NCBI RefSeq assembly: GCF_030406905.1
Contig: NZ_CP129137.1
Location: forward strand, 6,851,501 to 6,915,500
Length of the DNA stretch: 64,000 bases
Source of the DNA: Streptomyces sp. HUAS CB01
GTDB lineage: Bacteria > Actinomycetota > Actinomycetes > Streptomycetales > Streptomycetaceae
Direction: 5' to 3'
In this document: piece after piece, positions 1 through 64,000 of the stretch
How positions within the stretch are numbered: the stretch's first letter is position 1
How the letters are laid out: each line of letters begins with the position of its first letter
Notes under the pieces: model-generated
The model's database searches: none
What the model was told of the DNA's origin: nothing
Seen by the model: the letters and a program-made list of their open reading frames with translations, nothing else
Made by a program: the position numbers and the translations under genes

Positions 1-746
1 AGCTCAGCCGGCGGGTCCGTATCCCCTTCGAGCTCTACCTGGGGATCTCCCCGGCGGACGCGCGGCAGATCTTCTACGACCGCAACGTCAAGGGCATCGA
101 CGTCGCCAAGAACCTGGCCATGTCCATGGACCAGCGCGACCTCGCCACCCGCCTCGCCTACATCGTCGGCGAGAGGCTCGAGGTCGAGTCGAACGGTCAG
201 CGGATGCCGTTCGGCAAGCTGGTCAACGCCGGCAAGCGGCAGCTCACCAGGACCGACAAGGAGGTCGTGACGCTGTCCGCGCTGCGGACGCTGATCGTCA
301 CCACCCTCTTCGGCACCAAGGGTGTGCAGTACTCGGCGGCCAACGTCCACGAGGGCGACCTGCCGCCCGACACCGACGCCGACGAGGTGGAGAAGGTCGT
401 CGTACGTCTCGCGTCCCGGCTGATCGGGGGCCGCTTCCCGGACTTCGCCCGGCGCAGCGCGATCACGGCCCCGGCCGTGATGGCAGGCCTCGGCGTCCTG
501 CTGCACCGCGCGACCCCCTGGTGCGACCGCGGCGACGCCATGAGCTACGAGACGGTCGAGCACCTTCTCGCCGACGTGCGCTGGGAGCGCGAACCCGCCT
601 ACTGGGACGGCGTCTGCGCCAGCGTCGGCTCCACCGGCCGGCTCAACTTCAGTGGCGGAGTGAAGGACTCCGCCGGCCGCGTCGCGGGCGCGCTCCTCGA
701 CCCGAACAGCGAGTGGGGCCGGAAGATCCGGGGTCTGGGGACCTGA
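1..746 (+). CDS. DndB/DGQHR-family protein, 5' truncated by window edge
   Basis: The open frame runs from base 3 to a TGA at 744-746 with no start inside the window that fits the family; the first internal ATG (120) lies within conserved sequence, so the gene begins upstream. The fragment contains PFELYLGIS, QIFYDRNVKGIDVAKNLAMS and a later TLSALRT block. This matches the DndB/DGQHR fold, whose members include DndB of DNA phosphorothioate modification. DndB binds DNA and regulates dnd operons in known systems. No other dnd gene lies downstream here, so this may be a stand-alone DGQHR protein rather than part of a Dnd system; the upstream side is not visible. Confidence 0.7.
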   Translation, partial: LSRRVRIPFELYLGISPADARQIFYDRNVKGIDVAKNLAMSMDQRDLATRLAYIVGERLEVESNGQRMPFGKLVNAGKRQLTRTDKEVVTLSALRTLIVTTLFGTKGVQYSAANVHEGDLPPDTDADEVEKVVVRLASRLIGGRFPDFARRSAITAPAVMAGLGVLLHRATPWCDRGDAMSYETVEHLLADVRWEREPAYWDGVCASVGSTGRLNFSGGVKDSAGRVAGALLDPNSEWGRKIRGLGT

Positions 747-1011
747 ACAGGCCTACGCCGCGGCTCCCTTGACGCCGAGACCTTCTCAGCCGACGCCCCT
801 CTCGGGACGAGGTCCCGCCTGCGGGCACGACCCACGGCTCCCGCCTCCACGTATCCGTGGGCGTCCAGGCTGCGATGCCGGGCCCGGGGCCGGCTCGGTC
901 CGGCCCGGCCCGGGCGCGGCGGGGCGGCTCCGCTCCCGTCAGCATGCGCGCCCTCTCCTCCCGCCATCCGTCAGTCCCCTTCCATCCACATCCATCCGAA
1001 GGAATGGCCTC

Positions 1012-1845
1012 ATGAGCTACCCGAACGTCTGCGGCACGCCGTCCTCTCCCTCACCTTCGTCCCCGTACGCCGTCCCCGACACATGCACTGCCCTTCCCCA
1101 GCACCCGAAAGCGGCCGGTATGGCCCCGGCTATGGGGGCGTCCGGGATGGCGCCGAAGACGTCCCCCGCCTCCGCGCAGCCGTCGGCCGGGAGGAGGCCG
1201 TTGTGGCGCGGAGAGCTGTTCGCCCACGGTGCCTCAACGCTCCTCGCACTGATCACGGCGCCCCTGACCCGTCCGCGCAGGACCGTCCTCGTGGTGGCCG
1301 CGATGGCCGTGGGCTGCTCCCTGAGCGCCTGCTCCACCATCGGCGGAGCCCAGACCGGGACCGAGCCGCCGACGGCCACCGTCAGCGCCTCGCAGGACAC
1401 CCAGAGCGCCCAGGACTCCGAGGACACCCAGGACGACTCCGACAGTGACACCATCACCGTCGCGCTGGACAAGACCGCCACGTGGAACAACGGCGTCCAG
1501 GCGCACCTGAGCCACTTCAGCCGCGGCACCTCCGGAGAGTACGCCTACCCGGCCGGCAAGGCGTACCTGGCCTTCTCCGTCACTGTGCAGAACGGCTCCA
1601 AGTCCCCGCTCGACCTGAGCACGGTCAGCATGTCCTGCCCCGACGGCGCGGAGGAGATCTTCGACACGGATGCGGGTTTCAAGGGCACGCCGGACACCCA
1701 CCTGCTGCCGGGCAAGTCGCAGACCTGGAAGGAGGCGTGCGTGTTCGCCAAGACGGCCAAGAGCGTCCAGATCGAGATCATGCCGATCGACACCTCTGGC
1801 TCGGGCTGGTACCGCACGGCCATCTTCACCGGCCGGGTGCAGTAG
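1012..1845 (+). CDS. DUF4352-like anchored lipoprotein/membrane protein
   Basis: A 277-aa protein. The first ~90 residues are Pro/Ser/Ala-rich, then a hydrophobic segment (RTVLVVAAMAVGCSLSACS) ends in a lipobox-like LSAC. A low-complexity acidic Ser/Thr/Asp linker follows, then a beta-rich C-terminal domain (TWNNGVQAHLSHFSR, YLAFSVTVQNGSKSPLDLS) typical of DUF4352/telokin-like domains that sit outside the membrane. ATG 1012 is chosen because an AAGGA lies about 9 nt upstream and the longer frame back to 769 reads as low-complexity Arg/Pro sequence. A short form starting at the internal Met just before the lipobox is also possible. The substrate is unknown. It is not obviously in an operon with its neighbours. 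Confidence 0.6.
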   Translation: MSYPNVCGTPSSPSPSSPYAVPDTCTALPQHPKAAGMAPAMGASGMAPKTSPASAQPSAGRRPLWRGELFAHGASTLLALITAPLTRPRRTVLVVAAMAVGCSLSACSTIGGAQTGTEPPTATVSASQDTQSAQDSEDTQDDSDSDTITVALDKTATWNNGVQAHLSHFSRGTSGEYAYPAGKAYLAFSVTVQNGSKSPLDLSTVSMSCPDGAEEIFDTDAGFKGTPDTHLLPGKSQTWKEACVFAKTAKSVQIEIMPIDTSGSGWYRTAIFTGRVQ

Positions 1846-2022
1846 CTCGGACCGCGGACGGGCCCTGCTGGGTGCCGTCGTCGTCTCCACAGGGCGGCGG
1901 CTCACGCCTTCGCCGTCATCGGGTGCACACCGATGCCGCGCCCACGGGCCCGCCCGCACCCACGCCCGATCGCCCACCATGTGCGGCCCCGCTCACCACC
2001 ACCCGCGACCAGGAAGGCCACC

Positions 2023-3654
2023 GTGACGATGACCGTGCACACCGAGCTGATCCGTCGCTTCGCCGACGACTTCACCGCCCTGCAGGAGGCCGTCCTCGCA
2101 CGCATGAACGGGATCTGCCCTCCGGAGGTCGCCGCGGCCCTGGAACACGCTTCGCTCGCCGGCCCCATCACCGTCGCTCTCGCCCACGCCGACGTCCTCG
2201 CTCGCGGGGCCGTCCGATGCGCGGAACTCTCGGCTCAGCCCCCCGAGCGGCTGCGACGGCTGCGAGCACACGCGCGCAAGGTGCGACGGGCCCGGTCGCA
2301 GGCGGAGAGCCTGTGCAAGGAGCAGCGTGCCCACCGCCTCGCCGGCCGCTCCCGGCCGGTGGACATGCTGGAGCTGAGGGTGGCGCGCACGGCGTCCCCC
2401 GCGGCCTTCGCCGAGGTCCTGCGGCAGGAACTGCGCGACAGGGGAGTGCCGGACGGCACACCGCAGGGGCCGGAGAGCGACCTCGCCCGGTGGGCCTGGG
2501 ACCGGAGGACGGCACGCGAAGAGCTGCCGGCACCGGTGCGCGAGCTGCGGGACTGTGACGACGACGCCTTCGTTCAGGCCCTCCTGCGCGATGCCCGGGA
2601 GGAAGAGAACCCGTACCTCCCGCACGACGCGGTGGTCGAACGGTGGAGCCGCCATGCCCGTGCCGCGCTGGCCTGGGGTCGCTACGCGATCGGCCAGGCC
2701 GAACGGGACGTAGTCGCCCGCCCTCTCTCCGTACGGCGCGCCCGACTTGACGCACTGGACGACGCCTACCAGGACACCGCGGTTCTCGCCGCCCGCCGCC
2801 GAGAGGCCCTGCTCCGGGTCACGGAACTCCACGACCGGATGTGGGCCTGCATGACCACCGGACCTTTCGCGGAACTCATCGCACAGTGTCGCGCGGCGGC
2901 CCTGGTGCGCTTCGCCGATGCCGAGCCCGAGCTGTGGCACGGCGTGCGTGAGCTGACCGTGAGGCACCAGGCGCAGTGTCCCGAGCAGGTCGACGGCTGC
3001 CCGCAGTGCCACCGCGCTCTCGCCGCCGTCCTCGCCGACTCCCATCCTGCCGACATGGGCCAGGACGAGGACAGCGAACACCCGGCGGCAGCGCTCCCGG
3101 CTGACGGGGACCGCTATGCCGTGCTCGCCGACCTTCCCGACACCGCCGTCGTGGCCGTCGCCGACGCCGCCGTCGGTGACGAGTCCGCACTGTGCGGCTA
3201 CGGCTGGGCTGCCGAGGACGGGACGACCGGATACGGCGAGTCCCTGGCCTCGAGCAGCGGTGAAGCCGAAGTCATCGGTATATGCGCGGCCGCCCTCAGC
3301 CTCCTCGAGCGCCACGAGGATGCACCCGTCGTCCTCCTGTGCGACAGCACCGAGGCAGTCGACGTAGTCGACACGGCTCTGCGCTCTGCCGACCCAGCAG
3401 CCACCCACCGCACGCTCCTCTTCCCGGAGAGCCGGCGGCTGATGGACCGCCTGCTGCGCCACCGGCACCGCGTCCAGGTCCGCTGGCTCAAGGGGCACAT
3501 CGGACACGACCTCAACGAAACCGCGGACGCCTTCGCCCGTCTCGCCCTCCGCCGTGCCACCGGCCGCATCCCTTCCTCCACCGCGCGGAAGGAGGAGGCG
3601 CGGATCCTGCGCTCGCTCGGCTCCGGACCAGGCTCCCTCTCGGTGGCCGCCTGA
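2023..3654 (+). CDS. Protein with C-terminal RNase H domain and unknown alpha-helical N-terminus
   Basis: GTG 2023 is preferred over ATG 2029 because AGGAAGG (2011-2017) sits 5 nt before it, giving 543 aa. Residues ~375-520 are an RNase H fold with the catalytic acidic set in order: Asp381 (VAVADAA), Glu416 (GEAEVIGI), Asp441 (LLCDST) and Asp502 (NETADAFARLAL), with the KGHIG loop histidine before it. So an active RNA:DNA hybrid nuclease is likely. The ~370-residue N-terminus is Arg/Ala/Glu-rich and mostly helical, has a CPQCHRAL-like cysteine pair near residue 330, and I do not recognise it. Stand-alone rnhA proteins are about 150 aa, so this is a fusion. Its partner process is unknown; the defence-like neighbourhood is suggestive only. 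Confidence 0.75.
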   Translation: MTMTVHTELIRRFADDFTALQEAVLARMNGICPPEVAAALEHASLAGPITVALAHADVLARGAVRCAELSAQPPERLRRLRAHARKVRRARSQAESLCKEQRAHRLAGRSRPVDMLELRVARTASPAAFAEVLRQELRDRGVPDGTPQGPESDLARWAWDRRTAREELPAPVRELRDCDDDAFVQALLRDAREEENPYLPHDAVVERWSRHARAALAWGRYAIGQAERDVVARPLSVRRARLDALDDAYQDTAVLAARRREALLRVTELHDRMWACMTTGPFAELIAQCRAAALVRFADAEPELWHGVRELTVRHQAQCPEQVDGCPQCHRALAAVLADSHPADMGQDEDSEHPAAALPADGDRYAVLADLPDTAVVAVADAAVGDESALCGYGWAAEDGTTGYGESLASSSGEAEVIGICAAALSLLERHEDAPVVLLCDSTEAVDVVDTALRSADPAATHRTLLFPESRRLMDRLLRHRHRVQVRWLKGHIGHDLNETADAFARLALRRATGRIPSSTARKEEARILRSLGSGPGSLSVAA

Positions 3655-3820
3655 GCCCACGGTCCGACGGCAGTGCCGAGCTTCACGGCCTCCCTCGTCT
3701 TCGTACCTTCACATTGGCTCGGGCAGCCGACACGCAGCCCACATCCGACCGTCTGCGGACAGCCCTACCACCCTGAGAACCGATCTCCCCGTACTTGGAC
3801 GAAAGCGAGCGGCGCTCCTC

Positions 3821-4897
3821 ATGGCCCATCCCCGGTGGCACCACATCCTCATGGAGTCGCAGCGTCACGCCCTCAAGGCGCTCGACGAATGGAACTGCTC
3901 CAGCGGCGACTACGGCGACTTCCTCACTCACATGCACAAGGCCTGGCACTACCTGCTCCACGCGGAATTCCACAAGGCCGAGATCGACTACCACTATCTG
4001 GACACCAAGACCGGCCGCCACCAGTTGATCGACGGCGAGCCGAAGGCCTGGGACCTCGAGAGGTGCCTGAAGGAGCGCTTTCCCAACAGCGCCGACACGG
4101 TACGCCTCAACGCCGAGCTCTTCGTCGCCCTGCGCAACAAGGTGGAGCATCGCTACGAGCACAACCTGAGGATCGCCACGGGCGGCAGGGCCCAGGCCTA
4201 CGTCATCAACTACGAGCAGGAGATGACGGGCCACTTCGGCGCCGGCTACAGCCTCGCCGACCGGCTCCGCTTCCCCCTCTCCGTCCAGGCCCTGACCGCG
4301 GAGGGGTACGAGGAGATGCGGAAGGCCGCCAGGGGGCTGCCCAGGAAGACCCGTGACCTGGTGGCCAGATACGAGGCGGGTATCGATCCGTCAGTCCTCA
4401 ACGACCCCGGGTACGACTACCGCGTACGGCTGGTGCCCATCACCGGCTCCAAGACGGACGCCGACCTGGCCGTCAACTTCGTCAAGCTCGACGACCTGAG
4501 CGAGGACGAGCGACGCACCATGGTCGAGGCGGGGCGGGATGGTTCCGTCATCACCAGGGACCGCCGTGTCGAGGTGGCGGACCTGAACAGGATGCGCCCG
4601 GCGCAGGTCGCTGCCCGGGTCGAGGAGCAGCTGCCGTTCCGGTTCAGCGTGTACGTGGACCACGTGGTGATGTGGAAGCGGCTGAGAGTCCGTCCGGTCA
4701 AGGGTTCCGGCGACCCGTACGTCACCGACGCGAGGTACTGCACATACAACGAGGCCTTCAACGAGTACGTCTACACCCAGGCATGGATCAGGAAGATCGT
4801 GAGGGAGATCGGGACGGTCGAGAAGTACCGCGCGTTCTTCGGTAGGGAGCCGCGCATGAAGACGGGGATCGACGCGTCGAATCGGGCGGCTGCCTGA
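3821..4897 (+). CDS. DUF3644 domain-containing protein
   Basis: A 358-aa protein. The blocks LIDGEPKAWDLERCL, LNAELFVALRNKVEHRYEH, AYVINYEQEM, RLRFPLSVQALT and YDYRVRLVPITGSKTDADLAVNF follow the DUF3644 pattern, a family of unknown function often seen in accessory and restriction-type neighbourhoods. ATG 3821 is chosen because residues just after it read as ordinary protein while the frame upstream is low-complexity. The ribosome binding site is weak, and ATG 3851 (MESQRHALKAL) is an alternative. No catalytic motif or membrane segment is visible. Confidence 0.7.
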   Translation: MAHPRWHHILMESQRHALKALDEWNCSSGDYGDFLTHMHKAWHYLLHAEFHKAEIDYHYLDTKTGRHQLIDGEPKAWDLERCLKERFPNSADTVRLNAELFVALRNKVEHRYEHNLRIATGGRAQAYVINYEQEMTGHFGAGYSLADRLRFPLSVQALTAEGYEEMRKAARGLPRKTRDLVARYEAGIDPSVLNDPGYDYRVRLVPITGSKTDADLAVNFVKLDDLSEDERRTMVEAGRDGSVITRDRRVEVADLNRMRPAQVAARVEEQLPFRFSVYVDHVVMWKRLRVRPVKGSGDPYVTDARYCTYNEAFNEYVYTQAWIRKIVREIGTVEKYRAFFGREPRMKTGIDASNRAAA

Positions 4898-5231
4898 GGC
4901 GCCGCGTGCTGCCCTGGGGGACGGCAACGGTCATCGCGGTGCAGGCCGCCAATAGGACGGGCGAATCACCCTCGGTGAAGCCCTGGCTACGGCTTCCGGG
5001 GTGATGGTGCGAGCGCTGCAATGGGCGTATGCGGAACCGGTCGGGGAGGGGTGCGACGTCTCCGTCCGTTGCGCGCCGTCAGGTTGCGCCGGCAGCTACA
5101 GCCCAGGACTGCGGCCCAGAAGACGTTCGGTAGTGACCCGTCGTCAGTGGCGGGTTTAGGGTGAAGCGGAAGACAGTTCCATGCCGGGGATTTGACGAAT
5201 AGGGCATTGGAACCTCTCTTGTGGGGACAGA
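4898..5231. other. 334-nt gap before the helicase-chaperone operon
   Basis: No gene is supported here. The segment nearest the operon is less GC-rich and has a -35-like TTGACG at 5192-5197, but no convincing -10 stands 16-18 nt further on. The operon promoter is presumably in this gap. Confidence 0.4.
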
Positions 5232-7295
5232 GTGGATCATTCTTATCAGGCGTGGCAGGAAGTGCTGGCCGAAGAGTTCTTCGGAGGGCAGCACGCCGGC
5301 CATCCGACGCTGTTCTACGTCGACGACGACGTGGAGCAGGAGCTCAGGCATGGATACGGCATAGACGAGCCCCTCGCCCGGTGCGTGGGCAGGTTCCTGC
5401 GGCTGGGAACCGCGGAACCGTACGGCGCGCTGGAGGACTACCGCTGGCGCAAGCGGCAGCAGGACAAGGACGGCGTGCCCGCCTTCCTGCCGCTGCTGGC
5501 ATGCTCGGTGATGGCCGCGTCGCGGATGGTGAACGATCGGAACCACCGTGCCACCGCCTACCACACCCGCTTCTCCGAGCTGTTGACCGGCGACGAGAGG
5601 CAACTGGGCAGCCACCACTACGAGCCCATATCCCGAATGTGGCAGGTGCTGGCCTCCTGGCAGCACAGCCAGCGGGGCGCGCGTGGCCTCTGCACCGTTC
5701 CTGCCCCCGCAGACCTGCCCTCCAACCGCAGCATGATCGGGTTCGCCCAGTCCCAGGCGCTCCTCAGCGGCGCTGACCGGTCCTTCATACCGAAGTTCTT
5801 CCGGTCGTTGCGGGAGCACGGTACGACCTGGCCGTTGCCGGGGGAGACGCTGCTGGCCCAGATCGAGATCCGGGGCATGGAGCAGCACTTCTCCAAGGGC
5901 TTCCGCAACGCTCTTCAGGAGGAGGAGTTCCGCCCCCTCCTCGCCAGGCTGATCGGCAACTACGCCGCCTCCTGGGACGGTTCGGACGAACTGGTGCCCA
6001 CCGGTGTCACCCGAGCCGAACTCCTGGTGCGGCTGGACGCGGGGCGTCTCAGCTGGGTGGCGCGTGTGCGGTCCGCGGAACAGAAGGAGCGCATCAAGCT
6101 CAAGAACGGCGTCGTCCTCGAGCAGCTTGGCGACACCGCCTACTACGAAGTGACGGGCCTGCCCTCCCCGAGCGCGAACACCCTCGCGACGGGCATCCGC
6201 CGCGACGGGGACAACCTGGTGCTCAGCCGCCCCTCCTGCTCCGCCCTGGTGCTCGCACGGGACGACGTGCTCGGCGTCTGGGCCGGCACCGACGGCTTCC
6301 GCCCGGGAGAGGCACACGTGGTGCTCGCCGCCCCGACCGCGCAGCGGGACCTGCAGCGGCTGCTGGACAGGGCCGCGACCACGGGCCGGAGCGCCGACAC
6401 CGGCAAGCTGGCCTGGGTGCCTCAGGGCTGGTCCCTGCACAAGCCGGTCACCTTCGACAACGCGGTCACCCTGCGCCGGGCGCTCCAGGAGGTCCAGGGC
6501 GCGGTCGGCCTCCTGCACCCCCCGGCCCAGTTCAAGCTCCGCCTGGAGGGCGGACTGAAGCTCGCGCCGTCGCTCGATCCCCACTTGTACCTGCGAGGAG
6601 GCGAGCCCCAGGTGGTCCTCCCGGACGTCACGGAGGGCACGGGCACCACCCTCCTGGTCGACGGGAAGGAGCGGCCCGAGCTCAGGAAGGCGGTCGCCGC
6701 GGGCCGTCCCGTCCCTCTGGCCGTGCTCCGGCTGGAGCCTGGCCGCCACACGGTGAGCTGTGCAGGCGCCGAGATCGGCTTCGCCACCGCGGAACAGGCC
6801 GTCGTCGAGCCGAAGACGACCAAGGTCTGCGGCTTCACCGTCGTGGACGGCAAGGCCTCGGAATCGCCCTCCCTCCTCACCGAGCAGACCCTGCCGACCG
6901 GCATCACCGGCGCCGACTGCACGGGCACCACGGCCCGGGCAGCGGCAGCCGCCATGGAGCTGTGCCGTCGGGACGCGGAGGAGCTGCTGTTCGCGGCGGC
7001 CGACGGACGGCTGTGGACGTTGGAGGCGCCGGACCAGCCGGACTGGTGGACGGAGCGTCTCCCTGACACTCCCGCCCCGCTCCGCTTCGAGGCCGACTTC
7101 CACGGCATCGGCGGCTGGCTCCTGGAGCGCCGGAGCGGACGCTGGAAGGGCCGCCCGGTGAACCCCGGAACGCCGAAGCCGAGGAGTGCCGGCAACCCGC
7201 GGGCATGGGCCCGTGCCGTCCTCAACGCCCAGCAGGCGTCCGTCGAGTCCTCGTGGGCCGCGTACGTGCAGGCAGCGAAGGAGCTGGACCGATGA
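5232..7295 (+). CDS. Unrecognised 687-aa protein, first gene of helicase-chaperone operon
   Basis: I do not recognise the family. The start is GTG 5232 with GGGGA about 6 nt upstream. The N-terminal third is helical with several conserved-looking aromatic and His positions (FYVDDDVEQEL, NRNHRATAYHTRFSELL). The middle is mixed alpha/beta (ELLVRLDAGRLSWVARVRS) and the rest is beta-rich with short repeats of charged and Gly turns. The C-terminus is Arg/Pro-rich before a final helix. There are no membrane segments, no signal peptide and no P-loop. Its stop codon overlaps the start of the next gene by 4 nt (ATGA), so it is likely translated in step with the helicase. A sensor or substrate-binding role is only a guess. 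Confidence 0.8.
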   Translation: MDHSYQAWQEVLAEEFFGGQHAGHPTLFYVDDDVEQELRHGYGIDEPLARCVGRFLRLGTAEPYGALEDYRWRKRQQDKDGVPAFLPLLACSVMAASRMVNDRNHRATAYHTRFSELLTGDERQLGSHHYEPISRMWQVLASWQHSQRGARGLCTVPAPADLPSNRSMIGFAQSQALLSGADRSFIPKFFRSLREHGTTWPLPGETLLAQIEIRGMEQHFSKGFRNALQEEEFRPLLARLIGNYAASWDGSDELVPTGVTRAELLVRLDAGRLSWVARVRSAEQKERIKLKNGVVLEQLGDTAYYEVTGLPSPSANTLATGIRRDGDNLVLSRPSCSALVLARDDVLGVWAGTDGFRPGEAHVVLAAPTAQRDLQRLLDRAATTGRSADTGKLAWVPQGWSLHKPVTFDNAVTLRRALQEVQGAVGLLHPPAQFKLRLEGGLKLAPSLDPHLYLRGGEPQVVLPDVTEGTGTTLLVDGKERPELRKAVAAGRPVPLAVLRLEPGRHTVSCAGAEIGFATAEQAVVEPKTTKVCGFTVVDGKASESPSLLTEQTLPTGITGADCTGTTARAAAAAMELCRRDAEELLFAAADGRLWTLEAPDQPDWWTERLPDTPAPLRFEADFHGIGGWLLERRSGRWKGRPVNPGTPKPRSAGNPRAWARAVLNAQQASVESSWAAYVQAAKELDR

Positions 7296-8284
7296 CGGGA
7301 CCGATGAGCAGCACCGAGTTCGGTGGGATCCTCCTGCGCTGGCTGAGCGAGAGCCGCAGCGGCACGGCGTCCGCACTGCGCGACGGGGTCCGCAGCCAGG
7401 CCCAGGCGTGGGGCCTGGAGCTGAAGGAGTACGCCGACTGGGACTGGATGCGCAAGGCCGCCGCCCTCGGCTTCATCGACGTGGACCTGCGCGCCGACCG
7501 CTGGTCGGTGGCCCCGCCGGTGCTGACCAGGCTGCCCCACGCCGACGGCCTCGCTGTGCTGACCGGCGCGCGCACCGCCCAGACCAGCAGGCGCGTCGAC
7601 GAGGCAGCACAGGAGTGGATGGAGCTGGTCACCGTCCCCCACCGACCGGAGGCCGGTGAGGCGCGGCTGCCCGACACCCTCCTGTTCCAGTACGAGGACT
7701 TGCGGACCCTGCAGGCAGCCGCGGAGTTCCTCGGGGCAAGCTACGTGCCCTGCGCCGCCCTGCAGTTGACGGCGCTGCTTCCGCAGGCGGCGCCGGGCCC
7801 CGAGTCCGCACCGCCCGGTGGGAGCACCGCCAACACGCTGGAGAAGTACGAGTTGCGCCTCCAGCGGTTCGTCCCCGCGGAGAGGGACGACGAGGACGGC
7901 CTTTACCGGTGGCGCGGAGCCGACTACGCGCGCCTGACCCGCGTCCGCCGCAACGGTGTCTTCCACGCGGTGGAACGCGAGACGGGTATCTATCTGGAAC
8001 TCGCCCGCCACCGCACCGGCGCGATGCGCTGGCGGCCGGAATCCGGCAAGGGCCGTGCCGGCATCGGTCGACTCTTCGTCGACCGGTATGCGCCACTGCC
8101 CGCCGTGCACGAGCGCGCGGCCGTCCTGTGCAGCGGCTTCCCGCCCTCGGTGGGCAAGCAGGCACAGACCCGTGCGTACGACAACGTGCCGAGGGCGGTC
8201 GCCGAGGCGATCGCGGCCTCGCTACGGCAGAACCTGGAGATCATGCCTCGACAGGTAGGCGCCACCGGCGGGAGGACCAAGTGA
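7292..8284 (+). CDS. Unrecognised 330-aa protein with winged-helix-like N-terminus
   Basis: ATG 7292 overlaps the previous TGA and has AAGGAG 8 nt upstream. The N-terminal ~110 residues (GILLRWLSES, DWDWMRKAAALGFIDVD, RWSVAPPVLTRLPHADGLAVLTGAR) look like a winged helix followed by a beta hairpin. The centre has a Pro/Gly linker, and the C-terminus includes beta strands (YARLTRVRRNGVFHAV) and a Lys/Arg-containing tail. No catalytic motif is visible. It sits directly before the DUF1998 helicase with a GTGA overlap, so it could be an adaptor or DNA-binding partner of the helicase; that is inference from position. Confidence 0.75.
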   Translation: MTGPMSSTEFGGILLRWLSESRSGTASALRDGVRSQAQAWGLELKEYADWDWMRKAAALGFIDVDLRADRWSVAPPVLTRLPHADGLAVLTGARTAQTSRRVDEAAQEWMELVTVPHRPEAGEARLPDTLLFQYEDLRTLQAAAEFLGASYVPCAALQLTALLPQAAPGPESAPPGGSTANTLEKYELRLQRFVPAERDDEDGLYRWRGADYARLTRVRRNGVFHAVERETGIYLELARHRTGAMRWRPESGKGRAGIGRLFVDRYAPLPAVHERAAVLCSGFPPSVGKQAQTRAYDNVPRAVAEAIAASLRQNLEIMPRQVGATGGRTK

Positions 8285-11200
8285 GCGTCGAACAGCAGAC
8301 AGCGACGGTGACGAACACCGATGTCCAGGACGTCATGGGCACGTTCGACGACCTGCGCAGCGCGCTCTTCCGCTACTACGACACCCCGTTCGGCGTCGAT
8401 GACCGTTCCGTCATGGAGGAACGGCGCAACCTCCTGGACCGGGACAACGGAGCCTGGCGTGACCCGCTGATCGAACTGCGGCCGCAGTACGCCTCCCGGG
8501 GCGTCGGCATCGCGGACTCCTTCGCCGAAGCAGGGGCGCACCCGGAGGCGGCCGAGTTCGCCCGGTTCACCCTCCCCGACGGTGTGACCAGCCTCTACCA
8601 GCATCAGCACGACGCCCTGGTCGCCGCCTGTTCGGGCCAGGACTTCGTGGTCACCGCAGGCACCGGATCCGGCAAGACGGAGTCCTTCCTGCTGCCGGTC
8701 CTCGCCGACCTGGTCGCCGAGTCCGCCCACTGGCAGGGCACCCGTGCGACGCAGCGGGAGTGGTGGCAGGGGGACGGCAACCACGTGCCCAGCCGACAGG
8801 GCGAGCACGGACATCCCGCAGCCATGCGTGTGCTGGTTCTCTACCCCACCAACGCCCTCGCCGACGACCAGCTGGTCCGGCTCCGGAAGTCGCTGGACAG
8901 CCGAGAGGCCCACGAGTGGCTGGACCAGAAGCGCAACGGACACCGCTTCTACTTCGGCCGGTACACCGGAGCCACTCCTGTCTCCGGCAGCCGCGATTCC
9001 GAGCCAGCGAACCTCCGTCTCCGTCAGTACCTGCGGGAGGTCCAGGAGCGGCAGCGCAAGGCCGACGAAAGGCTCGACGAGGGGCTGCGGCCCTTCATCC
9101 CGCGCCTCGGCGGAGCGGAGATGCACGCCCGCTGGGACATGCAGGCCGCACCGCCGGACATCATGGTCACCAACTACTCGATGCTGAACATCATGCTGCT
9201 CCGCAAGCGGGAGGAGCACATCTTCCGCGCCACGAGGAAGTGGCTGGACGAGACCCCGGACGCCCGCGTCACCCTGATCCTGGACGAGCTCCACATGTAC
9301 CGCGGCACTGCTGGCACCGAGGTGGCCTACCTTCTGCGCAACCTCCGCCACCGTCTCGGCCTCGACAAGAGCCCCGAAAAGCTGCGTGTGCTCGCCGCCT
9401 CCGCCTCCCTGGAGGCCGGGCGGGACGACGAGTTCCTCGACGGATTCTTCGCCCTGCCCGGATCCCGGCGCGTGATCATCCCTGGAAGGTCGAAAGAGAT
9501 CCACGGCGAGGGCGACCTGGCCGCGCACACCGAACGCCTCGCGCATGCCGCGAAGGCCCCCCTCACCCAGGACCAAGCCCTCGCCCTGGCCCGGGAGACC
9601 GGCCTCGGCCCAGCGGTCCAGCGCGCACTCACTCCAGGCGGCAAGCCTCGTGCTCTGCCCGCCCCCGAACTCGCGAAGAACCTCTTCCCGGACATCCCCG
9701 AGGAACCGCGCCAGGACGCTCTCCACGGGGTGCTGCGCATACTCGGCTCCGCACAGGACCCCGAACTTCCCCAGCTCCGCGCGCACTTCTTCTTCCGGAA
9801 CATCGAGGGCATCTGGGCCTGCACCGACCCGAACTGCCCGCAGATTCCCGTGGAGCACGGCCCGGAACGGCGGGTCGGCCGGCTTTTCGCCGAACCCACC
9901 TCCCGATGCACCTGCGGTGCCCGCGTACTGGAACTTCTCTCCTGCCAGGCCTGCGGCGACCTCATGCTCGGCGGGTACGCGAGCCCCAAGGACACCCAGC
10001 GGCGCAAGTTCACCGGTGCCCTCCACACCGACTTCCCGGATTTGGACCTGCTCCCCGACGAGGCCAGTGGGGCACCCACCGCGGCGAACTACGTCGTGTA
10101 CTGGCCGCGTACGAAGGGCCTCGGCCTCGACGACCCCGGCTGGCACGCGGGCCTGTCCGACGGCGGGCCGCAGGTCGAGTTCGAGTTCCGCCGCAGCGCC
10201 TACCAGCCCGCCACCGGCCGCCTGGAGAACCGGGACGTCCAGCACACCGGATGGTCGTTCCACATCTCCGTACCCCCGGACAAGGAAGGCAAGAAGCCGG
10301 CCCACGACCCGGGCCGCCTGCAGGCATTCCCCACCCGTTGCCCCGCCTGCGGCGACGACTGGGAGATCAAGTACGACCGGGACGGCCGTTTCATCCCGCT
10401 GGAGTCTCCCGACCGGCTGCGCAACGCGCCGGTCCGGCGAATGCGCACCGGCTTCTACAAGATCAACCAGGTGCTGGTGACCGAAGCCCTCGGCCACCTC
10501 CCGGACGGCAAGCGCAAGGCGATCGCCTTCTCCGACAGCCGTGACGACGCCTCCGAGCTCGCCAGCGGCCTCGCTCTGCGCCACTACCAGGACCTTCTCC
10601 GCCTGCTCAGCGCCCAGGCCGTCGAGAACCAGGGCGATCCGTTCGGAGACCTTCGGCTGGTGAAGGCCCACTACGCCGGGGCGCCGGTCGATCGTGAAGC
10701 CGCCCGTGGCGCCATGGAACGGCTGCGGGACCGCGATCCGGCGGACTGGGGGCGCCTCAAGGCGATCCTCGCCGACGACCTCGACGCGGAACCGGAACTC
10801 CTGCCCGACCTGGAGCGGAAGTTCTCCGCACTGCCCTCCCTGGACGACCTGGCCTCCGACCTCGAGGGCATGCTGCTCAAGTACGGCACCAACCCCGCCG
10901 GTCCCGCGGCCTCGCTCCAGCAGACCTCGGCCGAACAGCCCTGGACCGCGCTCTACAACTGGGAGCGGGACCGGGAAGCGGTGGTGGAGACCCCGGCACA
11001 GGAGGAACTCCTCAACCGCCTCCGCTCCCGTCTCCGCCTGGAGGCCATCGGAAGCCTCTTCTCCGGCGGCGGCCGTGACTTCGAATCGCTCGGACTCGGT
11101 TGGCTCTGCCTGCGTGACGATCGCTCGCCTGTAGAGATCGGCCGGGACAGCGATCAGGCCGTGGCGCGTGCCAGTCTGCGGATACTCGGCCTGATGCGGC

Positions 11201-13746
11201 GCTTCACCCGGATACGTGCCTCTCTGCAGAGGCCGCCTGCGCCTCTGAAGCGTTTCTGGAAGCAGGTCGCCGAACGCCAGGGTTCCGATGTGCAGACGGT
11301 CGAGGACCGGGTGCTCGGCGTCTGGAAGGACGCCGTGGTCGACTACGTCATCAAGCCGGAGAAGGTGGCGCTCCGCTCCGGCGAGAACAAGACCTGGACA
11401 TGCCCCTCCTGCCACCGGCCGCACCTTCACCCGGGCGCGGGAGTGTGCACCAAGTGCCTGACCCCGCTGCCTGTCCTGCCCCAGCAGTACAGCGGAGTCC
11501 TCGAGGACGACTACTACGCCTGGAAGGCCGCGCACCGCACCGGTGACTTCCCCCTGCGCACGGCAGAGCTGACCGGTCAGACGGACCGGCTGGAGGCCCA
11601 GCGCCGGCAGAGCCTCTTCCAGGACGTCTTCCTCGGCGACAAGGACGTTCCGCGGGCGGACGGCCTGGAACTGCTCTCCGTGACCACGACCATGGAGGCC
11701 GGTGTCGACATCGGCCCGCTCAACACCGTGATCATGGCCAACATGCCGCCCACCCGCTTCAACTACCAGCAGAGGGTGGGGCGTGCGGGCCGACGCAACA
11801 GCCCGGTCGCCCTGGCCCTCACCGTCTGCCGCGGCCGAAGTCACGACGAGCATTACTTCGCCCGCCCGGAAGCCATCACCAACGATCCGACTCCACCGCC
11901 CTACCTGGTACTCGACATGGTCTCCGTCTTCCGGCGGGTCCTGCTGGGAGAGGTCCTGCGCCAGGCCTTCGAGCCCCTGCAGCCGGCGGAGCGCCGGAAG
12001 GGGCCGGACATGACGACCAACGTGCACGGACAGTTCGGTCTCGCCGCCGACTGGCCGATGCATCGCGGTGCCGTCCGCCGCTGGATCGCCGAGCGCCCGG
12101 ACCGCATCAGAGCCGCTGCCGCCGCCCTCCAGGCCGGATCACCGGCGAGCGTCGCCGCCGTGAATCCGGTGGCCGCCATCGACGAACTCCTCGACCAGGT
12201 CGACGAGGTGGCAGCCCGGACGGTCGGCCACTCCGACCTCAGTCAGCGTCTGGCCGAGGCGGGCCTCCTGCCCATGTTCGGCTTCCCGACCCGCTCCCGT
12301 CTCCTCTACCGGAGCATCCCGCAGAAGACCTTCCCCTGGCCGCCGGCCGACTCCGTCAACCGGGACCTGGCCGTCGCCCTCAGCAAGTTCGCACCGGGCA
12401 GCGAAACCCCGCAGGACGGCCGTCTGCTCCGCTCCAGGGGAGTGGTCTCCCTCGTCCCGAGCGGGCGCGGAGTACAGGCCGCCGAGGACCCGTTCGGGCC
12501 GGAACAACTGGTAGCCATGTGCCGGATCTGCTCCCACGTGGACCCGCAGGCCGTTGTCGACCCGGATACCGGGAGCGCCGGTACCTGCCCCGCCTGCGGA
12601 GCGGAGAGCAAGTACTACAAGGCCGTCCCCTTCCGTGAGCCCGCAGGTTTTCGGGCCGCCCGTGAAGCACGGGACTACGACGGCTACCGGGAGCTCGGCT
12701 CCAACGCCACCAGCGCACGGACCGCCACCGACCTGGAGAACACCGCCCCGCGCGTCCACCGCGCCGCCGACGACTGGATGGTCGTCCACACCGGAAGCGG
12801 CGACCGCTACATCGTCAACACCAATGCCGGAAAGCTCTTCCGGTTCGCAAAGAACGCCGGTCCATGGGGCGGATACGTCGCGCTGGACCACCCCAAGGCG
12901 GAAGCCGACCTGGAGACCGCCCTCGGCGCCACCCAGCACACCGACATGCTCTTCATCGGGGCCAAGGGCGCCCTCGACACGAGCCGGGGCCTCCGCTTCG
13001 ACATCTCGAAGTCCCAGCAGATCGACGGCTTCCCCGAGGCCTACCACGGCCGGCGCGCCGCCTGGTACTCGCTGGCGGCCCTGCTGCGCCGCGCCGCCGC
13101 CCCGCACCTGGACGTGCAGCCGGAGGAACTCCTCAGCGGCATCCACGGCTCGGACGCCCCGGTGGCCGCTCCCGTCATGGCCTACCTGGCGGACAGCCTC
13201 GACAACGGCGCAGGCTTCAGCACCTACCTCGGTTCGGAGGAACACATCGAGGAGTTCCTCCAGGCGGTGGACCGGTACGTGCACGACCTGGAGGCCGGAC
13301 ATCATGCGCAGAACTGCCGCAGCTCCTGCTACACCTGCCTGCGCGACTACTCCAACATGCGCCTCCACCCGCTGTACGACTGGCGGCTCGCCCGCGACCT
13401 GACCGACGCCCTGCGGGGTCGGAAACTGCAGATCGACCCGGACGAGCACGCCGTCTTGCTGAAGGGCTGGGCGAACGAGGAGCCCAACGTCAGCCTCAAG
13501 GAGACCGCCTCCGGCCCCGTGGCGCTCTTCACGTCGGACTTCACCGGTGAGCCCGTCGCGATCGCCGTCAAGCATCCGCTGGAGTCCGCAGACGAGAAGT
13601 GCGGGAATGAACGGCTCCAGGCCCTGCGCAACGAGGTCCGTGCCGGAGGCCTCGCCACCAGGATCGCCTTCGCCGACTCCTACAGCCTGGACCGGACTCC
13701 TGCCGCGGTGATCGAGCAGGTGCACATCTTCGCGGAGGAGCTCTGA
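8281..13746 (+). CDS. Large DEAD/DEAH helicase with zinc ribbons and DUF1998 (DruE/DrmA-like)
   Basis: GTG 8281 has GGGAGG 5 nt upstream and overlaps the previous stop by 4 nt, giving 1821 aa; the frame extending upstream only overlays the preceding gene. Superfamily 2 motifs are clear: Walker A GTGSGKTES (~residue 127), DELH (~334), SAS (~375), and motifs V/VI TTMEAGVDIG and QRVGRAGRR (~1163). Cysteine pairs typical of zinc ribbons occur at about residues 513, 543, 687, 1040 and 1414. The C-terminal CRSSCYTCLRDYSN (~1679) is the DUF1998/MZB signature. Size and layout resemble DruE of Druantia and DrmA/DrmB of DISARM, but none of their known partners is present here. The role is probably ATP-driven DNA translocation or unwinding in the cytoplasm. 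Confidence 0.93.
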   Translation: MSVEQQTATVTNTDVQDVMGTFDDLRSALFRYYDTPFGVDDRSVMEERRNLLDRDNGAWRDPLIELRPQYASRGVGIADSFAEAGAHPEAAEFARFTLPDGVTSLYQHQHDALVAACSGQDFVVTAGTGSGKTESFLLPVLADLVAESAHWQGTRATQREWWQGDGNHVPSRQGEHGHPAAMRVLVLYPTNALADDQLVRLRKSLDSREAHEWLDQKRNGHRFYFGRYTGATPVSGSRDSEPANLRLRQYLREVQERQRKADERLDEGLRPFIPRLGGAEMHARWDMQAAPPDIMVTNYSMLNIMLLRKREEHIFRATRKWLDETPDARVTLILDELHMYRGTAGTEVAYLLRNLRHRLGLDKSPEKLRVLAASASLEAGRDDEFLDGFFALPGSRRVIIPGRSKEIHGEGDLAAHTERLAHAAKAPLTQDQALALARETGLGPAVQRALTPGGKPRALPAPELAKNLFPDIPEEPRQDALHGVLRILGSAQDPELPQLRAHFFFRNIEGIWACTDPNCPQIPVEHGPERRVGRLFAEPTSRCTCGARVLELLSCQACGDLMLGGYASPKDTQRRKFTGALHTDFPDLDLLPDEASGAPTAANYVVYWPRTKGLGLDDPGWHAGLSDGGPQVEFEFRRSAYQPATGRLENRDVQHTGWSFHISVPPDKEGKKPAHDPGRLQAFPTRCPACGDDWEIKYDRDGRFIPLESPDRLRNAPVRRMRTGFYKINQVLVTEALGHLPDGKRKAIAFSDSRDDASELASGLALRHYQDLLRLLSAQAVENQGDPFGDLRLVKAHYAGAPVDREAARGAMERLRDRDPADWGRLKAILADDLDAEPELLPDLERKFSALPSLDDLASDLEGMLLKYGTNPAGPAASLQQTSAEQPWTALYNWERDREAVVETPAQEELLNRLRSRLRLEAIGSLFSGGGRDFESLGLGWLCLRDDRSPVEIGRDSDQAVARASLRILGLMRRFTRIRASLQRPPAPLKRFWKQVAERQGSDVQTVEDRVLGVWKDAVVDYVIKPEKVALRSGENKTWTCPSCHRPHLHPGAGVCTKCLTPLPVLPQQYSGVLEDDYYAWKAAHRTGDFPLRTAELTGQTDRLEAQRRQSLFQDVFLGDKDVPRADGLELLSVTTTMEAGVDIGPLNTVIMANMPPTRFNYQQRVGRAGRRNSPVALALTVCRGRSHDEHYFARPEAITNDPTPPPYLVLDMVSVFRRVLLGEVLRQAFEPLQPAERRKGPDMTTNVHGQFGLAADWPMHRGAVRRWIAERPDRIRAAAAALQAGSPASVAAVNPVAAIDELLDQVDEVAARTVGHSDLSQRLAEAGLLPMFGFPTRSRLLYRSIPQKTFPWPPADSVNRDLAVALSKFAPGSETPQDGRLLRSRGVVSLVPSGRGVQAAEDPFGPEQLVAMCRICSHVDPQAVVDPDTGSAGTCPACGAESKYYKAVPFREPAGFRAAREARDYDGYRELGSNATSARTATDLENTAPRVHRAADDWMVVHTGSGDRYIVNTNAGKLFRFAKNAGPWGGYVALDHPKAEADLETALGATQHTDMLFIGAKGALDTSRGLRFDISKSQQIDGFPEAYHGRRAAWYSLAALLRRAAAPHLDVQPEELLSGIHGSDAPVAAPVMAYLADSLDNGAGFSTYLGSEEHIEEFLQAVDRYVHDLEAGHHAQNCRSSCYTCLRDYSNMRLHPLYDWRLARDLTDALRGRKLQIDPDEHAVLLKGWANEEPNVSLKETASGPVALFTSDFTGEPVAIAVKHPLESADEKCGNERLQALRNEVRAGGLATRIAFADSYSLDRTPAAVIEQVHIFAEEL

Positions 13747-15482
13747 TGACGACAGGAAACCCGCTGGGAGCGGGCCACGACGAGCAGGCCCGACGGGAGG
13801 TGCTGCGGCAGCGCGAGATCGCCCGCCGCCTCGCCCTCCGTCAGGCCCGCGCCCAGGGCCGGATCGTCGGAGAAGCACCGGAGGTTGCGGAAGGAGCCGG
13901 CAGCCCCGCTGCGGTCGTTCCGCCGCAGCAGCAGCCGGAACCTGCCATGCCCCAGCCGGTCCCCGACGGATTCGCCGACCGGGAGGCCTGGGAGCGCGCC
14001 CGCTCCTTCGCGGAACTCATGCTGCCCGACGCGTTGAAGGCGGAGGCCGGAACCTCCTCAGCACAGAAGTTGGCCAGGGCAGCGGCCGATGCGGCGTCCC
14101 GGCAGGACGACCCGGTCGAGGGCGTCTCCCTGCTCGTCACGGCACAGAACCACGGGCTGGACGTCTTCCACGGCCGGCTCAACGACCGCGCCCGCGCCCT
14201 GCTGGAGGACAAGCCACTGCCGCTCCTGGGGGAGCCGGGCAGCATGTGGCAGATCTACCAGGACGATCGTCGCCTGATGGTGACCAATCTCCCGGCCCCT
14301 CGGCAGAGGGCGCTCCTGGCGAAACTTCCGCGGGCGCTCCTCGACGACTACATCGACGAGGAGTGGATCGGCGCGGTCCCCGAGCGCGACGGCACCTCCC
14401 GTGCTGCGTACTTCCGCGCCCGCCTGGACCCGACGTCTCTCACCGATGAGGAGATGGACCTGTTGGCCTGGCCCCTGGAACGGGAGCGACGCGAGGCAGG
14501 CCCGGGAACGGCACCCGGCCCTGACTGGCCGCAGGACTGGCGCCTGCTGGTGAGGCTGCAGGCCAACGACGCCAAGGCCGTTGCCGAGGAGTGGACCGAC
14601 CTCCTGCCGCCGACGCAGAAGCTCCTCGACGCTCTCCGCGAAGTGCGGCGGACCGGAGAGGTCCCGGACGACCTCGTCGCCGACGAGCTGCTGTGGGTTC
14701 TCCTGGAGCGGATCCACCCCCGCGTGCGCAGCGTGAGCAACACGCAGTTCAACGGCTGGATCGGCGTCAGGACCCTGATCAGGGCTGTGCGGCAGATGCA
14801 CCGTGCCCTCCTCCTTGGAGACGACGAGGCGGCGGAACAGCGGAGGAAGGCGGCGCTCACGATGGCCGCAAGGCTCCGGCACCACTCGCAGCCGGTGCGC
14901 TGGGAGGCCCAGAACATTCAGGCCTACCTGCGCGCCGGCCATGAGATGAAGGAGAGCCTCAGACTCCTGGAGCAGGACGCGGAAGGCCGTCCCCCCGTGC
15001 GGGACCAGCTCGGCGGAGGCGCCGTGGCCACGTTGCGGAAGAATCGGAGCTTTCTGGAAGGCCGGCCCCTCGGAGAACGCGACCAGCCGCGCAACCCTTA
15101 TCTGACGCTCGGCGTGCCCGACGGAGCGGACGACTGGAAGAAGGCCTGGCGCGCCCTGAGGAAGGAACTCGACGACAGCGGCCGTGTCCGGATCAACAGC
15201 GCCAAGGACATGATCGAGAAGGCCGAGCGGGAGCAGCAGGAAGTACCCCGGTTCGCCGTCCCGCTCGCCCCGCATCGCTGGAAGGACTCCACCGGCACCA
15301 GCCACCGGCTGGAACTCCCGCCCGAGCCTCTGCAGAGGCTCACCGTGCCGCCCACGGACAGCGACCGCGAGTGGTCTCGTACCGAGGCGGCCCGAGAAAT
15401 AATCACCACGGCGACAGAACGCCTTTCCCCGGCTGCTGAAGACCCCGCGGCCCTTGAAGACCCAGAGAGCAGCACATCGTGA
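13746..15482 (+). CDS. 578-aa protein with degenerate J-domain near the C-terminus
   Basis: ATG 13746 overlaps the helicase stop by 1 nt (TGATG) and has GGAGGAG 6 nt upstream. The first ~430 residues are helical, Arg/Glu/Ala-rich and unrecognised. Residues ~450-497 read NPYLTLGVPDGADDWKKAWR, then a second basic helix and INSAKDMIEKAE. This follows helix I-II and helix III of a DnaJ J-domain, but the HPD that triggers Hsp70 ATP hydrolysis is missing: RKELDDSG stands in the loop. An Hsp70 gene lies two genes downstream. I infer an Hsp70-pairing protein with altered J-domain chemistry; no database comparison could be made. Confidence 0.75.
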   Translation: MTTGNPLGAGHDEQARREVLRQREIARRLALRQARAQGRIVGEAPEVAEGAGSPAAVVPPQQQPEPAMPQPVPDGFADREAWERARSFAELMLPDALKAEAGTSSAQKLARAAADAASRQDDPVEGVSLLVTAQNHGLDVFHGRLNDRARALLEDKPLPLLGEPGSMWQIYQDDRRLMVTNLPAPRQRALLAKLPRALLDDYIDEEWIGAVPERDGTSRAAYFRARLDPTSLTDEEMDLLAWPLERERREAGPGTAPGPDWPQDWRLLVRLQANDAKAVAEEWTDLLPPTQKLLDALREVRRTGEVPDDLVADELLWVLLERIHPRVRSVSNTQFNGWIGVRTLIRAVRQMHRALLLGDDEAAEQRRKAALTMAARLRHHSQPVRWEAQNIQAYLRAGHEMKESLRLLEQDAEGRPPVRDQLGGGAVATLRKNRSFLEGRPLGERDQPRNPYLTLGVPDGADDWKKAWRALRKELDDSGRVRINSAKDMIEKAEREQQEVPRFAVPLAPHRWKDSTGTSHRLELPPEPLQRLTVPPTDSDREWSRTEAAREIITTATERLSPAAEDPAALEDPESSTS

Positions 15483-16285
15483 GGAACAGAGCCGGTAAAG
15501 GCGACAATGGTGCTGGCCCCCGTGACGGATCCCGGCCGCGCCCGGGACGTGGGCCGAACAGCGGAAGCGTGCGGAGTCGTGGGGAGGGCAGGGCGGCCGA
15601 GGCTGCTCCCTGGCGGTTCACCGAGAGCCACCTGCCCGAACTCAGCCGGGGGACGCTGGACGCCGCCGCGATCCTGAAGTCGGTCAACGAGACGCTCCTA
15701 CCCGTGGTGGAAAGGGAGTTGGAGGCGGCGACGGAGAAACTGGGCGCAGCTCTGGCCGACAAGAAGACCGAAGCCGATCTGGTCTCCGCCTTCCGGGCCG
15801 AGCTGATGCGTCGAGTGCTTCCCCAGTTCACCGAAGCAGTCCGCAAGGGTGTGCTGGAGAGTATCCGCACACGCCAGATGCACCTGGCACAGCTGGCAGT
15901 CCTGCACCGGCAGGCGCTGCAGGCGAAGAAGCTGACAGCAGTGTTGACCCGCCTCGACCACGAGGCGGCGCAGGCCGGCCTGCAGATCGTCGGCGACGCC
16001 GGCGATCAGTCGCTGTTCAACGTCGTGGAGGACCAGCCCGGTGTGGTGAGGAGAGGCCCGGTCACCTTTGAACTTGTCGCGCCGGCCTACGTCGACAAGG
16101 AGTCGGGGAAGCTTGTCGAACGCGGCTGGCTGCGGGCCGTCGCCGGGCAGGAAGCTCCGCTGGGGATTGTCGATTCCGGTTCTGCACCAGCCGTGGAGGA
16201 TCCGGCTCCGGCGCTGACCTACAGGCAGACGCTGCGTGCTGCGGTGCGCGGGCGACTTGGCGTGACGCAAAGGGGAACGCGATGA
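15479..16285 (+). CDS. GrpE-like protein (268 aa), candidate Hsp70 nucleotide-exchange factor
   Basis: GTG 15479 overlaps the previous stop by 4 nt. The first ~45 residues are a basic Gly/Arg/Pro tail. Residues ~55-165 form long heptad-rich helices (ILKSVNETLLPVVEREL, LVSAFRAELMRRVLPQF). A compact beta-rich end follows (SLFNVVEDQPGVVRRGPV, APAYVDKESGKLVERGWLRA). A long helix pair followed by a small beta domain with a Gly-Tyr/Val-x-Arg pattern is the architecture of GrpE. The gene sits between a J-like gene and an Hsp70 gene. Sequence similarity is weak, so the assignment rests on layout and context. Confidence 0.6.
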   Translation: MRNRAGKGDNGAGPRDGSRPRPGRGPNSGSVRSRGEGRAAEAAPWRFTESHLPELSRGTLDAAAILKSVNETLLPVVERELEAATEKLGAALADKKTEADLVSAFRAELMRRVLPQFTEAVRKGVLESIRTRQMHLAQLAVLHRQALQAKKLTAVLTRLDHEAAQAGLQIVGDAGDQSLFNVVEDQPGVVRRGPVTFELVAPAYVDKESGKLVERGWLRAVAGQEAPLGIVDSGSAPAVEDPAPALTYRQTLRAAVRGRLGVTQRGTR

Positions 16286-18042
16286 CCTTCGGTATCGACT
16301 TCGGCACCAGCAACTCCGTGGTGGCCCACTGGAACGGGCACACCACCGAAGTGCTGCCGGTCGACGGCGACAACGTGCCTGCCCAGTGGCGGATGTCGGA
16401 GTTCGAGCAGCTCTTTCCCTCCGTGCTCTCCGTCCGCGACCTCCAGCGCACCCTCTGCTTCGGCTGGGAGGCGAAGACCGGCACGAGCGAGCCGCTCGAC
16501 GCCGTGAAGCGCATGCTCGGCACCCGCTCCGGTGCCGAGAAGGACGGCGGCATCGACGGTCTCGAGGTCGCGGCCCAGCTGGAGGAGCACCACGCATGGG
16601 TCGGCTCGGAGAAGTTCCACAGCACGGTCGCGGCCGCTTCCCTCTTCAGCCGGATGAAGGAAGGCGTCTCGGCCCAGCTGCTCGACCTCTCCGACGCGGT
16701 CGTCACCGTCCCTGCCAACGCCACAGGCGGCGCCCGCTACCGCACCCGTGCCGCGGCAGCGCTCGGCGGAGTGAAGGTCCGGGCCCTGCTCAACGAGCCC
16801 ACCGCGGCTGCGATCTCGTACGCCCACGACGTCCCGGTCCCCGGCCGTTTCCTCGTCTTCGACTGGGGCGGCGGCACTATCGATGTCACCGTCCTCGAAT
16901 ACGACGACGGCCTCTTCGAGGAGCAGACCTCCCGCGGTATCACCGCCCTCGGAGGCCTGGAGTTCGACAACGCGCTGGCCCAGCTGATTCAGCAGAAGAT
17001 CGGCCTGACCGCGGACCAGCTCACCAAGGCCGAACGACGCCGGTGGCGCCGTTCGGTCGAGCTGACGAAGATCGCCCTGTCCTCCGTGCCGATGGACGGC
17101 GCGCTCTTCTTCGACCTCCCGGTCGGCCTCGCCCCCTCGATCTCGAGGCGAGAGGTCCGGATCACCGCGATCGAGTACACCGAAGCCATCACCCCGCTCA
17201 TCACTCGCGCCCTGGAGACGGTCCAGCAAGCTCTGGAAGACCTGGCTATCACCGCCGACGACGTCGACTCCGTTCTGATGATCGGCGGCACCTCGCAGAT
17301 CCCCCAGGTGCGTCACGCCCTGGGCGAGCTCCTCGGTCACGACCGCATCGTCGACAGCGGCCTGTGCCGGCCCATGACTGCCGTCGCCCGAGGCGCGGCC
17401 ATCTATGCGGCCTCCCTCGACGGCGAACTCGGCGACGACAGCGACTTCTCCCTGGTCACCAGCTACGACCTGGGCACGGCGGTGAGCGCGGGTGAACAGA
17501 AGGGCTTCCGCGCCATCATCCGACGCAATGCCACGCTCCCCGCGGAGGGTTCGGCCACCTTCTACCCGGACACACCGCGTGCTTCCTTCGTGCGCGTCCC
17601 GGTGATCGAGGGCGAGGTCGGCTACCCGGCCGACAGCGACCGTGCCTTCCCCTTGGCCAACATCGAGGTGGATCTTCCGACTCGTGAACAGGACACCCGC
17701 CGGAACAAGATCGAGATCAAGTTCCGCTACAACGAGAGTGGCATCCTGCGCTTCACCGCCACCCACGCGGCCACCGGCAAGCAGCTCGTCGAGCGCGAGA
17801 TCGACTCGTTCGGCCCCGACGGCACCCCACTGCAGCACGGCCTCGACGACGAATTGACCCGCCTCCTGGCCCACACCGTCCGCCCGTTCGCCGACGGCTC
17901 TTCCCACGTGCGACATCTCTCGTCAGCTGAATCAGCCAACGTCCGTCCCGCGCCGATCGACTTGACTGTGCGCGTGGTGGAGGCCGACCCGGCCGTAACG
18001 GTCAACGGCGAGCCACAGGGCGTGGTGACGGGGGGACTTTGA
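16282..18042 (+). CDS. Hsp70-family chaperone with reduced lid
   Basis: ATG 16282 overlaps the previous stop by 4 nt and has AAAGGGGAA just upstream; 586 aa. All Hsp70 nucleotide-binding motifs are present: phosphate-1 GIDFGTSNSVVA, connect-1 LNEPTAAAISYA, phosphate-2 VFDWGGGTIDVTVLE and adenosine VLMIGGTSQIPQ. A beta substrate-binding domain follows (residues ~385-510, with SYDLGTAVSAG and FRYNESGILRFTATH). Only ~60 residues remain for the alpha lid, and there is no DnaK-type acidic C-terminal tail. As last clear gene of the overlapping set it is probably a specialised Hsp70 acting on the helicase or its partner proteins, not the housekeeping DnaK. Confidence 0.92.
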   Translation: MTFGIDFGTSNSVVAHWNGHTTEVLPVDGDNVPAQWRMSEFEQLFPSVLSVRDLQRTLCFGWEAKTGTSEPLDAVKRMLGTRSGAEKDGGIDGLEVAAQLEEHHAWVGSEKFHSTVAAASLFSRMKEGVSAQLLDLSDAVVTVPANATGGARYRTRAAAALGGVKVRALLNEPTAAAISYAHDVPVPGRFLVFDWGGGTIDVTVLEYDDGLFEEQTSRGITALGGLEFDNALAQLIQQKIGLTADQLTKAERRRWRRSVELTKIALSSVPMDGALFFDLPVGLAPSISRREVRITAIEYTEAITPLITRALETVQQALEDLAITADDVDSVLMIGGTSQIPQVRHALGELLGHDRIVDSGLCRPMTAVARGAAIYAASLDGELGDDSDFSLVTSYDLGTAVSAGEQKGFRAIIRRNATLPAEGSATFYPDTPRASFVRVPVIEGEVGYPADSDRAFPLANIEVDLPTREQDTRRNKIEIKFRYNESGILRFTATHAATGKQLVEREIDSFGPDGTPLQHGLDDELTRLLAHTVRPFADGSSHVRHLSSAESANVRPAPIDLTVRVVEADPAVTVNGEPQGVVTGGL

Positions 18043-18404
18043 GCAGCTTCTGGACTCTGATGGCAGAATTCCGGGCGCGCCAGCAACTCACCCCACTGCT
18101 GCGGCAGGTGCGGGCAGCCGATGGGTCCCGTCGATGGCCGCCGACACCGGCGCGCTTGCCGGACTTGATGTACCGCTCCGGGTCTGTCGGAGACCCCGGC
18201 CTGCCCGCCGACTGCACGCCGCGCCGCAGCCCGCCGCGGTCCTCAGGACAGCCCGAGGTTAGGATCGCTGTGCATACGCGATTTTCATGCCGAGGTCACG
18301 GGGGCGGAGGTACGGAGCATGGGCGTACGTGGTGCGGGCGCGGGCCGAGAGGGCGGCGTCGATCTCAGGGCGTCGAGCCAGGACCTCACCAAACTGGCCG
18401 ATGA
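18039..18404 (+). CDS. Possible seventh operon gene, doubtful and maybe degenerate
   Basis: A TTG at 18039 overlaps the Hsp70 stop by 4 nt (TTGA), the same coupling used across the operon, with GGGGG about 3 nt before it. The first ~30 residues (MSSFWTLMAEFRARQQLTPL) could form an amphipathic helix. After that the frame becomes Pro/Arg/Gly low-complexity and runs into the next gene in another frame, as expected for non-coding GC-rich DNA. It may be a truncated or decayed gene start, or chance. Confidence 0.22.
   Translation: MSSFWTLMAEFRARQQLTPLLRQVRAADGSRRWPPTPARLPDLMYRSGSVGDPGLPADCTPRRSPPRSSGQPEVRIAVHTRFSCRGHGGGGTEHGRTWCGRGPRGRRRSQGVEPGPHQTGR
18260..18265 (+). promoter_or_regulatory. -10-like element before the WXG100 cluster
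   Basis: TAGGAT, a common Streptomyces -10, lies about 54 nt before ATG 18319. The -35 region is not convincing. Confidence 0.3.
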
Positions 18405-18741
18405 CCTCGATGACATGCAGGATCACCTGGACCAACAGATCAGGCGGATGGACGCGGTCGTCGACCGCATCGAGGCGGGTTGGCGAGGGCCGGCGGCGAC
18501 GGCGTACCGCGGGTTCCACCGGGCGGCGGCCGAGGACGCCGTACGCATCCGCGAAGTGATCCGGCACCTTGAGCAGGCCGTACGTCTGAGCCGGGACGGC
18601 TTCACGGAACAGGAACTGGAAGTGATGGCCAAACTGCGCGGCATTGCGGTGGACATCGACAGCGAGGTCGGCAAACTGTCGACACCGAACCAGGAGACGG
18701 CCGGCCCCGTCCCTCCGCGCAGCAGTCTCGACTCCTTCTGA
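18319..18741 (+). CDS. WXG100-family protein (ESX/type VII)
   Basis: A 140-aa protein. A helix-turn-helix hairpin of the ESAT-6 kind is built around GWRGPAATAYRGF at about residues 53-65, flanked by helices LTKLADDLDDMQDHL and RIREVIRHLEQAV. ATG 18319 has GGCGGAGG 8 nt upstream. A Gly-rich N-terminus and a Pro/Ser tail extend it beyond the usual 100 aa. It is expected to be a small type VII secretion partner or substrate. It stands first in a group with a second WXG100 protein and an RNase toxin, so it probably belongs to the export module for that toxin. Confidence 0.82.
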   Translation: MGVRGAGAGREGGVDLRASSQDLTKLADDLDDMQDHLDQQIRRMDAVVDRIEAGWRGPAATAYRGFHRAAAEDAVRIREVIRHLEQAVRLSRDGFTEQELEVMAKLRGIAVDIDSEVGKLSTPNQETAGPVPPRSSLDSF

Positions 18742-18797
18742 CGGCCTTTCCGAGGACCTCAGCCGCAACCCGACGACATCCGAGAAACGGGGGAATC

Positions 18798-19112
18798 ATG
18801 CCGACCGGGAGCGCGGACGACGGCCACATCACCGTCTCCTTCGCCACCCTTCGCGAGCTCGCCGCCGAACTGGAGGACATCCTCAGGAAGCTCAACGGCA
18901 GTCTGGACGACCTCCACGACCGGGTCGTGCCGGTCGTGCTGTCCTGGGAGGGTGAGGCCCGCGAGGTCTTCGTCGACAAGCTCGACGAGTGGGACCGTTC
19001 GGCCCAGGACCTCCAGGCGGCCCAGAAGTGGCTGCACGAGTGCGCGACCACGAGCCACATCAACTACGCTGCAGCGCACCAGGCTGTGCTGCGCGGTTGG
19101 GGGGCCGGCTGA
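18798..19112 (+). CDS. Second WXG100-like protein
   Basis: A 104-aa protein, the standard WXG100 length. The turn is SWEGEAREVF at about residues 50-59, between helices LAAELEDILRKLNGSLDDL and WDRSAQDLQAAQKWLHECA. ATG 18798 follows a GGGGGA. The stop overlaps the start of the toxin gene by 1 nt (TGATG), so the two are likely translated together and may form a complex for type VII secretion. No signal peptide or membrane segment is present. Confidence 0.82.
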   Translation: MPTGSADDGHITVSFATLRELAAELEDILRKLNGSLDDLHDRVVPVVLSWEGEAREVFVDKLDEWDRSAQDLQAAQKWLHECATTSHINYAAAHQAVLRGWGAG

Positions 19113-20848
19113 TGGGGACACCAGCACCGGGTCAGAACGGCACCATCGACGTCAAGCCAACCGACCTCCACCGTGTGTCCGGCGGTGTGGCGAGCCAGCA
19201 GACGGTGATGGACAAAGGCGCCAAGTCCCTGCTCGACGATCTGCACAAGTACCCGGACGCCGGCGGTTACGGCACCTCACCTCAGGCCTTCGCGACGTCG
19301 TACGTCAAGGTCGGCAACCGCTTCCTCGAAGTATGGGCCAAGAGCGTCGTCAGCATCGGGGGAGCGGCAGTCGGCTTCACTTCGACGGCCAATGCCTACG
19401 CGAAGGCGGAGGCGGCCAACGATCCCACAGGTAAGGCCAAACCGGTCGTCCAGCCGTTGCCGAAGGTCATCGATAAGCCGCCCGCCTACGGCTCCGTGCC
19501 GAATCTGAAGTGGGGCGACGACGACGGCGGCGACGACTTCATCCGCAGGATCCTCGAGTGGGTCCCCGAGCCGGTCCGGGAGGTGCTGAGGCCGGTGGTG
19601 AAGCATGCCTTCCGGATGGGCAAGGTCGCCGAGGTCTATCCGTTCCCGCAGCAGCACTACCTGAACTCGCTGTCCAAGGCGTGGATGGCGACGACCACCT
19701 CGCTCTCCCTTGCGGAGAGCGGCCTGACCGGGAACGTCGGCAGCATCACGCAGCAGGCCAACAGTGAGTGGTACGACGCGATGCGCCAGTTCTGCAGTTC
19801 GCTGTGGGGCACCACAGCGTGGGGCAAGAGCCGCGAGAACTACGAGTGGAAGCACGACAGCTCCTCCTCGCAGACTGCCACGCACCCCGTGATGACCGTG
19901 CTGTTCGACACGGCTCAGAAGGTCAGCGATCTCCTCTACGAATTCGCCGAGGCGGCCGTCTATCTCAATCGCGAGGTATGGGACGTCTACATCGAGGCCG
20001 TGCGCGACGCGATTCCCAAGGTCGAGGTCAACCTCAAGGACGGCGTCGGCATGGACGACGTCAAGGGCTTCCTGAAAGGCGTGGCCAAGGGTGTCGCCAA
20101 GGGCGCGAGTCAGCTGGGTCAGGGCATCGTCCTGAACATGGACACCGCCAAGCTGAACTCGATCGTCACCACGTACAACCGACGCGTCGACGCGCTCGTC
20201 CCGCAACTCGACGCGCTCATGGGACCGTTGGACGAGGCTCACCGGAGCGCTCCGAAGTTCGAAGCGCAGGAGGCGCGTGCGCAAGGTTTCGGCATGCGGG
20301 CCCTGGAGGAGTTCAAGGACTCGCAGGTCTGGATGAAGGTCGACTCGACCGGCAAGTACGACCTCAACCTCGCCGCCAACGAGTACATGGAGAACGGCCA
20401 CACCCTGGACAAGCACGTCGGCAAGACGGACGAGCAACTCGCGCAGCGCCTGCGCGACCAGCAGACGAACGGCCCGACCCAGGCCTGGCCGCACGGCAAG
20501 CCGTATCCGAGCAGCTCTTCGGCCTTCCCGAACTACCGGCGGGCGGAGGCGCTGACCGAGTACAACCTCAACCAGAACAAGGCCGCCATCGAGGCGTGGA
20601 TCAAGGGCCCGCCGCCGCCGGGGGAGGGAGACGTCAAAGCCTTCCATGCGACCGCGCCGAACGGCGAGACCAGCGGCCGCAGTGTGAGCAAACAACCGGC
20701 TGACCCGAACGACCCGCTCTCCGGGTACAAGCAGGGCGGCATGAACGCCAAGGCGTACGACGTCACCGGCATCGACACGCGGATCCGGTACGACAGCGGT
20801 CGTACCCCGCCGTTCACCGTCATGACGTCGATGCCCTCCAAGTCCTAG
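19112..20848 (+). CDS. Polymorphic toxin with C-terminal CdiA-type RNase A-like domain
   Basis: ATG 19112 overlaps the stop of the WXG100 gene; 578 aa. The N-terminal ~110 residues (LHRVSGGVASQQTV, SYVKVGNRFLEVWAK) resemble the WXG/LXG-like leader of type VII effectors. The middle is helical with a Lys/Gly repeat (FLKGVAKGVAKGASQLG). The C-terminus from ~residue 425 has GHTLDKHVGKTDEQL, SSSSAFPNYRRAEAL and PFTVMTSMP, the pattern of the bacterial CdiA-CT RNase A domain, with His in HTLDKH as likely catalytic residue. Expected activity is RNA cleavage in a neighbouring cell. The immunity gene is probably one of the next genes. Confidence 0.82.
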   Translation: MGTPAPGQNGTIDVKPTDLHRVSGGVASQQTVMDKGAKSLLDDLHKYPDAGGYGTSPQAFATSYVKVGNRFLEVWAKSVVSIGGAAVGFTSTANAYAKAEAANDPTGKAKPVVQPLPKVIDKPPAYGSVPNLKWGDDDGGDDFIRRILEWVPEPVREVLRPVVKHAFRMGKVAEVYPFPQQHYLNSLSKAWMATTTSLSLAESGLTGNVGSITQQANSEWYDAMRQFCSSLWGTTAWGKSRENYEWKHDSSSSQTATHPVMTVLFDTAQKVSDLLYEFAEAAVYLNREVWDVYIEAVRDAIPKVEVNLKDGVGMDDVKGFLKGVAKGVAKGASQLGQGIVLNMDTAKLNSIVTTYNRRVDALVPQLDALMGPLDEAHRSAPKFEAQEARAQGFGMRALEEFKDSQVWMKVDSTGKYDLNLAANEYMENGHTLDKHVGKTDEQLAQRLRDQQTNGPTQAWPHGKPYPSSSSAFPNYRRAEALTEYNLNQNKAAIEAWIKGPPPPGEGDVKAFHATAPNGETSGRSVSKQPADPNDPLSGYKQGGMNAKAYDVTGIDTRIRYDSGRTPPFTVMTSMPSKS

Positions 20849-20879
20849 CCGGCGCCCCGCCGAGAAAGGCCAGCACCAC

Positions 20880-21440
20880 ATGCCCGTCGACCGGACCTCC
20901 TGGGAAGCCGCGGTACGCCACCTGTACAGGGACGCGGTCGCGTACATCGCCACCGGCCCGCGCCGCCACGAGGACTGGACGCTCGACGTCCTCGCACTGA
21001 TGGCCCGGGCTGTTCCGGACCCCCGGGGCTGGGCACGCGTCGACGACGCGGAGGAGGACCCCGAGCGCGCGGGATCCCCCATGTATCCGTTCGCCGTCCA
21101 CCCCCCGGAGTACGTCGCGCCACGTCTCAAGGAGATCGACCGGGACAGCGCCGAGAACCTGCTCCTGGCCCTCACCGAGGCCGGCTGCACCCTGTCCAAC
21201 CTCCAGTACTTCGACGAGTCCGAGGACGAGCTGAGGGCGATGGCACGCACGATCCTGGCCCGCTACGGGGACGAGGCCACCTATCGCACCAACGTCCGCA
21301 GGACCGGCAGCGCGCCCGGCACACTCGACTTCGCGCTGGAGGGCTTGGAGTACGCCCCGCTGAGCGTGCTCATGGAGGACTGCGGCCTGGTCGTCCTCTC
21401 GGACACCGAGGTCGGTCTGTTCTGGAGCTTCTCCGACTAG
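20880..21440 (+). CDS. Candidate immunity protein next to the RNase toxin
   Basis: A 186-aa soluble acidic protein that I do not recognise. ATG 20880 lies 31 nt after the toxin stop with GAAAGG about 10 nt upstream. It is helical at both ends (EAAVRHLYRDAVAYI, ELRAMARTILARYGDEA) with a short beta C-terminus (LVVLSDTEVGLFWSF). Position, size and acidic charge fit an immunity protein that neutralises the preceding RNase A-like toxin. This is inferred from location only. Confidence 0.62.
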   Translation: MPVDRTSWEAAVRHLYRDAVAYIATGPRRHEDWTLDVLALMARAVPDPRGWARVDDAEEDPERAGSPMYPFAVHPPEYVAPRLKEIDRDSAENLLLALTEAGCTLSNLQYFDESEDELRAMARTILARYGDEATYRTNVRRTGSAPGTLDFALEGLEYAPLSVLMEDCGLVVLSDTEVGLFWSFSD

Positions 21441-21489
21441 TGATCCGTTGCACCGCAGCACCTGACCGGAGCCCTGAGAGGATGCCCCC

Positions 21490-21789
21490 GTGCTGACCCG
21501 TTCCGCTTCCTACCCCGACCGCGAGACCGCTCACTGGGCCACCCAGCAGGTGGTGACCGCCAACGAGCAGGCCGTCCACCGCTGGCTCGCCCAGGGCACC
21601 CGGGCCCGACTCACCATCGAGGCCGCCTGGCCCTCCCGCGAGGAGTCCGTGGGCCGAGTGCAGCTTGAGGCCGACCTGCTGGCCGGGCGGGGGCCCGTCG
21701 ACGTCCGCGCGGCGCGCGTGGTGTTGCGCCGCGAGCCGTCGAGCCCGCACGGCTTCGTCGTCCACACGACCGTCCCGTTCTACCTGTAG
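21490..21789 (+). CDS. Orphan RNase A-like toxin C-terminal fragment
   Basis: A 99-aa frame from GTG 21490, with GAGAGG 8 nt upstream, so it may be translated. It matches the last two-thirds of the CdiA-CT RNase A fold: SYPDRETAHWATQQV, HRWLAQGTRARL, VRAARVVLRRE and a closing HGFVVHTTVPFYL. The front of the domain, including the HTxxxH block seen in the full toxin upstream, is absent, so it is probably inactive. Such displaced toxin ends are typical of polymorphic-toxin loci that acquire new tips by recombination. It is followed 12 nt later by an immunity-like gene that may have belonged to it. Confidence 0.65.
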   Translation: MLTRSASYPDRETAHWATQQVVTANEQAVHRWLAQGTRARLTIEAAWPSREESVGRVQLEADLLAGRGPVDVRAARVVLRREPSSPHGFVVHTTVPFYL

Positions 21790-21801
21790 GGCTGTCCGCA
21801 C

Positions 21802-22458
21802 ATGTCCATGAGACCTCTCGAACACGACCGCCGGTATGGCGAGCTGGACCAGGTGATGCGCGCGTACCTGGGGCAGCCGGCCGACGACACCCCGGAGCGG
21901 CGCAGCCGCGCGCTGGACGCGTATCTCCGTGTCACGTGGCACACCCGCCCCTGGGCAATTGCGGAGGCGGAGCGCCAGCTGCGCGAGTACGGTCGCAATC
22001 CACCGGGCCGAATCCGGCACCAGCTGGGTGAGTTCTACGCGATGCCGGACACCGGGATGCCCCAGTCGGAGATCGGTGACTGGCTGACGGTGCTGGCCGA
22101 TCACCTGAGGGAGAGCATCGAGGAAGGCGACGTCCCGGAACCGTCGTCGCCGCAGACTCACTGGGAGTGGCACGCGCGCTTCCCGGAAACAGCGCAACTG
22201 CTCGGCGGCTGGTTCTCGCAGGACATCGTCGACGAGTTTCCCGACCATGATGCCGCCGTTGCCGACTACGCCGCCACCACCGACGCTCAGGTGGTCGCGC
22301 GCCTCGTGGGCGAACTCCACGAGCTGCTCGCGCTCCCTCTGGACGAGGGCGACTACGCCTTGGCAGCCGCCGAACTCGGCATGGAGGTCGGCCCGCCCGA
22401 GCCGTCCTCCCACGGCGCCTGGTTCCAGTCGGTGGCGGCGACGCTGGCCGGCGGCTGA
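21802..22458 (+). CDS. CdiI-like immunity protein with two modules
   Basis: A 218-aa soluble acidic protein. The C-terminal half (QLLGGWFSQDIVDEFPDHDA, LVGELHELLALPLDEGDYAL, WFQSVAATLAG) follows the CdiI contact-dependent inhibition immunity family, which opens with an LGGWFxQD block. The N-terminal half (LDQVMRAYLGQP, AIAEAERQLREYG, WLTVLADHLRESIEEG) has a similar helix order and could be a diverged copy. It sits right after the orphan RNase fragment and probably protects against that toxin type. The start ATG 21802 has no strong ribosome binding site; ATG 21808 is an alternative. Confidence 0.72.
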   Translation: MSMRPLEHDRRYGELDQVMRAYLGQPADDTPERRSRALDAYLRVTWHTRPWAIAEAERQLREYGRNPPGRIRHQLGEFYAMPDTGMPQSEIGDWLTVLADHLRESIEEGDVPEPSSPQTHWEWHARFPETAQLLGGWFSQDIVDEFPDHDAAVADYAATTDAQVVARLVGELHELLALPLDEGDYALAAAELGMEVGPPEPSSHGAWFQSVAATLAGG

Positions 22459-22682
22459 TCCGGGCTTGGGGCCGTCCACCCTCGTGGGTGACCTCTCAGT
22501 TCGACCACCTGAGACGTCGCCGTCGGCCCGACCCACCTGGACCGGCGGACGCAACGCCGGAGGCGTTCTCGACGACATGGCCTCGTGAGGTGACTCGGCC
22601 GTCCAGGGGACCCGCGAGCCGCGATGAGTTCTGCGGTGTCCGGCGGTCGTACTGTCGAACCCGTCACCGAGGAGGACTTCTC

Positions 22683-23258
22683 ATGCGCAGCGTGACCTAT
22701 TCGATGAACGTCTCCCTTGACGGCTACATCGTCGGGCCGGACGGCCGTTTCGACTGGACGGCGCCGGACGAGGAGGTATTTCGCTTCTGGATCGACGAGA
22801 TCCGGGAGGTCGGGGTCCATCTGATGGGGCGACGGCTGTACGAGACGATGCTGTACTGGGAGACCGCCGACCAGGATCCCTCGCTCGACGACGCGATGCT
22901 CGAATGGACCTCGCTCTGGAAGCCGCTCCCGAAGGTGGTGTTCTCCACCACGCTGTCGACGGTTCAGGGCAACGCCCGTCTGGCCTCCGGCGGGCTGGCG
23001 GAGGCCATCGAGCGGTTGCGGGCCGAGCCGGGGGAGGGCGACATCGCGATCGGCGGCGCGACCCTCGCCGCACAGGCGGCCGCGTCGGATCTGATCGACG
23101 AGTACCGGGCCATGGTCCACCCGGTGCTGGTCGGCGGTGGTATTCCGTTCTTTCCCCGAGACGAGCGCCGGGTGGATCTCGAACTCGTCGAGACCCGCAC
23201 CTTCAGCTCGAGATTCGTCTACCTCCGCCATCGCGTGGCGCGCCGAGCCTCGCTCTAG
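22683..23258 (+). CDS. RibD C-terminal/DHFR-like reductase family protein
   Basis: A 191-aa protein. MNVSLDGYIVGPDGRFDW near the start, HLMGRRLYETM, VVFSTTL, IAIGGATLAAQA and VHPVLVGGGIPFF are the standard blocks of the RibD_C/dihydrofolate-reductase-like family, which binds NADPH. The true substrate of these stand-alone members is usually unknown. ATG 22683 has GAGGAGG about 8 nt upstream. The gene stands alone, 224 nt after the immunity gene. Confidence 0.85.
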   Translation: MRSVTYSMNVSLDGYIVGPDGRFDWTAPDEEVFRFWIDEIREVGVHLMGRRLYETMLYWETADQDPSLDDAMLEWTSLWKPLPKVVFSTTLSTVQGNARLASGGLAEAIERLRAEPGEGDIAIGGATLAAQAAASDLIDEYRAMVHPVLVGGGIPFFPRDERRVDLELVETRTFSSRFVYLRHRVARRASL

Positions 23259-23353
23259 ATTCTGGACGATGCCGATGTGCTGGGCCGGCCATCCGGGAAT
23301 GCGGACGGGAGGCGCACCGGTCATTTCGGCCGCTGGACCCGCCTACGCACCCC

Positions 23354-23405
23354 CACGCTGAGCATCGCGGTCGCTGCGGCACACTGAGCATCGAGGTCTC
23401 TGCGG
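23354..23405. repeat. Two-copy 26-nt tandem repeat
   Basis: Units 23354-23379 and 23380-23405 agree at 23 of 26 positions; both contain CTGAGCATCG and end CTGCGG. Confidence 0.7.
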
Positions 23406-23701
23406 CACCGGCCGCGACCCGCCGAGGCTTTGCCGGCCACCTTCCCGGGGCCGGACTCTCGTCGCTTCCCCCTCAAGGCGGCCATGGCGATCCACACGGG
23501 ACGGAACACTCCGTGTGCTGCGCCACAAGCGCTCCTGGAGCCGACGGCCTGGAGATCCCGGGTCGGGCACGCTGTGCAGTCGACCGCCCTCGGCGACGGT
23601 GAGGACGGTCGAAGATCCGTGATCAACCGTGTGATTCCGCCTGCCCGGAGCATGCCTCAGCCGTCGTTCCGGCTGCAGGGCTCAGCGGCCGGCTCCGCGT
23701 T

Positions 23702-23730
23702 TTGACCCGGCTGAACTGGATGTTTAATAT
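23702..23730 (+). promoter_or_regulatory. Promoter of the Rrf2 regulator, probably leaderless
   Basis: TTGACC (-35, 23702-23707) and TAATAT (-10, 23725-23730) are separated by 17 nt. The start ATG (23737) is only 6 nt after the -10, so transcription would begin at or next to the A of ATG and there is no room for a ribosome binding site. Confidence 0.7.
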
Positions 23731-23736
23731 CCAGTT
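23714..23736. promoter_or_regulatory. Palindromic operator overlapping the Rrf2 -10
   Basis: AACTGGAT (23714-23721) and ATCCAGTT (23729-23736) are a perfect 8-bp inverted repeat with a 7-nt spacer. It covers the -10 and ends at the start codon, as expected for self-repression by the Rrf2 protein. Confidence 0.7.
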
Positions 23737-24222
23737 ATGCGAACGAGTAAGGGCGTCGAGTGGGCGGTGCACACCCTGCTCAACCTCGCGTGGCTGGGGG
23801 ACGGCGAGCCGGTCTCGACCGCGCAGCTGGCGGCTGCTCACGATCTGTCGGTGTCGTACCTGAACAAGCAGCTCCAGCAACTCGTCAAGGGAGGGCTGCT
23901 GGAATCGGTGCCCGGCGCGCGAGGCGGCTTCCGGCTGGCCCGCCCGCTGGAGGCGATGTCGATGCTGGACGTGGTGCTTGCCATCGAGGGCGACCAGCCG
24001 CTGTTCCGGTGCGCCGAGATCCGTCGGTGCGGCACTATCGGCGAGCGGGTGCCGACCGGCGGGTTTCGTCGCCCGTGCGCGGTGAACAGCGCCATGGGGC
24101 GAGCGGAGGAAGCCTGGAGGAAGGCATTGGCCGAGGAGAACCTCGCCGATGTGAAGGCCGACGCCGAGGCGCACGCTCCCGCTCTGGCCTCGCAGGTGCG
24201 CCGCGGGCTCGGTCGCGACTGA
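23737..24222 (+). CDS. Rrf2-family transcriptional regulator
   Basis: A 161-aa protein. The N-terminal winged helix (EWAVHTLLNLAWL, VSTAQLAAAHDLSVSYLNKQ, GLLESVPGARGGFRLAR) is the Rrf2 DNA-binding domain. Three Cys residues in the wing-dimer region (FRCAEIRRCGTIG and RRPCAV, about residues 94, 99 and 115) are in the area where IscR and NsrR hold an iron-sulfur cluster, so redox or NO sensing is possible. The dimer helix follows (AEEAWRKALAEENLADV). The gene has an apparently leaderless promoter with a palindrome over the -10, suggesting autoregulation. The nearby sigma factor and SDR are possible targets. Confidence 0.88.
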   Translation: MRTSKGVEWAVHTLLNLAWLGDGEPVSTAQLAAAHDLSVSYLNKQLQQLVKGGLLESVPGARGGFRLARPLEAMSMLDVVLAIEGDQPLFRCAEIRRCGTIGERVPTGGFRRPCAVNSAMGRAEEAWRKALAEENLADVKADAEAHAPALASQVRRGLGRD

Positions 24223-24350
24223 GTCCTGTCTCCCCCCGGCACGAAGGTTGCTCTCGTCGGCGCATTTTCTGGACAAAAAATATCTCGATTCCTTCACGGG
24301 GTGCCACATCCGAGAGCTGATGGCGGGCCGAGGAGACAGGTGAGTGTGAC

Positions 24351-25226
24351 GTGACGCGGATACCCGGGCGGTCCGGTGTGCTCGATGCCGAGTGGCCGGC
24401 GCACCGGCCCGCCGTCTTCGGAGCGGCATACCGGCTGCTCGGAAGCGTGGCCGACGCCGAGGACGTGGTCCAGGACGTATGGCTGCGGGCCGTCGCGGCC
24501 GATCTGCGCGACGTCGACGATCTTCGGGCCTGGCTCGTCACGGTGGCCGCGCGACGGTCGTACGACATCCTCAAGTCCGCCCGCGCCCGCAGGGAGATCT
24601 ATGTGGGGCCCTGGTTGCCGGCGCCCCTGCTGACGGGGCCGGACGCGTCGGAGGCCGTGCTCGTCGACGAGTCCGTCGGGTCGGCGATGCTCCTGGTCAT
24701 GGAGGAGCTGAGCCCGCCGGAGAGAGTGGCCTTCGTTCTTCACGACGTCTTCGGCCTCGAGTTCAGCCGGATCTCCGAAGTGCTGGGCGCCTCCGTGGCC
24801 TCGGCCCGCCAGCTCGCCTCACGGGCGCGGCGGAGGGTGGCCAGGTCGAGGCAGTCCACGCCGCAGGCGTCACGAGCGGAGCGCGAGCGCTTGCTCGCCG
24901 CGTTCCGCGCCGCCTACGAGGCCGGGGACCTGGCCGGGCTGGTGCGGCTCCTGCATCCGGAGGCCGTGTTCGTCACCGACGGTGGCGGCATGACTCCTTC
25001 GGCGCGCAAGCCCATTCTGGGCGGGGCGCGCATCGCCATGGTGATGGTTCGGCTGGGGCGGCGATGGTGCGCCGACCGCGTCGAGGCCGTCGAGGTCGGA
25101 GGCGAGCCCGCCCTGCTGATCCGCAGGGAGGGCCGGGTGCTCTGCGTGGACACCGTGGAGTTCAGGGACGGCCTCATCAGCGCATACCGCAGGGTCCTCA
25201 ATCCCGAGAAGATCGCGCACGTCTGA
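24351..25226 (+). CDS. SigJ-like ECF sigma factor with SnoaL-type C-terminus
   Basis: A 291-aa protein, longer than a simple ECF sigma factor. Region 2 (PAVFGAAYRLLGSVADAEDV, VVQDVWLRAV) and region 4 (LSPPERVAFVLHDVFGLEF, ASARQLASRARRRV) are clear. A ~110-residue NTF2/SnoaL-like domain follows (LLAAFRAAYEAGDLAGLVRL, VFVTDGGG, NPEKIAHV). This is the SigJ (ECF41-type) layout, where the C-terminal domain replaces an anti-sigma factor in controlling activity. GTG 24351 is in frame with AGGAGACAGG 10-20 nt upstream. A paralogue is encoded at 28210-29106. It lies 128 nt after the Rrf2 gene in the same direction. Confidence 0.9.
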   Translation: MTRIPGRSGVLDAEWPAHRPAVFGAAYRLLGSVADAEDVVQDVWLRAVAADLRDVDDLRAWLVTVAARRSYDILKSARARREIYVGPWLPAPLLTGPDASEAVLVDESVGSAMLLVMEELSPPERVAFVLHDVFGLEFSRISEVLGASVASARQLASRARRRVARSRQSTPQASRAERERLLAAFRAAYEAGDLAGLVRLLHPEAVFVTDGGGMTPSARKPILGGARIAMVMVRLGRRWCADRVEAVEVGGEPALLIRREGRVLCVDTVEFRDGLISAYRRVLNPEKIAHV

Positions 25227-25723
25227 GCGGTCCGAGCGTGACGGGGCCCGTGGGCCGCTTTCGTCGGCGCCTCGGTGCGGGCGCTCTGCCGGGTCCCGGG
25301 CGTGAGAGGGGGTCCGACGCGCGTTGCGGTGGGGCGCCGGGCACCCGGCGGAAAAGCCGTTCCGTCGTTGCGCAGAGCCCGCGACCGTCCGCGAGGCGGC
25401 GGTCGTCCGCCGACTCCGCCGTCGCCCCTCGACGCGTCCGAAGGGAATTTCTTCCGCGAACCGTCACATCCGGCCTGGCCGGATCGTCTCCCTGGTGACA
25501 GCGGAAGGAACCCGTGCGGGACCGACGGGCACGTCCCTCCCGGCGGGGGCCGCCACCCACCGCGCCGCGACCGGACTGGTCGCGGTTCGGCGCGTCCGGC
25601 CCCGCCTCGGCGGGATCCGCGGCCCGCCGCCGGATGGACGGAAACGCCCATCACCACGGCGGCGGACGGGGCAGGGCACTCGCCGGTCCCAGGACGACGG
25701 GCGCAACAAAGGAATGGATCACA
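25227..25723. other. 497-nt gap, no gene seen
   Basis: The open frames here are Arg/Pro/Gly-rich and lack recognisable domains or good ribosome binding sites. The SDR promoter should lie near the 3' end. Confidence 0.5.
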
Positions 25724-26593
25724 GTGACCAATCAGACTTCGGGGCAGCGAGCCGTGGCCATCACCGGGGCCGGCACCGGCCTGGGCCGGGAACTCGCCCT
25801 CGAACTGGCCGCGAGCCACCGGGTATTCGGCACGGCGCTGACGGCAGACGAGGCCGCCGAGGTGAATGCCGCCTCGCACGGAGGCGTCGTGCTGACCGTC
25901 TGCGACATCACGGACGAGGCGTCGGTGGCCCGCTGGGTGGGTCAAGTCACCCGATCACTGGGAGAGTCAGGGTTGGACGTGCTGGTCAGCAACGCCGCCG
26001 TGGTCACCCCGGGCCCGCTCGAGCTTCTCCCGCTCGACCGAGTCAGGCATGAGTTCGAGGTCAACGTCTTCGGTGCGATGTCCGTCGTCAATGCCTTCCT
26101 TCCCGCTCTGCGCCGGGCTCGTGGACGCATCGTCCAGATCGGCTCCACGTCCGCGCGCTTCCCCCTGCCCTTCCTCGGGATGCTGGGAGCCTCGAAGGCC
26201 GCGATGGACACGATCGCGGACGCCTACAGGATGGAACTCAAGCAGTTCGGAGTCGAGGTCGTCGTCGCGGTCCCGGGCAGTATGCGCACCGGGAGCCAGG
26301 AGCGGGTTGCCGCGGACCTGCTGCACCTCGCCGCGTCGCTGACCGAGGAACAGCGAGCCCTTTACGGGAAGTCGTTCGGCAGGTTCGTGGACGGAGTGAA
26401 GAGCATGGAGGCCGGTGGAATCACCGCCGCCGACGCCGCATCCGAGGTGATGGACCTGATGGAGCGGATACCGGCCCCCGGCCGGGCGCCCGTGGGCGAC
26501 GAGGCGAGGGAGATCGCCCGCCTCGTGCAGCAGGCCCCGGAATCAGAACTCGAAGACATGCGGATGCGATTGGTCGGCATGGTCGTCGACTGA
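25724..26593 (+). CDS. SDR-family protein lacking the catalytic tyrosine
   Basis: A 289-aa protein from GTG 25724, with AAAGGA 10 nt upstream. It has the classical SDR cofactor site AITGAGTGLGRELA, the VSNAAVVTPG block (NAAG-like) and the Ser of IGSTSAR. At the YxxxK position the sequence is GMLGASKAAM: Lys is present, but Leu replaces Tyr. Tyr is the proton donor in normal SDRs, so activity may be lost or changed. The C-terminus is helical. It follows the SigJ-like gene and may be part of its regulon, since SigJ/ECF41 genes often neighbour oxidoreductases. Confidence 0.85.
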   Translation: MTNQTSGQRAVAITGAGTGLGRELALELAASHRVFGTALTADEAAEVNAASHGGVVLTVCDITDEASVARWVGQVTRSLGESGLDVLVSNAAVVTPGPLELLPLDRVRHEFEVNVFGAMSVVNAFLPALRRARGRIVQIGSTSARFPLPFLGMLGASKAAMDTIADAYRMELKQFGVEVVVAVPGSMRTGSQERVAADLLHLAASLTEEQRALYGKSFGRFVDGVKSMEAGGITAADAASEVMDLMERIPAPGRAPVGDEAREIARLVQQAPESELEDMRMRLVGMVVD

Positions 26594-26908
26594 CGGCTCC
26601 GGCGGCGGCCGCTTGCTCCAAACGGCCTGTCGGCTGCCGGAAGGCCGTTCGGCAGCCTTTCGGCTCGGCGGGGATTCCGCAACGGACCCCGCGAAACGGC
26701 GCGGTCGGTCAGACCGCGACCGGGCGGCAGGCCCCCGGCCGCCCCAGGGTCAGGGCCCCGCCGGGACCGCGGGCGCAGTCCCGCTCACCACAACGCTCGC
26801 GGGCGCGGCCCAGCGGTGGCGGACGGAGCTTCGCACTGCGGGCTCGCGGGTGCTCTCCCACCGGCTCGCGACGACATGACGTACCTACCCTGAAGGGAAT
26901 GCCCACCC
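26594..26908. other. 315-nt gap with hairpins
   Basis: No gene is supported. It contains two overlapping, mutually exclusive hairpins just after the SDR gene and a further 7-bp hairpin at 26700-26718. Confidence 0.45.
26621..26657 (+). terminator. Overlapping hairpins after the SDR gene
   Basis: AACGGCCT (26621-26628) pairs with AGGCCGTT (26642-26649); GGCTGCCG (26632-26639) pairs with CGGCAGCC (26650-26657), followed by TTT. The two stems cannot form at the same time. Probably a terminator. Confidence 0.5.
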
Positions 26909-28093
26909 ATGAAGTCCTTTGCCGTACACGCCGGTGCGATGTTCGACGGATTCACCCTGTCGGGGCCTGCCACGGTGCATATCAGAGGCGAGCGCATCGC
27001 ACGTGTGGACCGCAGCGGCACGGTTCCCGACGACGGGTCACAGGTCATCGACCTCGGCTCCGACTCCTGCCTGCTGCCGGGCCTCATCGACACCCATACC
27101 CACCTCGCCTTCGACGCCGGGCCCGACCCCGTGGCGGCACTTGCCGGGACCAGCGACGAGGATCTGCTGGTCCGGATGAGGGCCGCTGCCAGGTCCGCCC
27201 TCCAGGCCGGCGTCACCACCGTCCGCGACCTCGGTGACCGCAGCTACCTCTCCCTGGCCCTCGTGGAGGAGTTCGCGGGGGCGCCCGAGCGCGGCCCCGA
27301 GATCCTGGCTGCCGGCCCCCCGCTGACCACCCCGCGCGGGCACTGCCACTTCTTCGGTGGCGAGGTGGAGGGCATCACGGCCCTCCGCGCCGCCGTGCGC
27401 GAACGCCACGCCCGGGGTTGTTCCGTCATCAAGATCATGGCCAGCGGCGGCAACATGACACCCGGGTCGATACCTCCCCACGCGTCGCAGTACGGTCTGG
27501 CGGACCTGCGCGCGGTCGTGGACGAGGCACACCGACTCGGTCTGCCCGTGGCCGCCCACGCGCACGGCGTCGACTCCATCAAGGACGCCCTGGAAGCGGG
27601 AGTGGACAGCCTGGAGCACGTCAGCTTCCTCACGGCCGACGGCGGCACCGAACCCGACCCGGCCCTCGTGCAGGCAATCGTGGAGAGCGACACCTACGCC
27701 AGCCTGACGCTGGGCATGGACCCCAACGTGCCCTTCGTTCCTCCCCCGGCCATGGCCGCGCACGTCCAGACCATCCTGAACGCCTTCCGTGCTCTGAACG
27801 AGGCGGGGGCCAAGGTCGTCATCGGCTCGGACGCCGGCATAGGGCCCGCCAAGCCGCACGACGTCCTCCCTCACGGGGTCGGCGACTTGGCCCGGCTGGG
27901 CGTGGAGCACCTCGACGCGCTCAGGTCCGTGACGAGCCTGGCGGCCCGGCTGTGCGGCGTCGAGGGCCGCAAGGGACGGATCACGGCGGGAGCCGACGCC
28001 GACCTCCTGGTCACGGCCGGCGACCCCGTTCAGGACCCCGCCGCCCTGCTGGACGTACGCGCGGTGTTCCGGGCCGGCGTCCGCGTACGCTGA
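26909..28093 (+). CDS. Amidohydrolase-family metal-dependent hydrolase
   Basis: A 394-aa protein starting at ATG 26909 with GAAGGG about 11 nt upstream. The metal ligands appear in order: IDTHTHLAF (~residue 60), a likely carbamylated or bridging Lys in VIKIMASGGN (~173), AHAHG (~217), LEHVSF (~237) and GSDAG (~306). This is the imidazolonepropionase/prolidase-like amidohydrolase pattern acting on cyclic amides or dipeptides; the substrate cannot be read from sequence. No signal peptide, so cytoplasmic. It is convergent with the SigJ paralogue. Confidence 0.87.
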   Translation: MKSFAVHAGAMFDGFTLSGPATVHIRGERIARVDRSGTVPDDGSQVIDLGSDSCLLPGLIDTHTHLAFDAGPDPVAALAGTSDEDLLVRMRAAARSALQAGVTTVRDLGDRSYLSLALVEEFAGAPERGPEILAAGPPLTTPRGHCHFFGGEVEGITALRAAVRERHARGCSVIKIMASGGNMTPGSIPPHASQYGLADLRAVVDEAHRLGLPVAAHAHGVDSIKDALEAGVDSLEHVSFLTADGGTEPDPALVQAIVESDTYASLTLGMDPNVPFVPPPAMAAHVQTILNAFRALNEAGAKVVIGSDAGIGPAKPHDVLPHGVGDLARLGVEHLDALRSVTSLAARLCGVEGRKGRITAGADADLLVTAGDPVQDPAALLDVRAVFRAGVRVR

Positions 28094-28110
28094 GGCGTCA
28101 CGACTGCTGA

Positions 28111-28143
28111 ATCCGGCCGACGCCCGTCGGACCCCGGCCGGAT
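28111..28143. terminator. Bidirectional terminator between convergent genes
   Basis: ATCCGGCCG (28111-28119) pairs with CGGCCGGAT (28135-28143), with an inner CGAC/GTCG stem in the loop. It lies between the amidohydrolase and the sigma factor. Confidence 0.6.
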
Positions 28144-28209
28144 GCCGGCCCGGCGGCGAGTGCGCCGTCGGGCGCCTCTTGCGCACAGGTCCGTCGCGCG
28201 GGGGAGTGG

Positions 28210-29106
28210 TCAGTGGGAGGTGAGGGGGGTCTCGGACTCGACGCGGGTGAGCTTTTCGGGGTTGCGGACGTAGTAGAGGCCGGTGACGCGGGAGTTCTCC
28301 ACGCGGAAGGCCAGCACGCCGTCGATCTCGCCGCCCAGGCGCAGGACGAGTGCGGGGTTGCCGTTGACCGTCGTGGGCTCACTGGTGAAGGTGCCGCCGG
28401 CCTTGTCGAGGCTGCCGACCATGTAGCGGAGCACCTTGTCGGCGCCGACGACCGGTCGCAGCGCCGCCAGCTTGAGGCCGCCGCCGTCGCTGACGAAGAC
28501 GACGTCGGGGGCGAGTACGTCGAGCAGCCCCTGCAGGTCCCCGGTCACGAGCGCCTGCTGGAAGGAGTCCAGCGCCGCCCGGGCCTCTTCCCGCGAAACA
28601 GCTGTGCGCGGCCGGCGGGCGTCGACGTGCCGGCGCGCCCGGTGGGCGATCTGGCGTGCGGCGGCGGGGCTCTTGTCGATCGCGTCCGCGATGTCGTCGT
28701 AACCGAAGTCGAAGACCTCGCGCAGCACGAAGACGGCGCGTTCGGTCGGTGAGAGGGTCTCGAGGATGAACATGAGGGCGAGCGACAGGTTCTCGGACAG
28801 TTCGACGTCCTCGGCCACGTCCGGCGCGGTGAGCAGGGGCTCGGGCAGCCAGGGGCCGACGTAGGACTCCTTGCGCCGTTTGAGGGTGCGCAGCCGGTTG
28901 AGTGCCTGCCGGGTCGTGGTCCGTACGAGGTAGGCGCGTTGGTCCCGGACCTGCGTCAGGTCGACCCTGACCCAGCGCAGCCATGCCTCCTGGAGGACGT
29001 CCTCGGCGTCGGCCGCCGAGCCGAGCATCTCGTAGGCGACGGTGAACAGCAGGTCGCGGTGGGCGACGAAGGCCTCGGTCGCGGAGTCGGGGGCGTGGTC
29101 GTTCAT
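28210..29106 (-). CDS. SigJ-like ECF sigma factor (second copy)
   Basis: A 298-aa protein with start ATG at 29106. It has region 2 (HRDLLFTVAYEMLGSAADAE, DVLQEAWLRWVRVDL), region 4 (LSPTERAVFVLREVFDFGYD, AAARQIAHRARRHV) and a SnoaL-like C-terminus (DSFQQALVTGDLQGLLDVL, VFVSDGGG, VRNPEKLTRV). The layout matches the other sigma factor at 24351 and the ECF41 group. It lies 191 nt downstream of an FAD oxidoreductase on the same strand; ECF41 sigma factors commonly control a neighbouring oxidoreductase or carboxymuconolactone gene, so that gene is its most likely target. Confidence 0.92.
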   Translation of the reverse strand: MNDHAPDSATEAFVAHRDLLFTVAYEMLGSAADAEDVLQEAWLRWVRVDLTQVRDQRAYLVRTTTRQALNRLRTLKRRKESYVGPWLPEPLLTAPDVAEDVELSENLSLALMFILETLSPTERAVFVLREVFDFGYDDIADAIDKSPAAARQIAHRARRHVDARRPRTAVSREEARAALDSFQQALVTGDLQGLLDVLAPDVVFVSDGGGLKLAALRPVVGADKVLRYMVGSLDKAGGTFTSEPTTVNGNPALVLRLGGEIDGVLAFRVENSRVTGLYYVRNPEKLTRVESETPLTSH

Positions 29107-29297
29107 GGTGTGCGGTTCGCTCTCTCGCGGTCGGCCCCTCGGACCGGGGCTGTGGGGGTGGGCGGGCTGGTGGGAACGGTGCCCCGGTGCCAGGCCGCGG
29201 CGGAGAAGGCCGCGGCGTTGTGTGCTCGTTGCTGCGATGCGGACCTTCCCGGGCCGGACCGGTCGGTCCGGCCGAAGGACGAAGGGGGACGTGGCGG

Positions 29298-30497
29298 CTA
29301 GGTTGCGCTTCCGGTGGTGGACACCGTGGTGCGGTGGTCCGGCGGAGGTGTTCCCGGGCGGCCGGTGCCGCCGTCGCGGGACGGCCGGGAACTGGCCTTG
29401 CGTGCCCCGGACACCAGCTTGCCGAGGGTGAACCGGCAGGCGATCTCCTTGACGCCGGCGCCGGTCCGCCCGCTGATGGAGAGGGCGTTCACCTTGTCGT
29501 TCGGGTAGGAGAACTGGGTGACACCCTCGTTCCGGCCGAGGCTGAGGCACTGCCCGGCGAAGAACATCCGGACGGGAGCGGGCTTCTTTCCGGCGATCCG
29601 GCGCAGGATCGTGGCGGCGGCCGCCGGGCCCAGCTGCACGGCCGCCTGGCAGCTCATCCGGAACGGGTGGTCCGGCATCGCACCCGCGTCCCCGGCGGCG
29701 ACGATGCGCTCGTCGTCCACGCTGGTCAACGTCGTGTCGGTGAGCAGGCGGCCTTCGGTGTCGGTGCGCAGCCCGCTGCGGGCGGCCAGGTCCGGGACGC
29801 CGAAACCCGCGGTCCAGATCGTCACCGCGCTGGGCAGCTCGCGGCCGTCGTCGAGTCGTACGGCGTCCTGTGTCACTGCCGTCACCGACGTGCGGGGTCC
29901 TTCGAGGACGGTGACACCCAGCTTGGCGAGCCGGCGGGCGACCGGGCGGCGGACCCGGGCGTGCAGCGACGGGCCGAGCACCCGGCCGCAGACCAGGGTG
30001 ACCTTCCGGCCTGCTTCCGCCAGCTCGGCGGCGGTCTCCAGGCCGGTCGGGCCCGCCCCGACCACGGCCACCGGAGCCGCCGCGGGCGTCGCGGCCAGCG
30101 CCGACCGCAGTCGTTGCGCCCCCTCGAGATCGGACACCGCATGAGCGAACTCCGCCGCTCCGGGCACACGGGGGTCGGAGGCGCCGCTGCCCACCGCGTA
30201 GACGAGGTAGTCGTACGAGAGCGAGCCACCGCCCGCCAGCGACACCCGGCGCTCGGCGGCGTCGATCCGGGTCGCGGTGTCGACGACCAGCCGGACGTTC
30301 CCGCCCAGTACCTCACCGAAGGCCTCGACCGCGTCATCGGAGCCGGCCACGAGTTGGTGCAGGCGGATCCGCGAGACGAACTCGGGACGCGGATTGACCA
30401 GGGTCACCGACACACCGTCGCGTCGCGCCAGGCGATTGGCCGCCGTCACGCCCCCGTACCCGCCGCCGACCACGACGACCTCGACGTTCCCGTTCAT
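29298..30497 (-). CDS. FAD-dependent NADH dehydrogenase-like oxidoreductase
   Basis: A 399-aa protein. ATG at 30497 is preceded by AAGGGAG at good distance. It has an FAD-binding VVVVGGGYGGVTAANRLAR near the N-terminus, an NAD(P)H-binding VAVVGAGPTGLETAAELAE (~residue 150) and the second FAD contact VAAGDAG (~285). This is the type-II NADH dehydrogenase/pyridine nucleotide-disulfide oxidoreductase fold without the redox CxxxxC. The C-terminal tail is Arg/Gly/Thr-rich and not membrane-spanning. It is transcribed towards the SigJ-like gene and probably belongs to that sigma factor's regulon. Confidence 0.9.
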   Translation of the reverse strand: MNGNVEVVVVGGGYGGVTAANRLARRDGVSVTLVNPRPEFVSRIRLHQLVAGSDDAVEAFGEVLGGNVRLVVDTATRIDAAERRVSLAGGGSLSYDYLVYAVGSGASDPRVPGAAEFAHAVSDLEGAQRLRSALAATPAAAPVAVVGAGPTGLETAAELAEAGRKVTLVCGRVLGPSLHARVRRPVARRLAKLGVTVLEGPRTSVTAVTQDAVRLDDGRELPSAVTIWTAGFGVPDLAARSGLRTDTEGRLLTDTTLTSVDDERIVAAGDAGAMPDHPFRMSCQAAVQLGPAAAATILRRIAGKKPAPVRMFFAGQCLSLGRNEGVTQFSYPNDKVNALSISGRTGAGVKEIACRFTLGKLVSGARKASSRPSRDGGTGRPGTPPPDHRTTVSTTGSAT

Positions 30498-30920
30498 GAT
30501 GTCTCCCTTGCGTTGTGGACTCGGCATGGAGACACCGGCCGCGCATCCGGTGTAACAGCCCACGGATGAGACGTAGCGCACATCGGGCACGGGCAAACGC
30601 CGCGCCCTTCCGCCGCGGTGCACCACACGGCGCTGACGAGGTCGGTCGGGGCCGGCGGAGTCGCGCGAAAGCGGGCGCGCGGGGCCCGGCCCGGCGCCTG
30701 CCGCCCGACACGGCCGGCGGTCGAAGGGAAACGGGCTGTGGCCGGGCACGGCCGGGGCCTCCGAACGGTGTGCCGGCGGCAACCCCCACCCGGTACAGCG
30801 CCCCTCGCAGTCCGGGCCGGGTGCGTCGTCGGGCGCCCGTGCCGGCGGCCGGTGTGCACCGCGAGGGAACGCCGGCGGGGTGAGCGGGGCGGGGAGTCGC
30901 AGCGGTCGGCCCGCACCTGA
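30498..30920. other. 423-nt gap, no gene seen
   Basis: The frames on both strands are Arg/Pro/Ala-rich without family features. It should carry the promoter of the FAD oxidoreductase. Confidence 0.5.
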
Positions 30921-31130
30921 TCAACCGCCCGGCGTCGTCGCCTGTTCCTGCAGGGCCGTGAACCGCTGCGCCAGAAGATCGACGCAGTCACGGAGTTCAG
31001 GCTGCGGCAGGCCTGCGCGTTCCCGCATCACCACGATGGCCTGCACAGTGCGGCCGGCGGCGACAAGACCGTCGACCTCCGCTCGTGTCTCCGCGGACAG
31101 CCTGCTCCACAACCCCTCGTTCATGCCCAC
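30921..31130 (-). CDS. Small protein with ribosomal L7/L12-CTD-like sequence
   Basis: A 69-aa protein. GTG at 31130 has GGAGG 7 nt upstream and is preferred over ATG 31124, which is 13 nt from it. The sequence LVAAGRTVQAIVVMRERAGL then LRDCVDLLAQRF resembles the helix pair of the L7/L12 C-terminal domain (AIK.LRE..GL..AK..V) found in many small Streptomyces proteins of unknown function. It stands alone upstream of the end of the 924-aa fusion gene, on the same strand. Confidence 0.6.
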   Translation of the reverse strand: MGMNEGLWSRLSAETRAEVDGLVAAGRTVQAIVVMRERAGLPQPELRDCVDLLAQRFTALQEQATTPGG

Positions 31131-31247
31131 AAGTGAACCTCCGGGGCACCGGGTGGTCGAGACCGGGGCCGGTGGCGAACCGCCTGCGCGGCCCTGGTCA
31201 CCGAACGCACCTGCCGCCACGCGGTGTTCTCCAGGGGGCAGGGTTCC

Positions 31248-34022
31248 TCAGGGGCAGGGGAGTTCCTTCCCCTTCTTCGGGTTCTTCGGGCCCCATGTGG
31301 TGCGCTCGTCGCCGCGGGCCACCGTGCCGCACAGCAGCTCCGTCACGGGCCCCCTGTCCGTGCCCCGCAGCACCGCGAGCAGCTTGTCCTCCGTCAGTCT
31401 TCCGCCGCTCGCCGCGCCGTGGGCGTCGATACGGCCCGTGGCGCCGTCGAAGCCGCCTCCGCCCAGGCCCTGGTAGAGCACGCCCTGCACGAGTCCACGG
31501 TCCAGCCGGCCGTCGTGCCCTCCGGTGGTGCGCCAGGCCTGGTCGATGCCTTCGGCGAGGTAGCGCAACGCGTCCCAGGCGAGGGCGACGTGGCCGTCCT
31601 CACGCATGGCCTTGCTCCGGGCGCTGCGGTCACCGCCGTACGCACGGTCGTACGCGGCGAGGAAGGCCGCCGCCTCCGGGCTCGTCGCCGCGAGCGTGGG
31701 GGCGTAGCCGTGCGAAACGTAGAAGAGGGAGAGGCCCTTGAAGTGGTCCCAGGGACGCTGCTCGTCCATGAGCGCGTTGGTCACGTCGTCCCCCGCGAGC
31801 ACGCTGAACCGCGGGCAGTCGCCGGACATGCGGGAGATCTCCGCCAGGAACAGCTGGAACTGGCTGGCCCGCGCCGACCACACCACCGCCGTCCGTGGCT
31901 CCTCACTCACCGCACGGCACACCTCACGGGCCAGGTCCTCGACCGTCGGAACCGGCCGCCCGCCGAGGGCACCCGGTACCGGATCGGGCTCCGGCGCGTC
32001 GGTGGGCGTGTAGAGAAGGACATCCGTGCGCCCCGGCCCGTACGCGGCACGGAAGGAGGCGGCGAGGCTGTTGCTGTACGCGTCGGTGGTGTCGGCGACC
32101 AGGCTCACCCGGTGTACCTGCCGGCCGCCCGCGGCGATCCCGGCGCCGGAGGCGAAGGCGGCCATCAGCTCGGCGGCCCGCGAGTCGGTCGCTGCCGTCT
32201 GGTAGTAGTGGGTGCCCTGCTGCAGGAGTTCGTCGGCCGTGCCCGAGGTGCCGACCATCGGGATGCCTGCCTTGTCGAGGATCCGCATCGCCTCGTACGT
32301 CTTGCGGCGGCTCTGACCGAAACCGACGACTCCCGCGATGGTCGGGTCGCTCGCGGCGAGCTCCACGATCCGCTCCGCGACGGCGGGCGCGTCCTGGAAA
32401 CGGTCCCCGGCGTTGGCGGCGAGTACCCGCAGCGGCACGCGCTCGCCGGAGCGCAGAGCCTGCGCGTTGATGTGGCGCTGTGCCACCGCGATGCCCCGCA
32501 GTTCGGCGAACGTGCCGCCGCGGACGGGGTCCTCGGCGTCCTTGCCGCCCGTGAGCGGGCCGAAGTAGACGACGGTGCGGCGTCCGGGGCGCGGGTCGTC
32601 GGCGGGCCGGCCGGCGAGTTCCCTGTCGACTTCCTCGTTCTGTCTCTCGATCTGCTCCAGCACGGCCCGGACGGCCTGCTCGCTGGGCCCCTTGCCGAAC
32701 CCCGCGGAGCCTTCGCCGACCCCGACGCACTGTCCGTCGGCGCCGAGGAAGGTGGAGCCCTGGCAGGGGTCGTCCTTCTCGCGGTTCCACGTGCCCGGTA
32801 CGAGGACGAAGGCGCCGGTGACCGCGAGGGCGAGCGTCACCACGCCCAGTGCCCCGACCACTTCGGCACCGGGACCCCAGCGCGGCGACGGCGTCACCAG
32901 CGTCGGCCAGCGGCCCAGCCAGTACACGGCGGCCTGGTCGTCCTCGGGCCCCTCCGCGACCGGTACGACGATGCCGGTCGGCTGGTCCGGCAGCATCCCG
33001 CGGCGCTCGATGTTGATCAGTTCGGCGCCTGCCTGGGCGAGACCCGTGGCATGGATGTCGGGGATGCGCGCGGCGAGCGAGCGTACGCCGCCCGCCACCG
33101 CGAACACCGAGGTGCACCGCAGGTCGTCCACGGCGGACCGCAACTCGCGCAGGAAGCGCTGGACCCGCGAGTCCTCGTGCCCCGCCTCGTCGAAGAGCAG
33201 CACGAAGCGGCTGGTGCGTCGGCGGCGCCACGGGTTGAGGAGACGGGTTCGGCATGCCTGGTCGAGGTCGGAGAGCACGGCCTGCATGAGCACCCGGTCC
33301 ATGCGCTCGGGCTCGTTGACCAGTTCGCCCTGGACGAGGTCGAGGGCGGAGCGGAAGAAGTCGGTGGGCGGGCTGCCCTGCTGCTGGCGGACCCAGCGTG
33401 CGTACCAGCGGGGGTTGCGGGACTTCCCGAGCATGCGGCGGTTCGCCCGCCGGCCGTAGAGGGCGCGCGGCAGCCGCTGGAAGAGCGGGCCCGCCACGAA
33501 GTTCCACAGCAGCTCCAGGAGGGTGCCGCCGTTGGCCTGGTCGCGGCCGCCGAGCCACCACAGCGTCTGGGCCAGGGGCGACCACTGGCGGTGCTGGGCG
33601 TAGCAGTGGTTGCGCAGTTCGGTGTGGCGGCGCTCCATGAGCCCGTCGAGGGCGGGGGCGGTGACCACGGAGCGCAGTAACCGGTAGCTGTGCAGATGGA
33701 GTTGGCCCGTGCCCGGCGGCATGGTCTCCCTGAGCTGGTTCGTGAGCAGCTCGAAGAGGTGGAGCGGCGGCGGGTCGGCGCCGTCCGGGATCTGCGGGAT
33801 GTGCGCGTGCGGGGCGAGGACCTCGCTGCGGCCGCGCATCCGTGACCGGAGCCCTGCGACGATCCGGCGACCCGCGTCGCCGCCGTCCGGCTCGTGGAGC
33901 AGGACGACCGGCACCCTGCTGCGGCTGCGGCGCGACTGCACCACCAGTTTGTCGAACGCGTCGACGAACCGATCGACGCCGGGATAGGCCGGAATACGGC
34001 TCTGAGGATCCCCCGTGGTCAT
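31248..34022 (-). CDS. NTPase-like / TM / periplasmic-binding-like fusion protein
   Basis: A 924-aa protein; ATG at 34022 has GAGGGGG 6 nt upstream. Residues ~1-385 are cytoplasmic and look like a decayed NTPase: VPVVLLHEPDGGDAGRR is where a P-loop would be but lacks GxxGxGKT, while RFVLLFDEAGHED (~276) keeps a Walker-B shape. One membrane helix follows (VVGALGVVTLALAVTGAFVL, ~388-408). The outside portion from ~490 (VVYFGPLTGG, VAQRHINAQAL, VAGVVGFGQSRRKTYEAM, YGYAPTLAAT-like blocks) is a type-I periplasmic binding fold like the branched-chain amino-acid receptors. It is probably a receptor that passes an external ligand signal inward. No transporter permease gene is nearby. Confidence 0.78.
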   Translation of the reverse strand: MTTGDPQSRIPAYPGVDRFVDAFDKLVVQSRRSRSRVPVVLLHEPDGGDAGRRIVAGLRSRMRGRSEVLAPHAHIPQIPDGADPPPLHLFELLTNQLRETMPPGTGQLHLHSYRLLRSVVTAPALDGLMERRHTELRNHCYAQHRQWSPLAQTLWWLGGRDQANGGTLLELLWNFVAGPLFQRLPRALYGRRANRRMLGKSRNPRWYARWVRQQQGSPPTDFFRSALDLVQGELVNEPERMDRVLMQAVLSDLDQACRTRLLNPWRRRRTSRFVLLFDEAGHEDSRVQRFLRELRSAVDDLRCTSVFAVAGGVRSLAARIPDIHATGLAQAGAELINIERRGMLPDQPTGIVVPVAEGPEDDQAAVYWLGRWPTLVTPSPRWGPGAEVVGALGVVTLALAVTGAFVLVPGTWNREKDDPCQGSTFLGADGQCVGVGEGSAGFGKGPSEQAVRAVLEQIERQNEEVDRELAGRPADDPRPGRRTVVYFGPLTGGKDAEDPVRGGTFAELRGIAVAQRHINAQALRSGERVPLRVLAANAGDRFQDAPAVAERIVELAASDPTIAGVVGFGQSRRKTYEAMRILDKAGIPMVGTSGTADELLQQGTHYYQTAATDSRAAELMAAFASGAGIAAGGRQVHRVSLVADTTDAYSNSLAASFRAAYGPGRTDVLLYTPTDAPEPDPVPGALGGRPVPTVEDLAREVCRAVSEEPRTAVVWSARASQFQLFLAEISRMSGDCPRFSVLAGDDVTNALMDEQRPWDHFKGLSLFYVSHGYAPTLAATSPEAAAFLAAYDRAYGGDRSARSKAMREDGHVALAWDALRYLAEGIDQAWRTTGGHDGRLDRGLVQGVLYQGLGGGGFDGATGRIDAHGAASGGRLTEDKLLAVLRGTDRGPVTELLCGTVARGDERTTWGPKNPKKGKELPCP

Positions 34023-34319
34023 GCGTAGCCCCCTCTGTGCCCCCGAGAACAAGGCGTTGCCTTCGCCAACTGCTCTACCCAGGAGCAGAGTCAATCATCT
34101 GGCACCGACATTCGGGGGAGCCCGCGGCGGACGGTGGGATTCCCCGTGCGGACTCGCCCCTCGCGTCGTTGTTCGGCAGGTCGTCGCCGCGAACGACCGG
34201 CCGCCCTTGCGGCTTTCCGCCGCCGGGGGTCTCTCCGCCCGCAACGTCGTGCCCGTGGGGTGGTGCAGTGTGGCGTCGTCGCCCTCCACCAGGGGCGCGC
34301 AGCACCGCTCCGGAACCGG

Positions 34320-35210
34320 TCACCCCACGCGCGGCCCGGTGACGAAGCGGCCGTTCTCGTCGTGGGGCCAGGCGTTGGCGAGGCATCCGTGCAGGCCCTT
34401 GATCTGCTGCATCATCACGGGAGCCAGCCGGCCGGGGCCCGCGCAGGTCCTGTGCGTGTAGCCCAGGAAGTGCCCCATCTCGTGGTTGATGATCAGCGCC
34501 CGGTAGTCGTGGATCGGACCGTCGAAGGTGGGCGAGCCCTCGACCCAGCGCTTGAGGTTCACCACCACCCCACCCGGGACCTCGCAGTTGTACTCGCCCT
34601 CGGTGTCCTGCCGGATGCCGTCCCAGCACAGGGCGTCAGCCGTCCCCGGTGTCGCGATCGTCACCGTGAGGTCGTGGGGCTGCCCCGCGCTCACCAGTTG
34701 GAAGGAGTACGCCGGGTTGTGGGTCCAGCCCCGGGGCGCGGCGAGTATGTCGGCGATCTCGTCCGCCGCCCGGTCCGGCGAGATGCCGAGGCCGGTCTCG
34801 ATCTTCACCACGTACCGGACCGGACGCGGACCGTGACCGACCTTCGCGCCTCCGGCCCGGGCGGTGACGAACGTGCCGGTTCCCGTCGAGGGGACGTCGA
34901 TCCCGGTCGGGGTCGGGGTCGGGGTGGGAGAGGGGGAGGGAGGGGGCGTGGGGGCGGGGGTGACGGGTGCCACACTCCGGAGGTGCGGCCCACCGCTCGA
35001 CGCCTCGCTTCGCCCACGGTCCACGAAGAACGCGGCGGAGCCGAGCAGGCCCGCGGCCGCCAGTGTGCCGACCAGGTACCTCCGGCCCCGGCGTCGGCCC
35101 CGGCGGCGCGGACGGCCCCGTCGGTGCGAGGACCGGTGACGGCCACCCCGGCGGGAGGCCGCGGCGCTGCCGGTGGTGGATGGGTGTTCCCGCTGTCGTA
35201 CCGCATGCAT
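34320..35210 (-). CDS. DUF3152 metalloprotease-like membrane-anchored protein
   Basis: A 296-aa protein. A very Arg-rich cytoplasmic N-terminus is followed by one membrane helix (YLVGTLAAAGLLGSAAFFV, ~residues 45-63), a Pro/Thr linker (PTPPPSPSPTPTPTPTG) and the DUF3152 domain. The signature IINHEMGHFLGYTHRTC (~237-253) is an HExxH zinc-protease motif, with further Cys pairs (ALCWDG, YNCEVP, CAGPG, GCLAN) likely forming disulfides outside the cell. It is divergent from the AfsQ-type response regulator gene; in S. coelicolor the gene at that position is sigQ, so this arrangement is different. Confidence 0.85.
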   Translation of the reverse strand: MHAVRQREHPSTTGSAAASRRGGRHRSSHRRGRPRRRGRRRGRRYLVGTLAAAGLLGSAAFFVDRGRSEASSGGPHLRSVAPVTPAPTPPPSPSPTPTPTPTGIDVPSTGTGTFVTARAGGAKVGHGPRPVRYVVKIETGLGISPDRAADEIADILAAPRGWTHNPAYSFQLVSAGQPHDLTVTIATPGTADALCWDGIRQDTEGEYNCEVPGGVVVNLKRWVEGSPTFDGPIHDYRALIINHEMGHFLGYTHRTCAGPGRLAPVMMQQIKGLHGCLANAWPHDENGRFVTGPRVG

Positions 35211-35323
35211 GGCAGCTCAAGCTGGTCATCGCAGATGATCGCCATGAGTTCGGACGGTCACGAACCGATAACGAGCGTGGTGCGGCCCGTTGATCGCGGT
35301 CGCCCGCTCGGCGACGCACCGAT

Positions 35324-35339
35324 GTGACCCTTCTGTAAC
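35324..35339. promoter_or_regulatory. AfsQ1-type binding site
   Basis: GTGAC, six bases, GTAAC: an exact fit to the published AfsQ1 box GTnAC-n6-GTnAC. It lies about 62 nt before the response regulator start, in the divergent gap. Confidence 0.6.
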
Positions 35340-35400
35340 AGCTCCCGAGCGGGGCTCTTCGCAGGTCGGCGGCCGAACGCGGTCTGCCTACACTGTCGGC

Positions 35401-36090
35401 GTGCCACGAGTCCTTATTGTCGAAGACGACCCGGATGTCCGTGGGGCCGTCCAGCTGGGGCTGCGACACCAGGGGCATGACGTCCTCGCCGCCGCGACGG
35501 GTGAAGAGGGGTTGGAGCGGCTCCACCCCTTCCATCCGGACGTCGTCGTGCTCGACCTCATGCTGCCCGGCATCTCCGGCCTCGACGTGTGCAGGCGGAT
35601 CAGGGAACGCGACCAGGTGCCGATCATCATGGTGACCGCCAAGGGCGACGACATCGACGTGGTCGTGGGGCTGGAGGCCGGTGCGGACGACTACGTGGTC
35701 AAGCCCGTGCAGGCCCGGGTCCTCGACGCGCGAATACGGGCGGTGCTGCGCAGGCAGGACGCCACGGTGTCCGACACCGTCCGGCCCAGGGCGGAGGCGC
35801 ACGGAGAACTGGTCATCGACCGGGCCGGGCTCGTGGTGACCCACCGCGGTGAGTCCGTCGCGCTCGCCCCCTCCGAGCTTCGGCTGCTGCTGACCCTGTC
35901 GGCCTCGCCCGGACAGGTGTTCAGCCGCCAGCAGCTGCTGGAAGCGGTCTGGGAGCACAGCTACTACGGCGACATACGACTCGTGGACGCCTGTGTGAAG
36001 CGACTGCGCGGCAAGCTCGGCGAGCTGGGCGGGGACCGCCGTTACATCCAGACCGTACGCGGCTTCGGCTACCGCTTCGGTTCCCCGTGA
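35401..36090 (+). CDS. AfsQ1-like OmpR-family response regulator
   Basis: A 229-aa protein. The receiver domain has VLIVEDDPDV, phospho-acceptor Asp52 in VVVLDLMLPG, IIMVTAKGDD and the Lys of VVKPVQARVLDARIRAVLRR, which is the AfsQ1 wording. The OmpR winged helix follows (LAPSELRLLLTLSASPGQVF, LVDACVKRLRGKLGE, QTVRGFGYRF). GTG 35401 starts the receiver with no leader. A TACACT (35389-35394) 6 nt before it may be the -10 of a leaderless transcript. It overlaps the kinase gene by 4 nt. It may be AfsQ1 itself or a paralogue. Confidence 0.92.
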   Translation: MPRVLIVEDDPDVRGAVQLGLRHQGHDVLAAATGEEGLERLHPFHPDVVVLDLMLPGISGLDVCRRIRERDQVPIIMVTAKGDDIDVVVGLEAGADDYVVKPVQARVLDARIRAVLRRQDATVSDTVRPRAEAHGELVIDRAGLVVTHRGESVALAPSELRLLLTLSASPGQVFSRQQLLEAVWEHSYYGDIRLVDACVKRLRGKLGELGGDRRYIQTVRGFGYRFGSP

Positions 36091-37703
36091 AAGGCCGGAG
36101 ATCCGTACCGGCACGCGAGCACGTACGGATGCGCGAGCACGTAGGGATGCGCGAGGACGTCGCGGCCGGGCAGGGACCCGGGCCGGGGAGGTTCCGCCGG
36201 GCGGTCCTGGCCAAGGTGCCGCTTCCGCTGCGGGGCCTGCGTTCCCGTCTGGTGGTGGCCTTCGTCCTGGTGGCCATGGCCAGTGCCCTGAGCACGGGAG
36301 CCGTCGCCTTCCGGGAGGCGCGCACGGGGGTGCTGCAGCAGAGCCAGGACTCCGTCATCCGGCAGTTCCGGGCCAGCGTGGACGCCGCCGTCGACTACAT
36401 CCCCCGGACACCGAGCCGGAGCCACCTGCAGAAGGCGGCGACCCAGGTCCTCCGCGCCAACCAGTCACAGGGGTGGCGGGTAATGGCCACGTACGGCACC
36501 CTCCGCGCCTCCGCGCCGAGTGCCGACTTCGACAAGATCAGCCCGGAACTCCGCCGGTCCGTGGACACCAGACGGGCCGCGGTGTTCCAGCGGGTGAACG
36601 CCGACGGGCGCCCCTACCTCGTGGTCGGTATGCCGGTCACCCACGACGACGGTGAAGGCACGGAGTCCGGGCTCTCGGGCATGGTGATGTACCTGGTGGT
36701 GCCGCAGAACACCGAACAGGCCTACGTCGAGGCGATGGTCAGCGCCATCGAGCGCGCCACCCTGGTGGCACTGGGCCTCGCCGTCGTCCTGGCGCTGCTG
36801 GCCGCGAGCGGCGTACTCCGGCCCGTACGGGCGCTGCGGGGGGCGACACGCCGGATGGCCGAGGGGCATCTCGACGTCCGGCTGACCGTCAACGGCTCCG
36901 ACGAACTGGCCGACCTCTCCGGGTCCTTCAACCACATGGCGGCAGCGCTGGAGGCCTCGGTCGCGGAGTTGCGCCGTCTGGAGGCCCAGGCGCGCCGCTT
37001 CGTCGCCGACGTCTCCCACGAACTGCGGACGCCGCTGGCGGCGATGTCGGCGGTCACCGACGTGCTGGACGAGAACGCCCTGCACCTGAACCGGGACACC
37101 GGCGAGGCGTTGCGGCTCATCAGCCAGGGGACCAGCCGGCTGAGCGGACTGGTGAACGACCTGATGGAGATCTCCCGCTTCGACGCGGGCGCTGCCGAAC
37201 TCAGCCTGGACGAGATCGACCTTGCCGAGTTCGTCCCGCACACCCTCGCCGCTCGGGGGTGGCGCGGCAGCGTGGAGACCGACCTGCCCGGGCAGGGTGT
37301 GCTCCGGACGCGCGTGGACCCGCGCCGGCTCGACGTGGTGTTGGCCAACCTCGTCGGCAACGCGCTGCGGCACGGGGCGCCGCCGGTGCGGCTGGCGATG
37401 AGGCCGGGGGAGGAGCGGGCGGACGTGGCCTGGGCCGTCATCGAGGTGACCGACAACGGACCCGGTATCGCCGAGGAGGACATGCCGCACATCTTCGAGC
37501 GCTTCTACAAGGCGAGCACCACACGGACCAGAAGCGAGAGCAGCGGACTGGGACTGGCCATCACGGCGGAGAACGTCCACCTGCACGGTGGCCGGATCAG
37601 CGCAGCCAACCTCCCCGGGGGCGGAGCCGCGTTCACGGTCGAACTGCCGCTGCACCGCGACACCGCAGCCGCCGGTCACGACTCCACCGGGGGTGCCCGG
37701 TGA
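36087..37703 (+). CDS. AfsQ2-like sensor histidine kinase
   Basis: A 538-aa protein from GTG 36087, GTGA overlap with the regulator. A basic tail with an 18-nt repeat (REHVRM/REHVGM/REDV) comes before TM1 (RLVVAFVLVAMASALSTGAV, ~50-70). An outside sensor domain is followed by TM2 (ATLVALGLAVVLALLAASGV, ~226-246), a HAMP domain (LRPVRALRGATRRMAEG), the phospho-acceptor His311 in FVADVSHELRTPLAAM, the N box (NLVGNALRHG) and the G boxes (DNGPGIAEEDMPHIFERFYK, SGLGLAI). The ligand is unknown. AfsQ1/Q2 systems respond to nitrogen-related conditions and control antibiotic genes in S. coelicolor. Confidence 0.92.
   Translation: MKGRRSVPAREHVRMREHVGMREDVAAGQGPGPGRFRRAVLAKVPLPLRGLRSRLVVAFVLVAMASALSTGAVAFREARTGVLQQSQDSVIRQFRASVDAAVDYIPRTPSRSHLQKAATQVLRANQSQGWRVMATYGTLRASAPSADFDKISPELRRSVDTRRAAVFQRVNADGRPYLVVGMPVTHDDGEGTESGLSGMVMYLVVPQNTEQAYVEAMVSAIERATLVALGLAVVLALLAASGVLRPVRALRGATRRMAEGHLDVRLTVNGSDELADLSGSFNHMAAALEASVAELRRLEAQARRFVADVSHELRTPLAAMSAVTDVLDENALHLNRDTGEALRLISQGTSRLSGLVNDLMEISRFDAGAAELSLDEIDLAEFVPHTLAARGWRGSVETDLPGQGVLRTRVDPRRLDVVLANLVGNALRHGAPPVRLAMRPGEERADVAWAVIEVTDNGPGIAEEDMPHIFERFYKASTTRTRSESSGLGLAITAENVHLHGGRISAANLPGGGAAFTVELPLHRDTAAAGHDSTGGAR
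36113..36160. repeat. 18-nt in-frame repeat in the kinase N-terminus
   Basis: Units 36113-36130, 36131-36148 and a partial 36149-36160. The unit is six codons, so copy changes would keep the frame. Confidence 0.7.
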
Positions 37704-38296
37704 GGGGCGCGCGCGTGAGGGCGCCGCTGGTCGCGGTCGCGCTCGCGGCCGCGCTCACGCTGTCGGCGTGCGGAGTCCCCCCGTCCGGCGTCATCGAGGC
37801 CGGCGAACCGGCGAGCGGGGTGCTCGTGCCCGGCCCCACGCCCTCGGTGCCGGTCGTCGTCTCCCTCTACTTCCTGGACGACGGTGAACTGACGGCCTAC
37901 CCCCGCAGAATCGGCGACCCCGCGGACCTCGGGACCGTCGTCGGCCGGCTGTTCGACGGGCCGACGGCGGTCGAGGCCGAGACGGCCACCACGGAGCTGC
38001 CGCGCCTGACGGACACACCGAAGGTCACGGCAGGCAGCGGCAACGGCGTCACCGTGGGGCTCCCCGACGACGCCGCTCCCCTCAGCCGTCCGGCCATGCT
38101 CCAGTTGGCGTGCACGGTGGCTCACGCGAGTGGGGTGTTCACCGCGCTGCCCGCGGACGCGCAGTGGGACGGCGCCTCCACCGCTCCTCCCGTCGGCGCG
38201 CAACGCTCTCCGGCGCACACGAACGTCCGCGTGTACGGGGGCGGATGGACGATGACGCAGTCGGCCGACGCCTGTCCCGCCCCTCCGCAGCCGTAG
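37700..38296 (+). CDS. GerMN-like lipoprotein at the end of the two-component operon
   Basis: A 198-aa protein from GTG 37700, overlapping the kinase stop by 4 nt. The signal peptide RAPLVAVALAAALTLSACGV ends in lipobox LSAC. The mature part (VVVSLYFLDDGELTAYPRRI, LGTVVGRLFDGPTAVEAET) resembles a GerMN domain as in LpqB, another lipoprotein linked to a two-component system. It is probably on the outer face of the membrane and may modulate the kinase. Confidence 0.82.
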   Translation: MRGARVRAPLVAVALAAALTLSACGVPPSGVIEAGEPASGVLVPGPTPSVPVVVSLYFLDDGELTAYPRRIGDPADLGTVVGRLFDGPTAVEAETATTELPRLTDTPKVTAGSGNGVTVGLPDDAAPLSRPAMLQLACTVAHASGVFTALPADAQWDGASTAPPVGAQRSPAHTNVRVYGGGWTMTQSADACPAPPQP

Positions 38297-38468
38297 GAGG
38301 AGCCGGCCCCATCGCTACGATCCGTCCGTGACGGACGGCGGACCACGCTGCCGGGCGGGACCTTCGCCGCCCCGTTCGCCGGGCGCCCGCTGCTCCGTCC
38401 CGTCCGCCGGGCACGGCGAGCGGCGTGTGGACGTCGGCGGACCCACTACGTGACCGGGAGGTCCTGAC

Positions 38469-38855
38469 ATGGCCAGTAAGTTCACCGAGCTCGCGATCGA
38501 CTGTGCCGATCCCGACGCGCTCGCCCGGTTCTGGTGCTCGGTCCTCGGCTACGAGGTGCAGGACGAGGGCGACGGGATCGTCACCATCGGCTCCCCTCTG
38601 GTGCCCGGCGGCCGGAGCAACCCCGGCCCGGTGCCGCCGACGCTGACCTTCGCACGCGTCCCCGAGGGCAAGAGCGTCAAGAACCGGCTCCACATCGACG
38701 TCAGTCCCACCGACCGGGAGCAGGACGAAGAGGTCCGTCGTCTGCTCGATCTGGGCGCCCGGCACACCGACGTCGGCCAGGGCGACGAGAGTTGGGTCGT
38801 CCTCGCCGACCCGGAGGGCAACGAGTTCTGCGTCCTCGCGAGCCGCTGCCCCTGA
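38469..38855 (+). CDS. VOC-superfamily (glyoxalase-like) protein
   Basis: A 128-aa protein. The two beta-alpha-beta modules of the vicinal oxygen chelate fold are visible: FTELAIDCADPDALARFWCS with LGYEV, and NRLHIDVSP with DPEGNEFCVL at the end. This Streptomyces subfamily (glyoxalase-like, DUF-type) is of unknown substrate, and several usual metal ligands are hard to place. ATG 38469 has GGGAGG 8 nt upstream. Confidence 0.85.
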   Translation: MASKFTELAIDCADPDALARFWCSVLGYEVQDEGDGIVTIGSPLVPGGRSNPGPVPPTLTFARVPEGKSVKNRLHIDVSPTDREQDEEVRRLLDLGARHTDVGQGDESWVVLADPEGNEFCVLASRCP

Positions 38856-38902
38856 CCGAGGGGCGAGGGCGCCCGTTGTGAGCGCCGGCCGGCGGGTCCA
38901 CT

Positions 38903-38939
38903 CGTGAGTTCTTCACGGTCGCCCGGTGACAGCTGTGAC
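38903..38939. promoter_or_regulatory. Possible operators in the ramC promoter region
   Basis: CGTGA-gttct-TCACG (38903-38917) is an inverted repeat and GTGAC-agct-GTGAC (38926-38939) a direct repeat. Both are 60-100 nt before the ramC start and could be sites for RamR, BldD or another developmental regulator. Confidence 0.35.
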
Positions 38940-39001
38940 TGTCGACCCCTTCCGGCCCCGTGGCAGCCTCTGTGGCGTCGAACCGGCCACAGGGGGATGA
39001 G

Positions 39002-41593
39002 ATGAACAAGGGGTACGCGGTCTTCTGCGACGCCGACCGGCAGTTCTACGACGCCCCCCACCGCCTGGCGGAGGACGGCGACGGACCGGGCCGGACGTAC
39101 GAGGCGGCGCGGCGCGAGGCTCCGGCGGGCTGGCAGCGGCACCGCAAGGGCGACTGGCTGGCCTACCGCCCGCTCGACGCCCGCCTCCCCTCACAGGGCT
39201 GGAAGATCCACGTCTCGGCCGGTCTCGAGAACGCGGAGAAGGTGCTCTCGCAGGTGTGGGACTACTGCGTTCCCCGGGACATCGCCTTCAAGTTCGTACC
39301 GAGCCGGTACCTGCTGCACATCCGCAACGCCAAGTACGCCGACCGGAGCGCCAGCGGCAAGTTCATCACCGTGTACCCCGCAGACGACGCGCAGTGCGGG
39401 GCGATAGCCGAGGACCTCGACGCGCTCCTGGCCGGCGAGCCCGGGCCGTACATCCTCAGCGACCTCCGCTGGGGAGCCGGGCCCGTCTTCCTGCGCTACG
39501 GGAGCTTCACCGAGCGCCACTGCCGCGACGAGCAGGGGGAGTTGCGGCCCGCCGTCGAGGACGCCTCGGGCCGGCTCGTGCCCGATGTGCGGGGGCCCGC
39601 CTTCCACGTGCCGCCGTGGGTCACACCGCCCGACTTCCTCCGCCCGCACCTGGAGGCGCGCGCGGCGACCACCACGGACGGCATCCCGTACACCATCGAG
39701 CGCGCGCTGCACTTCTCCAACGGCGGCGGCGTGTACGTCGGACGGGACGACCGGACGGGCCGGCGCGTGGTGCTGAAGGAGGGGCGGCCGTACGCGGGTC
39801 TGGCCGCCGACGGGGCGGACGCCGTGACCCGGCTGGAGCGGGAGAAGGAGGCGCTGGAACGGCTGTCGGGCCTCTCCTGCACCCCGGAGGTCCTGGACTG
39901 GTTCACACTGGGCGACCACAGGTTCCTGGTCCTGGAGCACATCGAGGGCCGTCCGCTCAACAGCTTCTTCGCGCGACGCCATCCGCTGATCGAGGAGGAC
40001 CCCGGCGAACGGGCCCTCGCCGCCTACACCGAGTGGGCGCTGCGCGTGCACCGGCTGGTGGAGGACGCGGTGGCGCAGGTCCACGAGCGGGGCGTGGTCT
40101 TCAACGACCTGCACCTGTTCAACATCATGGTCGCCGAGGACGAGTCGTCCGTGGTGCTGCTGGACTTCGAGGCGGCGGCGCCGTCCGCGGAGGGCCGGCG
40201 GCAGGTCATCGCCAACCCCGGCTTCGTGGCTCCCGCGGACCGCAGGGGCGTGGACGTCGACCGCTACGCCCTGGCCTGTCTGCGTCTCGCGCTCTTCCTG
40301 CCGCTGACGAGTCTGTTCGCCGTGGACCGTGCGAAGGCCGCCCATCTGGCGGACATCGTGGCCGCGAACTTCCCGGTGGACCGGGCCTTCCTCGACGAGG
40401 CGGTCGAGGAGATCACCCGCGGCCACCCGTCCGGGGAGCCCGCGGTGGTCCGCTCGGACTACCTGCCCGTGGAACCGGGCGACTGGCCGCGCAGTCGGGA
40501 CTCGATGGCCGAGGCCGTCCGCGCCTCGGCGCGATTCGACCGGGAGGACCGCTGTCTGCCCGGTGACATCGCCCAGTTCGCCACTCCGGTGGGCGGCTCC
40601 TGCTTCGCGTACGGTGCGGCCGGAGTGCTGTACGCGCTGGCCGAGACCGGCTGCGGGCGATGGCCCGAGGCCGAGGACTGGCTGCTGCGCACGGTGCGCC
40701 GGCCGGCTTCCGGCACCCCGCTCGGCTTCTACGACGGGCTGGCGGGCGTCGCCTGGACCCTGGACCGTCTCGGGCACCGGGCCGCGGCCATGGACCTGGT
40801 GGACGTCGTCCTCTCCGAGGACTGGACCGGCATGGGCCCGGACCTGCACAGCGGACTCGCCGGCCTCGGCCTCGCCCTCGACGCGCTGGCCGAGTCCACC
40901 GGCGAGAGCTCGCTGCGGGACGCCGCCCTGCGCTGCGGGCGGCTCGTCGCCCGACGGCCGGACGCCTCCGGCGGAACCACCCGTCGCGCCGGGCTGCTGC
41001 ACGGCGCGTCCGGTGCGGCGCTGCTGCACCTGAGGCTGTACGAGCGCACCGGCGACCCGTCGCTGCTCGGTCTCGCGGCCGACGGGCTGCACCGCGATCT
41101 CGACCGGTGCGTGCGCGGCGCGGGCGGAGCGCTCCAGGTCGACGAGGGCCGGCGCACCATGCCCTATCTCGGTGCGGGCAGCGCCGGAATCGGCATGGTG
41201 CTGGACGACTGGCTCGTCCACGGCCACGACGAGCGCTTCACCCGGGCGCGGCAGGAGATCGTACGGGCCGCGCAGGCGAAGTTCTACGCACAGCCCGGCC
41301 TGTTCCGCGGTGCGGCGGGCATGGTGCTCCACCTGAGCCGCACCGCGGCGACCGGCCCCGGCACCGCACCGGCCGACCTGGCCCGGCAGATCGGCGTCCT
41401 GTCCTGGCACGCCGTGCCCTACGAGGGCCGACTCGCCTTCCCCGGCGAGCAGATGATGCGGCTCTCCATGGACCTCTCCACCGGCACGGCGGGGTGCCTG
41501 CTGGCCCTGGGCGCCGCACTGGACGAGGCCCCGGTGCAGCTCCCGTTCCTCCCGCCCGTCCCTCCCGGCCGGTCCGCCGGCCCCCAGAGCTGA
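39002..41593 (+). CDS. ramC: Class III lanthipeptide synthetase LanKC (RamC)
   Basis: An 863-aa protein from ATG 39002. The N-terminal lyase region (residues ~1-220) removes the phosphate. The kinase domain (~225-500) has a Gly-rich start, LEHIEGRPLNSFF, catalytic FNDLHLFNIM (~367) and LLDFEAAA for DFG. The C-terminal cyclase part (~550-860) has GLAGVAWTLDRLG, LLHGASGAALLHL and GLFRGAAGMV but no Zn-binding Cys/His, as in class III. It phosphorylates and dehydrates Ser/Thr in RamS and forms thioether rings, making the SapB surfactant that lets aerial hyphae rise. ramS starts 59 nt downstream. Confidence 0.95.
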   Translation: MNKGYAVFCDADRQFYDAPHRLAEDGDGPGRTYEAARREAPAGWQRHRKGDWLAYRPLDARLPSQGWKIHVSAGLENAEKVLSQVWDYCVPRDIAFKFVPSRYLLHIRNAKYADRSASGKFITVYPADDAQCGAIAEDLDALLAGEPGPYILSDLRWGAGPVFLRYGSFTERHCRDEQGELRPAVEDASGRLVPDVRGPAFHVPPWVTPPDFLRPHLEARAATTTDGIPYTIERALHFSNGGGVYVGRDDRTGRRVVLKEGRPYAGLAADGADAVTRLEREKEALERLSGLSCTPEVLDWFTLGDHRFLVLEHIEGRPLNSFFARRHPLIEEDPGERALAAYTEWALRVHRLVEDAVAQVHERGVVFNDLHLFNIMVAEDESSVVLLDFEAAAPSAEGRRQVIANPGFVAPADRRGVDVDRYALACLRLALFLPLTSLFAVDRAKAAHLADIVAANFPVDRAFLDEAVEEITRGHPSGEPAVVRSDYLPVEPGDWPRSRDSMAEAVRASARFDREDRCLPGDIAQFATPVGGSCFAYGAAGVLYALAETGCGRWPEAEDWLLRTVRRPASGTPLGFYDGLAGVAWTLDRLGHRAAAMDLVDVVLSEDWTGMGPDLHSGLAGLGLALDALAESTGESSLRDAALRCGRLVARRPDASGGTTRRAGLLHGASGAALLHLRLYERTGDPSLLGLAADGLHRDLDRCVRGAGGALQVDEGRRTMPYLGAGSAGIGMVLDDWLVHGHDERFTRARQEIVRAAQAKFYAQPGLFRGAAGMVLHLSRTAATGPGTAPADLARQIGVLSWHAVPYEGRLAFPGEQMMRLSMDLSTGTAGCLLALGAALDEAPVQLPFLPPVPPGRSAGPQS

Positions 41594-41614
41594 CCTCCGG
41601 ACCCCCGGAGGTCA
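41591..41614 (+). terminator. Hairpin between ramC and ramS that includes the ramC stop
   Basis: TGACCTCCGG (41591-41600) pairs with CCGGAGGTCA (41605-41614), loop of 4 nt. The ramC TGA is the base of the stem. It may attenuate, or protect the 5' end of the ramS message after processing. Confidence 0.6.
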
Positions 41615-41652
41615 TGGCAAGGCACCATCCGTCCCCGAGAAAGGAAACGATC

Positions 41653-41784
41653 ATGTCGCTTCTCGACCTGCAGAGCATGGAGACCCCCAAGGACGAGCTC
41701 ACGGACGAGATCGCCACCGGCGGCAGCCGCGCGAGTCTGCTGCTCTGCGGTGACAGCAGCCTGAGCGTCACCACCTGTAACTGA
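41653..41784 (+). CDS. ramS: SapB lanthipeptide precursor RamS
   Basis: A 43-aa peptide. The leader MSLLDLQSMETPKDEL contains the LQ/LDLQ motif for RamC recognition. The core is GSRASLLLCGDSSLSVTTCN, which matches SapB (Val for Ile at one position near the end). Both rings fit the Ser-x2-Ser-x3-Cys pattern: S-RA-S-LLL-C and S-SL-S-VTT-C. ATG 41653 has AAGGA about 8 nt upstream. In S. coelicolor the mature product is SapB, a 21-residue amphipathic surfactant needed for aerial growth on rich medium. Confidence 0.97.
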   Translation: MSLLDLQSMETPKDELTDEIATGGSRASLLLCGDSSLSVTTCN

Positions 41785-41790
41785 CGCGGC

Positions 41791-41819
41791 ACCGTCGCAC
41801 GGAGGCTCCGTGCGACGGT
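41791..41819 (+). terminator. Hairpin 1 between ramS and ramA
   Basis: A perfect 13-bp stem, ACCGTCGCACGGA (41791-41803) with TCCGTGCGACGGT (41807-41819), loop 3 nt, 6 nt after the ramS stop. Confidence 0.65.
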
Positions 41820-41827
41820 CGCGGTCA

Positions 41828-41861
41828 AGCGGTCCCGGGCGTACCCGCGCCCGGGACCGCT
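41828..41861 (+). terminator. Hairpin 2 between ramS and ramA
   Basis: A perfect 14-bp stem, AGCGGTCCCGGGCG (41828-41841) with CGCCCGGGACCGCT (41848-41861), loop 6 nt. No T tract follows. Together with hairpin 1 it probably raises ramS message over ramAB. Confidence 0.65.
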
Positions 41862-41886
41862 CGGCGGGACCACGAGGGGGAGCACC

Positions 41887-43863
41887 ATGAGCCACAGCCC
41901 GCCCGCCACCGCGCCGGGCGTACGGGTTCGCGGCGCGCACGGGCCGTCCGCGACCGCCGTCGTGGCACGGTCGCTGCTGACCGGGGCGGCCCGGGCGTCG
42001 GCAGGGCGCACCACGGCCCTCGTCGTGGCGGGACTGCTGTCGGCCGCCGCGGCCGTGGCCCTGCCCGCGCTGCTCGGCCGCACACTGGACCTCCTGCTCG
42101 CAGGCGCCGCGGACGCCGGGCCGTGGCTTGCGCTCTGCGCGGTGCTGATCGTCGCCGACACCCTGTGCGACGCCGCCTGCGCCCATCTCACCGGCACGGT
42201 CACCGCACGGTCCGCCGCGCGGATGCGACGCCGCGCACTCGGCCGTGTGCTGGCCGCGGGGCCGCGCGGCGCGCAGCGGTTCACCCGCGGCGATCTCGTG
42301 ACCCGGCTTACGGCGAACGTGACGGAGGCGGCCGCGGCCCCCGCGACGGCCGCGGGAGCCGTACCGGCGGTCGTCCTGCCGGTCGGCGGACTGGTCGCGC
42401 TCGCGTGCACCGACCTGTGGACCGCCGCCGTTCTTGTCGCCGGGGGGCCCCTTCTGGTGCTGCTCGTCCGTGCGTTCACCCGGGACACCTCCGCCGGGGT
42501 GGCCGAGTACCAGCGGGTCCAGGGGGACATCGCCGCGCGGCTGGTCGAGGCGCTCGACGGAGCCAGGACGGTCGCGGCCGCGGGCACGGTCGGGCGGGAA
42601 CGCGCCCGGATCCTGGCACCGCTGCCCCGACTGGCCGACAGCGGACGGCAGATGTGGCAGGTGTACGGGCGTGCCGTCGCCCGCGGCGCGGTGCTCCTGC
42701 CGCTGCTGGAGACCGGCGTGCTCGCGGTCGGCGGACTCAGGGTGGCGGCCGGGGACATGAGTGTCGGCGAACTGCTGGCCGCGCTGCGCTATGCGGCCCT
42801 GGCCGCTGGACTCGGCGCCGTCGTCGGCCAGTTGGCCGGACTGCTCCGCAGCCGTGCCGCGGCCGGCCGCGTCGCCGAGGCCCTGGACGCACCCGTCGTG
42901 GCGTACGGCGCGCGCCGGCTTCCCGACGGCGGTCCGGGCCGGCTGGAGTTCCGCGGTGTCACGGTGGCGCGCGGCGGCAGGACCGTACTGCGTGACGTCG
43001 ACCTCGTCGTGCCCGGCGGGTCCACGCTGGCCCTGGTGGGCAGGTCGGGCTCGGGCAAGTCGGCCCTGGCCGCCCTGCCCGGCCGCCTGGCCGACCCCGA
43101 CGCCGGCACCGTCCGTCTGGACGGCGTGCCCGTGCCCGAGATCGCACGGGAGGTGCTGCGCCGCGAGGTGGGGTACGCCTTCGAACGACCCGCGTTGTTC
43201 GGCGCGACGGTGGGGGAGTCCCTCGCCTTCGGCGCGTACGAACCGTCGTCGACGGAGGTGACCGGTGCCGCGCGGGCGGCGGGGGCGGACGCGTTCGTCA
43301 GACGGCTGCCCGCCGGTTACACGACGCCGCTGGCCCGTGCGCCGTTGTCCGGCGGGGAGGCACAACGGCTTGGGCTGGCGCGGACGTTCGCCCACGCCGG
43401 ACGGCTGCTCGTCCTGGACGACGCCACGTCGAGCCTGGACAGCGTCACCGAACGGCAGGTCGCCCGGGCCATGCTGCACCAGGTCCGGCCGGGCACCCGG
43501 CTGGTCGTCGCCCATCGGGCCTCGTCGGCGGCGCGGGCGGACCTCGTCGCCTGGCTGGACGACGGTCGCGTCCGGGCGGTCGGTCCGCACGACGCGCTGT
43601 GGGCGCTGCCCGAGTACCGAGCGGTGTTCGCCGCGGTGGAGGACGGGTCGGTGGGCGGCGAGTCGGTGGGCGACGGGCCTGTCGGCAATCCGGCGGGCGG
43701 CTGGTCGGTGGACGACGGGGCGGTGGGTGGGGGGCCGGTGGACCGCGCGGCGGTTGGCAAGGGGCCGGTGGGCGAAGATCCGGTCGGCGGCGGGCCGGTG
43801 GACGACGGGGCGGTGGGCGAAGGCCGGGAGGACGGCCGCGCGTCGGGGAGCGGGGCGTCATGA
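41887..43863 (+). CDS. ramA: ABC exporter half-transporter RamA
   Basis: A 658-aa protein starting at ATG 41887. The N-terminal ~310 residues are membrane-spanning (LVVAGLLSAAAAVALPALL, AVPAVVLPVGGLVALA and others). The ATPase domain has Walker A LVGRSGSGKSALA (~380), signature LSGGEAQRLGLAR (~490), Walker B LLVLDDATSSLD and switch VVAHRASS. Glu takes the usual Gln position in YAFERPALFG. Residues 588-646 are a Val/Gly repeat tail. With RamB it is expected to export SapB. Confidence 0.93.
   Translation: MSHSPPATAPGVRVRGAHGPSATAVVARSLLTGAARASAGRTTALVVAGLLSAAAAVALPALLGRTLDLLLAGAADAGPWLALCAVLIVADTLCDAACAHLTGTVTARSAARMRRRALGRVLAAGPRGAQRFTRGDLVTRLTANVTEAAAAPATAAGAVPAVVLPVGGLVALACTDLWTAAVLVAGGPLLVLLVRAFTRDTSAGVAEYQRVQGDIAARLVEALDGARTVAAAGTVGRERARILAPLPRLADSGRQMWQVYGRAVARGAVLLPLLETGVLAVGGLRVAAGDMSVGELLAALRYAALAAGLGAVVGQLAGLLRSRAAAGRVAEALDAPVVAYGARRLPDGGPGRLEFRGVTVARGGRTVLRDVDLVVPGGSTLALVGRSGSGKSALAALPGRLADPDAGTVRLDGVPVPEIAREVLRREVGYAFERPALFGATVGESLAFGAYEPSSTEVTGAARAAGADAFVRRLPAGYTTPLARAPLSGGEAQRLGLARTFAHAGRLLVLDDATSSLDSVTERQVARAMLHQVRPGTRLVVAHRASSAARADLVAWLDDGRVRAVGPHDALWALPEYRAVFAAVEDGSVGGESVGDGPVGNPAGGWSVDDGAVGGGPVDRAAVGKGPVGEDPVGGGPVDDGAVGEGREDGRASGSGAS
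43648..43824. repeat. 15-nt in-frame tandem repeat in the 3' end of ramA
   Basis: About twelve degenerate units of five codons, one of them four codons, of the type [S/P/A]-V-[G/D]-x-x (SVGGE, SVGDG, PVGNP, SVDDG, AVGGG, PVGED and so on). Confidence 0.75.
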
Positions 43864-45809
43864 CGACCGCCGGCCGCACCAGGACGACCGGCGGCGGCGG
43901 TTCCGGCCGCCCCGTGACGGCAGCCGCGCCGCCGGAGGGCCGCCCCGCGCCGCGGCCGTCCGTGTCCAGCCGGCGGGACGGGGCGCTGCGGAGGGTCCTG
44001 CCCCAGGCGGTCCCGTTCCTCGCCCGGCGACGACGGGTACTCGTACGCCTCGGCGGCTGGTCGCTGCTGGAGTCCGCGCAGACCTTCCTCGGCGGCTACG
44101 GCGTGGCAGCGGCGCTCGACCGCGGCTTCCTCGCGGGTCGGCCCGGTGTGGGACTGGGCTGGCTGGCCCTGACAGCCGCCGCCGTCGTCGCGGGCGGAGT
44201 GGCCACCGACCGGGTGTTCCGCCGGCTCGCCGACCTCGTGGAGCCGCTCCGGGACGGCCTGGTGCGCAGGGTCGTCACGTCGGCCCTCGGCGACGCGGTG
44301 GCGGCCCGGGAAGCGCGACCCGGCCGCGCGGCCGTCTCCCGGCTGACGCACCAGACGGAGGCGGCCCGGGACGGCTTCGCGGGACTCGTGATGGTCACCC
44401 GATCGTTCGCCGCCACGGTCGTGGGCGTCGTCCTCGGCCTCTCGGCGCTCGCCCCCGTACTGCTGCTGGTCGTGCTGCCCCCGCTGATCGCCGGGCTGGT
44501 GCTCTTCGCCGCCGCGCTGCGTCCCATGGCGGTGCGGCAGCGGGAGTTCCTGCGGACCGACGAGGAGCTCGCCGCGGGGCTCGGCGCCGACGTCGGAGGG
44601 CTCCGGGACATCGTGGCGTGCGGTGCGGAGGAGCGGATCGCGGCCGACGCCGGGCGGCTGATCGACGCACAGACCCGGGCGGCGGCGGCACTCGCCCGGT
44701 GGGCCGCGGCGCGGACACTCACCGTCGGTCTCGCGGGACAGACGCCGGTCGTCCTGCTGCTGGTCACCGCGCCGTGGCTGCTGGGCCGCGGGGTCACCGC
44801 CGGTGAACTCATCGGCGCGCTCGCCTATCTGACGCAGGCGCTGCTGCCGTCCCTGAACACCCTCATGACCGGCCTGGGCGCGGCCGGCACCCGGCTGCTG
44901 GTGATCCTCGACCACCTCACCCGCTCCGACGGGACCCCGCAGCGGACCCCGGGCCCGCCTCCCGGGGATGCGGCGAAGGACGGATCCGGACCGGGCCGGT
45001 GGCGGACCGCGGGACGCACGGTGACGGCCCCGCGGCGTCCCGGCACGCCGGAGGCGCCGCGGCCGGACGCCGGCGGAGCCGCGCCCCGCCTGGAGCTGCG
45101 TGCGCTCTCCTACTCCTACGGGCCGTGCGCCACCCCGGTGATCGACGGCCTCGACCTGGTCGTGGAGCCCGGTGAGCACCTGGCCGTGGTCGGTCCGAGC
45201 GGCATCGGCAAGTCCACCCTGTTCGGGCTGGTGGCCGGGCTGCTCGTGCCCGACCGGGGGGAGTTGCTGATCGGCGGTGCGCCCGTGCTCCCGCCGGACC
45301 GGGACCCCCTGTCGGCCCGGCGGGCCATGATCCCGCAGGAGGCCTATGTGTTCAGCGGAAGCCTGCGGGACAACCTGCTGTACATGTGCCCGGACGGGGC
45401 GCCCGCCGCGGCAGTGGAGGCCGCCGTGCGCGCGGTCGGCCTCGATGCCGTGGTGCACCGGCTCGGAGGACCGGACGCCCGGCTCGACCCGGCGGCCCTC
45501 TCCCAGGGGGAGCGTCAACTGGTCGCCCTGGCGCGGGCCTACCTCGCCCCGGCCGGTCTGGTGCTGCTGGACGAGGCGACCTGCCATCTGGACCCCGGGG
45601 CCGAGGCCCGGGCCGAGCGGGCCTTCGCGGAACGGCCCGGGACCCTGCTGGTGATCGCCCACCGGCTCGCGTCGGCACAACGGGCGGACCGCGTCCTCGT
45701 GCTGGACGGGGTGAGCGCGACGGCCGGGACCCACGAGGAGTTGGTCGAACGGTCGGCGACCTATCGCGACCTCGTGGGCCACTGGCGGCCGGCGGCGGGC
45801 GTGCCGTGA
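43860..45809 (+). CDS. ramB: ABC exporter half-transporter RamB
   Basis: A 649-aa protein. ATG 43860 overlaps the ramA stop by 4 nt. After a ~60-residue Arg/Pro/Gly tail come membrane helices (WLALTAAAVVAGGVATDRV, ATVVGVVLGLSALAPVLLLV, VLLLVTAPWLLGRGV). A Pro/Gly/Arg linker of ~50 residues leads to the ATPase with Walker A VGPSGIGKSTLFGL, Q-loop MIPQEAYVFSG, signature LSQGERQLVALAR, Walker B LVLLDEATCHLD and switch VIAHRLAS. It pairs with RamA for SapB export. Confidence 0.93.
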   Translation: MTTAGRTRTTGGGGSGRPVTAAAPPEGRPAPRPSVSSRRDGALRRVLPQAVPFLARRRRVLVRLGGWSLLESAQTFLGGYGVAAALDRGFLAGRPGVGLGWLALTAAAVVAGGVATDRVFRRLADLVEPLRDGLVRRVVTSALGDAVAAREARPGRAAVSRLTHQTEAARDGFAGLVMVTRSFAATVVGVVLGLSALAPVLLLVVLPPLIAGLVLFAAALRPMAVRQREFLRTDEELAAGLGADVGGLRDIVACGAEERIAADAGRLIDAQTRAAAALARWAAARTLTVGLAGQTPVVLLLVTAPWLLGRGVTAGELIGALAYLTQALLPSLNTLMTGLGAAGTRLLVILDHLTRSDGTPQRTPGPPPGDAAKDGSGPGRWRTAGRTVTAPRRPGTPEAPRPDAGGAAPRLELRALSYSYGPCATPVIDGLDLVVEPGEHLAVVGPSGIGKSTLFGLVAGLLVPDRGELLIGGAPVLPPDRDPLSARRAMIPQEAYVFSGSLRDNLLYMCPDGAPAAAVEAAVRAVGLDAVVHRLGGPDARLDPAALSQGERQLVALARAYLAPAGLVLLDEATCHLDPGAEARAERAFAERPGTLLVIAHRLASAQRADRVLVLDGVSATAGTHEELVERSATYRDLVGHWRPAAGVP

Positions 45810-45833
45810 ACGCCGCCCGCGGCGCCCTCCGCC

Positions 45834-45875
45834 CCGCGGCACGTCCATCGCGTCAGCCGGGCGGACGTGCCGCGG
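45834..45875. terminator. Bidirectional terminator between ramB and ramR
   Basis: CCGCGGCACGTCC (45834-45846) pairs with GGACGTGCCGCGG (45863-45875), loop 16 nt, 13-bp stem, between convergent genes. Confidence 0.65.
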
Positions 45876-46002
45876 CCCGGGCCCGTACCGGACCCCTGAC
45901 GTCCCGCAGCGGCCTCCGCCCGACTCGTACAGGACCCCGACATCCCGCCTCCGGGTCAGCACCGGCCCCGGACGTATCGCCGCCCGGGACCGGTGCGTCC
46001 GG

Positions 46003-46608
46003 TCACACCCACCCGGCGTGCTGCGATATCCGTATGGCGTCGACCCGGTTGCGGGCCCCGGTCTTGCGGGTGATCGCGGACATGTAGTTGCGGACGGTCC
46101 CCAGGGACAGGTGCAGGCCGTGGGCGATCTCCGCGATCGTCGAACCCTCCGCGGCCATGCGCAGCACACTGAGTTCACGGGGCGTCAGTGGCATCTCCGC
46201 GGCCTGGAGGAAGCCGAAGGCGAGCGATTCGTCGACGAATCGCTCGCCTTCGGCGACACGTCTGATGCCTTCCAGTAATCGCTGCGGTCCCGCGTCCTTG
46301 CTGACGTATCCGAGGGCGCCGGCGTCGAAGGCGCGGCGGAGCAGACCGGGCCGGGTGCCCGTGGCGAGCACGAGCAGCGCCGAGGCAGGGCCGGTCGCCC
46401 GCCGGGCCAGGCCGATGAGCGTCCCGATCATGGCCGAGCCCGGACAGTCGACGTCCACGACGCACACGTGCGGCCGCAGGGAACGGGTCTGCCCGACCGC
46501 CGCCCTCCACGAGGTTCCGCTCACCTCCAGGTCCTTCTCCCGCCCCAGCAGCGTGGTCAGCGCGGATCGCAGCAGTCGGGAATCGTGCACCAGCAGCACC
46601 CGAATCAC
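46003..46608 (-). CDS. ramR: RamR-type LuxR-family response regulator
   Basis: A 201-aa protein from GTG at 46608 with GGGGGGA just upstream. The receiver domain (IRVLLVHDSRLLRSALTTLL, VCVVDVDCPG with Asp near 53, GYVSKDAGPQRL) is atypical: HDS replaces the usual acidic pair. The C-terminal LuxR helix-turn-helix is LTPRELSVLRMAAEGSTIAE with GTVRNYMSAI. Position next to ramCSAB identifies it as RamR, which activates the ramC promoter without a partner kinase. A 42-bp perfect palindrome lies within it. Confidence 0.9.
   Translation of the reverse strand: MIRVLLVHDSRLLRSALTTLLGREKDLEVSGTSWRAAVGQTRSLRPHVCVVDVDCPGSAMIGTLIGLARRATGPASALLVLATGTRPGLLRRAFDAGALGYVSKDAGPQRLLEGIRRVAEGERFVDESLAFGFLQAAEMPLTPRELSVLRMAAEGSTIAEIAHGLHLSLGTVRNYMSAITRKTGARNRVDAIRISQHAGWV
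46213..46254. repeat. 42-bp perfect palindrome inside ramR
   Basis: No central spacer. It is exactly 14 codons in register (A-E-G-E-R-F-V-D-E-S-L-A-F-G), so the opposite strand reads the same peptide. Centre at the GTCGAC between 46231 and 46236. Confidence 0.95.
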
Positions 46609-47180
46609 GCTCGTCCCCCCTCAACTACCGTGCCGGCACCGGTGATCGGCCGGACACCAACGGTCAGTACTCACTGCCGCTGCCCGCGTATCGGACAGGT
46701 AGTCGCTCCCAGGGAGGCACGGGAGCGCGGTACGAATTCGGAGTGCGCCCCTTGCGCGCCGGGGCATAGAGGGAGCGCACAGGGGCGCACAGGACGAGTC
46801 GGCCGCTCGGGTGTGCGCCGTCCGGAGCGGTCAGCACGACACACGTGCCGTGCGCCAACAGCGCGCACCCACGACGTGCGCGGGTCGCCGAGGAGCCGCT
46901 GCCGGACGTCCATCACTGTCCCGGCGTCCATGGCGGTTCGTCATGCCGCGGAGCACTGACACGCGATGCCGGCAGGGGCCGCCCGTCCCCTTCCGCGAGG
47001 GTCTGTTGCCTGTGGGGTGATCCCCTTACCGTCTTCCCCGGACGCCAGGTAGTCGAAGAGCGACCCTCCGTTCTCCCGCTGTACGGCCCTGCGTCGGACA
47101 AGGGCCTCCGTTCGGTACTCCGGGGCCGCTGTCCTGGGGGCGCACCTCTCCTCCTTCTCACCCGCAGAGGTCGACACGCC
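46609..47180. other. 572-nt divergent gap between ramR and the phospholipase gene
   Basis: No gene is supported; short frames on the minus strand (46664-46931) have no family features. It holds the promoters of both genes; none stands out by sequence. Confidence 0.45.
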
Positions 47181-49241
47181 ATGACAGAGATGAACCGCCG
47201 CAGGTTCCTGCGGATCGCCGGTGGCACCGCCGCTGCCGCCATGCTGAACGAGAGCATCGCCCGAGCCGCCGCCATCCCGGCGCAGGTCCGCGCAGGCACC
47301 CTCCAGGACGTCGAGCACATCGTCGTCCTCATGCAGGAGAACCGGTCCTTCGACCAGTACTTCGGGACGATGAAGGGCGTGCGGGGCTTCGGCGACCCGC
47401 GTCCGGTCCTCCAGGGCAACGGCAGGTCGGTCTTCCACCAGTCCGACGGGACGAGGGACATCCTCCCCTTCAACCCGCAGGTCGACGACCTGGGCATGCG
47501 GTTCGTCGAGGGGCTCGACCACGACTGGGCCGGTGGCCACCAGGCGTACAACAACGGCAAGTACGACCAGTGGGTGCCGGCCAAGTCCGCCGCGACGATG
47601 GCGCACATGACCCGGCGGGACATCCCGTTCCACTACGCCCTCGCCGACGCCTTCACCGTGTGCGACGCCTACCACTGCTCCTTCATCGGAGCCACGGACC
47701 CGAACCGCTACTACATGTGGTCCGGCCACACGGGCAACGACGGCACCGGCGGCGGCCCGGTCCTGGGCAACCAGGAGGCCGGGTACGGCTGGAGGACGTA
47801 CCCCGAGCGCCTGGAGGCCGCCGGAGTCTCGTGGAAGGTCTACCAGGACATCGGCGACGGCCTGAACGCCGCCGGCTCCTGGGGCTGGATCGACGACGCC
47901 TTCCGCGGCAACTACGGTGACAACTCGCTGCTGTACTTCAACAACTACCGCAACGCCCGGCCCGGCAGCGCCCTGTACGAGAAGGCCCGCACCGGCACCG
48001 ACGTCAAGGCCGGCGACGGGTACTTCGACCGCCTGCGCGCCGACGTGGCGAACGGCACCCTGCCCCAGGTCTCGTGGATCGCCGCCCCGGAGGCATTCAG
48101 CGAACACCCGAACTGGCCGGTGAACTTCGGCGCCTGGTACCTCTCGCAGGTCCTGGACGCCCTGACCTCCAACCCGGCGGTGTGGGCGAGGACGGCGCTC
48201 TTCGTCACCTACGACGAGAACGACGGCTTCTTCGACCACGTCGTTCCGCCGTACCCGCCCGCCTCCGCCGCGTGGGGCCTGTCGACGGCGGACGTCTCGA
48301 AGGACCTGTATCCCGGTGGCGGCGGTTACGCGGCCGGACCGTACGGCCTCGGCCCGCGCGTCCCGATGATCGTGGTCTCCCCGTGGAGCAGGGGCGGCTA
48401 CGTCTGTTCCGAGACCTTCGACCACACCTCGCTGATCCGCTTCATGGAGAAGCGCTTCGGCGTGCACGAGCCCCACATCTCCCCCTGGCGCCGTGCGGTC
48501 TGCGGCGACCTGACCTCGGCCTTCGACTTCGGCCGGGCCGATGCCTCCCCGGCCGCCCTCCCGTCGACGGCCGGTTACGTCCCGCCGGACCACGACCGCC
48601 ACCCCTCGTACCGCCCGGTGACACCGGCCACGGGCACCCTGCCGAAGCAGGAGGCCGGCTCCAGGCCGACCCGCGCCCTCGGCTACAGCCCTTACGTCGA
48701 CGGAAGGACGAACGTCTCCACCGGCCGGTTCACCCTGACCTTCGCCGGCGGACCCGCCCTCGGCGCCCACTTCCACAGCACCTCGGGCAACCGTACGGAC
48801 GGCCCCTGGCCCTACACGGTCGAGGCGGGCAAGACCCTCTCCGACACCTGGAGCACCAGCAGCTCCACCGGCAACCAGATCGACCTCACGGTGTGGGGCC
48901 CGAACGGCTTCCTGCGCGCCTGGAAGGGGCCGGCGAAGAAGGCCGGCCCCGAGGTCACGGCCCGCCACGTCGCCTCCACCGGCAGCCTGGCCCTCACCCT
49001 GACCAACCCCGGCGCGGCCGCGGTCAACCTCACCGTGACCAACGCCTACGGCGGCACGGCGCGCACCTTCGGGGTGGGCCCCGGCGCCACCGTCTCCCAC
49101 ACGGTGGACCTGCGCGGCACGGGCCACTGGTACGACGTCGCAGTGGTCTCCGACGCGGACAGCACCTTTCTGCGCCGCTTCGCCGGGCACGTGGAGACGG
49201 GCGCCCCGGGCGTCTCCGACCCCGCGATCAGAACGGACTGA
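47181..49241 (+). CDS. Phosphocholine-specific phospholipase C (Tat-exported)
   Basis: A 686-aa protein. The signal NRRRFLRIAGGTAAAAML is a twin-arginine leader (RRRFL) ending in ARAAA. The phosphoesterase domain follows at ~40-450 with EHIVVLMQENRSFDQYFGTM, HDW, CDAYHCSFIGATDPNRYYMW, YDENDGFFDHVVPP and SRGGYVCSETFDHTS, all matching non-haemolytic phospholipase C. Two C-terminal beta domains close the protein (~500-680). It cleaves phosphatidylcholine outside the cell. ATG 47181 has AGAGG 10 nt upstream. Confidence 0.95.
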   Translation: MTEMNRRRFLRIAGGTAAAAMLNESIARAAAIPAQVRAGTLQDVEHIVVLMQENRSFDQYFGTMKGVRGFGDPRPVLQGNGRSVFHQSDGTRDILPFNPQVDDLGMRFVEGLDHDWAGGHQAYNNGKYDQWVPAKSAATMAHMTRRDIPFHYALADAFTVCDAYHCSFIGATDPNRYYMWSGHTGNDGTGGGPVLGNQEAGYGWRTYPERLEAAGVSWKVYQDIGDGLNAAGSWGWIDDAFRGNYGDNSLLYFNNYRNARPGSALYEKARTGTDVKAGDGYFDRLRADVANGTLPQVSWIAAPEAFSEHPNWPVNFGAWYLSQVLDALTSNPAVWARTALFVTYDENDGFFDHVVPPYPPASAAWGLSTADVSKDLYPGGGGYAAGPYGLGPRVPMIVVSPWSRGGYVCSETFDHTSLIRFMEKRFGVHEPHISPWRRAVCGDLTSAFDFGRADASPAALPSTAGYVPPDHDRHPSYRPVTPATGTLPKQEAGSRPTRALGYSPYVDGRTNVSTGRFTLTFAGGPALGAHFHSTSGNRTDGPWPYTVEAGKTLSDTWSTSSSTGNQIDLTVWGPNGFLRAWKGPAKKAGPEVTARHVASTGSLALTLTNPGAAAVNLTVTNAYGGTARTFGVGPGATVSHTVDLRGTGHWYDVAVVSDADSTFLRRFAGHVETGAPGVSDPAIRTD

Positions 49242-49273
49242 CGCGGTTTCCTCGGGACGCGGCCTCCGTCTCG

Positions 49274-49303
49274 GTGCGGCCCGCCGCCACCGGCGGGCCG
49301 CAC
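49274..49303 (+). terminator. Terminator after the phospholipase gene
   Basis: 13-bp stem, GTGCGGCCCGCCG (49274-49286) with CGGCGGGCCGCAC (49291-49303), loop CCAC, 33 nt after the stop. Confidence 0.7.
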
Positions 49304-49480
49304 TCGGGCGGCGGCGCGAGCACCGCGTACGGCAGGCAGCCCGGACCCATGCCTGCCGGCGTCCGGTACGCGCGGCGGAAGACGTCCGGACTTTCCCCGT
49401 GGCGACCGATGACTTCCGTGGCCCGGTGCGGTCTACCTCTCCAGGAAGCGAAAGCCGGGCACGAGCACTGTGAGGCAACC

Positions 49481-50176
49481 ATGACCACCCAAGCCCTACC
49501 GCCCGTCGTCGACGCCGAGACCTGGGAGCGGCGGCTCGAGGCCCTGCGCACCCGGGAGAAGGCGGCGACACGGGAGCTCGACGCCATCGCCGCCGAGCGT
49601 CGTCGCCTGCCGATGGTCGAGATGCCCGACTACACCCTGGAAGGCGAGGACGGCCCCGTGCGGCTGGTGGACGTATTCGAAGGCAGGAGGCAACTGATCG
49701 TCTACCACCACATGTGGTTCGCCGGCGGGGAATGGCAGTGCTCGGGCTGCACCGGGTTCACCTCCCAGTACACCCGCCTCGACTTCCTCGACAACTACGA
49801 CGCGCGATTCGTCATCGTCACCCAGGGCCCGATCAAGGAAGCGCTCGCGTACAAGCAACGGGTCGGCAACCGGATGACCTGGTACTCGACCGCCGACAGC
49901 CCGTTCGGCGCCGACGTCGGCGCACCGGCCGGCGGGGGATTCGCGGTCAACGTGTTCCTGCGCGACGGCGACACCGTGTATCGCACCTGGCACACCGACG
50001 GCCGGGGCACCGAGCAGCTCAGCCACACCTTCGCGCTGATCGACGTCCTGCCGTACGGGCGGCAGGAGGAGTGGCAGGACTCGCCCGAAGGCTGGCCCCA
50101 GTCGCCCACGTACAGCGGCTGGGCGGAGTCCCAGGACATCGCCGCGCTCTACGGCCCGGGCCCGGTCGACGGCTGA
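49481..50176 (+). CDS. DUF899 (thioredoxin-like fold) protein
   Basis: A 231-aa protein from ATG 49481. The blocks REKAATRELDAIAAERRRLP, YHHMWFAGGEWQCSGCTGFT, DARFVIVTQGP, TWYSTADSPFGADVG and the C-terminal YGRQEEWQDSPEGWPQSP are typical of the DUF899 family. CSGC sits where a thioredoxin-like fold has its active-site Cys pair. The reaction is not known. No signal peptide, so cytoplasmic. Confidence 0.9.
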   Translation: MTTQALPPVVDAETWERRLEALRTREKAATRELDAIAAERRRLPMVEMPDYTLEGEDGPVRLVDVFEGRRQLIVYHHMWFAGGEWQCSGCTGFTSQYTRLDFLDNYDARFVIVTQGPIKEALAYKQRVGNRMTWYSTADSPFGADVGAPAGGGFAVNVFLRDGDTVYRTWHTDGRGTEQLSHTFALIDVLPYGRQEEWQDSPEGWPQSPTYSGWAESQDIAALYGPGPVDG

Positions 50177-50229
50177 ACGACGGCTCGCGCGGGCGCGCCG
50201 GGACGGTCGGGGGGACCGGGCCGACACCA

Positions 50230-50257
50230 CACCGCCTGCACATCGGTGCAGGCGGTG
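50230..50257 (+). terminator. Terminator after the DUF899 gene
   Basis: 12-bp stem, CACCGCCTGCAC (50230-50241) with GTGCAGGCGGTG (50246-50257), loop ATCG. A 9-nt direct repeat (GTTGTGATC) follows about 25 nt later. Confidence 0.65.
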
Positions 50258-50367
50258 GTGCCCTGGCGGCTGCCGCCGCATCGTTGTGATCGTTGTGATC
50301 GGTGTGTACGACGGGAGGCCGACTTCCCGCATAGGCTGAGGCTCGCACATGACGACAGGAGGCTGAG

Positions 50368-51054
50368 GTGGCCGAGTCGGCGCTGACCGGGACGACGGTG
50401 AGCGAGGTGATGGCCGAGCTGGCCGCGCTCGCGGACCCGAGGACGCGCGAGGTGAACGAGAAGCACGGTGACGACCACGGTGTGAACCTCGGCAGGCTCC
50501 GCGCGCTGGCGAAGAGGCTGAAGACGCAGCAGGACCTCGCTGGCCGGCTCTGGGCGACGGAGGATTCGGCGGCCCGACTGCTGGCGCTCCTGATCTGCCG
50601 GCCGAAGGCGTTCGGGCGGGACGAACTGGACGCGATGCTGCGCGAGGCACGCACACCCAAGGTGCACGACTGGCTCGTGAACTACGTGGTGAAGAAGAAC
50701 CCGCACGCCGAAGAGCTCCGTGTGGCCTGGTCGGCCGATCCGGATCCGGTCGTCGCGAGTGCCGGCTGGGCCCTGACCACCGAACGCGTGGCGAAGAAGC
50801 CCGAGGGGCTCGACCTCGCCGGACTGCTCGACGTCATCGAGTCGGAGATGAAGGACGCCCCGGACCGCCTGCAGTGGGCGATGAACCACACCCTGGCCCA
50901 GATCGGGATCGAGCACCCCGAGTACCGAGGTCGTGCCGTCGACATCGGCGAGCGCCTGGAGGTCCTCAAGGACTACCCGACCTCTCCGGGCTGCACGTCT
51001 CCGTTCGCGCCCGTCTGGATCTCCGAGATGGTGCGCAGGCGGCACGAAGCGTAG
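50368..51054 (+). CDS. AlkD-like DNA alkylation repair family protein
   Basis: A 228-aa protein from GTG 50368 with CAGGAGG upstream. It is built of HEAT-like helix pairs (VSEVMAELAALADPRTREVN, LAKRLKTQQDLAGRLWAT, AARLLALLICRPKAF, WLVNYVVKK, WAMNHTLAQIGIEHP), as in the AlkC/AlkD alkylpurine glycosylase family. The catalytic Trp/Asp/Arg set of true AlkD is only partly recognisable (WAMNHTLAQ). A role in repair is plausible but not certain. Confidence 0.78.
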   Translation: MAESALTGTTVSEVMAELAALADPRTREVNEKHGDDHGVNLGRLRALAKRLKTQQDLAGRLWATEDSAARLLALLICRPKAFGRDELDAMLREARTPKVHDWLVNYVVKKNPHAEELRVAWSADPDPVVASAGWALTTERVAKKPEGLDLAGLLDVIESEMKDAPDRLQWAMNHTLAQIGIEHPEYRGRAVDIGERLEVLKDYPTSPGCTSPFAPVWISEMVRRRHEA

Positions 51055-51704
51055 GAGTGTTCGCGCTGCTCGCCGGCCGGAGCGGTCCGGCGACGGCCGG
51101 CGGTATCGTGCATTCCCGCTTCGACGATCGACGTGGCGGCTGCCGACGCCGTCAGAACCAGGGTCCTCGGGCCGGCGCCCGACAGCAGCGCACCGAGGAG
51201 CAGTGCCCTCGCGCCAGGGATGGCTTCCAGCGATGCCATCCGGCGCGGCGGTTCGGTCGCGTCGCCCGGGCGGGGACGCCCGCGACCGCGAGGGCCGCCG
51301 GCAGCACGCCCCGATGGCCTGGATCAGCACGGTGTCTTCCCCTTCCGGACGCCCGGAGTCCACGCTCGGGGCGTTGCGCCGACCCGACGTCGGACGGGTT
51401 CGTCCGGAGCCTCCCGCCGCGTGTTGACGGCGTGTCGGACGGGAGGGGGAGTGCGGGCACGGCCACGGGAAGGGGTTGCCGTGGTGGTGACATCGTTGTC
51501 GGGGGCGGAGCCGTGGTCGAGCCGGCGGGGATCGCCGACGCCGTATCCGCAGGGCCGGGCATACGGGAACTGCGCACCCAACTCGCTTACCCTATGCGCA
51601 TATAGCCAGATTGTCCAATTGTAACGATTAGGGGGTGAATGTTACGTTCCTTCGGGGGTGACGCTTCCACGTCCGCGGGAAGCCCCAGACCAATGGAGGG
51701 ATCC
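51055..51704. other. 650-nt gap with a decayed GAP-family gene and an AT-rich promoter region
   Basis: The first half holds a minus-strand gene relic (51111-51330). The last ~110 nt are clearly less GC-rich and include a GTAAC/GTTAC inverted repeat; they probably hold the promoter of the Rid gene. Confidence 0.5.
51111..51330 (-). pseudogene. Relic of a GAP/Sap-family membrane protein gene
   Basis: Two reading frames together recall this family: VLIQAIG from GTG 51330, then after a frameshift VLPAALAVAG (51278-51307), and SGAGPRTLVLTASAAATSIV (~51120-51180), which is like the KPRNLLLTVAAAATIA block of GAP proteins. Normal members are ~230 aa with six membrane helices. Here about 70 codons remain, frameshifted and internally deleted. 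Confidence 0.4.
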
Positions 51705-52109
51705 ATGTCCGTCCAAGCGGAAAAGTTCGGGTTCGGTATGCCATGGGAATCCCTCTACGGGTTCAGCCAGGCCATGCGAGTCGGAGAAACCCTCTACATC
51801 TCCGGCCAGTTGTCCCATGACGACGCGGGAACCCTCATCGGCGCCGGGGACATCGAACTCCAGACGAGAACCACCTTCGCCAACCTGGACCTTGTGCTGA
51901 AGCACTTCGGAGCCACGCGCGACCAGGTCATCGAGACCACCACGCTGGTCGTCGACCTGCGAAAGAACTTCGAGACGGTTGCCCGACTCCATGCGGAGTA
52001 CTTCGACAAGCACCGTCCGACCAGCACCGCGATGGGGGTCGTCGATCTCGCTCTGCCGGACCAGCTCATCGAGATCGGGGCCGTCGTGCGCCTCGACCTG
52101 GAAGCGTAG
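51705..52109 (+). CDS. RidA/YjgF-family protein without the usual Arg
   Basis: A 134-aa protein; ATG 51705 has GGAGGG 4-5 nt upstream. It has the Rid fold: LYISGQLSHDDAGTLIG, TRTTFANLDLVLKHFGATRD and a closing LPDQLIEIGAVVRLDL. RidA has an Arg in PARxxVEV that binds the imine substrate; the corresponding stretch here is PTSTAMGV, with Ser at that place. So it is probably one of the other Rid subgroups and not an imine deaminase. Confidence 0.87.
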   Translation: MSVQAEKFGFGMPWESLYGFSQAMRVGETLYISGQLSHDDAGTLIGAGDIELQTRTTFANLDLVLKHFGATRDQVIETTTLVVDLRKNFETVARLHAEYFDKHRPTSTAMGVVDLALPDQLIEIGAVVRLDLEA

Positions 52110-52154
52110 CCACCCCGACCTGCTTACACCGCGCCGGTCCGCGCGGACGGCGAA

Positions 52155-52190
52155 CGGCGGGTGCCGGGGCTCGCACCCCGGCACCCGCCG
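52155..52190. terminator. Bidirectional terminator, first hairpin
   Basis: 15-bp stem between 52155-52169 and 52176-52190, loop of 6 nt, between the convergent Rid and protease genes. Confidence 0.75.
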
Positions 52191-52199
52191 CGACGGTCC

Positions 52200-52236
52200 G
52201 CCGGCGCCTCCGCGGGAGTGCCGCGAAGGCGCCGGC
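52200..52236. terminator. Bidirectional terminator, second hairpin
   Basis: 10-bp stem GCCGGCGCCT (52200-52209) with AGGCGCCGGC (52227-52236), next to the protease stop. Confidence 0.55.
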
Positions 52237-52244
52237 TCACGTGC

Positions 52245-55200
52245 TCACTTGCCGAGCAGGTAGGCCCGTTCCACGGTCTGCCGGACCGTGTTGCCCGCCT
52301 TGTCGGAGGCCGTGACCCGCAGGGTCACGTACGCCCCCTGCCGCGGGTCGCCCGGGCGCTCGATGGTGGCGGTGAACCTGTTGTGGCCGCGGTCCTCGAC
52401 TCGGACCTGACCCTTCCAGGTCCTGCCGTCGTCGAAGGACGCCTCGACCTTGAGCCTGACCCCGGCGGGGACGGCGAGCCCGTCCTGGTGCCTGACGGTC
52501 AGGTCGATGTCGTGCCGCTTCCCGCCGCGCACCGTGTTCCGCGCGTCGGCCGCGACCCCGTAGTCGACCTGGAGGAGGGGCAGCAGTGTGTCCTCCGCCG
52601 CGGACTTCGAACGGAACGTCCAGGACGTCGAGGTCCTCGTACCGGTCCGCCAGTACTCGGTCTCGCGGTCCGTCGTCAGGTCCAGGCGGAAGTCGGCCTC
52701 ACCGGCGGGGACCGGGAAGTTCCGCCAGGCGTCCGGTGCTTCGCTCACCTTCTCGCCGTTCCGGTAGAGGACGGCGGCCACGGTGTCACCTCGGGGGTAG
52801 GTCGGTTCGTCCGCCGTGCCGGGCGCTCCCGTCCTGCCGAGACCGCCCAGCTCGGAGGCGACCTGCCTGCGGGCCCAGTGGCCGGCCACCGCGTCCGTGT
52901 ACTCCGGGATCGCCAGGCTGAGGACGTCACCGGAGCGGACGGCGGGACGGTTCCAGCCGCGCGGGATGGACGGCCGCACCACGGCCCTGTACCACTCCTC
53001 CTCGGCCTTCTCGCCGGTCCGGAAGGTGCGGGGGGCGTCGCGCAGACCCGACCGGAGCGGCGCGGCCATGAACAGGTCGGGGCCGGCGATGAAGTCCACG
53101 TAGTGCATCCACTGCGTGTCCCCGGAGGTGACGTACTCGGTGCGGGTCAGCCCCGTCGGCACCCAACGCGACGTTTCGAAGCTGTACTTCGCGAAGGGGC
53201 GCCAGCTGTCGCGCTGTTCGCTGGTCCAGTCGAGCGCGCCGTTGTCCGTGTAGGCCGCCTTCACCTGTGCGGTGTTGCGGTCCGTGACGGTGTACGTCAC
53301 GTCCTTCGGGATCTGCTGGTTCCAGATCGCCTTGATGTCGTACAGGTACGGGCTCTTCACCGTCCCGGACACCTCGACGACGGCCTGGCGCCTCTTCATG
53401 ATCTGCAGCAGTGCGGCGCCGTCGGCGGCGTCCAGCCGGATGACGGGGACGGCGGTGCGCGTGTCCGTCGGCTTCCAGCGGCTCCAGGCCGGGAAGCCCT
53501 GGGGCATGACGACCGCGATTCCCTTGGCGCCCGCCTCGGCCGCCCTCTCCGCGAGGTCGTCCCCGTCCTGCGCGGAGTCGTCGCGGATCAGTGCGAGCTT
53601 GCCCCGCACGGTCCCGGGCCGCAGGTCGGGCTTCTCCCTGGTCCCCGCGTCCACGGCGACGAGCCGCTCACCCTCGGCGGCGAACGGGGTGGACCGCCCG
53701 GAGTAGTACGGGTCCAGATCGATGTCCGCGCCGCGGACCTCGGCCCTGAGCACGGGGGCCGTCATTTCCCAACGGGAGTTGAACTCGAACTCGCCTTCGG
53801 TGACCTTGGACGTGGGGTTCACATAGAGGTCGACCGCGCCGCCGCCCTCTTCGTAGGTGGTGGTCACGGACACCCCCACCCCGTCGATCTTCCGGTACAT
53901 CTGGTAGCTCAGATTGTTGCGCCGCTCGGCGGGCTCGGGCGTGCGCACCCGCACCAGCTTGGCCTCACGCGCGTCCAGGGTGACGGTGGTGTCCTTGGTG
54001 ACCTTCACCTCGGGCTCGACGACCTGGAAGATGCGCGGGAAGGTGTCGTTGTAGTCCGCCCGCGTGCCGCCGACCAGGTACGTGCCCTCCTCGACCTCGG
54101 CGACCAACGGGTCCCAGCTGGTGATCCGGACGTCCCGGTCCCCGCCGATGATGTCCAGCAGGTTCCATGCGAGGGGCTCCCCGTCCGGGCCGAGGGACTC
54201 GACGGTGAGCTTGTGCACCGGGGCGCGCACGCGCAGGCTGACGGTGGTGTGCACCGACACGCCGTCGCCGGACGTCGCGGTGACGTAGCCGTAGTAGGTG
54301 CCGCCGCCCGACTTCGCGGGGTCGACACCGACGGGAACCTCGGCGGTCGCGCCCGGCGCGACCCGGACCGTGTCAGCGCCCAGCGTCAGCGCCTGGGCGG
54401 GCAGGCTCCTGCCGCCCTTGGTCGCCAGCGCGGCACGCAGGTTCAGCGAGACGTCGGCGTCGGAGTGGTTCGTGTACCGGAGCACGCCGGCACGCTCCAC
54501 CGGCGAACCGTCCCTCTCGAACGGGCCCATGGCGATCGTTCCGCCGGCGGTGACGGAGGCGGAGAACGCCGCCTTGACGTCGACGCGCCCGCCGCCCTGC
54601 TCGGTCGGCGCCTGGCCGGCCACCGTACGGGACGTGCTGATCAGCGCGTCCTTGAGCTGCTCCGCCCCCCAGTCCGGGTGTTGGCCGGCGAGCAGAGCCG
54701 CCGCACCGGCCACGTGGGGCGTGGCCATCGAGGTGCCGTCCGCCGCGACGTAGTAGTCGTCGACCGGGGTGCCCATGGTCGTACCGGCGGCACGCGCGGC
54801 GACGATCCCGACGCCGGGAGCCGTGATGTCCGGCTTGACCGCCTTGTCGCCGAAGCGCGGGCCGCGGCTCGAGAAGTCCGCCAGTGCGTCGTCGCGGTCG
54901 ACGGCGCCGACGGTGAGAGCGGCGTCGGCCGCGCCGGGCGACCCGACCGTCATCTCGCCCCTCGACCCGCTGTTGCCGGCGGCGACGACGAAGAGCGCGC
55001 CGCTGCTGCGGGAGATCTCGTTGACCGCCAGGCTCATGGGGTCGGTGCCGTCGGTCTCCATGTCCGCGCCCAGGCTCATGTTGACGACCCTGGCGCCCTG
55101 GCCCGCGGCCCACTCCATGCCCGCGATGACCTGGGACTCGCTGCCGGAGCCGTCGTCCCCGAGCACCTTGCCGATCAGCAGGTCGGCCCCCGGCGCGACA

Positions 55201-56078
55201 CCCTTGCGTCGGCCGTCCGAGGCGGCACCGCTGCCGCCGGCGGTGGCGGCGACGTGCGTGCCGTGGCCGAAGCGGTCCTCGGTCGAACCGCTGTCGGAGA
55301 AGTCCTTCGCCCCGATCACGCGGCCCGCGAGGTCGGGATGCTTCTGGTCGGCGCCCGTGTCGAGGACGGCGACCCTGACGCCCTTGCCGTGGTGACCGGC
55401 CGCCCAGGCGGCGGGTGCGTTGATCTGCGCGGTGCTGCGATCCAGCGTGGGACGCACCTTGTGGTCCAGCCAGATCTTCGGGGTCGCGGCCGCCGCGCCC
55501 GCCACCGACGCGCCCGCCGGAGGAGCGAGCTGCTTCCAGAAGGCGGCCAGGTCGTCGTCGGCGACGCGCAGCGCCCGGGCGTCGATGCTCGGCAGATCCC
55601 GCGGCTCGCCGGAGCCCTCCTGGAACTCGGAGAGTGCGTCGACCCGCTTGACCGCCGTACGCGCCGAGCCCTTGGGCGCGGACACGATCAGGGGCAGGGC
55701 GTCGGTGTGGGCCTCGTCGTACCCCTGGGCGATGAGGCGTGCGACGTCGAAGAGTTCCGCGTCCAGCCGTCCGGTGCGGACGAGCGCGGCCGCGTCGGAG
55801 GGCAGGACCGTCAGGCCCCCGTCCTTCTCGGTGATCTGGAAGAGGACCTTCTCGCGGCCCGGTGCGCGCTGCACCGACGCCGTCTTCTTCCCGTTCGGCG
55901 CGTCGCCGACGGTGACCCGGTCACCGGTGATCAGCCGCACGGTGCTCGTCGCACCGACCTGCGGTGCCGGCGTGCGCGCCTCGGTCCCCGGCAGAGCCTG
56001 GGCCGTGACGGGCGTGATGGCACTCGTGGCCACCATCGCCGACAGGGATATCACCGCCCAGAGGCGGATCCGTCTCAT
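52245..56078 (-). CDS. Large secreted S8 (subtilisin-like) serine protease
   Basis: A 1277-aa protein. ATG at 56078 begins a clear signal peptide (RRIRLWAVISLSAMVATSAI, ending TAQA); the frame upstream reads as low-complexity. A ~200-residue propeptide-like region precedes the catalytic domain. The triad is Asp in RVAVLDTGADQKHPDL (~236), His in FGHGTHVAA (~271) and Ser in ADGTSMATPHVAGAAAL (~446). The remaining ~800 residues are beta-rich modules, including a PA-like segment (GKLALIRDDSAQDGDDLAER) and a C-terminal bacterial Ig-like end. It probably degrades extracellular protein. Confidence 0.93.
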   Translation of the reverse strand: MRRIRLWAVISLSAMVATSAITPVTAQALPGTEARTPAPQVGATSTVRLITGDRVTVGDAPNGKKTASVQRAPGREKVLFQITEKDGGLTVLPSDAAALVRTGRLDAELFDVARLIAQGYDEAHTDALPLIVSAPKGSARTAVKRVDALSEFQEGSGEPRDLPSIDARALRVADDDLAAFWKQLAPPAGASVAGAAAATPKIWLDHKVRPTLDRSTAQINAPAAWAAGHHGKGVRVAVLDTGADQKHPDLAGRVIGAKDFSDSGSTEDRFGHGTHVAATAGGSGAASDGRRKGVAPGADLLIGKVLGDDGSGSESQVIAGMEWAAGQGARVVNMSLGADMETDGTDPMSLAVNEISRSSGALFVVAAGNSGSRGEMTVGSPGAADAALTVGAVDRDDALADFSSRGPRFGDKAVKPDITAPGVGIVAARAAGTTMGTPVDDYYVAADGTSMATPHVAGAAALLAGQHPDWGAEQLKDALISTSRTVAGQAPTEQGGGRVDVKAAFSASVTAGGTIAMGPFERDGSPVERAGVLRYTNHSDADVSLNLRAALATKGGRSLPAQALTLGADTVRVAPGATAEVPVGVDPAKSGGGTYYGYVTATSGDGVSVHTTVSLRVRAPVHKLTVESLGPDGEPLAWNLLDIIGGDRDVRITSWDPLVAEVEEGTYLVGGTRADYNDTFPRIFQVVEPEVKVTKDTTVTLDAREAKLVRVRTPEPAERRNNLSYQMYRKIDGVGVSVTTTYEEGGGAVDLYVNPTSKVTEGEFEFNSRWEMTAPVLRAEVRGADIDLDPYYSGRSTPFAAEGERLVAVDAGTREKPDLRPGTVRGKLALIRDDSAQDGDDLAERAAEAGAKGIAVVMPQGFPAWSRWKPTDTRTAVPVIRLDAADGAALLQIMKRRQAVVEVSGTVKSPYLYDIKAIWNQQIPKDVTYTVTDRNTAQVKAAYTDNGALDWTSEQRDSWRPFAKYSFETSRWVPTGLTRTEYVTSGDTQWMHYVDFIAGPDLFMAAPLRSGLRDAPRTFRTGEKAEEEWYRAVVRPSIPRGWNRPAVRSGDVLSLAIPEYTDAVAGHWARRQVASELGGLGRTGAPGTADEPTYPRGDTVAAVLYRNGEKVSEAPDAWRNFPVPAGEADFRLDLTTDRETEYWRTGTRTSTSWTFRSKSAAEDTLLPLLQVDYGVAADARNTVRGGKRHDIDLTVRHQDGLAVPAGVRLKVEASFDDGRTWKGQVRVEDRGHNRFTATIERPGDPRQGAYVTLRVTASDKAGNTVRQTVERAYLLGK

Positions 56079-57082
56079 TGGTGTTTCCAGCCTTCCTGTT
56101 GTCCCGACATCGGGGCACATCACCTGTGAGCGGGCACGGGACCGCACGGACCCGACGCGTCCCACCTGGGACACCGTGGGACGTACGACGTCCGGCCCGG
56201 ACGTGAGCCGCGAGAGAACCGGCCCCGCGCTTCCGTACGCCTGGCGGACGTTCGTACGGAGTGTGAGGGGCACGGTGACTGAAACGGAGTGGGCGATGCG
56301 GGCGGGCGCACCCTGCCGGACTGCCACCGATCCCGGTACCGCGGGGGGCGGCGACTTCAATCGGGACCGACCGGAGATCACCGACCCGGACGGCCGGCAC
56401 GCCTCCGGCAACCTGCATCAGTACGTTCCACACCGCCGCCGTCGGGCGGACTCACGCCATGAGCAAAACCCTTCCGTACACCTGTGGTTCACCGCCCGAG
56501 CGGAATCATGTGCCAAGGGATCCGGCCCCGCCACCTCCTCCACGTGGCACAAAGACGCCATGTCCACACTTCGACACGGGACTCCTGTGACGCCTTCCGG
56601 CTCCGTGCGATGCGGTGGTGCACGAGAGGTTGACGCGAGGCGGGCGCGCACGGCCCGCCCGGCCGGATCGGACGCCTGTCGGTCTGTGCTGCCCGACTCC
56701 CGTCGCCTCGCGCGCCCGTGGATTCGGCGTGTCAGGTCAGCGGAACAGGCTCGGAAAGGGGCATTGCCCCAAAGGCTCGTCCGGCCGGTCCGCCCAGCCC
56801 CCGGCCGTCCGTCCAGCCCCGTCCACACGTGCCGACCGCCGTACCGCCACAACATCCGGCAGGTTCGCCGGTCGTCGTCCTTCCGCCGGGAGAGCACGAG
56901 GCCACCGGACGTCATCGACAGACCGCACTCGGGGCAGGGCCGGGGAGTTGTTCGCCGTACGACGCACCCTACGGCGGTGCGCGGGCGTCGCTCTTGAGCG
57001 GTGCGATGCGATGCGACCGTTGGGTCAGGCACCCGCGGCCGCGGCGGCCCGGGCGGCAAGCGCCCCGGATCCCGCGGACGTT
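56079..57082. other. 1004-nt gap without a clear gene
   Basis: No well-supported gene. It has an 8-bp inverted repeat at 56232-56260, and on the minus strand at 56799-56948 a stretch encoding CPECGLSMTSGGLV and WRYGGRHVW that looks like a zinc-ribbon remnant without a usable start. The rest is GC-rich with Arg/Pro frames on both strands. Confidence 0.4.
56232..56260. promoter_or_regulatory. Inverted repeat upstream of the protease gene
   Basis: TCCGTACG (56232-56239) and CGTACGGA (56253-56260), 13-nt spacer, about 155-180 nt before the protease start. Possible operator. Confidence 0.35.
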
Positions 57083-57412
57083 TCAGTGCCGAGGGTCGCG
57101 GTGGTCGCGCATCGGCTGCCGGTTCAGCACCTCGACGTACATGATCCTTTCGTGCACCACGTCCAGGACCAGCGTGCCCTCCGCGGGCAGGAGCGGCACG
57201 CACCGATGGCCCTCGCCGTACGGCTCCCCCTTGGGACGGACGGCCGTGTGGATGCTCTGGCAGAAGTCGTCGCCGCAGTCGCACATGGCGACCAGACGGA
57301 GATCCCACGCGGAGATCGCCAAGTCGCCTTCGCCTTCGTCCTCCAGGAGGCCGGCCAACTCGGTGACGAGGTCGGGGAAGGCGTCGCGCACGAAGGGATG
57401 GTCCTGCTCCAT
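57083..57412 (-). CDS. Small conserved-looking protein with a Cys cluster
   Basis: A 109-aa acidic protein from ATG 57412. I do not recognise its family. VAMCDCGDDFCQSIHT at about residues 41-56 holds three Cys and a His, possibly a metal or disulfide site. The rest is alpha/beta (LVTELAGLLEDEGEGDLAIS, LVLDVVHERIMYVEVLN). No signal peptide is present. Confidence 0.65.
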   Translation of the reverse strand: MEQDHPFVRDAFPDLVTELAGLLEDEGEGDLAISAWDLRLVAMCDCGDDFCQSIHTAVRPKGEPYGEGHRCVPLLPAEGTLVLDVVHERIMYVEVLNRQPMRDHRDPRH

Positions 57413-57667
57413 CCAGGCAGACTAGCTCGCCGGCCGTCCGCCCGGTTCAGGACCGTCCGCCGAGGCGGGGCTCGGTGTGCTTGTTCGCGGGCAGGCCCGG
57501 TGTGACGGCCGCGGGCCTCGGGAGTCCGAGACATCGCCCCCGCGCAGGCGTGCCCCACCGCCCGCGCTGCCGCCGGCGACGGGCCGTGAGGATCCACGTC
57601 CCCGGCGCCCGTGAACGGTCGCGCCGGCCGGACGGCGGCGACGCCCGGACACCTCGCGGGAGCGGTC

Positions 57668-59482
57668 TCAGCGCAGGCGGAACACCGGGCCGCGGGGTGT
57701 GAACGGGAGCGAGGCACCTTCCGGGACGAGGTAGGCGTGTTCCGGCCGTACACGGAGCACGTCGCAGTGGCCGTCCGTGATGACGAGGACGGGCGCCGTC
57801 GTGGGGAAGTCCTCGGCGCGACGGAGGAGGTCGATCCCCGGCTGGAGGACGGTGCCCCCGCGCCCGCGCACCCGCACCCGGCCCGCGATCTCCGTCGGCG
57901 GCAGATACCCGGCGTCGTACGCGGCGGCGTCGCAGAAGACCACCCGGGCCGCCGGGACGTCGCGGGCCTCGGCGTACGAGGCGATTGCGCCGAGCGCCTT
58001 GCCGAGCAGCCGCGCGTTCATGGAACCGGACGTGTCCAGCACGACGCCGAAGGTGCACCGGGCGACCTGCTCGGGCGGGAAGTACCTTCCGGCGCGGGGG
58101 ATGTCGGGCGTGGAGGCCTGGCGGCGTGCCGGCCGCGCGAAGCTGCGCACCGGCTCCGGGCGCGGCACGAACTCGTCGAACCAGCGGGCCAGCCGGGCGT
58201 CCCACGGCACCGGCGGATGGGCCAGGGCCCTGATCTCCTGGACCAGCCCGGCGGGCAGCAGGCCCCGTTCGCCGCCGAGGTGCAGATCGAGCCCCTGGAC
58301 GAGGCCGCGCCGGTAGAACTCGTCGAGATCGACCCAGTCGCCCGGGCGTCCGCCGAGCGGTTCGCCGAGGATGTCGCCGACGCCCTTGCCGCGGAGGGTG
58401 GCGAGGCGCCGGATGCGGCGGGCGTCCGTGACGATCCGGTCGTACACCTCCTCCGCCGACAGCCCCTTCAACGCCGGCTCGTACAGGAGCCCTTCGGGCA
58501 TGGAGCCGACCGCCATCTCCACGAGCCAGCCGTTGACGACGTAGTCGGCGGCCACGTTGAACAGGTACGGGTCGCGGGCGCCGCGGCGGTCACCGTGGCG
58601 CAGGGCGGCGTGCAGCATCTCGTGGGCGAGGACGAAACGCCATTCCTCGTCCTCGTACCGGCGCAGCGGGTTGACGTAGATCTCGCCGAGCGTGGCGTCC
58701 ACGGCGGCGACGGCGATGCCGTGGGCGCGGGCCAGTTCGGCGTCCGCGACGAGCTTCATGCCCGCCGCGATGCCGCCGAGCAGCGGGTACGAGGAGATGA
58801 ACCAGCTGAGCGCGCGGTCCCAGGGCCGTGCGGGGTGCCGTTCGCCGGTGAGCGTGTCGCGCCGGCCCCCGGCGACGTCCATGGCGGCGGACACGGTGCG
58901 GGTCAGCGCACGGGCGAAAGCGAGCTGCCAGTCGGCCGGGGTGTGCCACCGCGACCACGGCACCAGGATCTGGTCGGCGCCGTCGCCGCCCGTACCGCAG
59001 CGCCCGTACGCGGCCGGCACGCCGTCGCGGCGCCAGCGGGTGGCGAGCTGCTCCTCGTCGCCGTCGGGGTACGAGGACGGGAGGTGCTCGGGGGCACGGC
59101 CGACGGGGTACGTGAGCAGGAAGCGGTTGACGACGGCGCAGCGGGCGGCGAGTTGGGGCCGGTCCGGCTGCGGACGGTCGCCCTTCGCTGCGGGGACGTG
59201 GCCGAAGCCGAGATGGATGAGGCAGTGGGCGACGGCCCACGCCCACTCGGCCGGCTCGGCACGCCGGTCGGGGTGGACGTGGATCCTGCCGTTGGAGTCG
59301 ACGGCGGCCAGTCCGTGGCGCGGGCCCAGATCGCAGTCCCGGCTGCGGCAGACATCGGCCTCCAGCGCCGCGAGGGCCGGGTTGCGCCGGACGACGGCCA
59401 GCCCGGCGAGGAACGCCTCGGTGGCGGCGTCGTTCCGCGCCTTCTTCCTCCCGTGCGCCGCGTGGTTCGTCGCCCGGCTCAC
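57668..59482 (-). CDS. VWA-like protein with metallopeptidase-like N-terminus (DUF2201-type)
   Basis: A 604-aa protein. GTG at 59482 overlaps the stop of the MoxR gene by 4 nt. The middle has FVLAHEMLHAALRHGDR (~284-300), an HExxH motif with a further His, typical of the putative metallopeptidase domain DUF2201_N. The C-terminal VWA-like domain begins at FGVVLDTSGSMNARL (~478), with a MIDAS-like DxSxS, and includes VLVITDGHCDVL. It pairs with the adjacent MoxR ATPase; MoxR/VWA pairs act in assembly or metal insertion of other proteins. The client is unknown. Confidence 0.87.
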   Translation of the reverse strand: MSRATNHAAHGRKKARNDAATEAFLAGLAVVRRNPALAALEADVCRSRDCDLGPRHGLAAVDSNGRIHVHPDRRAEPAEWAWAVAHCLIHLGFGHVPAAKGDRPQPDRPQLAARCAVVNRFLLTYPVGRAPEHLPSSYPDGDEEQLATRWRRDGVPAAYGRCGTGGDGADQILVPWSRWHTPADWQLAFARALTRTVSAAMDVAGGRRDTLTGERHPARPWDRALSWFISSYPLLGGIAAGMKLVADAELARAHGIAVAAVDATLGEIYVNPLRRYEDEEWRFVLAHEMLHAALRHGDRRGARDPYLFNVAADYVVNGWLVEMAVGSMPEGLLYEPALKGLSAEEVYDRIVTDARRIRRLATLRGKGVGDILGEPLGGRPGDWVDLDEFYRRGLVQGLDLHLGGERGLLPAGLVQEIRALAHPPVPWDARLARWFDEFVPRPEPVRSFARPARRQASTPDIPRAGRYFPPEQVARCTFGVVLDTSGSMNARLLGKALGAIASYAEARDVPAARVVFCDAAAYDAGYLPPTEIAGRVRVRGRGGTVLQPGIDLLRRAEDFPTTAPVLVITDGHCDVLRVRPEHAYLVPEGASLPFTPRGPVFRLR

Positions 59483-60540
59483 CGGCGGGCCTCGACCAGC
59501 CGCGGCATGTCGCGGGCGGCCTCGACGAGGAACCAGGCGGGCAGCACGGGCTGCCCGTCCTCGTCGTCGCGGATGACGGTCTGGGCGACCTCGACGGAGA
59601 TCTCGGCGAGCTGGACGAGCAGCGCCTTGGCGCGGTGCGCGGTCTGCCGCAGTGCGGGCGGGATCTGCTCCTTGGCGGCGGGGAGTTCCTTGACGAGCCG
59701 GCCCCGGAACGCGTCGGCGAGGTAGTAGAGCAGGTCGCGGTCCTCGATCCGGCGGGGCCAGGGAGCGTCGCCCTTGATGATGGCGTCGATGCCGTACGCG
59801 TGCCGCACGATCTTGACGTAGCCGCAGAAGGACACGGCGTGCGCGGGGGTGAGCGTGCCGTGCGCGACGATCCTGAGGGTCTCCTCGTCCAGAGCCGGCC
59901 CGAAGGAGTGCAGCGCGTCGGAGAGCATGTGCCAGGAACGGGGAGTGGAGAACGGCTCCTCGGTCTTCGGCGGCTGCGACCAGAGGTGGTCGGGCCGGTC
60001 GCCGAGGTAGTCCACGACCCACGGGTGGACGCCGTTGTCACCCGCCCACACGAGCCAGTCGGTGGCGGAGGCGCGCAGATGGACATGGGTGAGCCGGTTG
60101 ACCAGCGCGGAAGCGATGGGCCTGGCCAGGGCGTTGTCGGTGGCGCGGTTGCCGGCGCCGATGACGACGGACCCGGCGGGAAGCTCGTACGCGCCGATGC
60201 GCCGGTCGAGGATCAGGGAGTAGAACGCCTTCTGCACATCGGGAGTGGCGGCGTTCAGCTCGTCGAGGAACAGGCAGTAGGGCTCGTCCCGGGCGATGGC
60301 CTCGGGCGGGCAGAAGACGGACCTGCCGTCGCGGATCTGCGGTACGCCGATGAGGTCCTCGGGGGCCAGCTGGGTGCCGAGGAGACTGACGCACTCGAGG
60401 CCCAGGGACGCGGCGAAGTTCCGTACGAGGGACGACTTGCCGATGCCCGGGGCGCCCCACAGGAAGACGGGCCGCACGGTGGCGAGGCCGAGCAGCAACT
60501 CGGGGACACGGGCGGGCGTGACGGTGACGGCTGCCTGCAA
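59479..60540 (-). CDS. MoxR-family AAA ATPase
   Basis: A 353-aa protein. TTG at 60540 has AGGAG 8 nt upstream and gives MQAAVTVTPARVPELLLGL. An ATG at 60615 would add 25 low-complexity residues and has no better site. Walker A is VFLWGAPGIGKSSLV (~residues 26-40), Walker B YCLFLDELNAATPDVQ (~95), sensor 1 GAGNRATDNA. The C-terminal helical part is longer than in a minimal MoxR. It overlaps the VWA gene by 4 nt, so the two make one functional unit. Confidence 0.9.
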   Translation of the reverse strand: MQAAVTVTPARVPELLLGLATVRPVFLWGAPGIGKSSLVRNFAASLGLECVSLLGTQLAPEDLIGVPQIRDGRSVFCPPEAIARDEPYCLFLDELNAATPDVQKAFYSLILDRRIGAYELPAGSVVIGAGNRATDNALARPIASALVNRLTHVHLRASATDWLVWAGDNGVHPWVVDYLGDRPDHLWSQPPKTEEPFSTPRSWHMLSDALHSFGPALDEETLRIVAHGTLTPAHAVSFCGYVKIVRHAYGIDAIIKGDAPWPRRIEDRDLLYYLADAFRGRLVKELPAAKEQIPPALRQTAHRAKALLVQLAEISVEVAQTVIRDDEDGQPVLPAWFLVEAARDMPRLVEARR

Positions 60541-61225
60541 GCTGACGACTCCTGAGAACGGGCGATGTCCGGTGCGCCCGGACTGTTCGATGCGTCCGAA
60601 CAGTCTGGACGCCACGGACCCCGCGACGCAGCCCGTTTATCGCCGGGTGCGGCCGTGTCGGCGGTACGGTCCGGACCGGCGCCCGGGGCGCTCGTCCGGC
60701 GCCCGGTCTGCGGGCAACTGCCGCCCCCCTTCCCGTCGGTGCCTGCTGCCGGCGTCCGCGCCGAGCCGGCCGGCCTGCGTCCAGTCGGCAAACCACCAGG
60801 CACCCGTCACCACGCCCGACCACAGGAGCCCGGCCGACACCGCGGAAGGCCACGATGCCTTCTCCCCCACCTCTCCACGACTGCCAGCAGCACCCAGCTG
60901 CTCAGCAGGACACTCGCAACCCGTACACGCCGATGCTTGAACATCCGGCCCGACTACCCGTTCCCGGGGGGAAGATCACACGGCGACCCAGTGGCGTGCG
61001 GGCAGCCGCCGTACGACCTGATGGTGTTCCGCACGCCCCGGCTGGAGGCCGGATCGTGCGGACATGCCGGACGGAAAGGAGCAGCGGTGAGCCATACGCC
61101 CACAGGCCGTATGTCCCCATCATTGGGTAGATATGACTGTATGAGTTTCCGCGCGCATATTCCGCTGCCATGCCCATTGGCAGATAGTGGAAGGGAATCA
61201 TTGGACTCCGAACAGGAGGTTCGCC
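60541..61225. other. 685-nt divergent gap
   Basis: No gene is supported. The last ~130 nt are comparatively AT-rich with short inverted repeats (CCCA-tcat-TGGG; TGCCA/TGGCA), so the promoters of the small gene and DUF6895 operon are probably here. Confidence 0.45.
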
Positions 61226-61432
61226 ATGTCCTGTCCACCGTCGGTCGATGCGCGAAAAGCGCTGGATTTCCTCAGGACCAGTGGGCTGGTCGATCTCAGC
61301 GTTCCGCTGGAGCGTGTGGTCGGCCAGGTCAGTCAACTGGACGATGTCGCGGGCTATGTACTGGCGTGGGAGCGCTACGTGCTGGTCGTCGCCAACGAAG
61401 TAGCGGACGCCCCGGCGCCCACTGACAGCTGA
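61226..61432 (+). CDS. Small acidic protein upstream of the DUF6895-like gene
   Basis: A 68-aa protein from ATG 61226, with AGGAGG 6 nt upstream, stronger support than the in-frame ATG 61187. Sequence VDARKALDFLRTSGLVDLSV then SQLDDVAGYVLAWERYVLVV suggests two helices and a short strand. I do not recognise it. It lies 35 nt before the larger gene and is probably co-transcribed with it. Confidence 0.7.
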   Translation: MSCPPSVDARKALDFLRTSGLVDLSVPLERVVGQVSQLDDVAGYVLAWERYVLVVANEVADAPAPTDS

Positions 61433-61467
61433 ACGAGCAAAGCAAGATGACTGCCGGGAGGATCACG

Positions 61468-63261
61468 GTGGAAGCAGAACAGCCCGGCGCCAGGTCATCT
61501 CGAAGGCGCGCGGTGGAGGATCGGGCAGTCGCCTGGCTCGCTGCGCGCCGGGCTCTGCTGGACCCGCGCGGCGCTCAGCCGGACACCGTGCTCTTCACCC
61601 GCAAGGCGCTGATCGAGACGGCGTTTCTGGCGGGACTGCGAGCCCGGCTCGACGACGCACCACTCACGGATGACTACGCGGCCATCCTCGAGCAGGTCGA
61701 GGAAGCCGCCCGGGAGCCCGGCTATCAGGAGATGATCGCGCGGGACGAGAGCGCCCTGCTGCTGTATGCCGGTACGTACGCGGCGCTGCGGCTCTGCGGT
61801 CGCGACGCCCCGGAGTTCCAGCGCATCATCCGGCAAGCCGTGGAAGGCGGGTACGCGGCGGCTTTCGAGCGTGTCCCGTACCGGCAGCTGGACCTGCTCC
61901 ACACCCTGTACCTGTGCGGAATCGAGCACGACCTGCCCTCGATGGACGACGTGCTGCCGTTCTCGCTCCTGTGCCGCCGCCCGAACGTGCTGAAGCTGGC
62001 CGATCGAGACGTCTACGCCATCACGCACACCGTCTTCTACGTCACCGACTTCGGCCTGCGCGACCCGGTGTGGCCTCGCGGATTCCGACCCGGTGAGGGG
62101 GTCGAACTCCTCGAAGCGCTCCTCGTCCTGGCCGAGGCCCGTGCCAACGCCGACTTGGTCGGGGAGCTGCTGTGCTGCCTGTACTGCCTCGGTGTCACCG
62201 ACTCCCACGCGGCGGACCGTGCCTGGGCCTTCCTGGAGTCGGTCCAGGAGGACAATGGTCGGGTGAACGGCCCCGAAGGCGTACTCCACCCAGGAATCGA
62301 CGCCGGGGACAGCGGCTTTCGGCACTGGGCCGAGGGTTACCACACCACGATCGTCGCCGCCCTGGCCGGACTGCTCGAGCGAAGTCCCCGGCGTCGCACC
62401 CAGCCTCCCCCTTCTCCGCCCGCCGTGGACGTCCCCCTGCGGACACCCCTGAGGCGCGCCGTGATGTGGCTGTGCGACACGAGTCCGGAGCAGGACCACC
62501 GCTCCGGCCTCGCCGGGGTCACCGCGGCCGCTGTGGGAGCGGCCGCGATCCGGGAACCCGGCCTCGTCCGCCCCTCACTCGAGCACTACGCGGCACAACT
62601 CGCCGACGCTGACCCGGCCTTCTGGCAGGAGCAGGGCATGGAGATCGCGGGGGAGTTCGCCGTGGCGCTCCGGCAGGCAGGAGTCCACTGCCCCTCCCTC
62701 GACGGACATCTCAGACGCACCGCCGACGCGGTCGCCTCCTTCGAGAGCATCCCCGCCGACATCGCCGGCGGTGTGGACCGGCTGGTCAGCCTCGGCGTCC
62801 TCGAGCAGTCCGCCGCCTCGGCGATCCCCCGGCAGACCACGCACCACGAAAAGAACCTCGGGCCCCTTCACGCCGCGGTCTCCCTGTGCGAGGCCCGGGA
62901 GAACTACCACTTGGGGCAGATGGCGGCGACGCTCCGCACCCTCGTCCAGGAGGGTTGGGGCCACCACCGCATCACGCGGGACGCCGTGTCCTTCCTGATC
63001 GCCCAGCAGAACACCCACGGGGCCTTCGGCTACCCGGCCTTCGACGACCGGACGGCACGCCGGCAGGCCCAGTACTCCTGGACGCGGAGTGCGGTCATCG
63101 CCCTTGCCGCCGTGGCGACGACCGGGCGACGGACCCTCACGGTCACCGACGGGGTGCTCGCCGGGGGCGGGGGCGCCCCAGACACAGGGGCGCCGTGGAG
63201 GAGCGGCCCCGTCTATGCGGACTCACCGGGCGCGGCCGGGGTAGACGAACCCCATGGATGA
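61468..63261 (+). CDS. DUF6895-like protein
   Basis: A 597-aa protein. GTG 61468 has GGGAGG 6 nt upstream and is preferred over ATG 61447, which has none. The N-terminal half (LFTRKALIETAFLAGLRARL, VPYRQLDLLHTLYLCGIEHD, VYAITHTVFYVTDFG) fits my memory of DUF6895 proteins from Streptomyces. The C-terminal half is also helical (LAGVTAAAVGAAAIREPGL, DIAGGVDRLVSLGVLEQ) with a WGHHRITRDAVSFLIAQQNTHGAFGYP stretch like the repeats of alpha/alpha-barrel terpene-cyclase folds, cut here at 20 residues: HHRITRDAVSFLIAQQNTHG. Function unknown. Confidence 0.7.
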   Translation: MEAEQPGARSSRRRAVEDRAVAWLAARRALLDPRGAQPDTVLFTRKALIETAFLAGLRARLDDAPLTDDYAAILEQVEEAAREPGYQEMIARDESALLLYAGTYAALRLCGRDAPEFQRIIRQAVEGGYAAAFERVPYRQLDLLHTLYLCGIEHDLPSMDDVLPFSLLCRRPNVLKLADRDVYAITHTVFYVTDFGLRDPVWPRGFRPGEGVELLEALLVLAEARANADLVGELLCCLYCLGVTDSHAADRAWAFLESVQEDNGRVNGPEGVLHPGIDAGDSGFRHWAEGYHTTIVAALAGLLERSPRRRTQPPPSPPAVDVPLRTPLRRAVMWLCDTSPEQDHRSGLAGVTAAAVGAAAIREPGLVRPSLEHYAAQLADADPAFWQEQGMEIAGEFAVALRQAGVHCPSLDGHLRRTADAVASFESIPADIAGGVDRLVSLGVLEQSAASAIPRQTTHHEKNLGPLHAAVSLCEARENYHLGQMAATLRTLVQEGWGHHRITRDAVSFLIAQQNTHGAFGYPAFDDRTARRQAQYSWTRSAVIALAAVATTGRRTLTVTDGVLAGGGGAPDTGAPWRSGPVYADSPGAAGVDEPHG

Positions 63262-63538
63262 CGGAGTCCTCTGGTGGATCGTCGGTGCGACGGCCCTGGC
63301 GACGGCCGGGTGCGCCGCCTGGATGCTCCTCCGGGTGGTCAGGGCCCGCAGGGCGCTCCTCGACGCCGGAGTGCCCTTCAGGGACAAGGCGTTGTTCTGG
63401 GCCGCCGTGCTCTACACGGTGTCGCCCGTCGACGTGCTGCCCGACCCGGTGTACCTCGACGACATCGGCGTGCTGATGCTCGCGCTCCGCGCCCTGCACA
63501 CCGCCGCTCGGGGTGCGACCGGGCAGAAGCCCGGATGA
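63254..63538 (+). CDS. DUF1232 (YkvA-like) small membrane protein
   Basis: A 94-aa protein from ATG 63254, overlapping the previous gene by 8 nt. An N-terminal membrane helix (LWWIVGATALATAGCAAWML) is followed by the DUF1232 block VLYTVSPVDVLPDPVYLDDI and a second hydrophobic stretch. Function unknown; likely in the cytoplasmic membrane and co-transcribed with the preceding gene. Confidence 0.85.
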   Translation: MDDGVLWWIVGATALATAGCAAWMLLRVVRARRALLDAGVPFRDKALFWAAVLYTVSPVDVLPDPVYLDDIGVLMLALRALHTAARGATGQKPG

Positions 63539-63658
63539 CCCCGTCCCGGCCCGCCCGGCGGCCGGTTCGCGCCCATCGCGCCGGGGCATCGGGGGACCTC
63601 ACCGACGGCTTCGCCGACCCGGCCGGCGCACGACCGGCCGGCGGGCGGGGCGGTCGGT

Positions 63659-64000
63659 TCAGGCGACCATCGGCGGCAGACCGGGCAGCACCTTCTCGAT
63701 GGTGACGGGGAAGTCGCGCACGCGTACGCCGGTGGCGTTGAACACCGCGTTCACGACCGACGCGCCGGCCCCGCAGATGCCCACCTCACCGACGCCCTTC
63801 GCGCCCAGGACGTTGGCCTTGTCGTCGTACCCGTCGAGGACGACGGCGTCCACGTCGGTGATGTCGGCGTGGACGGGCACGAGGTATCCCGCGAGATCCC
63901 GGTTGACGAAGGCACCGGACCTCGGGTCGACGACGGCCTCCTCCTCCAGGGCCGCGCCGACTCCCCAGATCATTCCGCCGATCAGCTGCGAGCGGGTCGT
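63659..64000 (-). CDS. Xanthine dehydrogenase-type molybdenum-binding subunit, 5' part beyond window
   Basis: The open frame runs from the window edge to the stop at 63659-63661, so only the C-terminal ~113 residues are present. QLIGGMIWGVGAALEEEAVV, VPVHADITDVDAVVLDGYDD, GAKGVGEVGICGAGASVVNA and a closing VRVRDFPVTIEKVLPGL are the standard end of aldehyde/xanthine dehydrogenase large subunits. The KGVGE is the conserved Glu that acts as the base in catalysis. Other subunits should lie to the right. Confidence 0.9.
   Translation of the reverse strand, partial: TTRSQLIGGMIWGVGAALEEEAVVDPRSGAFVNRDLAGYLVPVHADITDVDAVVLDGYDDKANVLGAKGVGEVGICGAGASVVNAVFNATGVRVRDFPVTIEKVLPGLPPMVA

Follow-up and report, generated by a model that had tools for sequence, protein, structure and literature searches.

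What is a large helicase doing in one operon with an Hsp70 and two further chaperone-like proteins, and does this set represent a defence system that has not yet been described? The question is raised by a locus in the 64,000-nucleotide stretch of DNA analysed here (the window) from Streptomyces sp. HUAS CB01, a soil bacterium. As the first-pass annotation had read it, positions 5232–18042 hold an operon of six open reading frames, all on the forward strand, which overlap by 1–4 nt at every junction (4, 4, 1, 4 and 4 nt over the five junctions). A start codon allowing such an overlap is available at every junction in all 17 operon loci; since the script used for the junctions favoured starts near a 4-nt overlap, this speaks for the conservation of such starts and does not indicate which start is actually used. 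All six genes showed dN/dS ratios below 1 (0.08–0.50; six pairwise comparisons per gene, drawn from 6 of the 16 other loci, with the comparison of the fifth gene to L034 being saturated).

The front half of the operon turned out to be known. The first gene (5232–7295, 687 aa) matches the PADLOC model DruF4 (PDLC00052, E = 2.6e-102, residues 3–684) and has no Pfam or NCBIfam match at E ≤ 1, the second (7292–8284, 330 aa) matches DruL4 (PDLC00057, E = 2.4e-94, residues 11–317), and the third (8281–13746, 1821 aa) matches DruE4 (PDLC00051, 2191.8 bits, residues 16–1816). DruE is an SF2 helicase of the YprA family, matched by PF00270 and PF00271, and features the motifs AGTGSGKTES, LDELH and QRVGRAGR as well as abundant cysteine pairs. 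Genes 1–3 therefore represent the core set of Druantia type IV, so that the operon cannot count as an entirely new helicase system; a novel system built on a helicase without its usual partners, as had been proposed, is excluded by these matches. The former DUF1998 label of the helicase likewise has no Pfam support at E ≤ 1 and gives way to DruE. The matches listed at E ≤ 1 for the six operon genes (for the helicase the best 25 of 34) contained no model of the type II proteins DruM or DruG. The listed PADLOC matches included neither DrmB nor DrmC of DISARM, those to DrmA being weak and restricted to the helicase core (best 37 bits), and for the Dpd system they comprised only helicase-core matches to DpdJ and DpdF.

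The new part of the operon is the trio of genes behind this core, here termed J, G and H, for which PADLOC holds no model matching at E ≤ 1; the comparison with described systems thus accounts for genes 1–3 and leaves the trio aside. H (16282–18042, forward strand, 586 aa) was correctly recognised as an Hsp70 (PF00012, 205 bits, residues 3–501 on model positions 2–491 of 599) and comprises the ATPase domain and the beta substrate-binding domain, with no match to the helical lid. Its residues D6, T9, K65, E172, D194, T199 and D201, which we take to be the key ATPase positions from their roles in DnaK, are intact in 32 of 32 aligned proteins. G (15479–16285, forward strand, 268 aa) is a diverged candidate GrpE-like nucleotide exchange factor, of which residues 140–225 match the GrpE C-terminal beta domain. 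This label is supported by profile–profile comparison (hhalign probability 83, P = 9e-6, score 46.0, with eight column-shuffled control profiles at 9.3–16.0 and an unrelated DnaJ profile at 12.4), and only by this, as PF01025 misses G in its own genome at E ≤ 10.

The name J-like is weak for the remaining protein (J, 13746–15482, forward strand, 578 aa), a co-chaperone candidate. A helix I/II-like segment at residues 451–475 weakly resembles DnaJ in helices I–II only (hhalign probability 29.5, score 30.4; eight column-shuffled profiles 9.2–11.7, an unrelated GrpE profile 22.5 at probability 0.8), and the HPD motif is absent from the J proteins of all 17 loci. In known J proteins, the HPD residues stimulate the Hsp70 ATPase, and in view of the weak resemblance and the absent motif, J may lack J-protein function. 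It has no Pfam, NCBIfam or PADLOC match at E ≤ 1 and no PDB match at E ≤ 10, PF00226 misses it in its own genome at E ≤ 10, and searches of PDB sequences with the J and G profiles gave no meaningful match. The reference profiles used in these comparisons were built from loci recognised by a motif filter (18 of 27 fetched for GrpE, 17 of 33 for DnaJ). The genome furthermore holds three canonical dnaK-grpE-dnaJ clusters, so that housekeeping is already provided for by genes other than the trio; H belongs to a separate Hsp70 clade far from the three DnaK proteins of this genome.

How firmly, then, is the trio linked to Druantia? The proposed tie to the helicase was confirmed by 15 of 28 named DruE loci: J, G and H lie directly behind DruE in all 15 loci with a DruE identity of 63–93% and in none of the 13 with an identity of 46–50%. 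The six-gene order thus recurs in other genomes, as had been expected, but within this set not across unrelated genera, all 15 loci being from Streptomyces; every named carrier found is a member of the Streptomycetaceae. With 8 carriers among 392 Streptomyces genomes, the operon is accessory and not a fixed part of the Streptomyces core, as had also been assumed. A role of the trio as general component of Druantia type IV was rejected, given its absence from 13 of the 28 named loci, and Druantia type IV consequently does not need it. In the phylum draw, five of seven genomes with DruE lacked the trio, as did the four plasmid loci inspected, out of 18 matching plasmid records, and nine further loci (L019–L022 and L029–L033, L019 and L022 sharing their contigs with L058 and L046), and none of 26 chaperone-free loci gave a match to J, G or H at E ≤ 1e-3. 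Carriage by phages or viruses was considered and discarded, as DruE was found in none of the 50,697 phage records searched (E ≤ 1e-30); viral contigs contained no relative of H in a single-protein query, which detects close relatives only, and plasmids no J.

Within the Druantia loci, the genes show a common history. Those with the chaperone genes group into a single clade in the DruE tree (39 rows, quick method; support 100) and likewise in the Hsp70 tree (support 100/99; 49 rows), and the two clades show an identical 17+3 division. Midpoint rooting was used for both trees, and each comes with a long-branch warning, which concerns the DnaK outgroup in the Hsp70 tree and a Nocardiopsis DruE pair in the DruE tree; apart from the two clades, the order of branches is therefore uncertain. 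Pairwise distances of DruE and J were correlated at 0.83 over 16 loci (reached by none of 1000 permutations), and those of DruE with H (0.47; 13 of 1000 permutations) and with G (0.45; 23 of 1000) modestly so; the comparison pair DruE–DruF gave 0.73 (1 of 1000). L053 was excluded from this permutation test. For the Hsp70 tree, L018 was not included and L136, L138 and L152 were removed, these being same-contig copies of L045, L043, L042 and L053. The DruE tree omits L018, L136, L138, L152, L019–L022 (L020 and L021 among these not being established duplicates), L017, L032 and L033, and represents L057 by a 1035-residue piece. Where the simple gene caller had missed a gene (DruL in L018, J in both L129 and L140, G at several loci), tblastn recovered it.

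The trio also has a life of its own. In the 392 Streptomyces genomes, we found 34 J-G-H loci with gene order and single strand kept in 34 of 34, and only 8 of them contain DruF, DruL and DruE. The 26 loci without Druantia, several of which adjoin other defence-type genes, could be taken to mean that J, G and H form a defence or toxin-like module in its own right, whose co-transcription with Druantia is fortuitous and whose function is independent of it. The gene overlaps conserved in 17 of 17 loci, the single clade on both the DruE and the Hsp70 tree and the correlated divergence nevertheless speak for a functional union and make such an independence quite improbable, as does a further difference at the end of the Hsp70 proteins. 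All 26 non-Druantia copies end in a PIN/NYN nuclease-like domain, which is absent from 20 of 20 non-redundant Druantia copies and was lost in the Druantia-linked branch. As this loss is one event, the perfect partition by partner counts once. The Druantia Hsp70 tails stop at the first strand of the domain with VNG replacing VDG, H of the studied operon being cut off after ...TVNGEPQ; the tail reads VNGxPQ in 19 of 20 copies and VNGVAQ in one. The first Asp of the domain is kept in all 26 sister Hsp70s, and PF11977 (Zc3h12a-like) exceeded its 23-bit cut-off in four of the six tested (L023, L025, L026 and L027), with 19.8 bits in L012 and no match in L024. One of these sister modules resides in the genome of the studied operon itself, near C1:2.26 Mb.

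Some of the nuclease-bearing modules are located on the same strand behind a gene for a UvrD-like helicase or a DrmMI-like methylase. Upstream or downstream partners were run against the family libraries for L012, L019, L023, L024, L025, L027, L131, L133, L137, L138 and L148, and those at the remaining loci were assigned by similarity to these or left unnamed. The J-G-H module and its exchange of partners are well supported. A different view is that the trio is an assembly chaperone, needed only for folding or assembling DruE, a very large protein, together with its partners, and that it plays no part in regulation or sensing. The sheer size of DruE with its many cysteine pairs, the position of the trio directly behind it with 1–4 nt overlaps in 17 of 17 loci and the likewise large size of other upstream partners (1188–1677 aa) would fit such a role. 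We nonetheless regard it as rather doubtful: the similar-sized DruE proteins of 46–50% identity do without the trio in 13 of 13 named loci, the module lacks a large co-directional neighbour at several loci (e.g., L025, L026, L130, L135 and L142), and a nuclease-like domain borne by the Hsp70 is out of place in a pure folding role.

The genes in front of the operon are those named by the first-pass annotation. A DndB-family gene, of which the window holds the 3′ part (1–746, forward strand; PF14072, 31.8 bits, cut-off 29.1), begins left of the window at C1:6850870 and is followed by an RNase H-domain fusion gene (1933–3654, forward strand; PF00075, 31 bits) and a DUF3644 gene (3554–4897, forward strand; PF12358, 108 bits; PADLOC candidate PDC-S19, E = 3.5e-81). 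In the 15 named loci bearing the trio, DUF3644 homologues were near-full-length in two and short matches of 80–86 residues in three, and the RNase H fusion matched over at least 434 residues in six and over 62 residues in one, a count affected by the little upstream sequence at some loci. DndB occurs in 38 of the 392 genomes and, as read from coordinates, within about 13 kb of the J locus in seven. With this inconstant upstream presence, the three genes were rejected as parts of the system. An upstream flank of more than 500 aligned bases is common to another locus in 14 of the 17 operon loci and to none in three, and a downstream flank in eight and none in nine, which looks like a common island neighbour and not like one fixed site. 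An N6-methylase gene lies upstream, and type I restriction genes are found nearby.

A role outside of defence would cast the operon as a stress or DNA-repair unit, in which a DruE-like helicase and Hsp70 disassemble stalled DNA–protein complexes. Disassembly of complexes is a familiar activity of Hsp70 systems. Repair enzymes are indeed found among the YprA-family helicases, according to the available text of PMC12458937. However, the patchy occurrence in 8 of 392 genomes, the PADLOC defence families and the type I restriction and DndB neighbours render this explanation very improbable.

Taken together, the explanation we prefer, with a probability of about one half, is that Druantia type IV captured a dedicated J-G-H Hsp70 switch in one of its branches, found in Streptomyces, that the nuclease of this switch was lost once upon the coupling, and that the Druantia complex became its output. 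The parent module would have been mobile and consisted of J, G and an Hsp70 ending in the nuclease-like domain. In the coupled system, DruE with DruF and DruL could engage phage or replication DNA. J might serve as the adaptor, its J region having degenerated, and pass on a client to Hsp70, either the Druantia complex itself or a protein that is misfolded or comes from the phage. ATP hydrolysis by Hsp70 would lock the client and G would reset Hsp70, and infection could shift Hsp70 occupancy so that active DruE is released or assembled. What the data show is the anatomy of the operon, the family membership of its genes, their co-inheritance, the dependence of the nuclease-like domain on the partner and the intact ATPase residues of Hsp70; the gating of the Druantia complex by Hsp70, the physical interaction, the identity of the client, the direction of control and the antiphage activity are what we infer.

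That the trio recurs at other loci, where it carries a nuclease-like part and adjoins further defence genes, points to a chaperone switch of bacterial immunity that can be reused. More tentatively, J-G-H could thus be a plug-in, chaperone-gated immune switch with an ancestral fused nuclease, rewired in separate lineages to Druantia, to a UvrD-type helicase and to a DpdE/DrmMI/dynamin-like operon. Titration of Hsp70 by phage proteins or a captured DNA complex would here be the arming signal, and the conserved VNGxPQ tail might act as docking peptide in place of the nuclease domain. If true, a dedicated mobile Hsp70 triad would serve as control unit of nucleic-acid-targeting immunity in bacteria, with either a fused nuclease or large defence helicases as its interchangeable output, and the state of the chaperones, which in general reflects the infection load, would directly control a DNA-targeting system. 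Natural versions exist of the core with and without the switch and of the switch with the nuclease-like domain instead, and the core and switch genes are separable.

Compared with canonical DnaK-GrpE-DnaJ, the trio shares the Hsp70 fold, a putative GrpE-like beta domain and the adjacency of the genes, but differs by its own Hsp70 clade, the missing HPD, the lack of a helical lid match and J and G proteins below Pfam detection. Chaperone genes in predicted conflict systems have been described before: the available text of Kaur et al. (2020, PMC7159879) reports GAP1-N2 GTPase systems, mainly of actinobacteria and firmicutes, in which HSP70, GrpE and FNIII-DnaJ proteins are encoded together. Here, in contrast, the chaperone genes are joined to those of a Druantia helicase complex, sister modules fuse the Hsp70 to a nuclease-like domain, and the Pfam matches of the six genes include no GTPase or FNIII family. 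CoCoNuT type III also contains an Hsp70-like protein in a predicted defence operon, but this CnuD is predicted to act together with McrBC and to be near-inactive in ATP hydrolysis in the text available (Bell et al., 2024, PMC11090510), whereas the ATPase residues are intact here and no McrB or McrC is among the PADLOC, Pfam and NCBIfam matches listed for the six genes.

In full-text searches, with subscription papers and supplements outside their scope, no paper joined Druantia with an Hsp70/GrpE/J trio and no mechanism of Druantia type IV was found; Druantia and Hsp70 were mentioned together only in versions of the CoCoNuT paper, as far as their text was available, the words being used for other genes. 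Druantia type III is a two-gene system, DruH-DruE (PMC13192584, available text), with a homologous DruE helicase core, and the accessible main texts (PMC13192584, PMC13316683) contain neither the word Hsp70 nor chaperone. A link to DnaJ via the “J-like” region of DruH was dismissed, as PMC13192584 refers there to the phage baseplate protein J. Closest is Druantia type IV itself, given in the available text of Payne et al. (2021, PMC8565338) as DruE, DruF and DruL, where the word chaperone is absent from the main text. The operon holds the same three genes, arranged as F-L-E and strongly matched by PADLOC, but adds J, G and H directly downstream and in this way extends Druantia type IV.

The six plus-strand reading frames at 5232–18042, each overlapping the next by 1–4 nt as described in the first-pass annotation, begin with a Druantia type IV core. 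Gene 1 matches the PADLOC model DruF4 (E = 2.6e-102), gene 2 DruL4 (E = 2.4e-94) and gene 3 DruE4 (E = 0), and the type, reported with 168 instances in 11 phyla, is described as DruE accompanied by DruF and DruL, which replace DruM and DruG (Payne et al., 2021, PMC8565338). The initial view that the usual partners of the helicase are missing is therefore wrong, and of its assignment of gene 3 as a DUF1998 helicase the helicase part stands, with clear motifs and a clear DruE family match, whereas the DUF1998 label is absent from the Pfam result. The same junctions were found in all 17 loci carrying the six genes (the window and the extracted relatives L028, L034–L045, L048, L052 and L053), with start codons permitting the same short overlaps in a script that favoured starts near a 4-nt overlap. 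In pairwise comparisons with six other loci, dN/dS was below 1 for all genes, ranging from 0.08–0.17 for the Hsp70 (H) and 0.14–0.21 for DruE to 0.21–0.34 for DruF, 0.23–0.34 for the J-like candidate (J), 0.27–0.45 for DruL and 0.31–0.50, plus one saturated comparison, for the GrpE-like candidate (G). The length of G varies widely among relatives (268–397 aa), with flanking genes of nearly constant size.

The operon is accessory, being present in 8 of 392 Streptomyces genomes; in a separate draw of 150, six carried DruE at E ≤ 1e-100, two of these with all six genes. Left of the window (L013, L128) lie the type I restriction genes HsdR and HsdM, an N6-methylase and a DndB-family gene, and the operon thus borders a defence island. 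Just downstream, at 18989–20848, a gene whose C-terminus carries a contact-inhibition toxin domain of the bacterial RNase A type (PF18431) is probably unrelated to it.

Regarding the last three genes, the Hsp70 assignment was confirmed by a PF00012 match over residues 3–501 of gene 6; in a PDB sequence comparison, DnaK and mitochondrial Hsp70 came out as its closest relatives. Residues D6, T9, K65, E172, D194, T199 and D201 (window numbering), which align with known DnaK ATPase positions, are identical in all 32 aligned module Hsp70s. Gene 5 had no meaningful match in Pfam, NCBIfam, PADLOC or PDB; its family profile aligned with the C-terminal beta domain of actinobacterial GrpE (probability 83, score 46.0), above eight column-shuffled controls (9.3–16.0) and an unrelated pairing with a DnaJ profile (12.4), which supports the GrpE-like label. 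The J-like label of gene 4 is possible but weak: solely helices I–II of the DnaJ J domain aligned (probability 29.5, score 30.4; shuffled controls 9.2–11.7), the unrelated pair of J and GrpE reached 22.5 at probability 0.8, and neither a standard J domain nor, in any of 17 J proteins, an HPD motif was found. Three canonical dnaK-grpE-dnaJ clusters are located elsewhere in the genome.

The expectation that the set keeps together in other genomes held for closer DruE relatives, but not for distant ones. Among 28 loci from a DruE-alignment scan of named species genomes, J-G-H follows DruE in all 14 with 90–93% DruE identity and still does so in Streptomyces sp. 13-12-16, where DruE is 63%, G 42% and J only 33% identical; it was found in none of the 13 loci at 46–50%, several of whose contigs end a few kb from DruE. 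Six of these 13 (L047, L051, L055–L058) feature a PIN_8-family homologue near DruE, in L051 on the opposite strand, which is possibly an alternative nuclease; the family (PF18476) was assigned on the gene at L019:13258–14682, on the same contig as L058. Of 396 Actinomycetota genomes drawn, seven contained DruE4 and two J, both J genes adjoining DruE, and four of 18 plasmid records with DruE relatives (Deinococcus, a cyanobacterium, Alisedimentitalea and Meiothermus) gave no match to J, G or H. A DruE tree of 39 rows, inferred by a quick method and flagged for long branches, unites all 20 DruE proteins from J-G-H-bearing loci in one clade (support 100). Pairwise distances to DruE across 16 loci correlated at 0.83 for J (0 of 1000 permutations as high), 0.73 for DruF (1/1000), 0.62 for DruL (0/1000), 0.47 for H (13/1000) and 0.45 for G (23/1000).

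Beyond Druantia, a J profile search yielded 37 rows, three loci each being split in two, and hence 34 loci, spread over 32 of the 392 Streptomyces genomes. Gene order and common strand of J-G-H are kept in all 34, with DruF, DruL and DruE present in eight and no Druantia in 26. The window's own genome contains a second copy at 2.26 Mb of the same contig (L012, G000:C1:2255000–2274000, at 8008–16023), behind a 1188-aa UvrD-like helicase on the same strand and with a nuclease-like domain on its Hsp70; an IS21-type transposase pair adjoins it. L148 and L149 carry a related helicase; in L027 and L133 a DrmMI/type IIG-like methylase frame overlaps J by 4 nt. The L133 operon (1313–18093) comprises, in this order, a DpdE-like SNF2 helicase spanning the whole PADLOC model PDLC02853 (1938 bits), the methylase, J-G-H and two GTPase genes matching the dynamin-like LeoBC/LeoA models. 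Other copies have a DndB-family gene together with an N6-methylase nearby (L023, L132, L137, L139), the methylase alone (e.g., L141, L150) or no recognised partner gene. These varied neighbours mark J-G-H as a mobile unit with exchangeable partners. Two large downstream frames follow it in L134. The J match is in two pieces in L150 (9013–10787), L151 and L154, and the L150 copy, its J being split over two reading frames, may be decaying. All named carriers among the matches listed are Streptomycetaceae, the family that includes Kitasatospora and Actinacidiphila.

The 26 non-Druantia Hsp70s (673–704 aa) have a C-terminal extension of about 110–130 residues, matched by PF11977 (Zc3h12a-like NYN ribonuclease) in five of six tested, four above the Pfam cut-off. 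All 26 retain the first Asp (VDG or IDG); the acidic stretch TEGKGDAL is absent from all six members of the branch nearest the Druantia Hsp70s (L023, L024, L132, L139, L147, L150), and the nuclease of this branch, judged by that missing stretch, may already have decayed. The 20 non-redundant Druantia Hsp70s (560–600 aa) all lack the domain, ending soon after the stretch aligned with its first strand, with VNG replacing VDG in each. In a tree of 49 ATPase and beta domain sequences (midpoint root, long DnaK branch), they form one clade (100/99) joined with six nuclease-bearing copies (97/93), and all module Hsp70s are separate from three DnaK proteins. The simplest history is one nuclease loss accompanying coupling to Druantia; since this is a single event, the perfect partition between nuclease and partner does not count as many.

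In the main texts of open-licence papers, no paper joining Druantia with an Hsp70/GrpE/J trio was found, and the terms Hsp70, chaperone, GrpE, DnaJ and DnaK are all absent from the main text of the YprA-helicase survey. If a function is shown, the mobile J-G-H(-nuclease) module may rank above the operon in novelty.

Druantia III DruE is described as a helicase loading on 3'-tailed DNA, whose higher-order assemblies are proposed to switch on its nuclease (PMC13192584), and in Druantia I and II the C-terminal nuclease of DruE is predicted to be inactive (PMC12458937). Type IV is related to type II, DruF being common to both (PMC8565338), and given this kinship it would be expected to need a separate output or control part. 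Hsp70 binding and release could control how the DruE complex assembles; J would serve as the adaptor, G would be the factor that resets the Hsp70, and infection would alter Hsp70 occupancy. That J-G-H serves as a plain assembly chaperone appears rather unlikely; to Hsp70 control of the DruE complex, taken as a whole, we assign a probability of about 0.5. Precedents come from bNACHT25, which needs host DnaJ and exemplifies chaperone-dependent phage sensing (PMC12169576), and from the Hsp70-GrpE-DnaJ gene sets described in predicted conflict systems (Kaur et al., 2020, PMC7159879).
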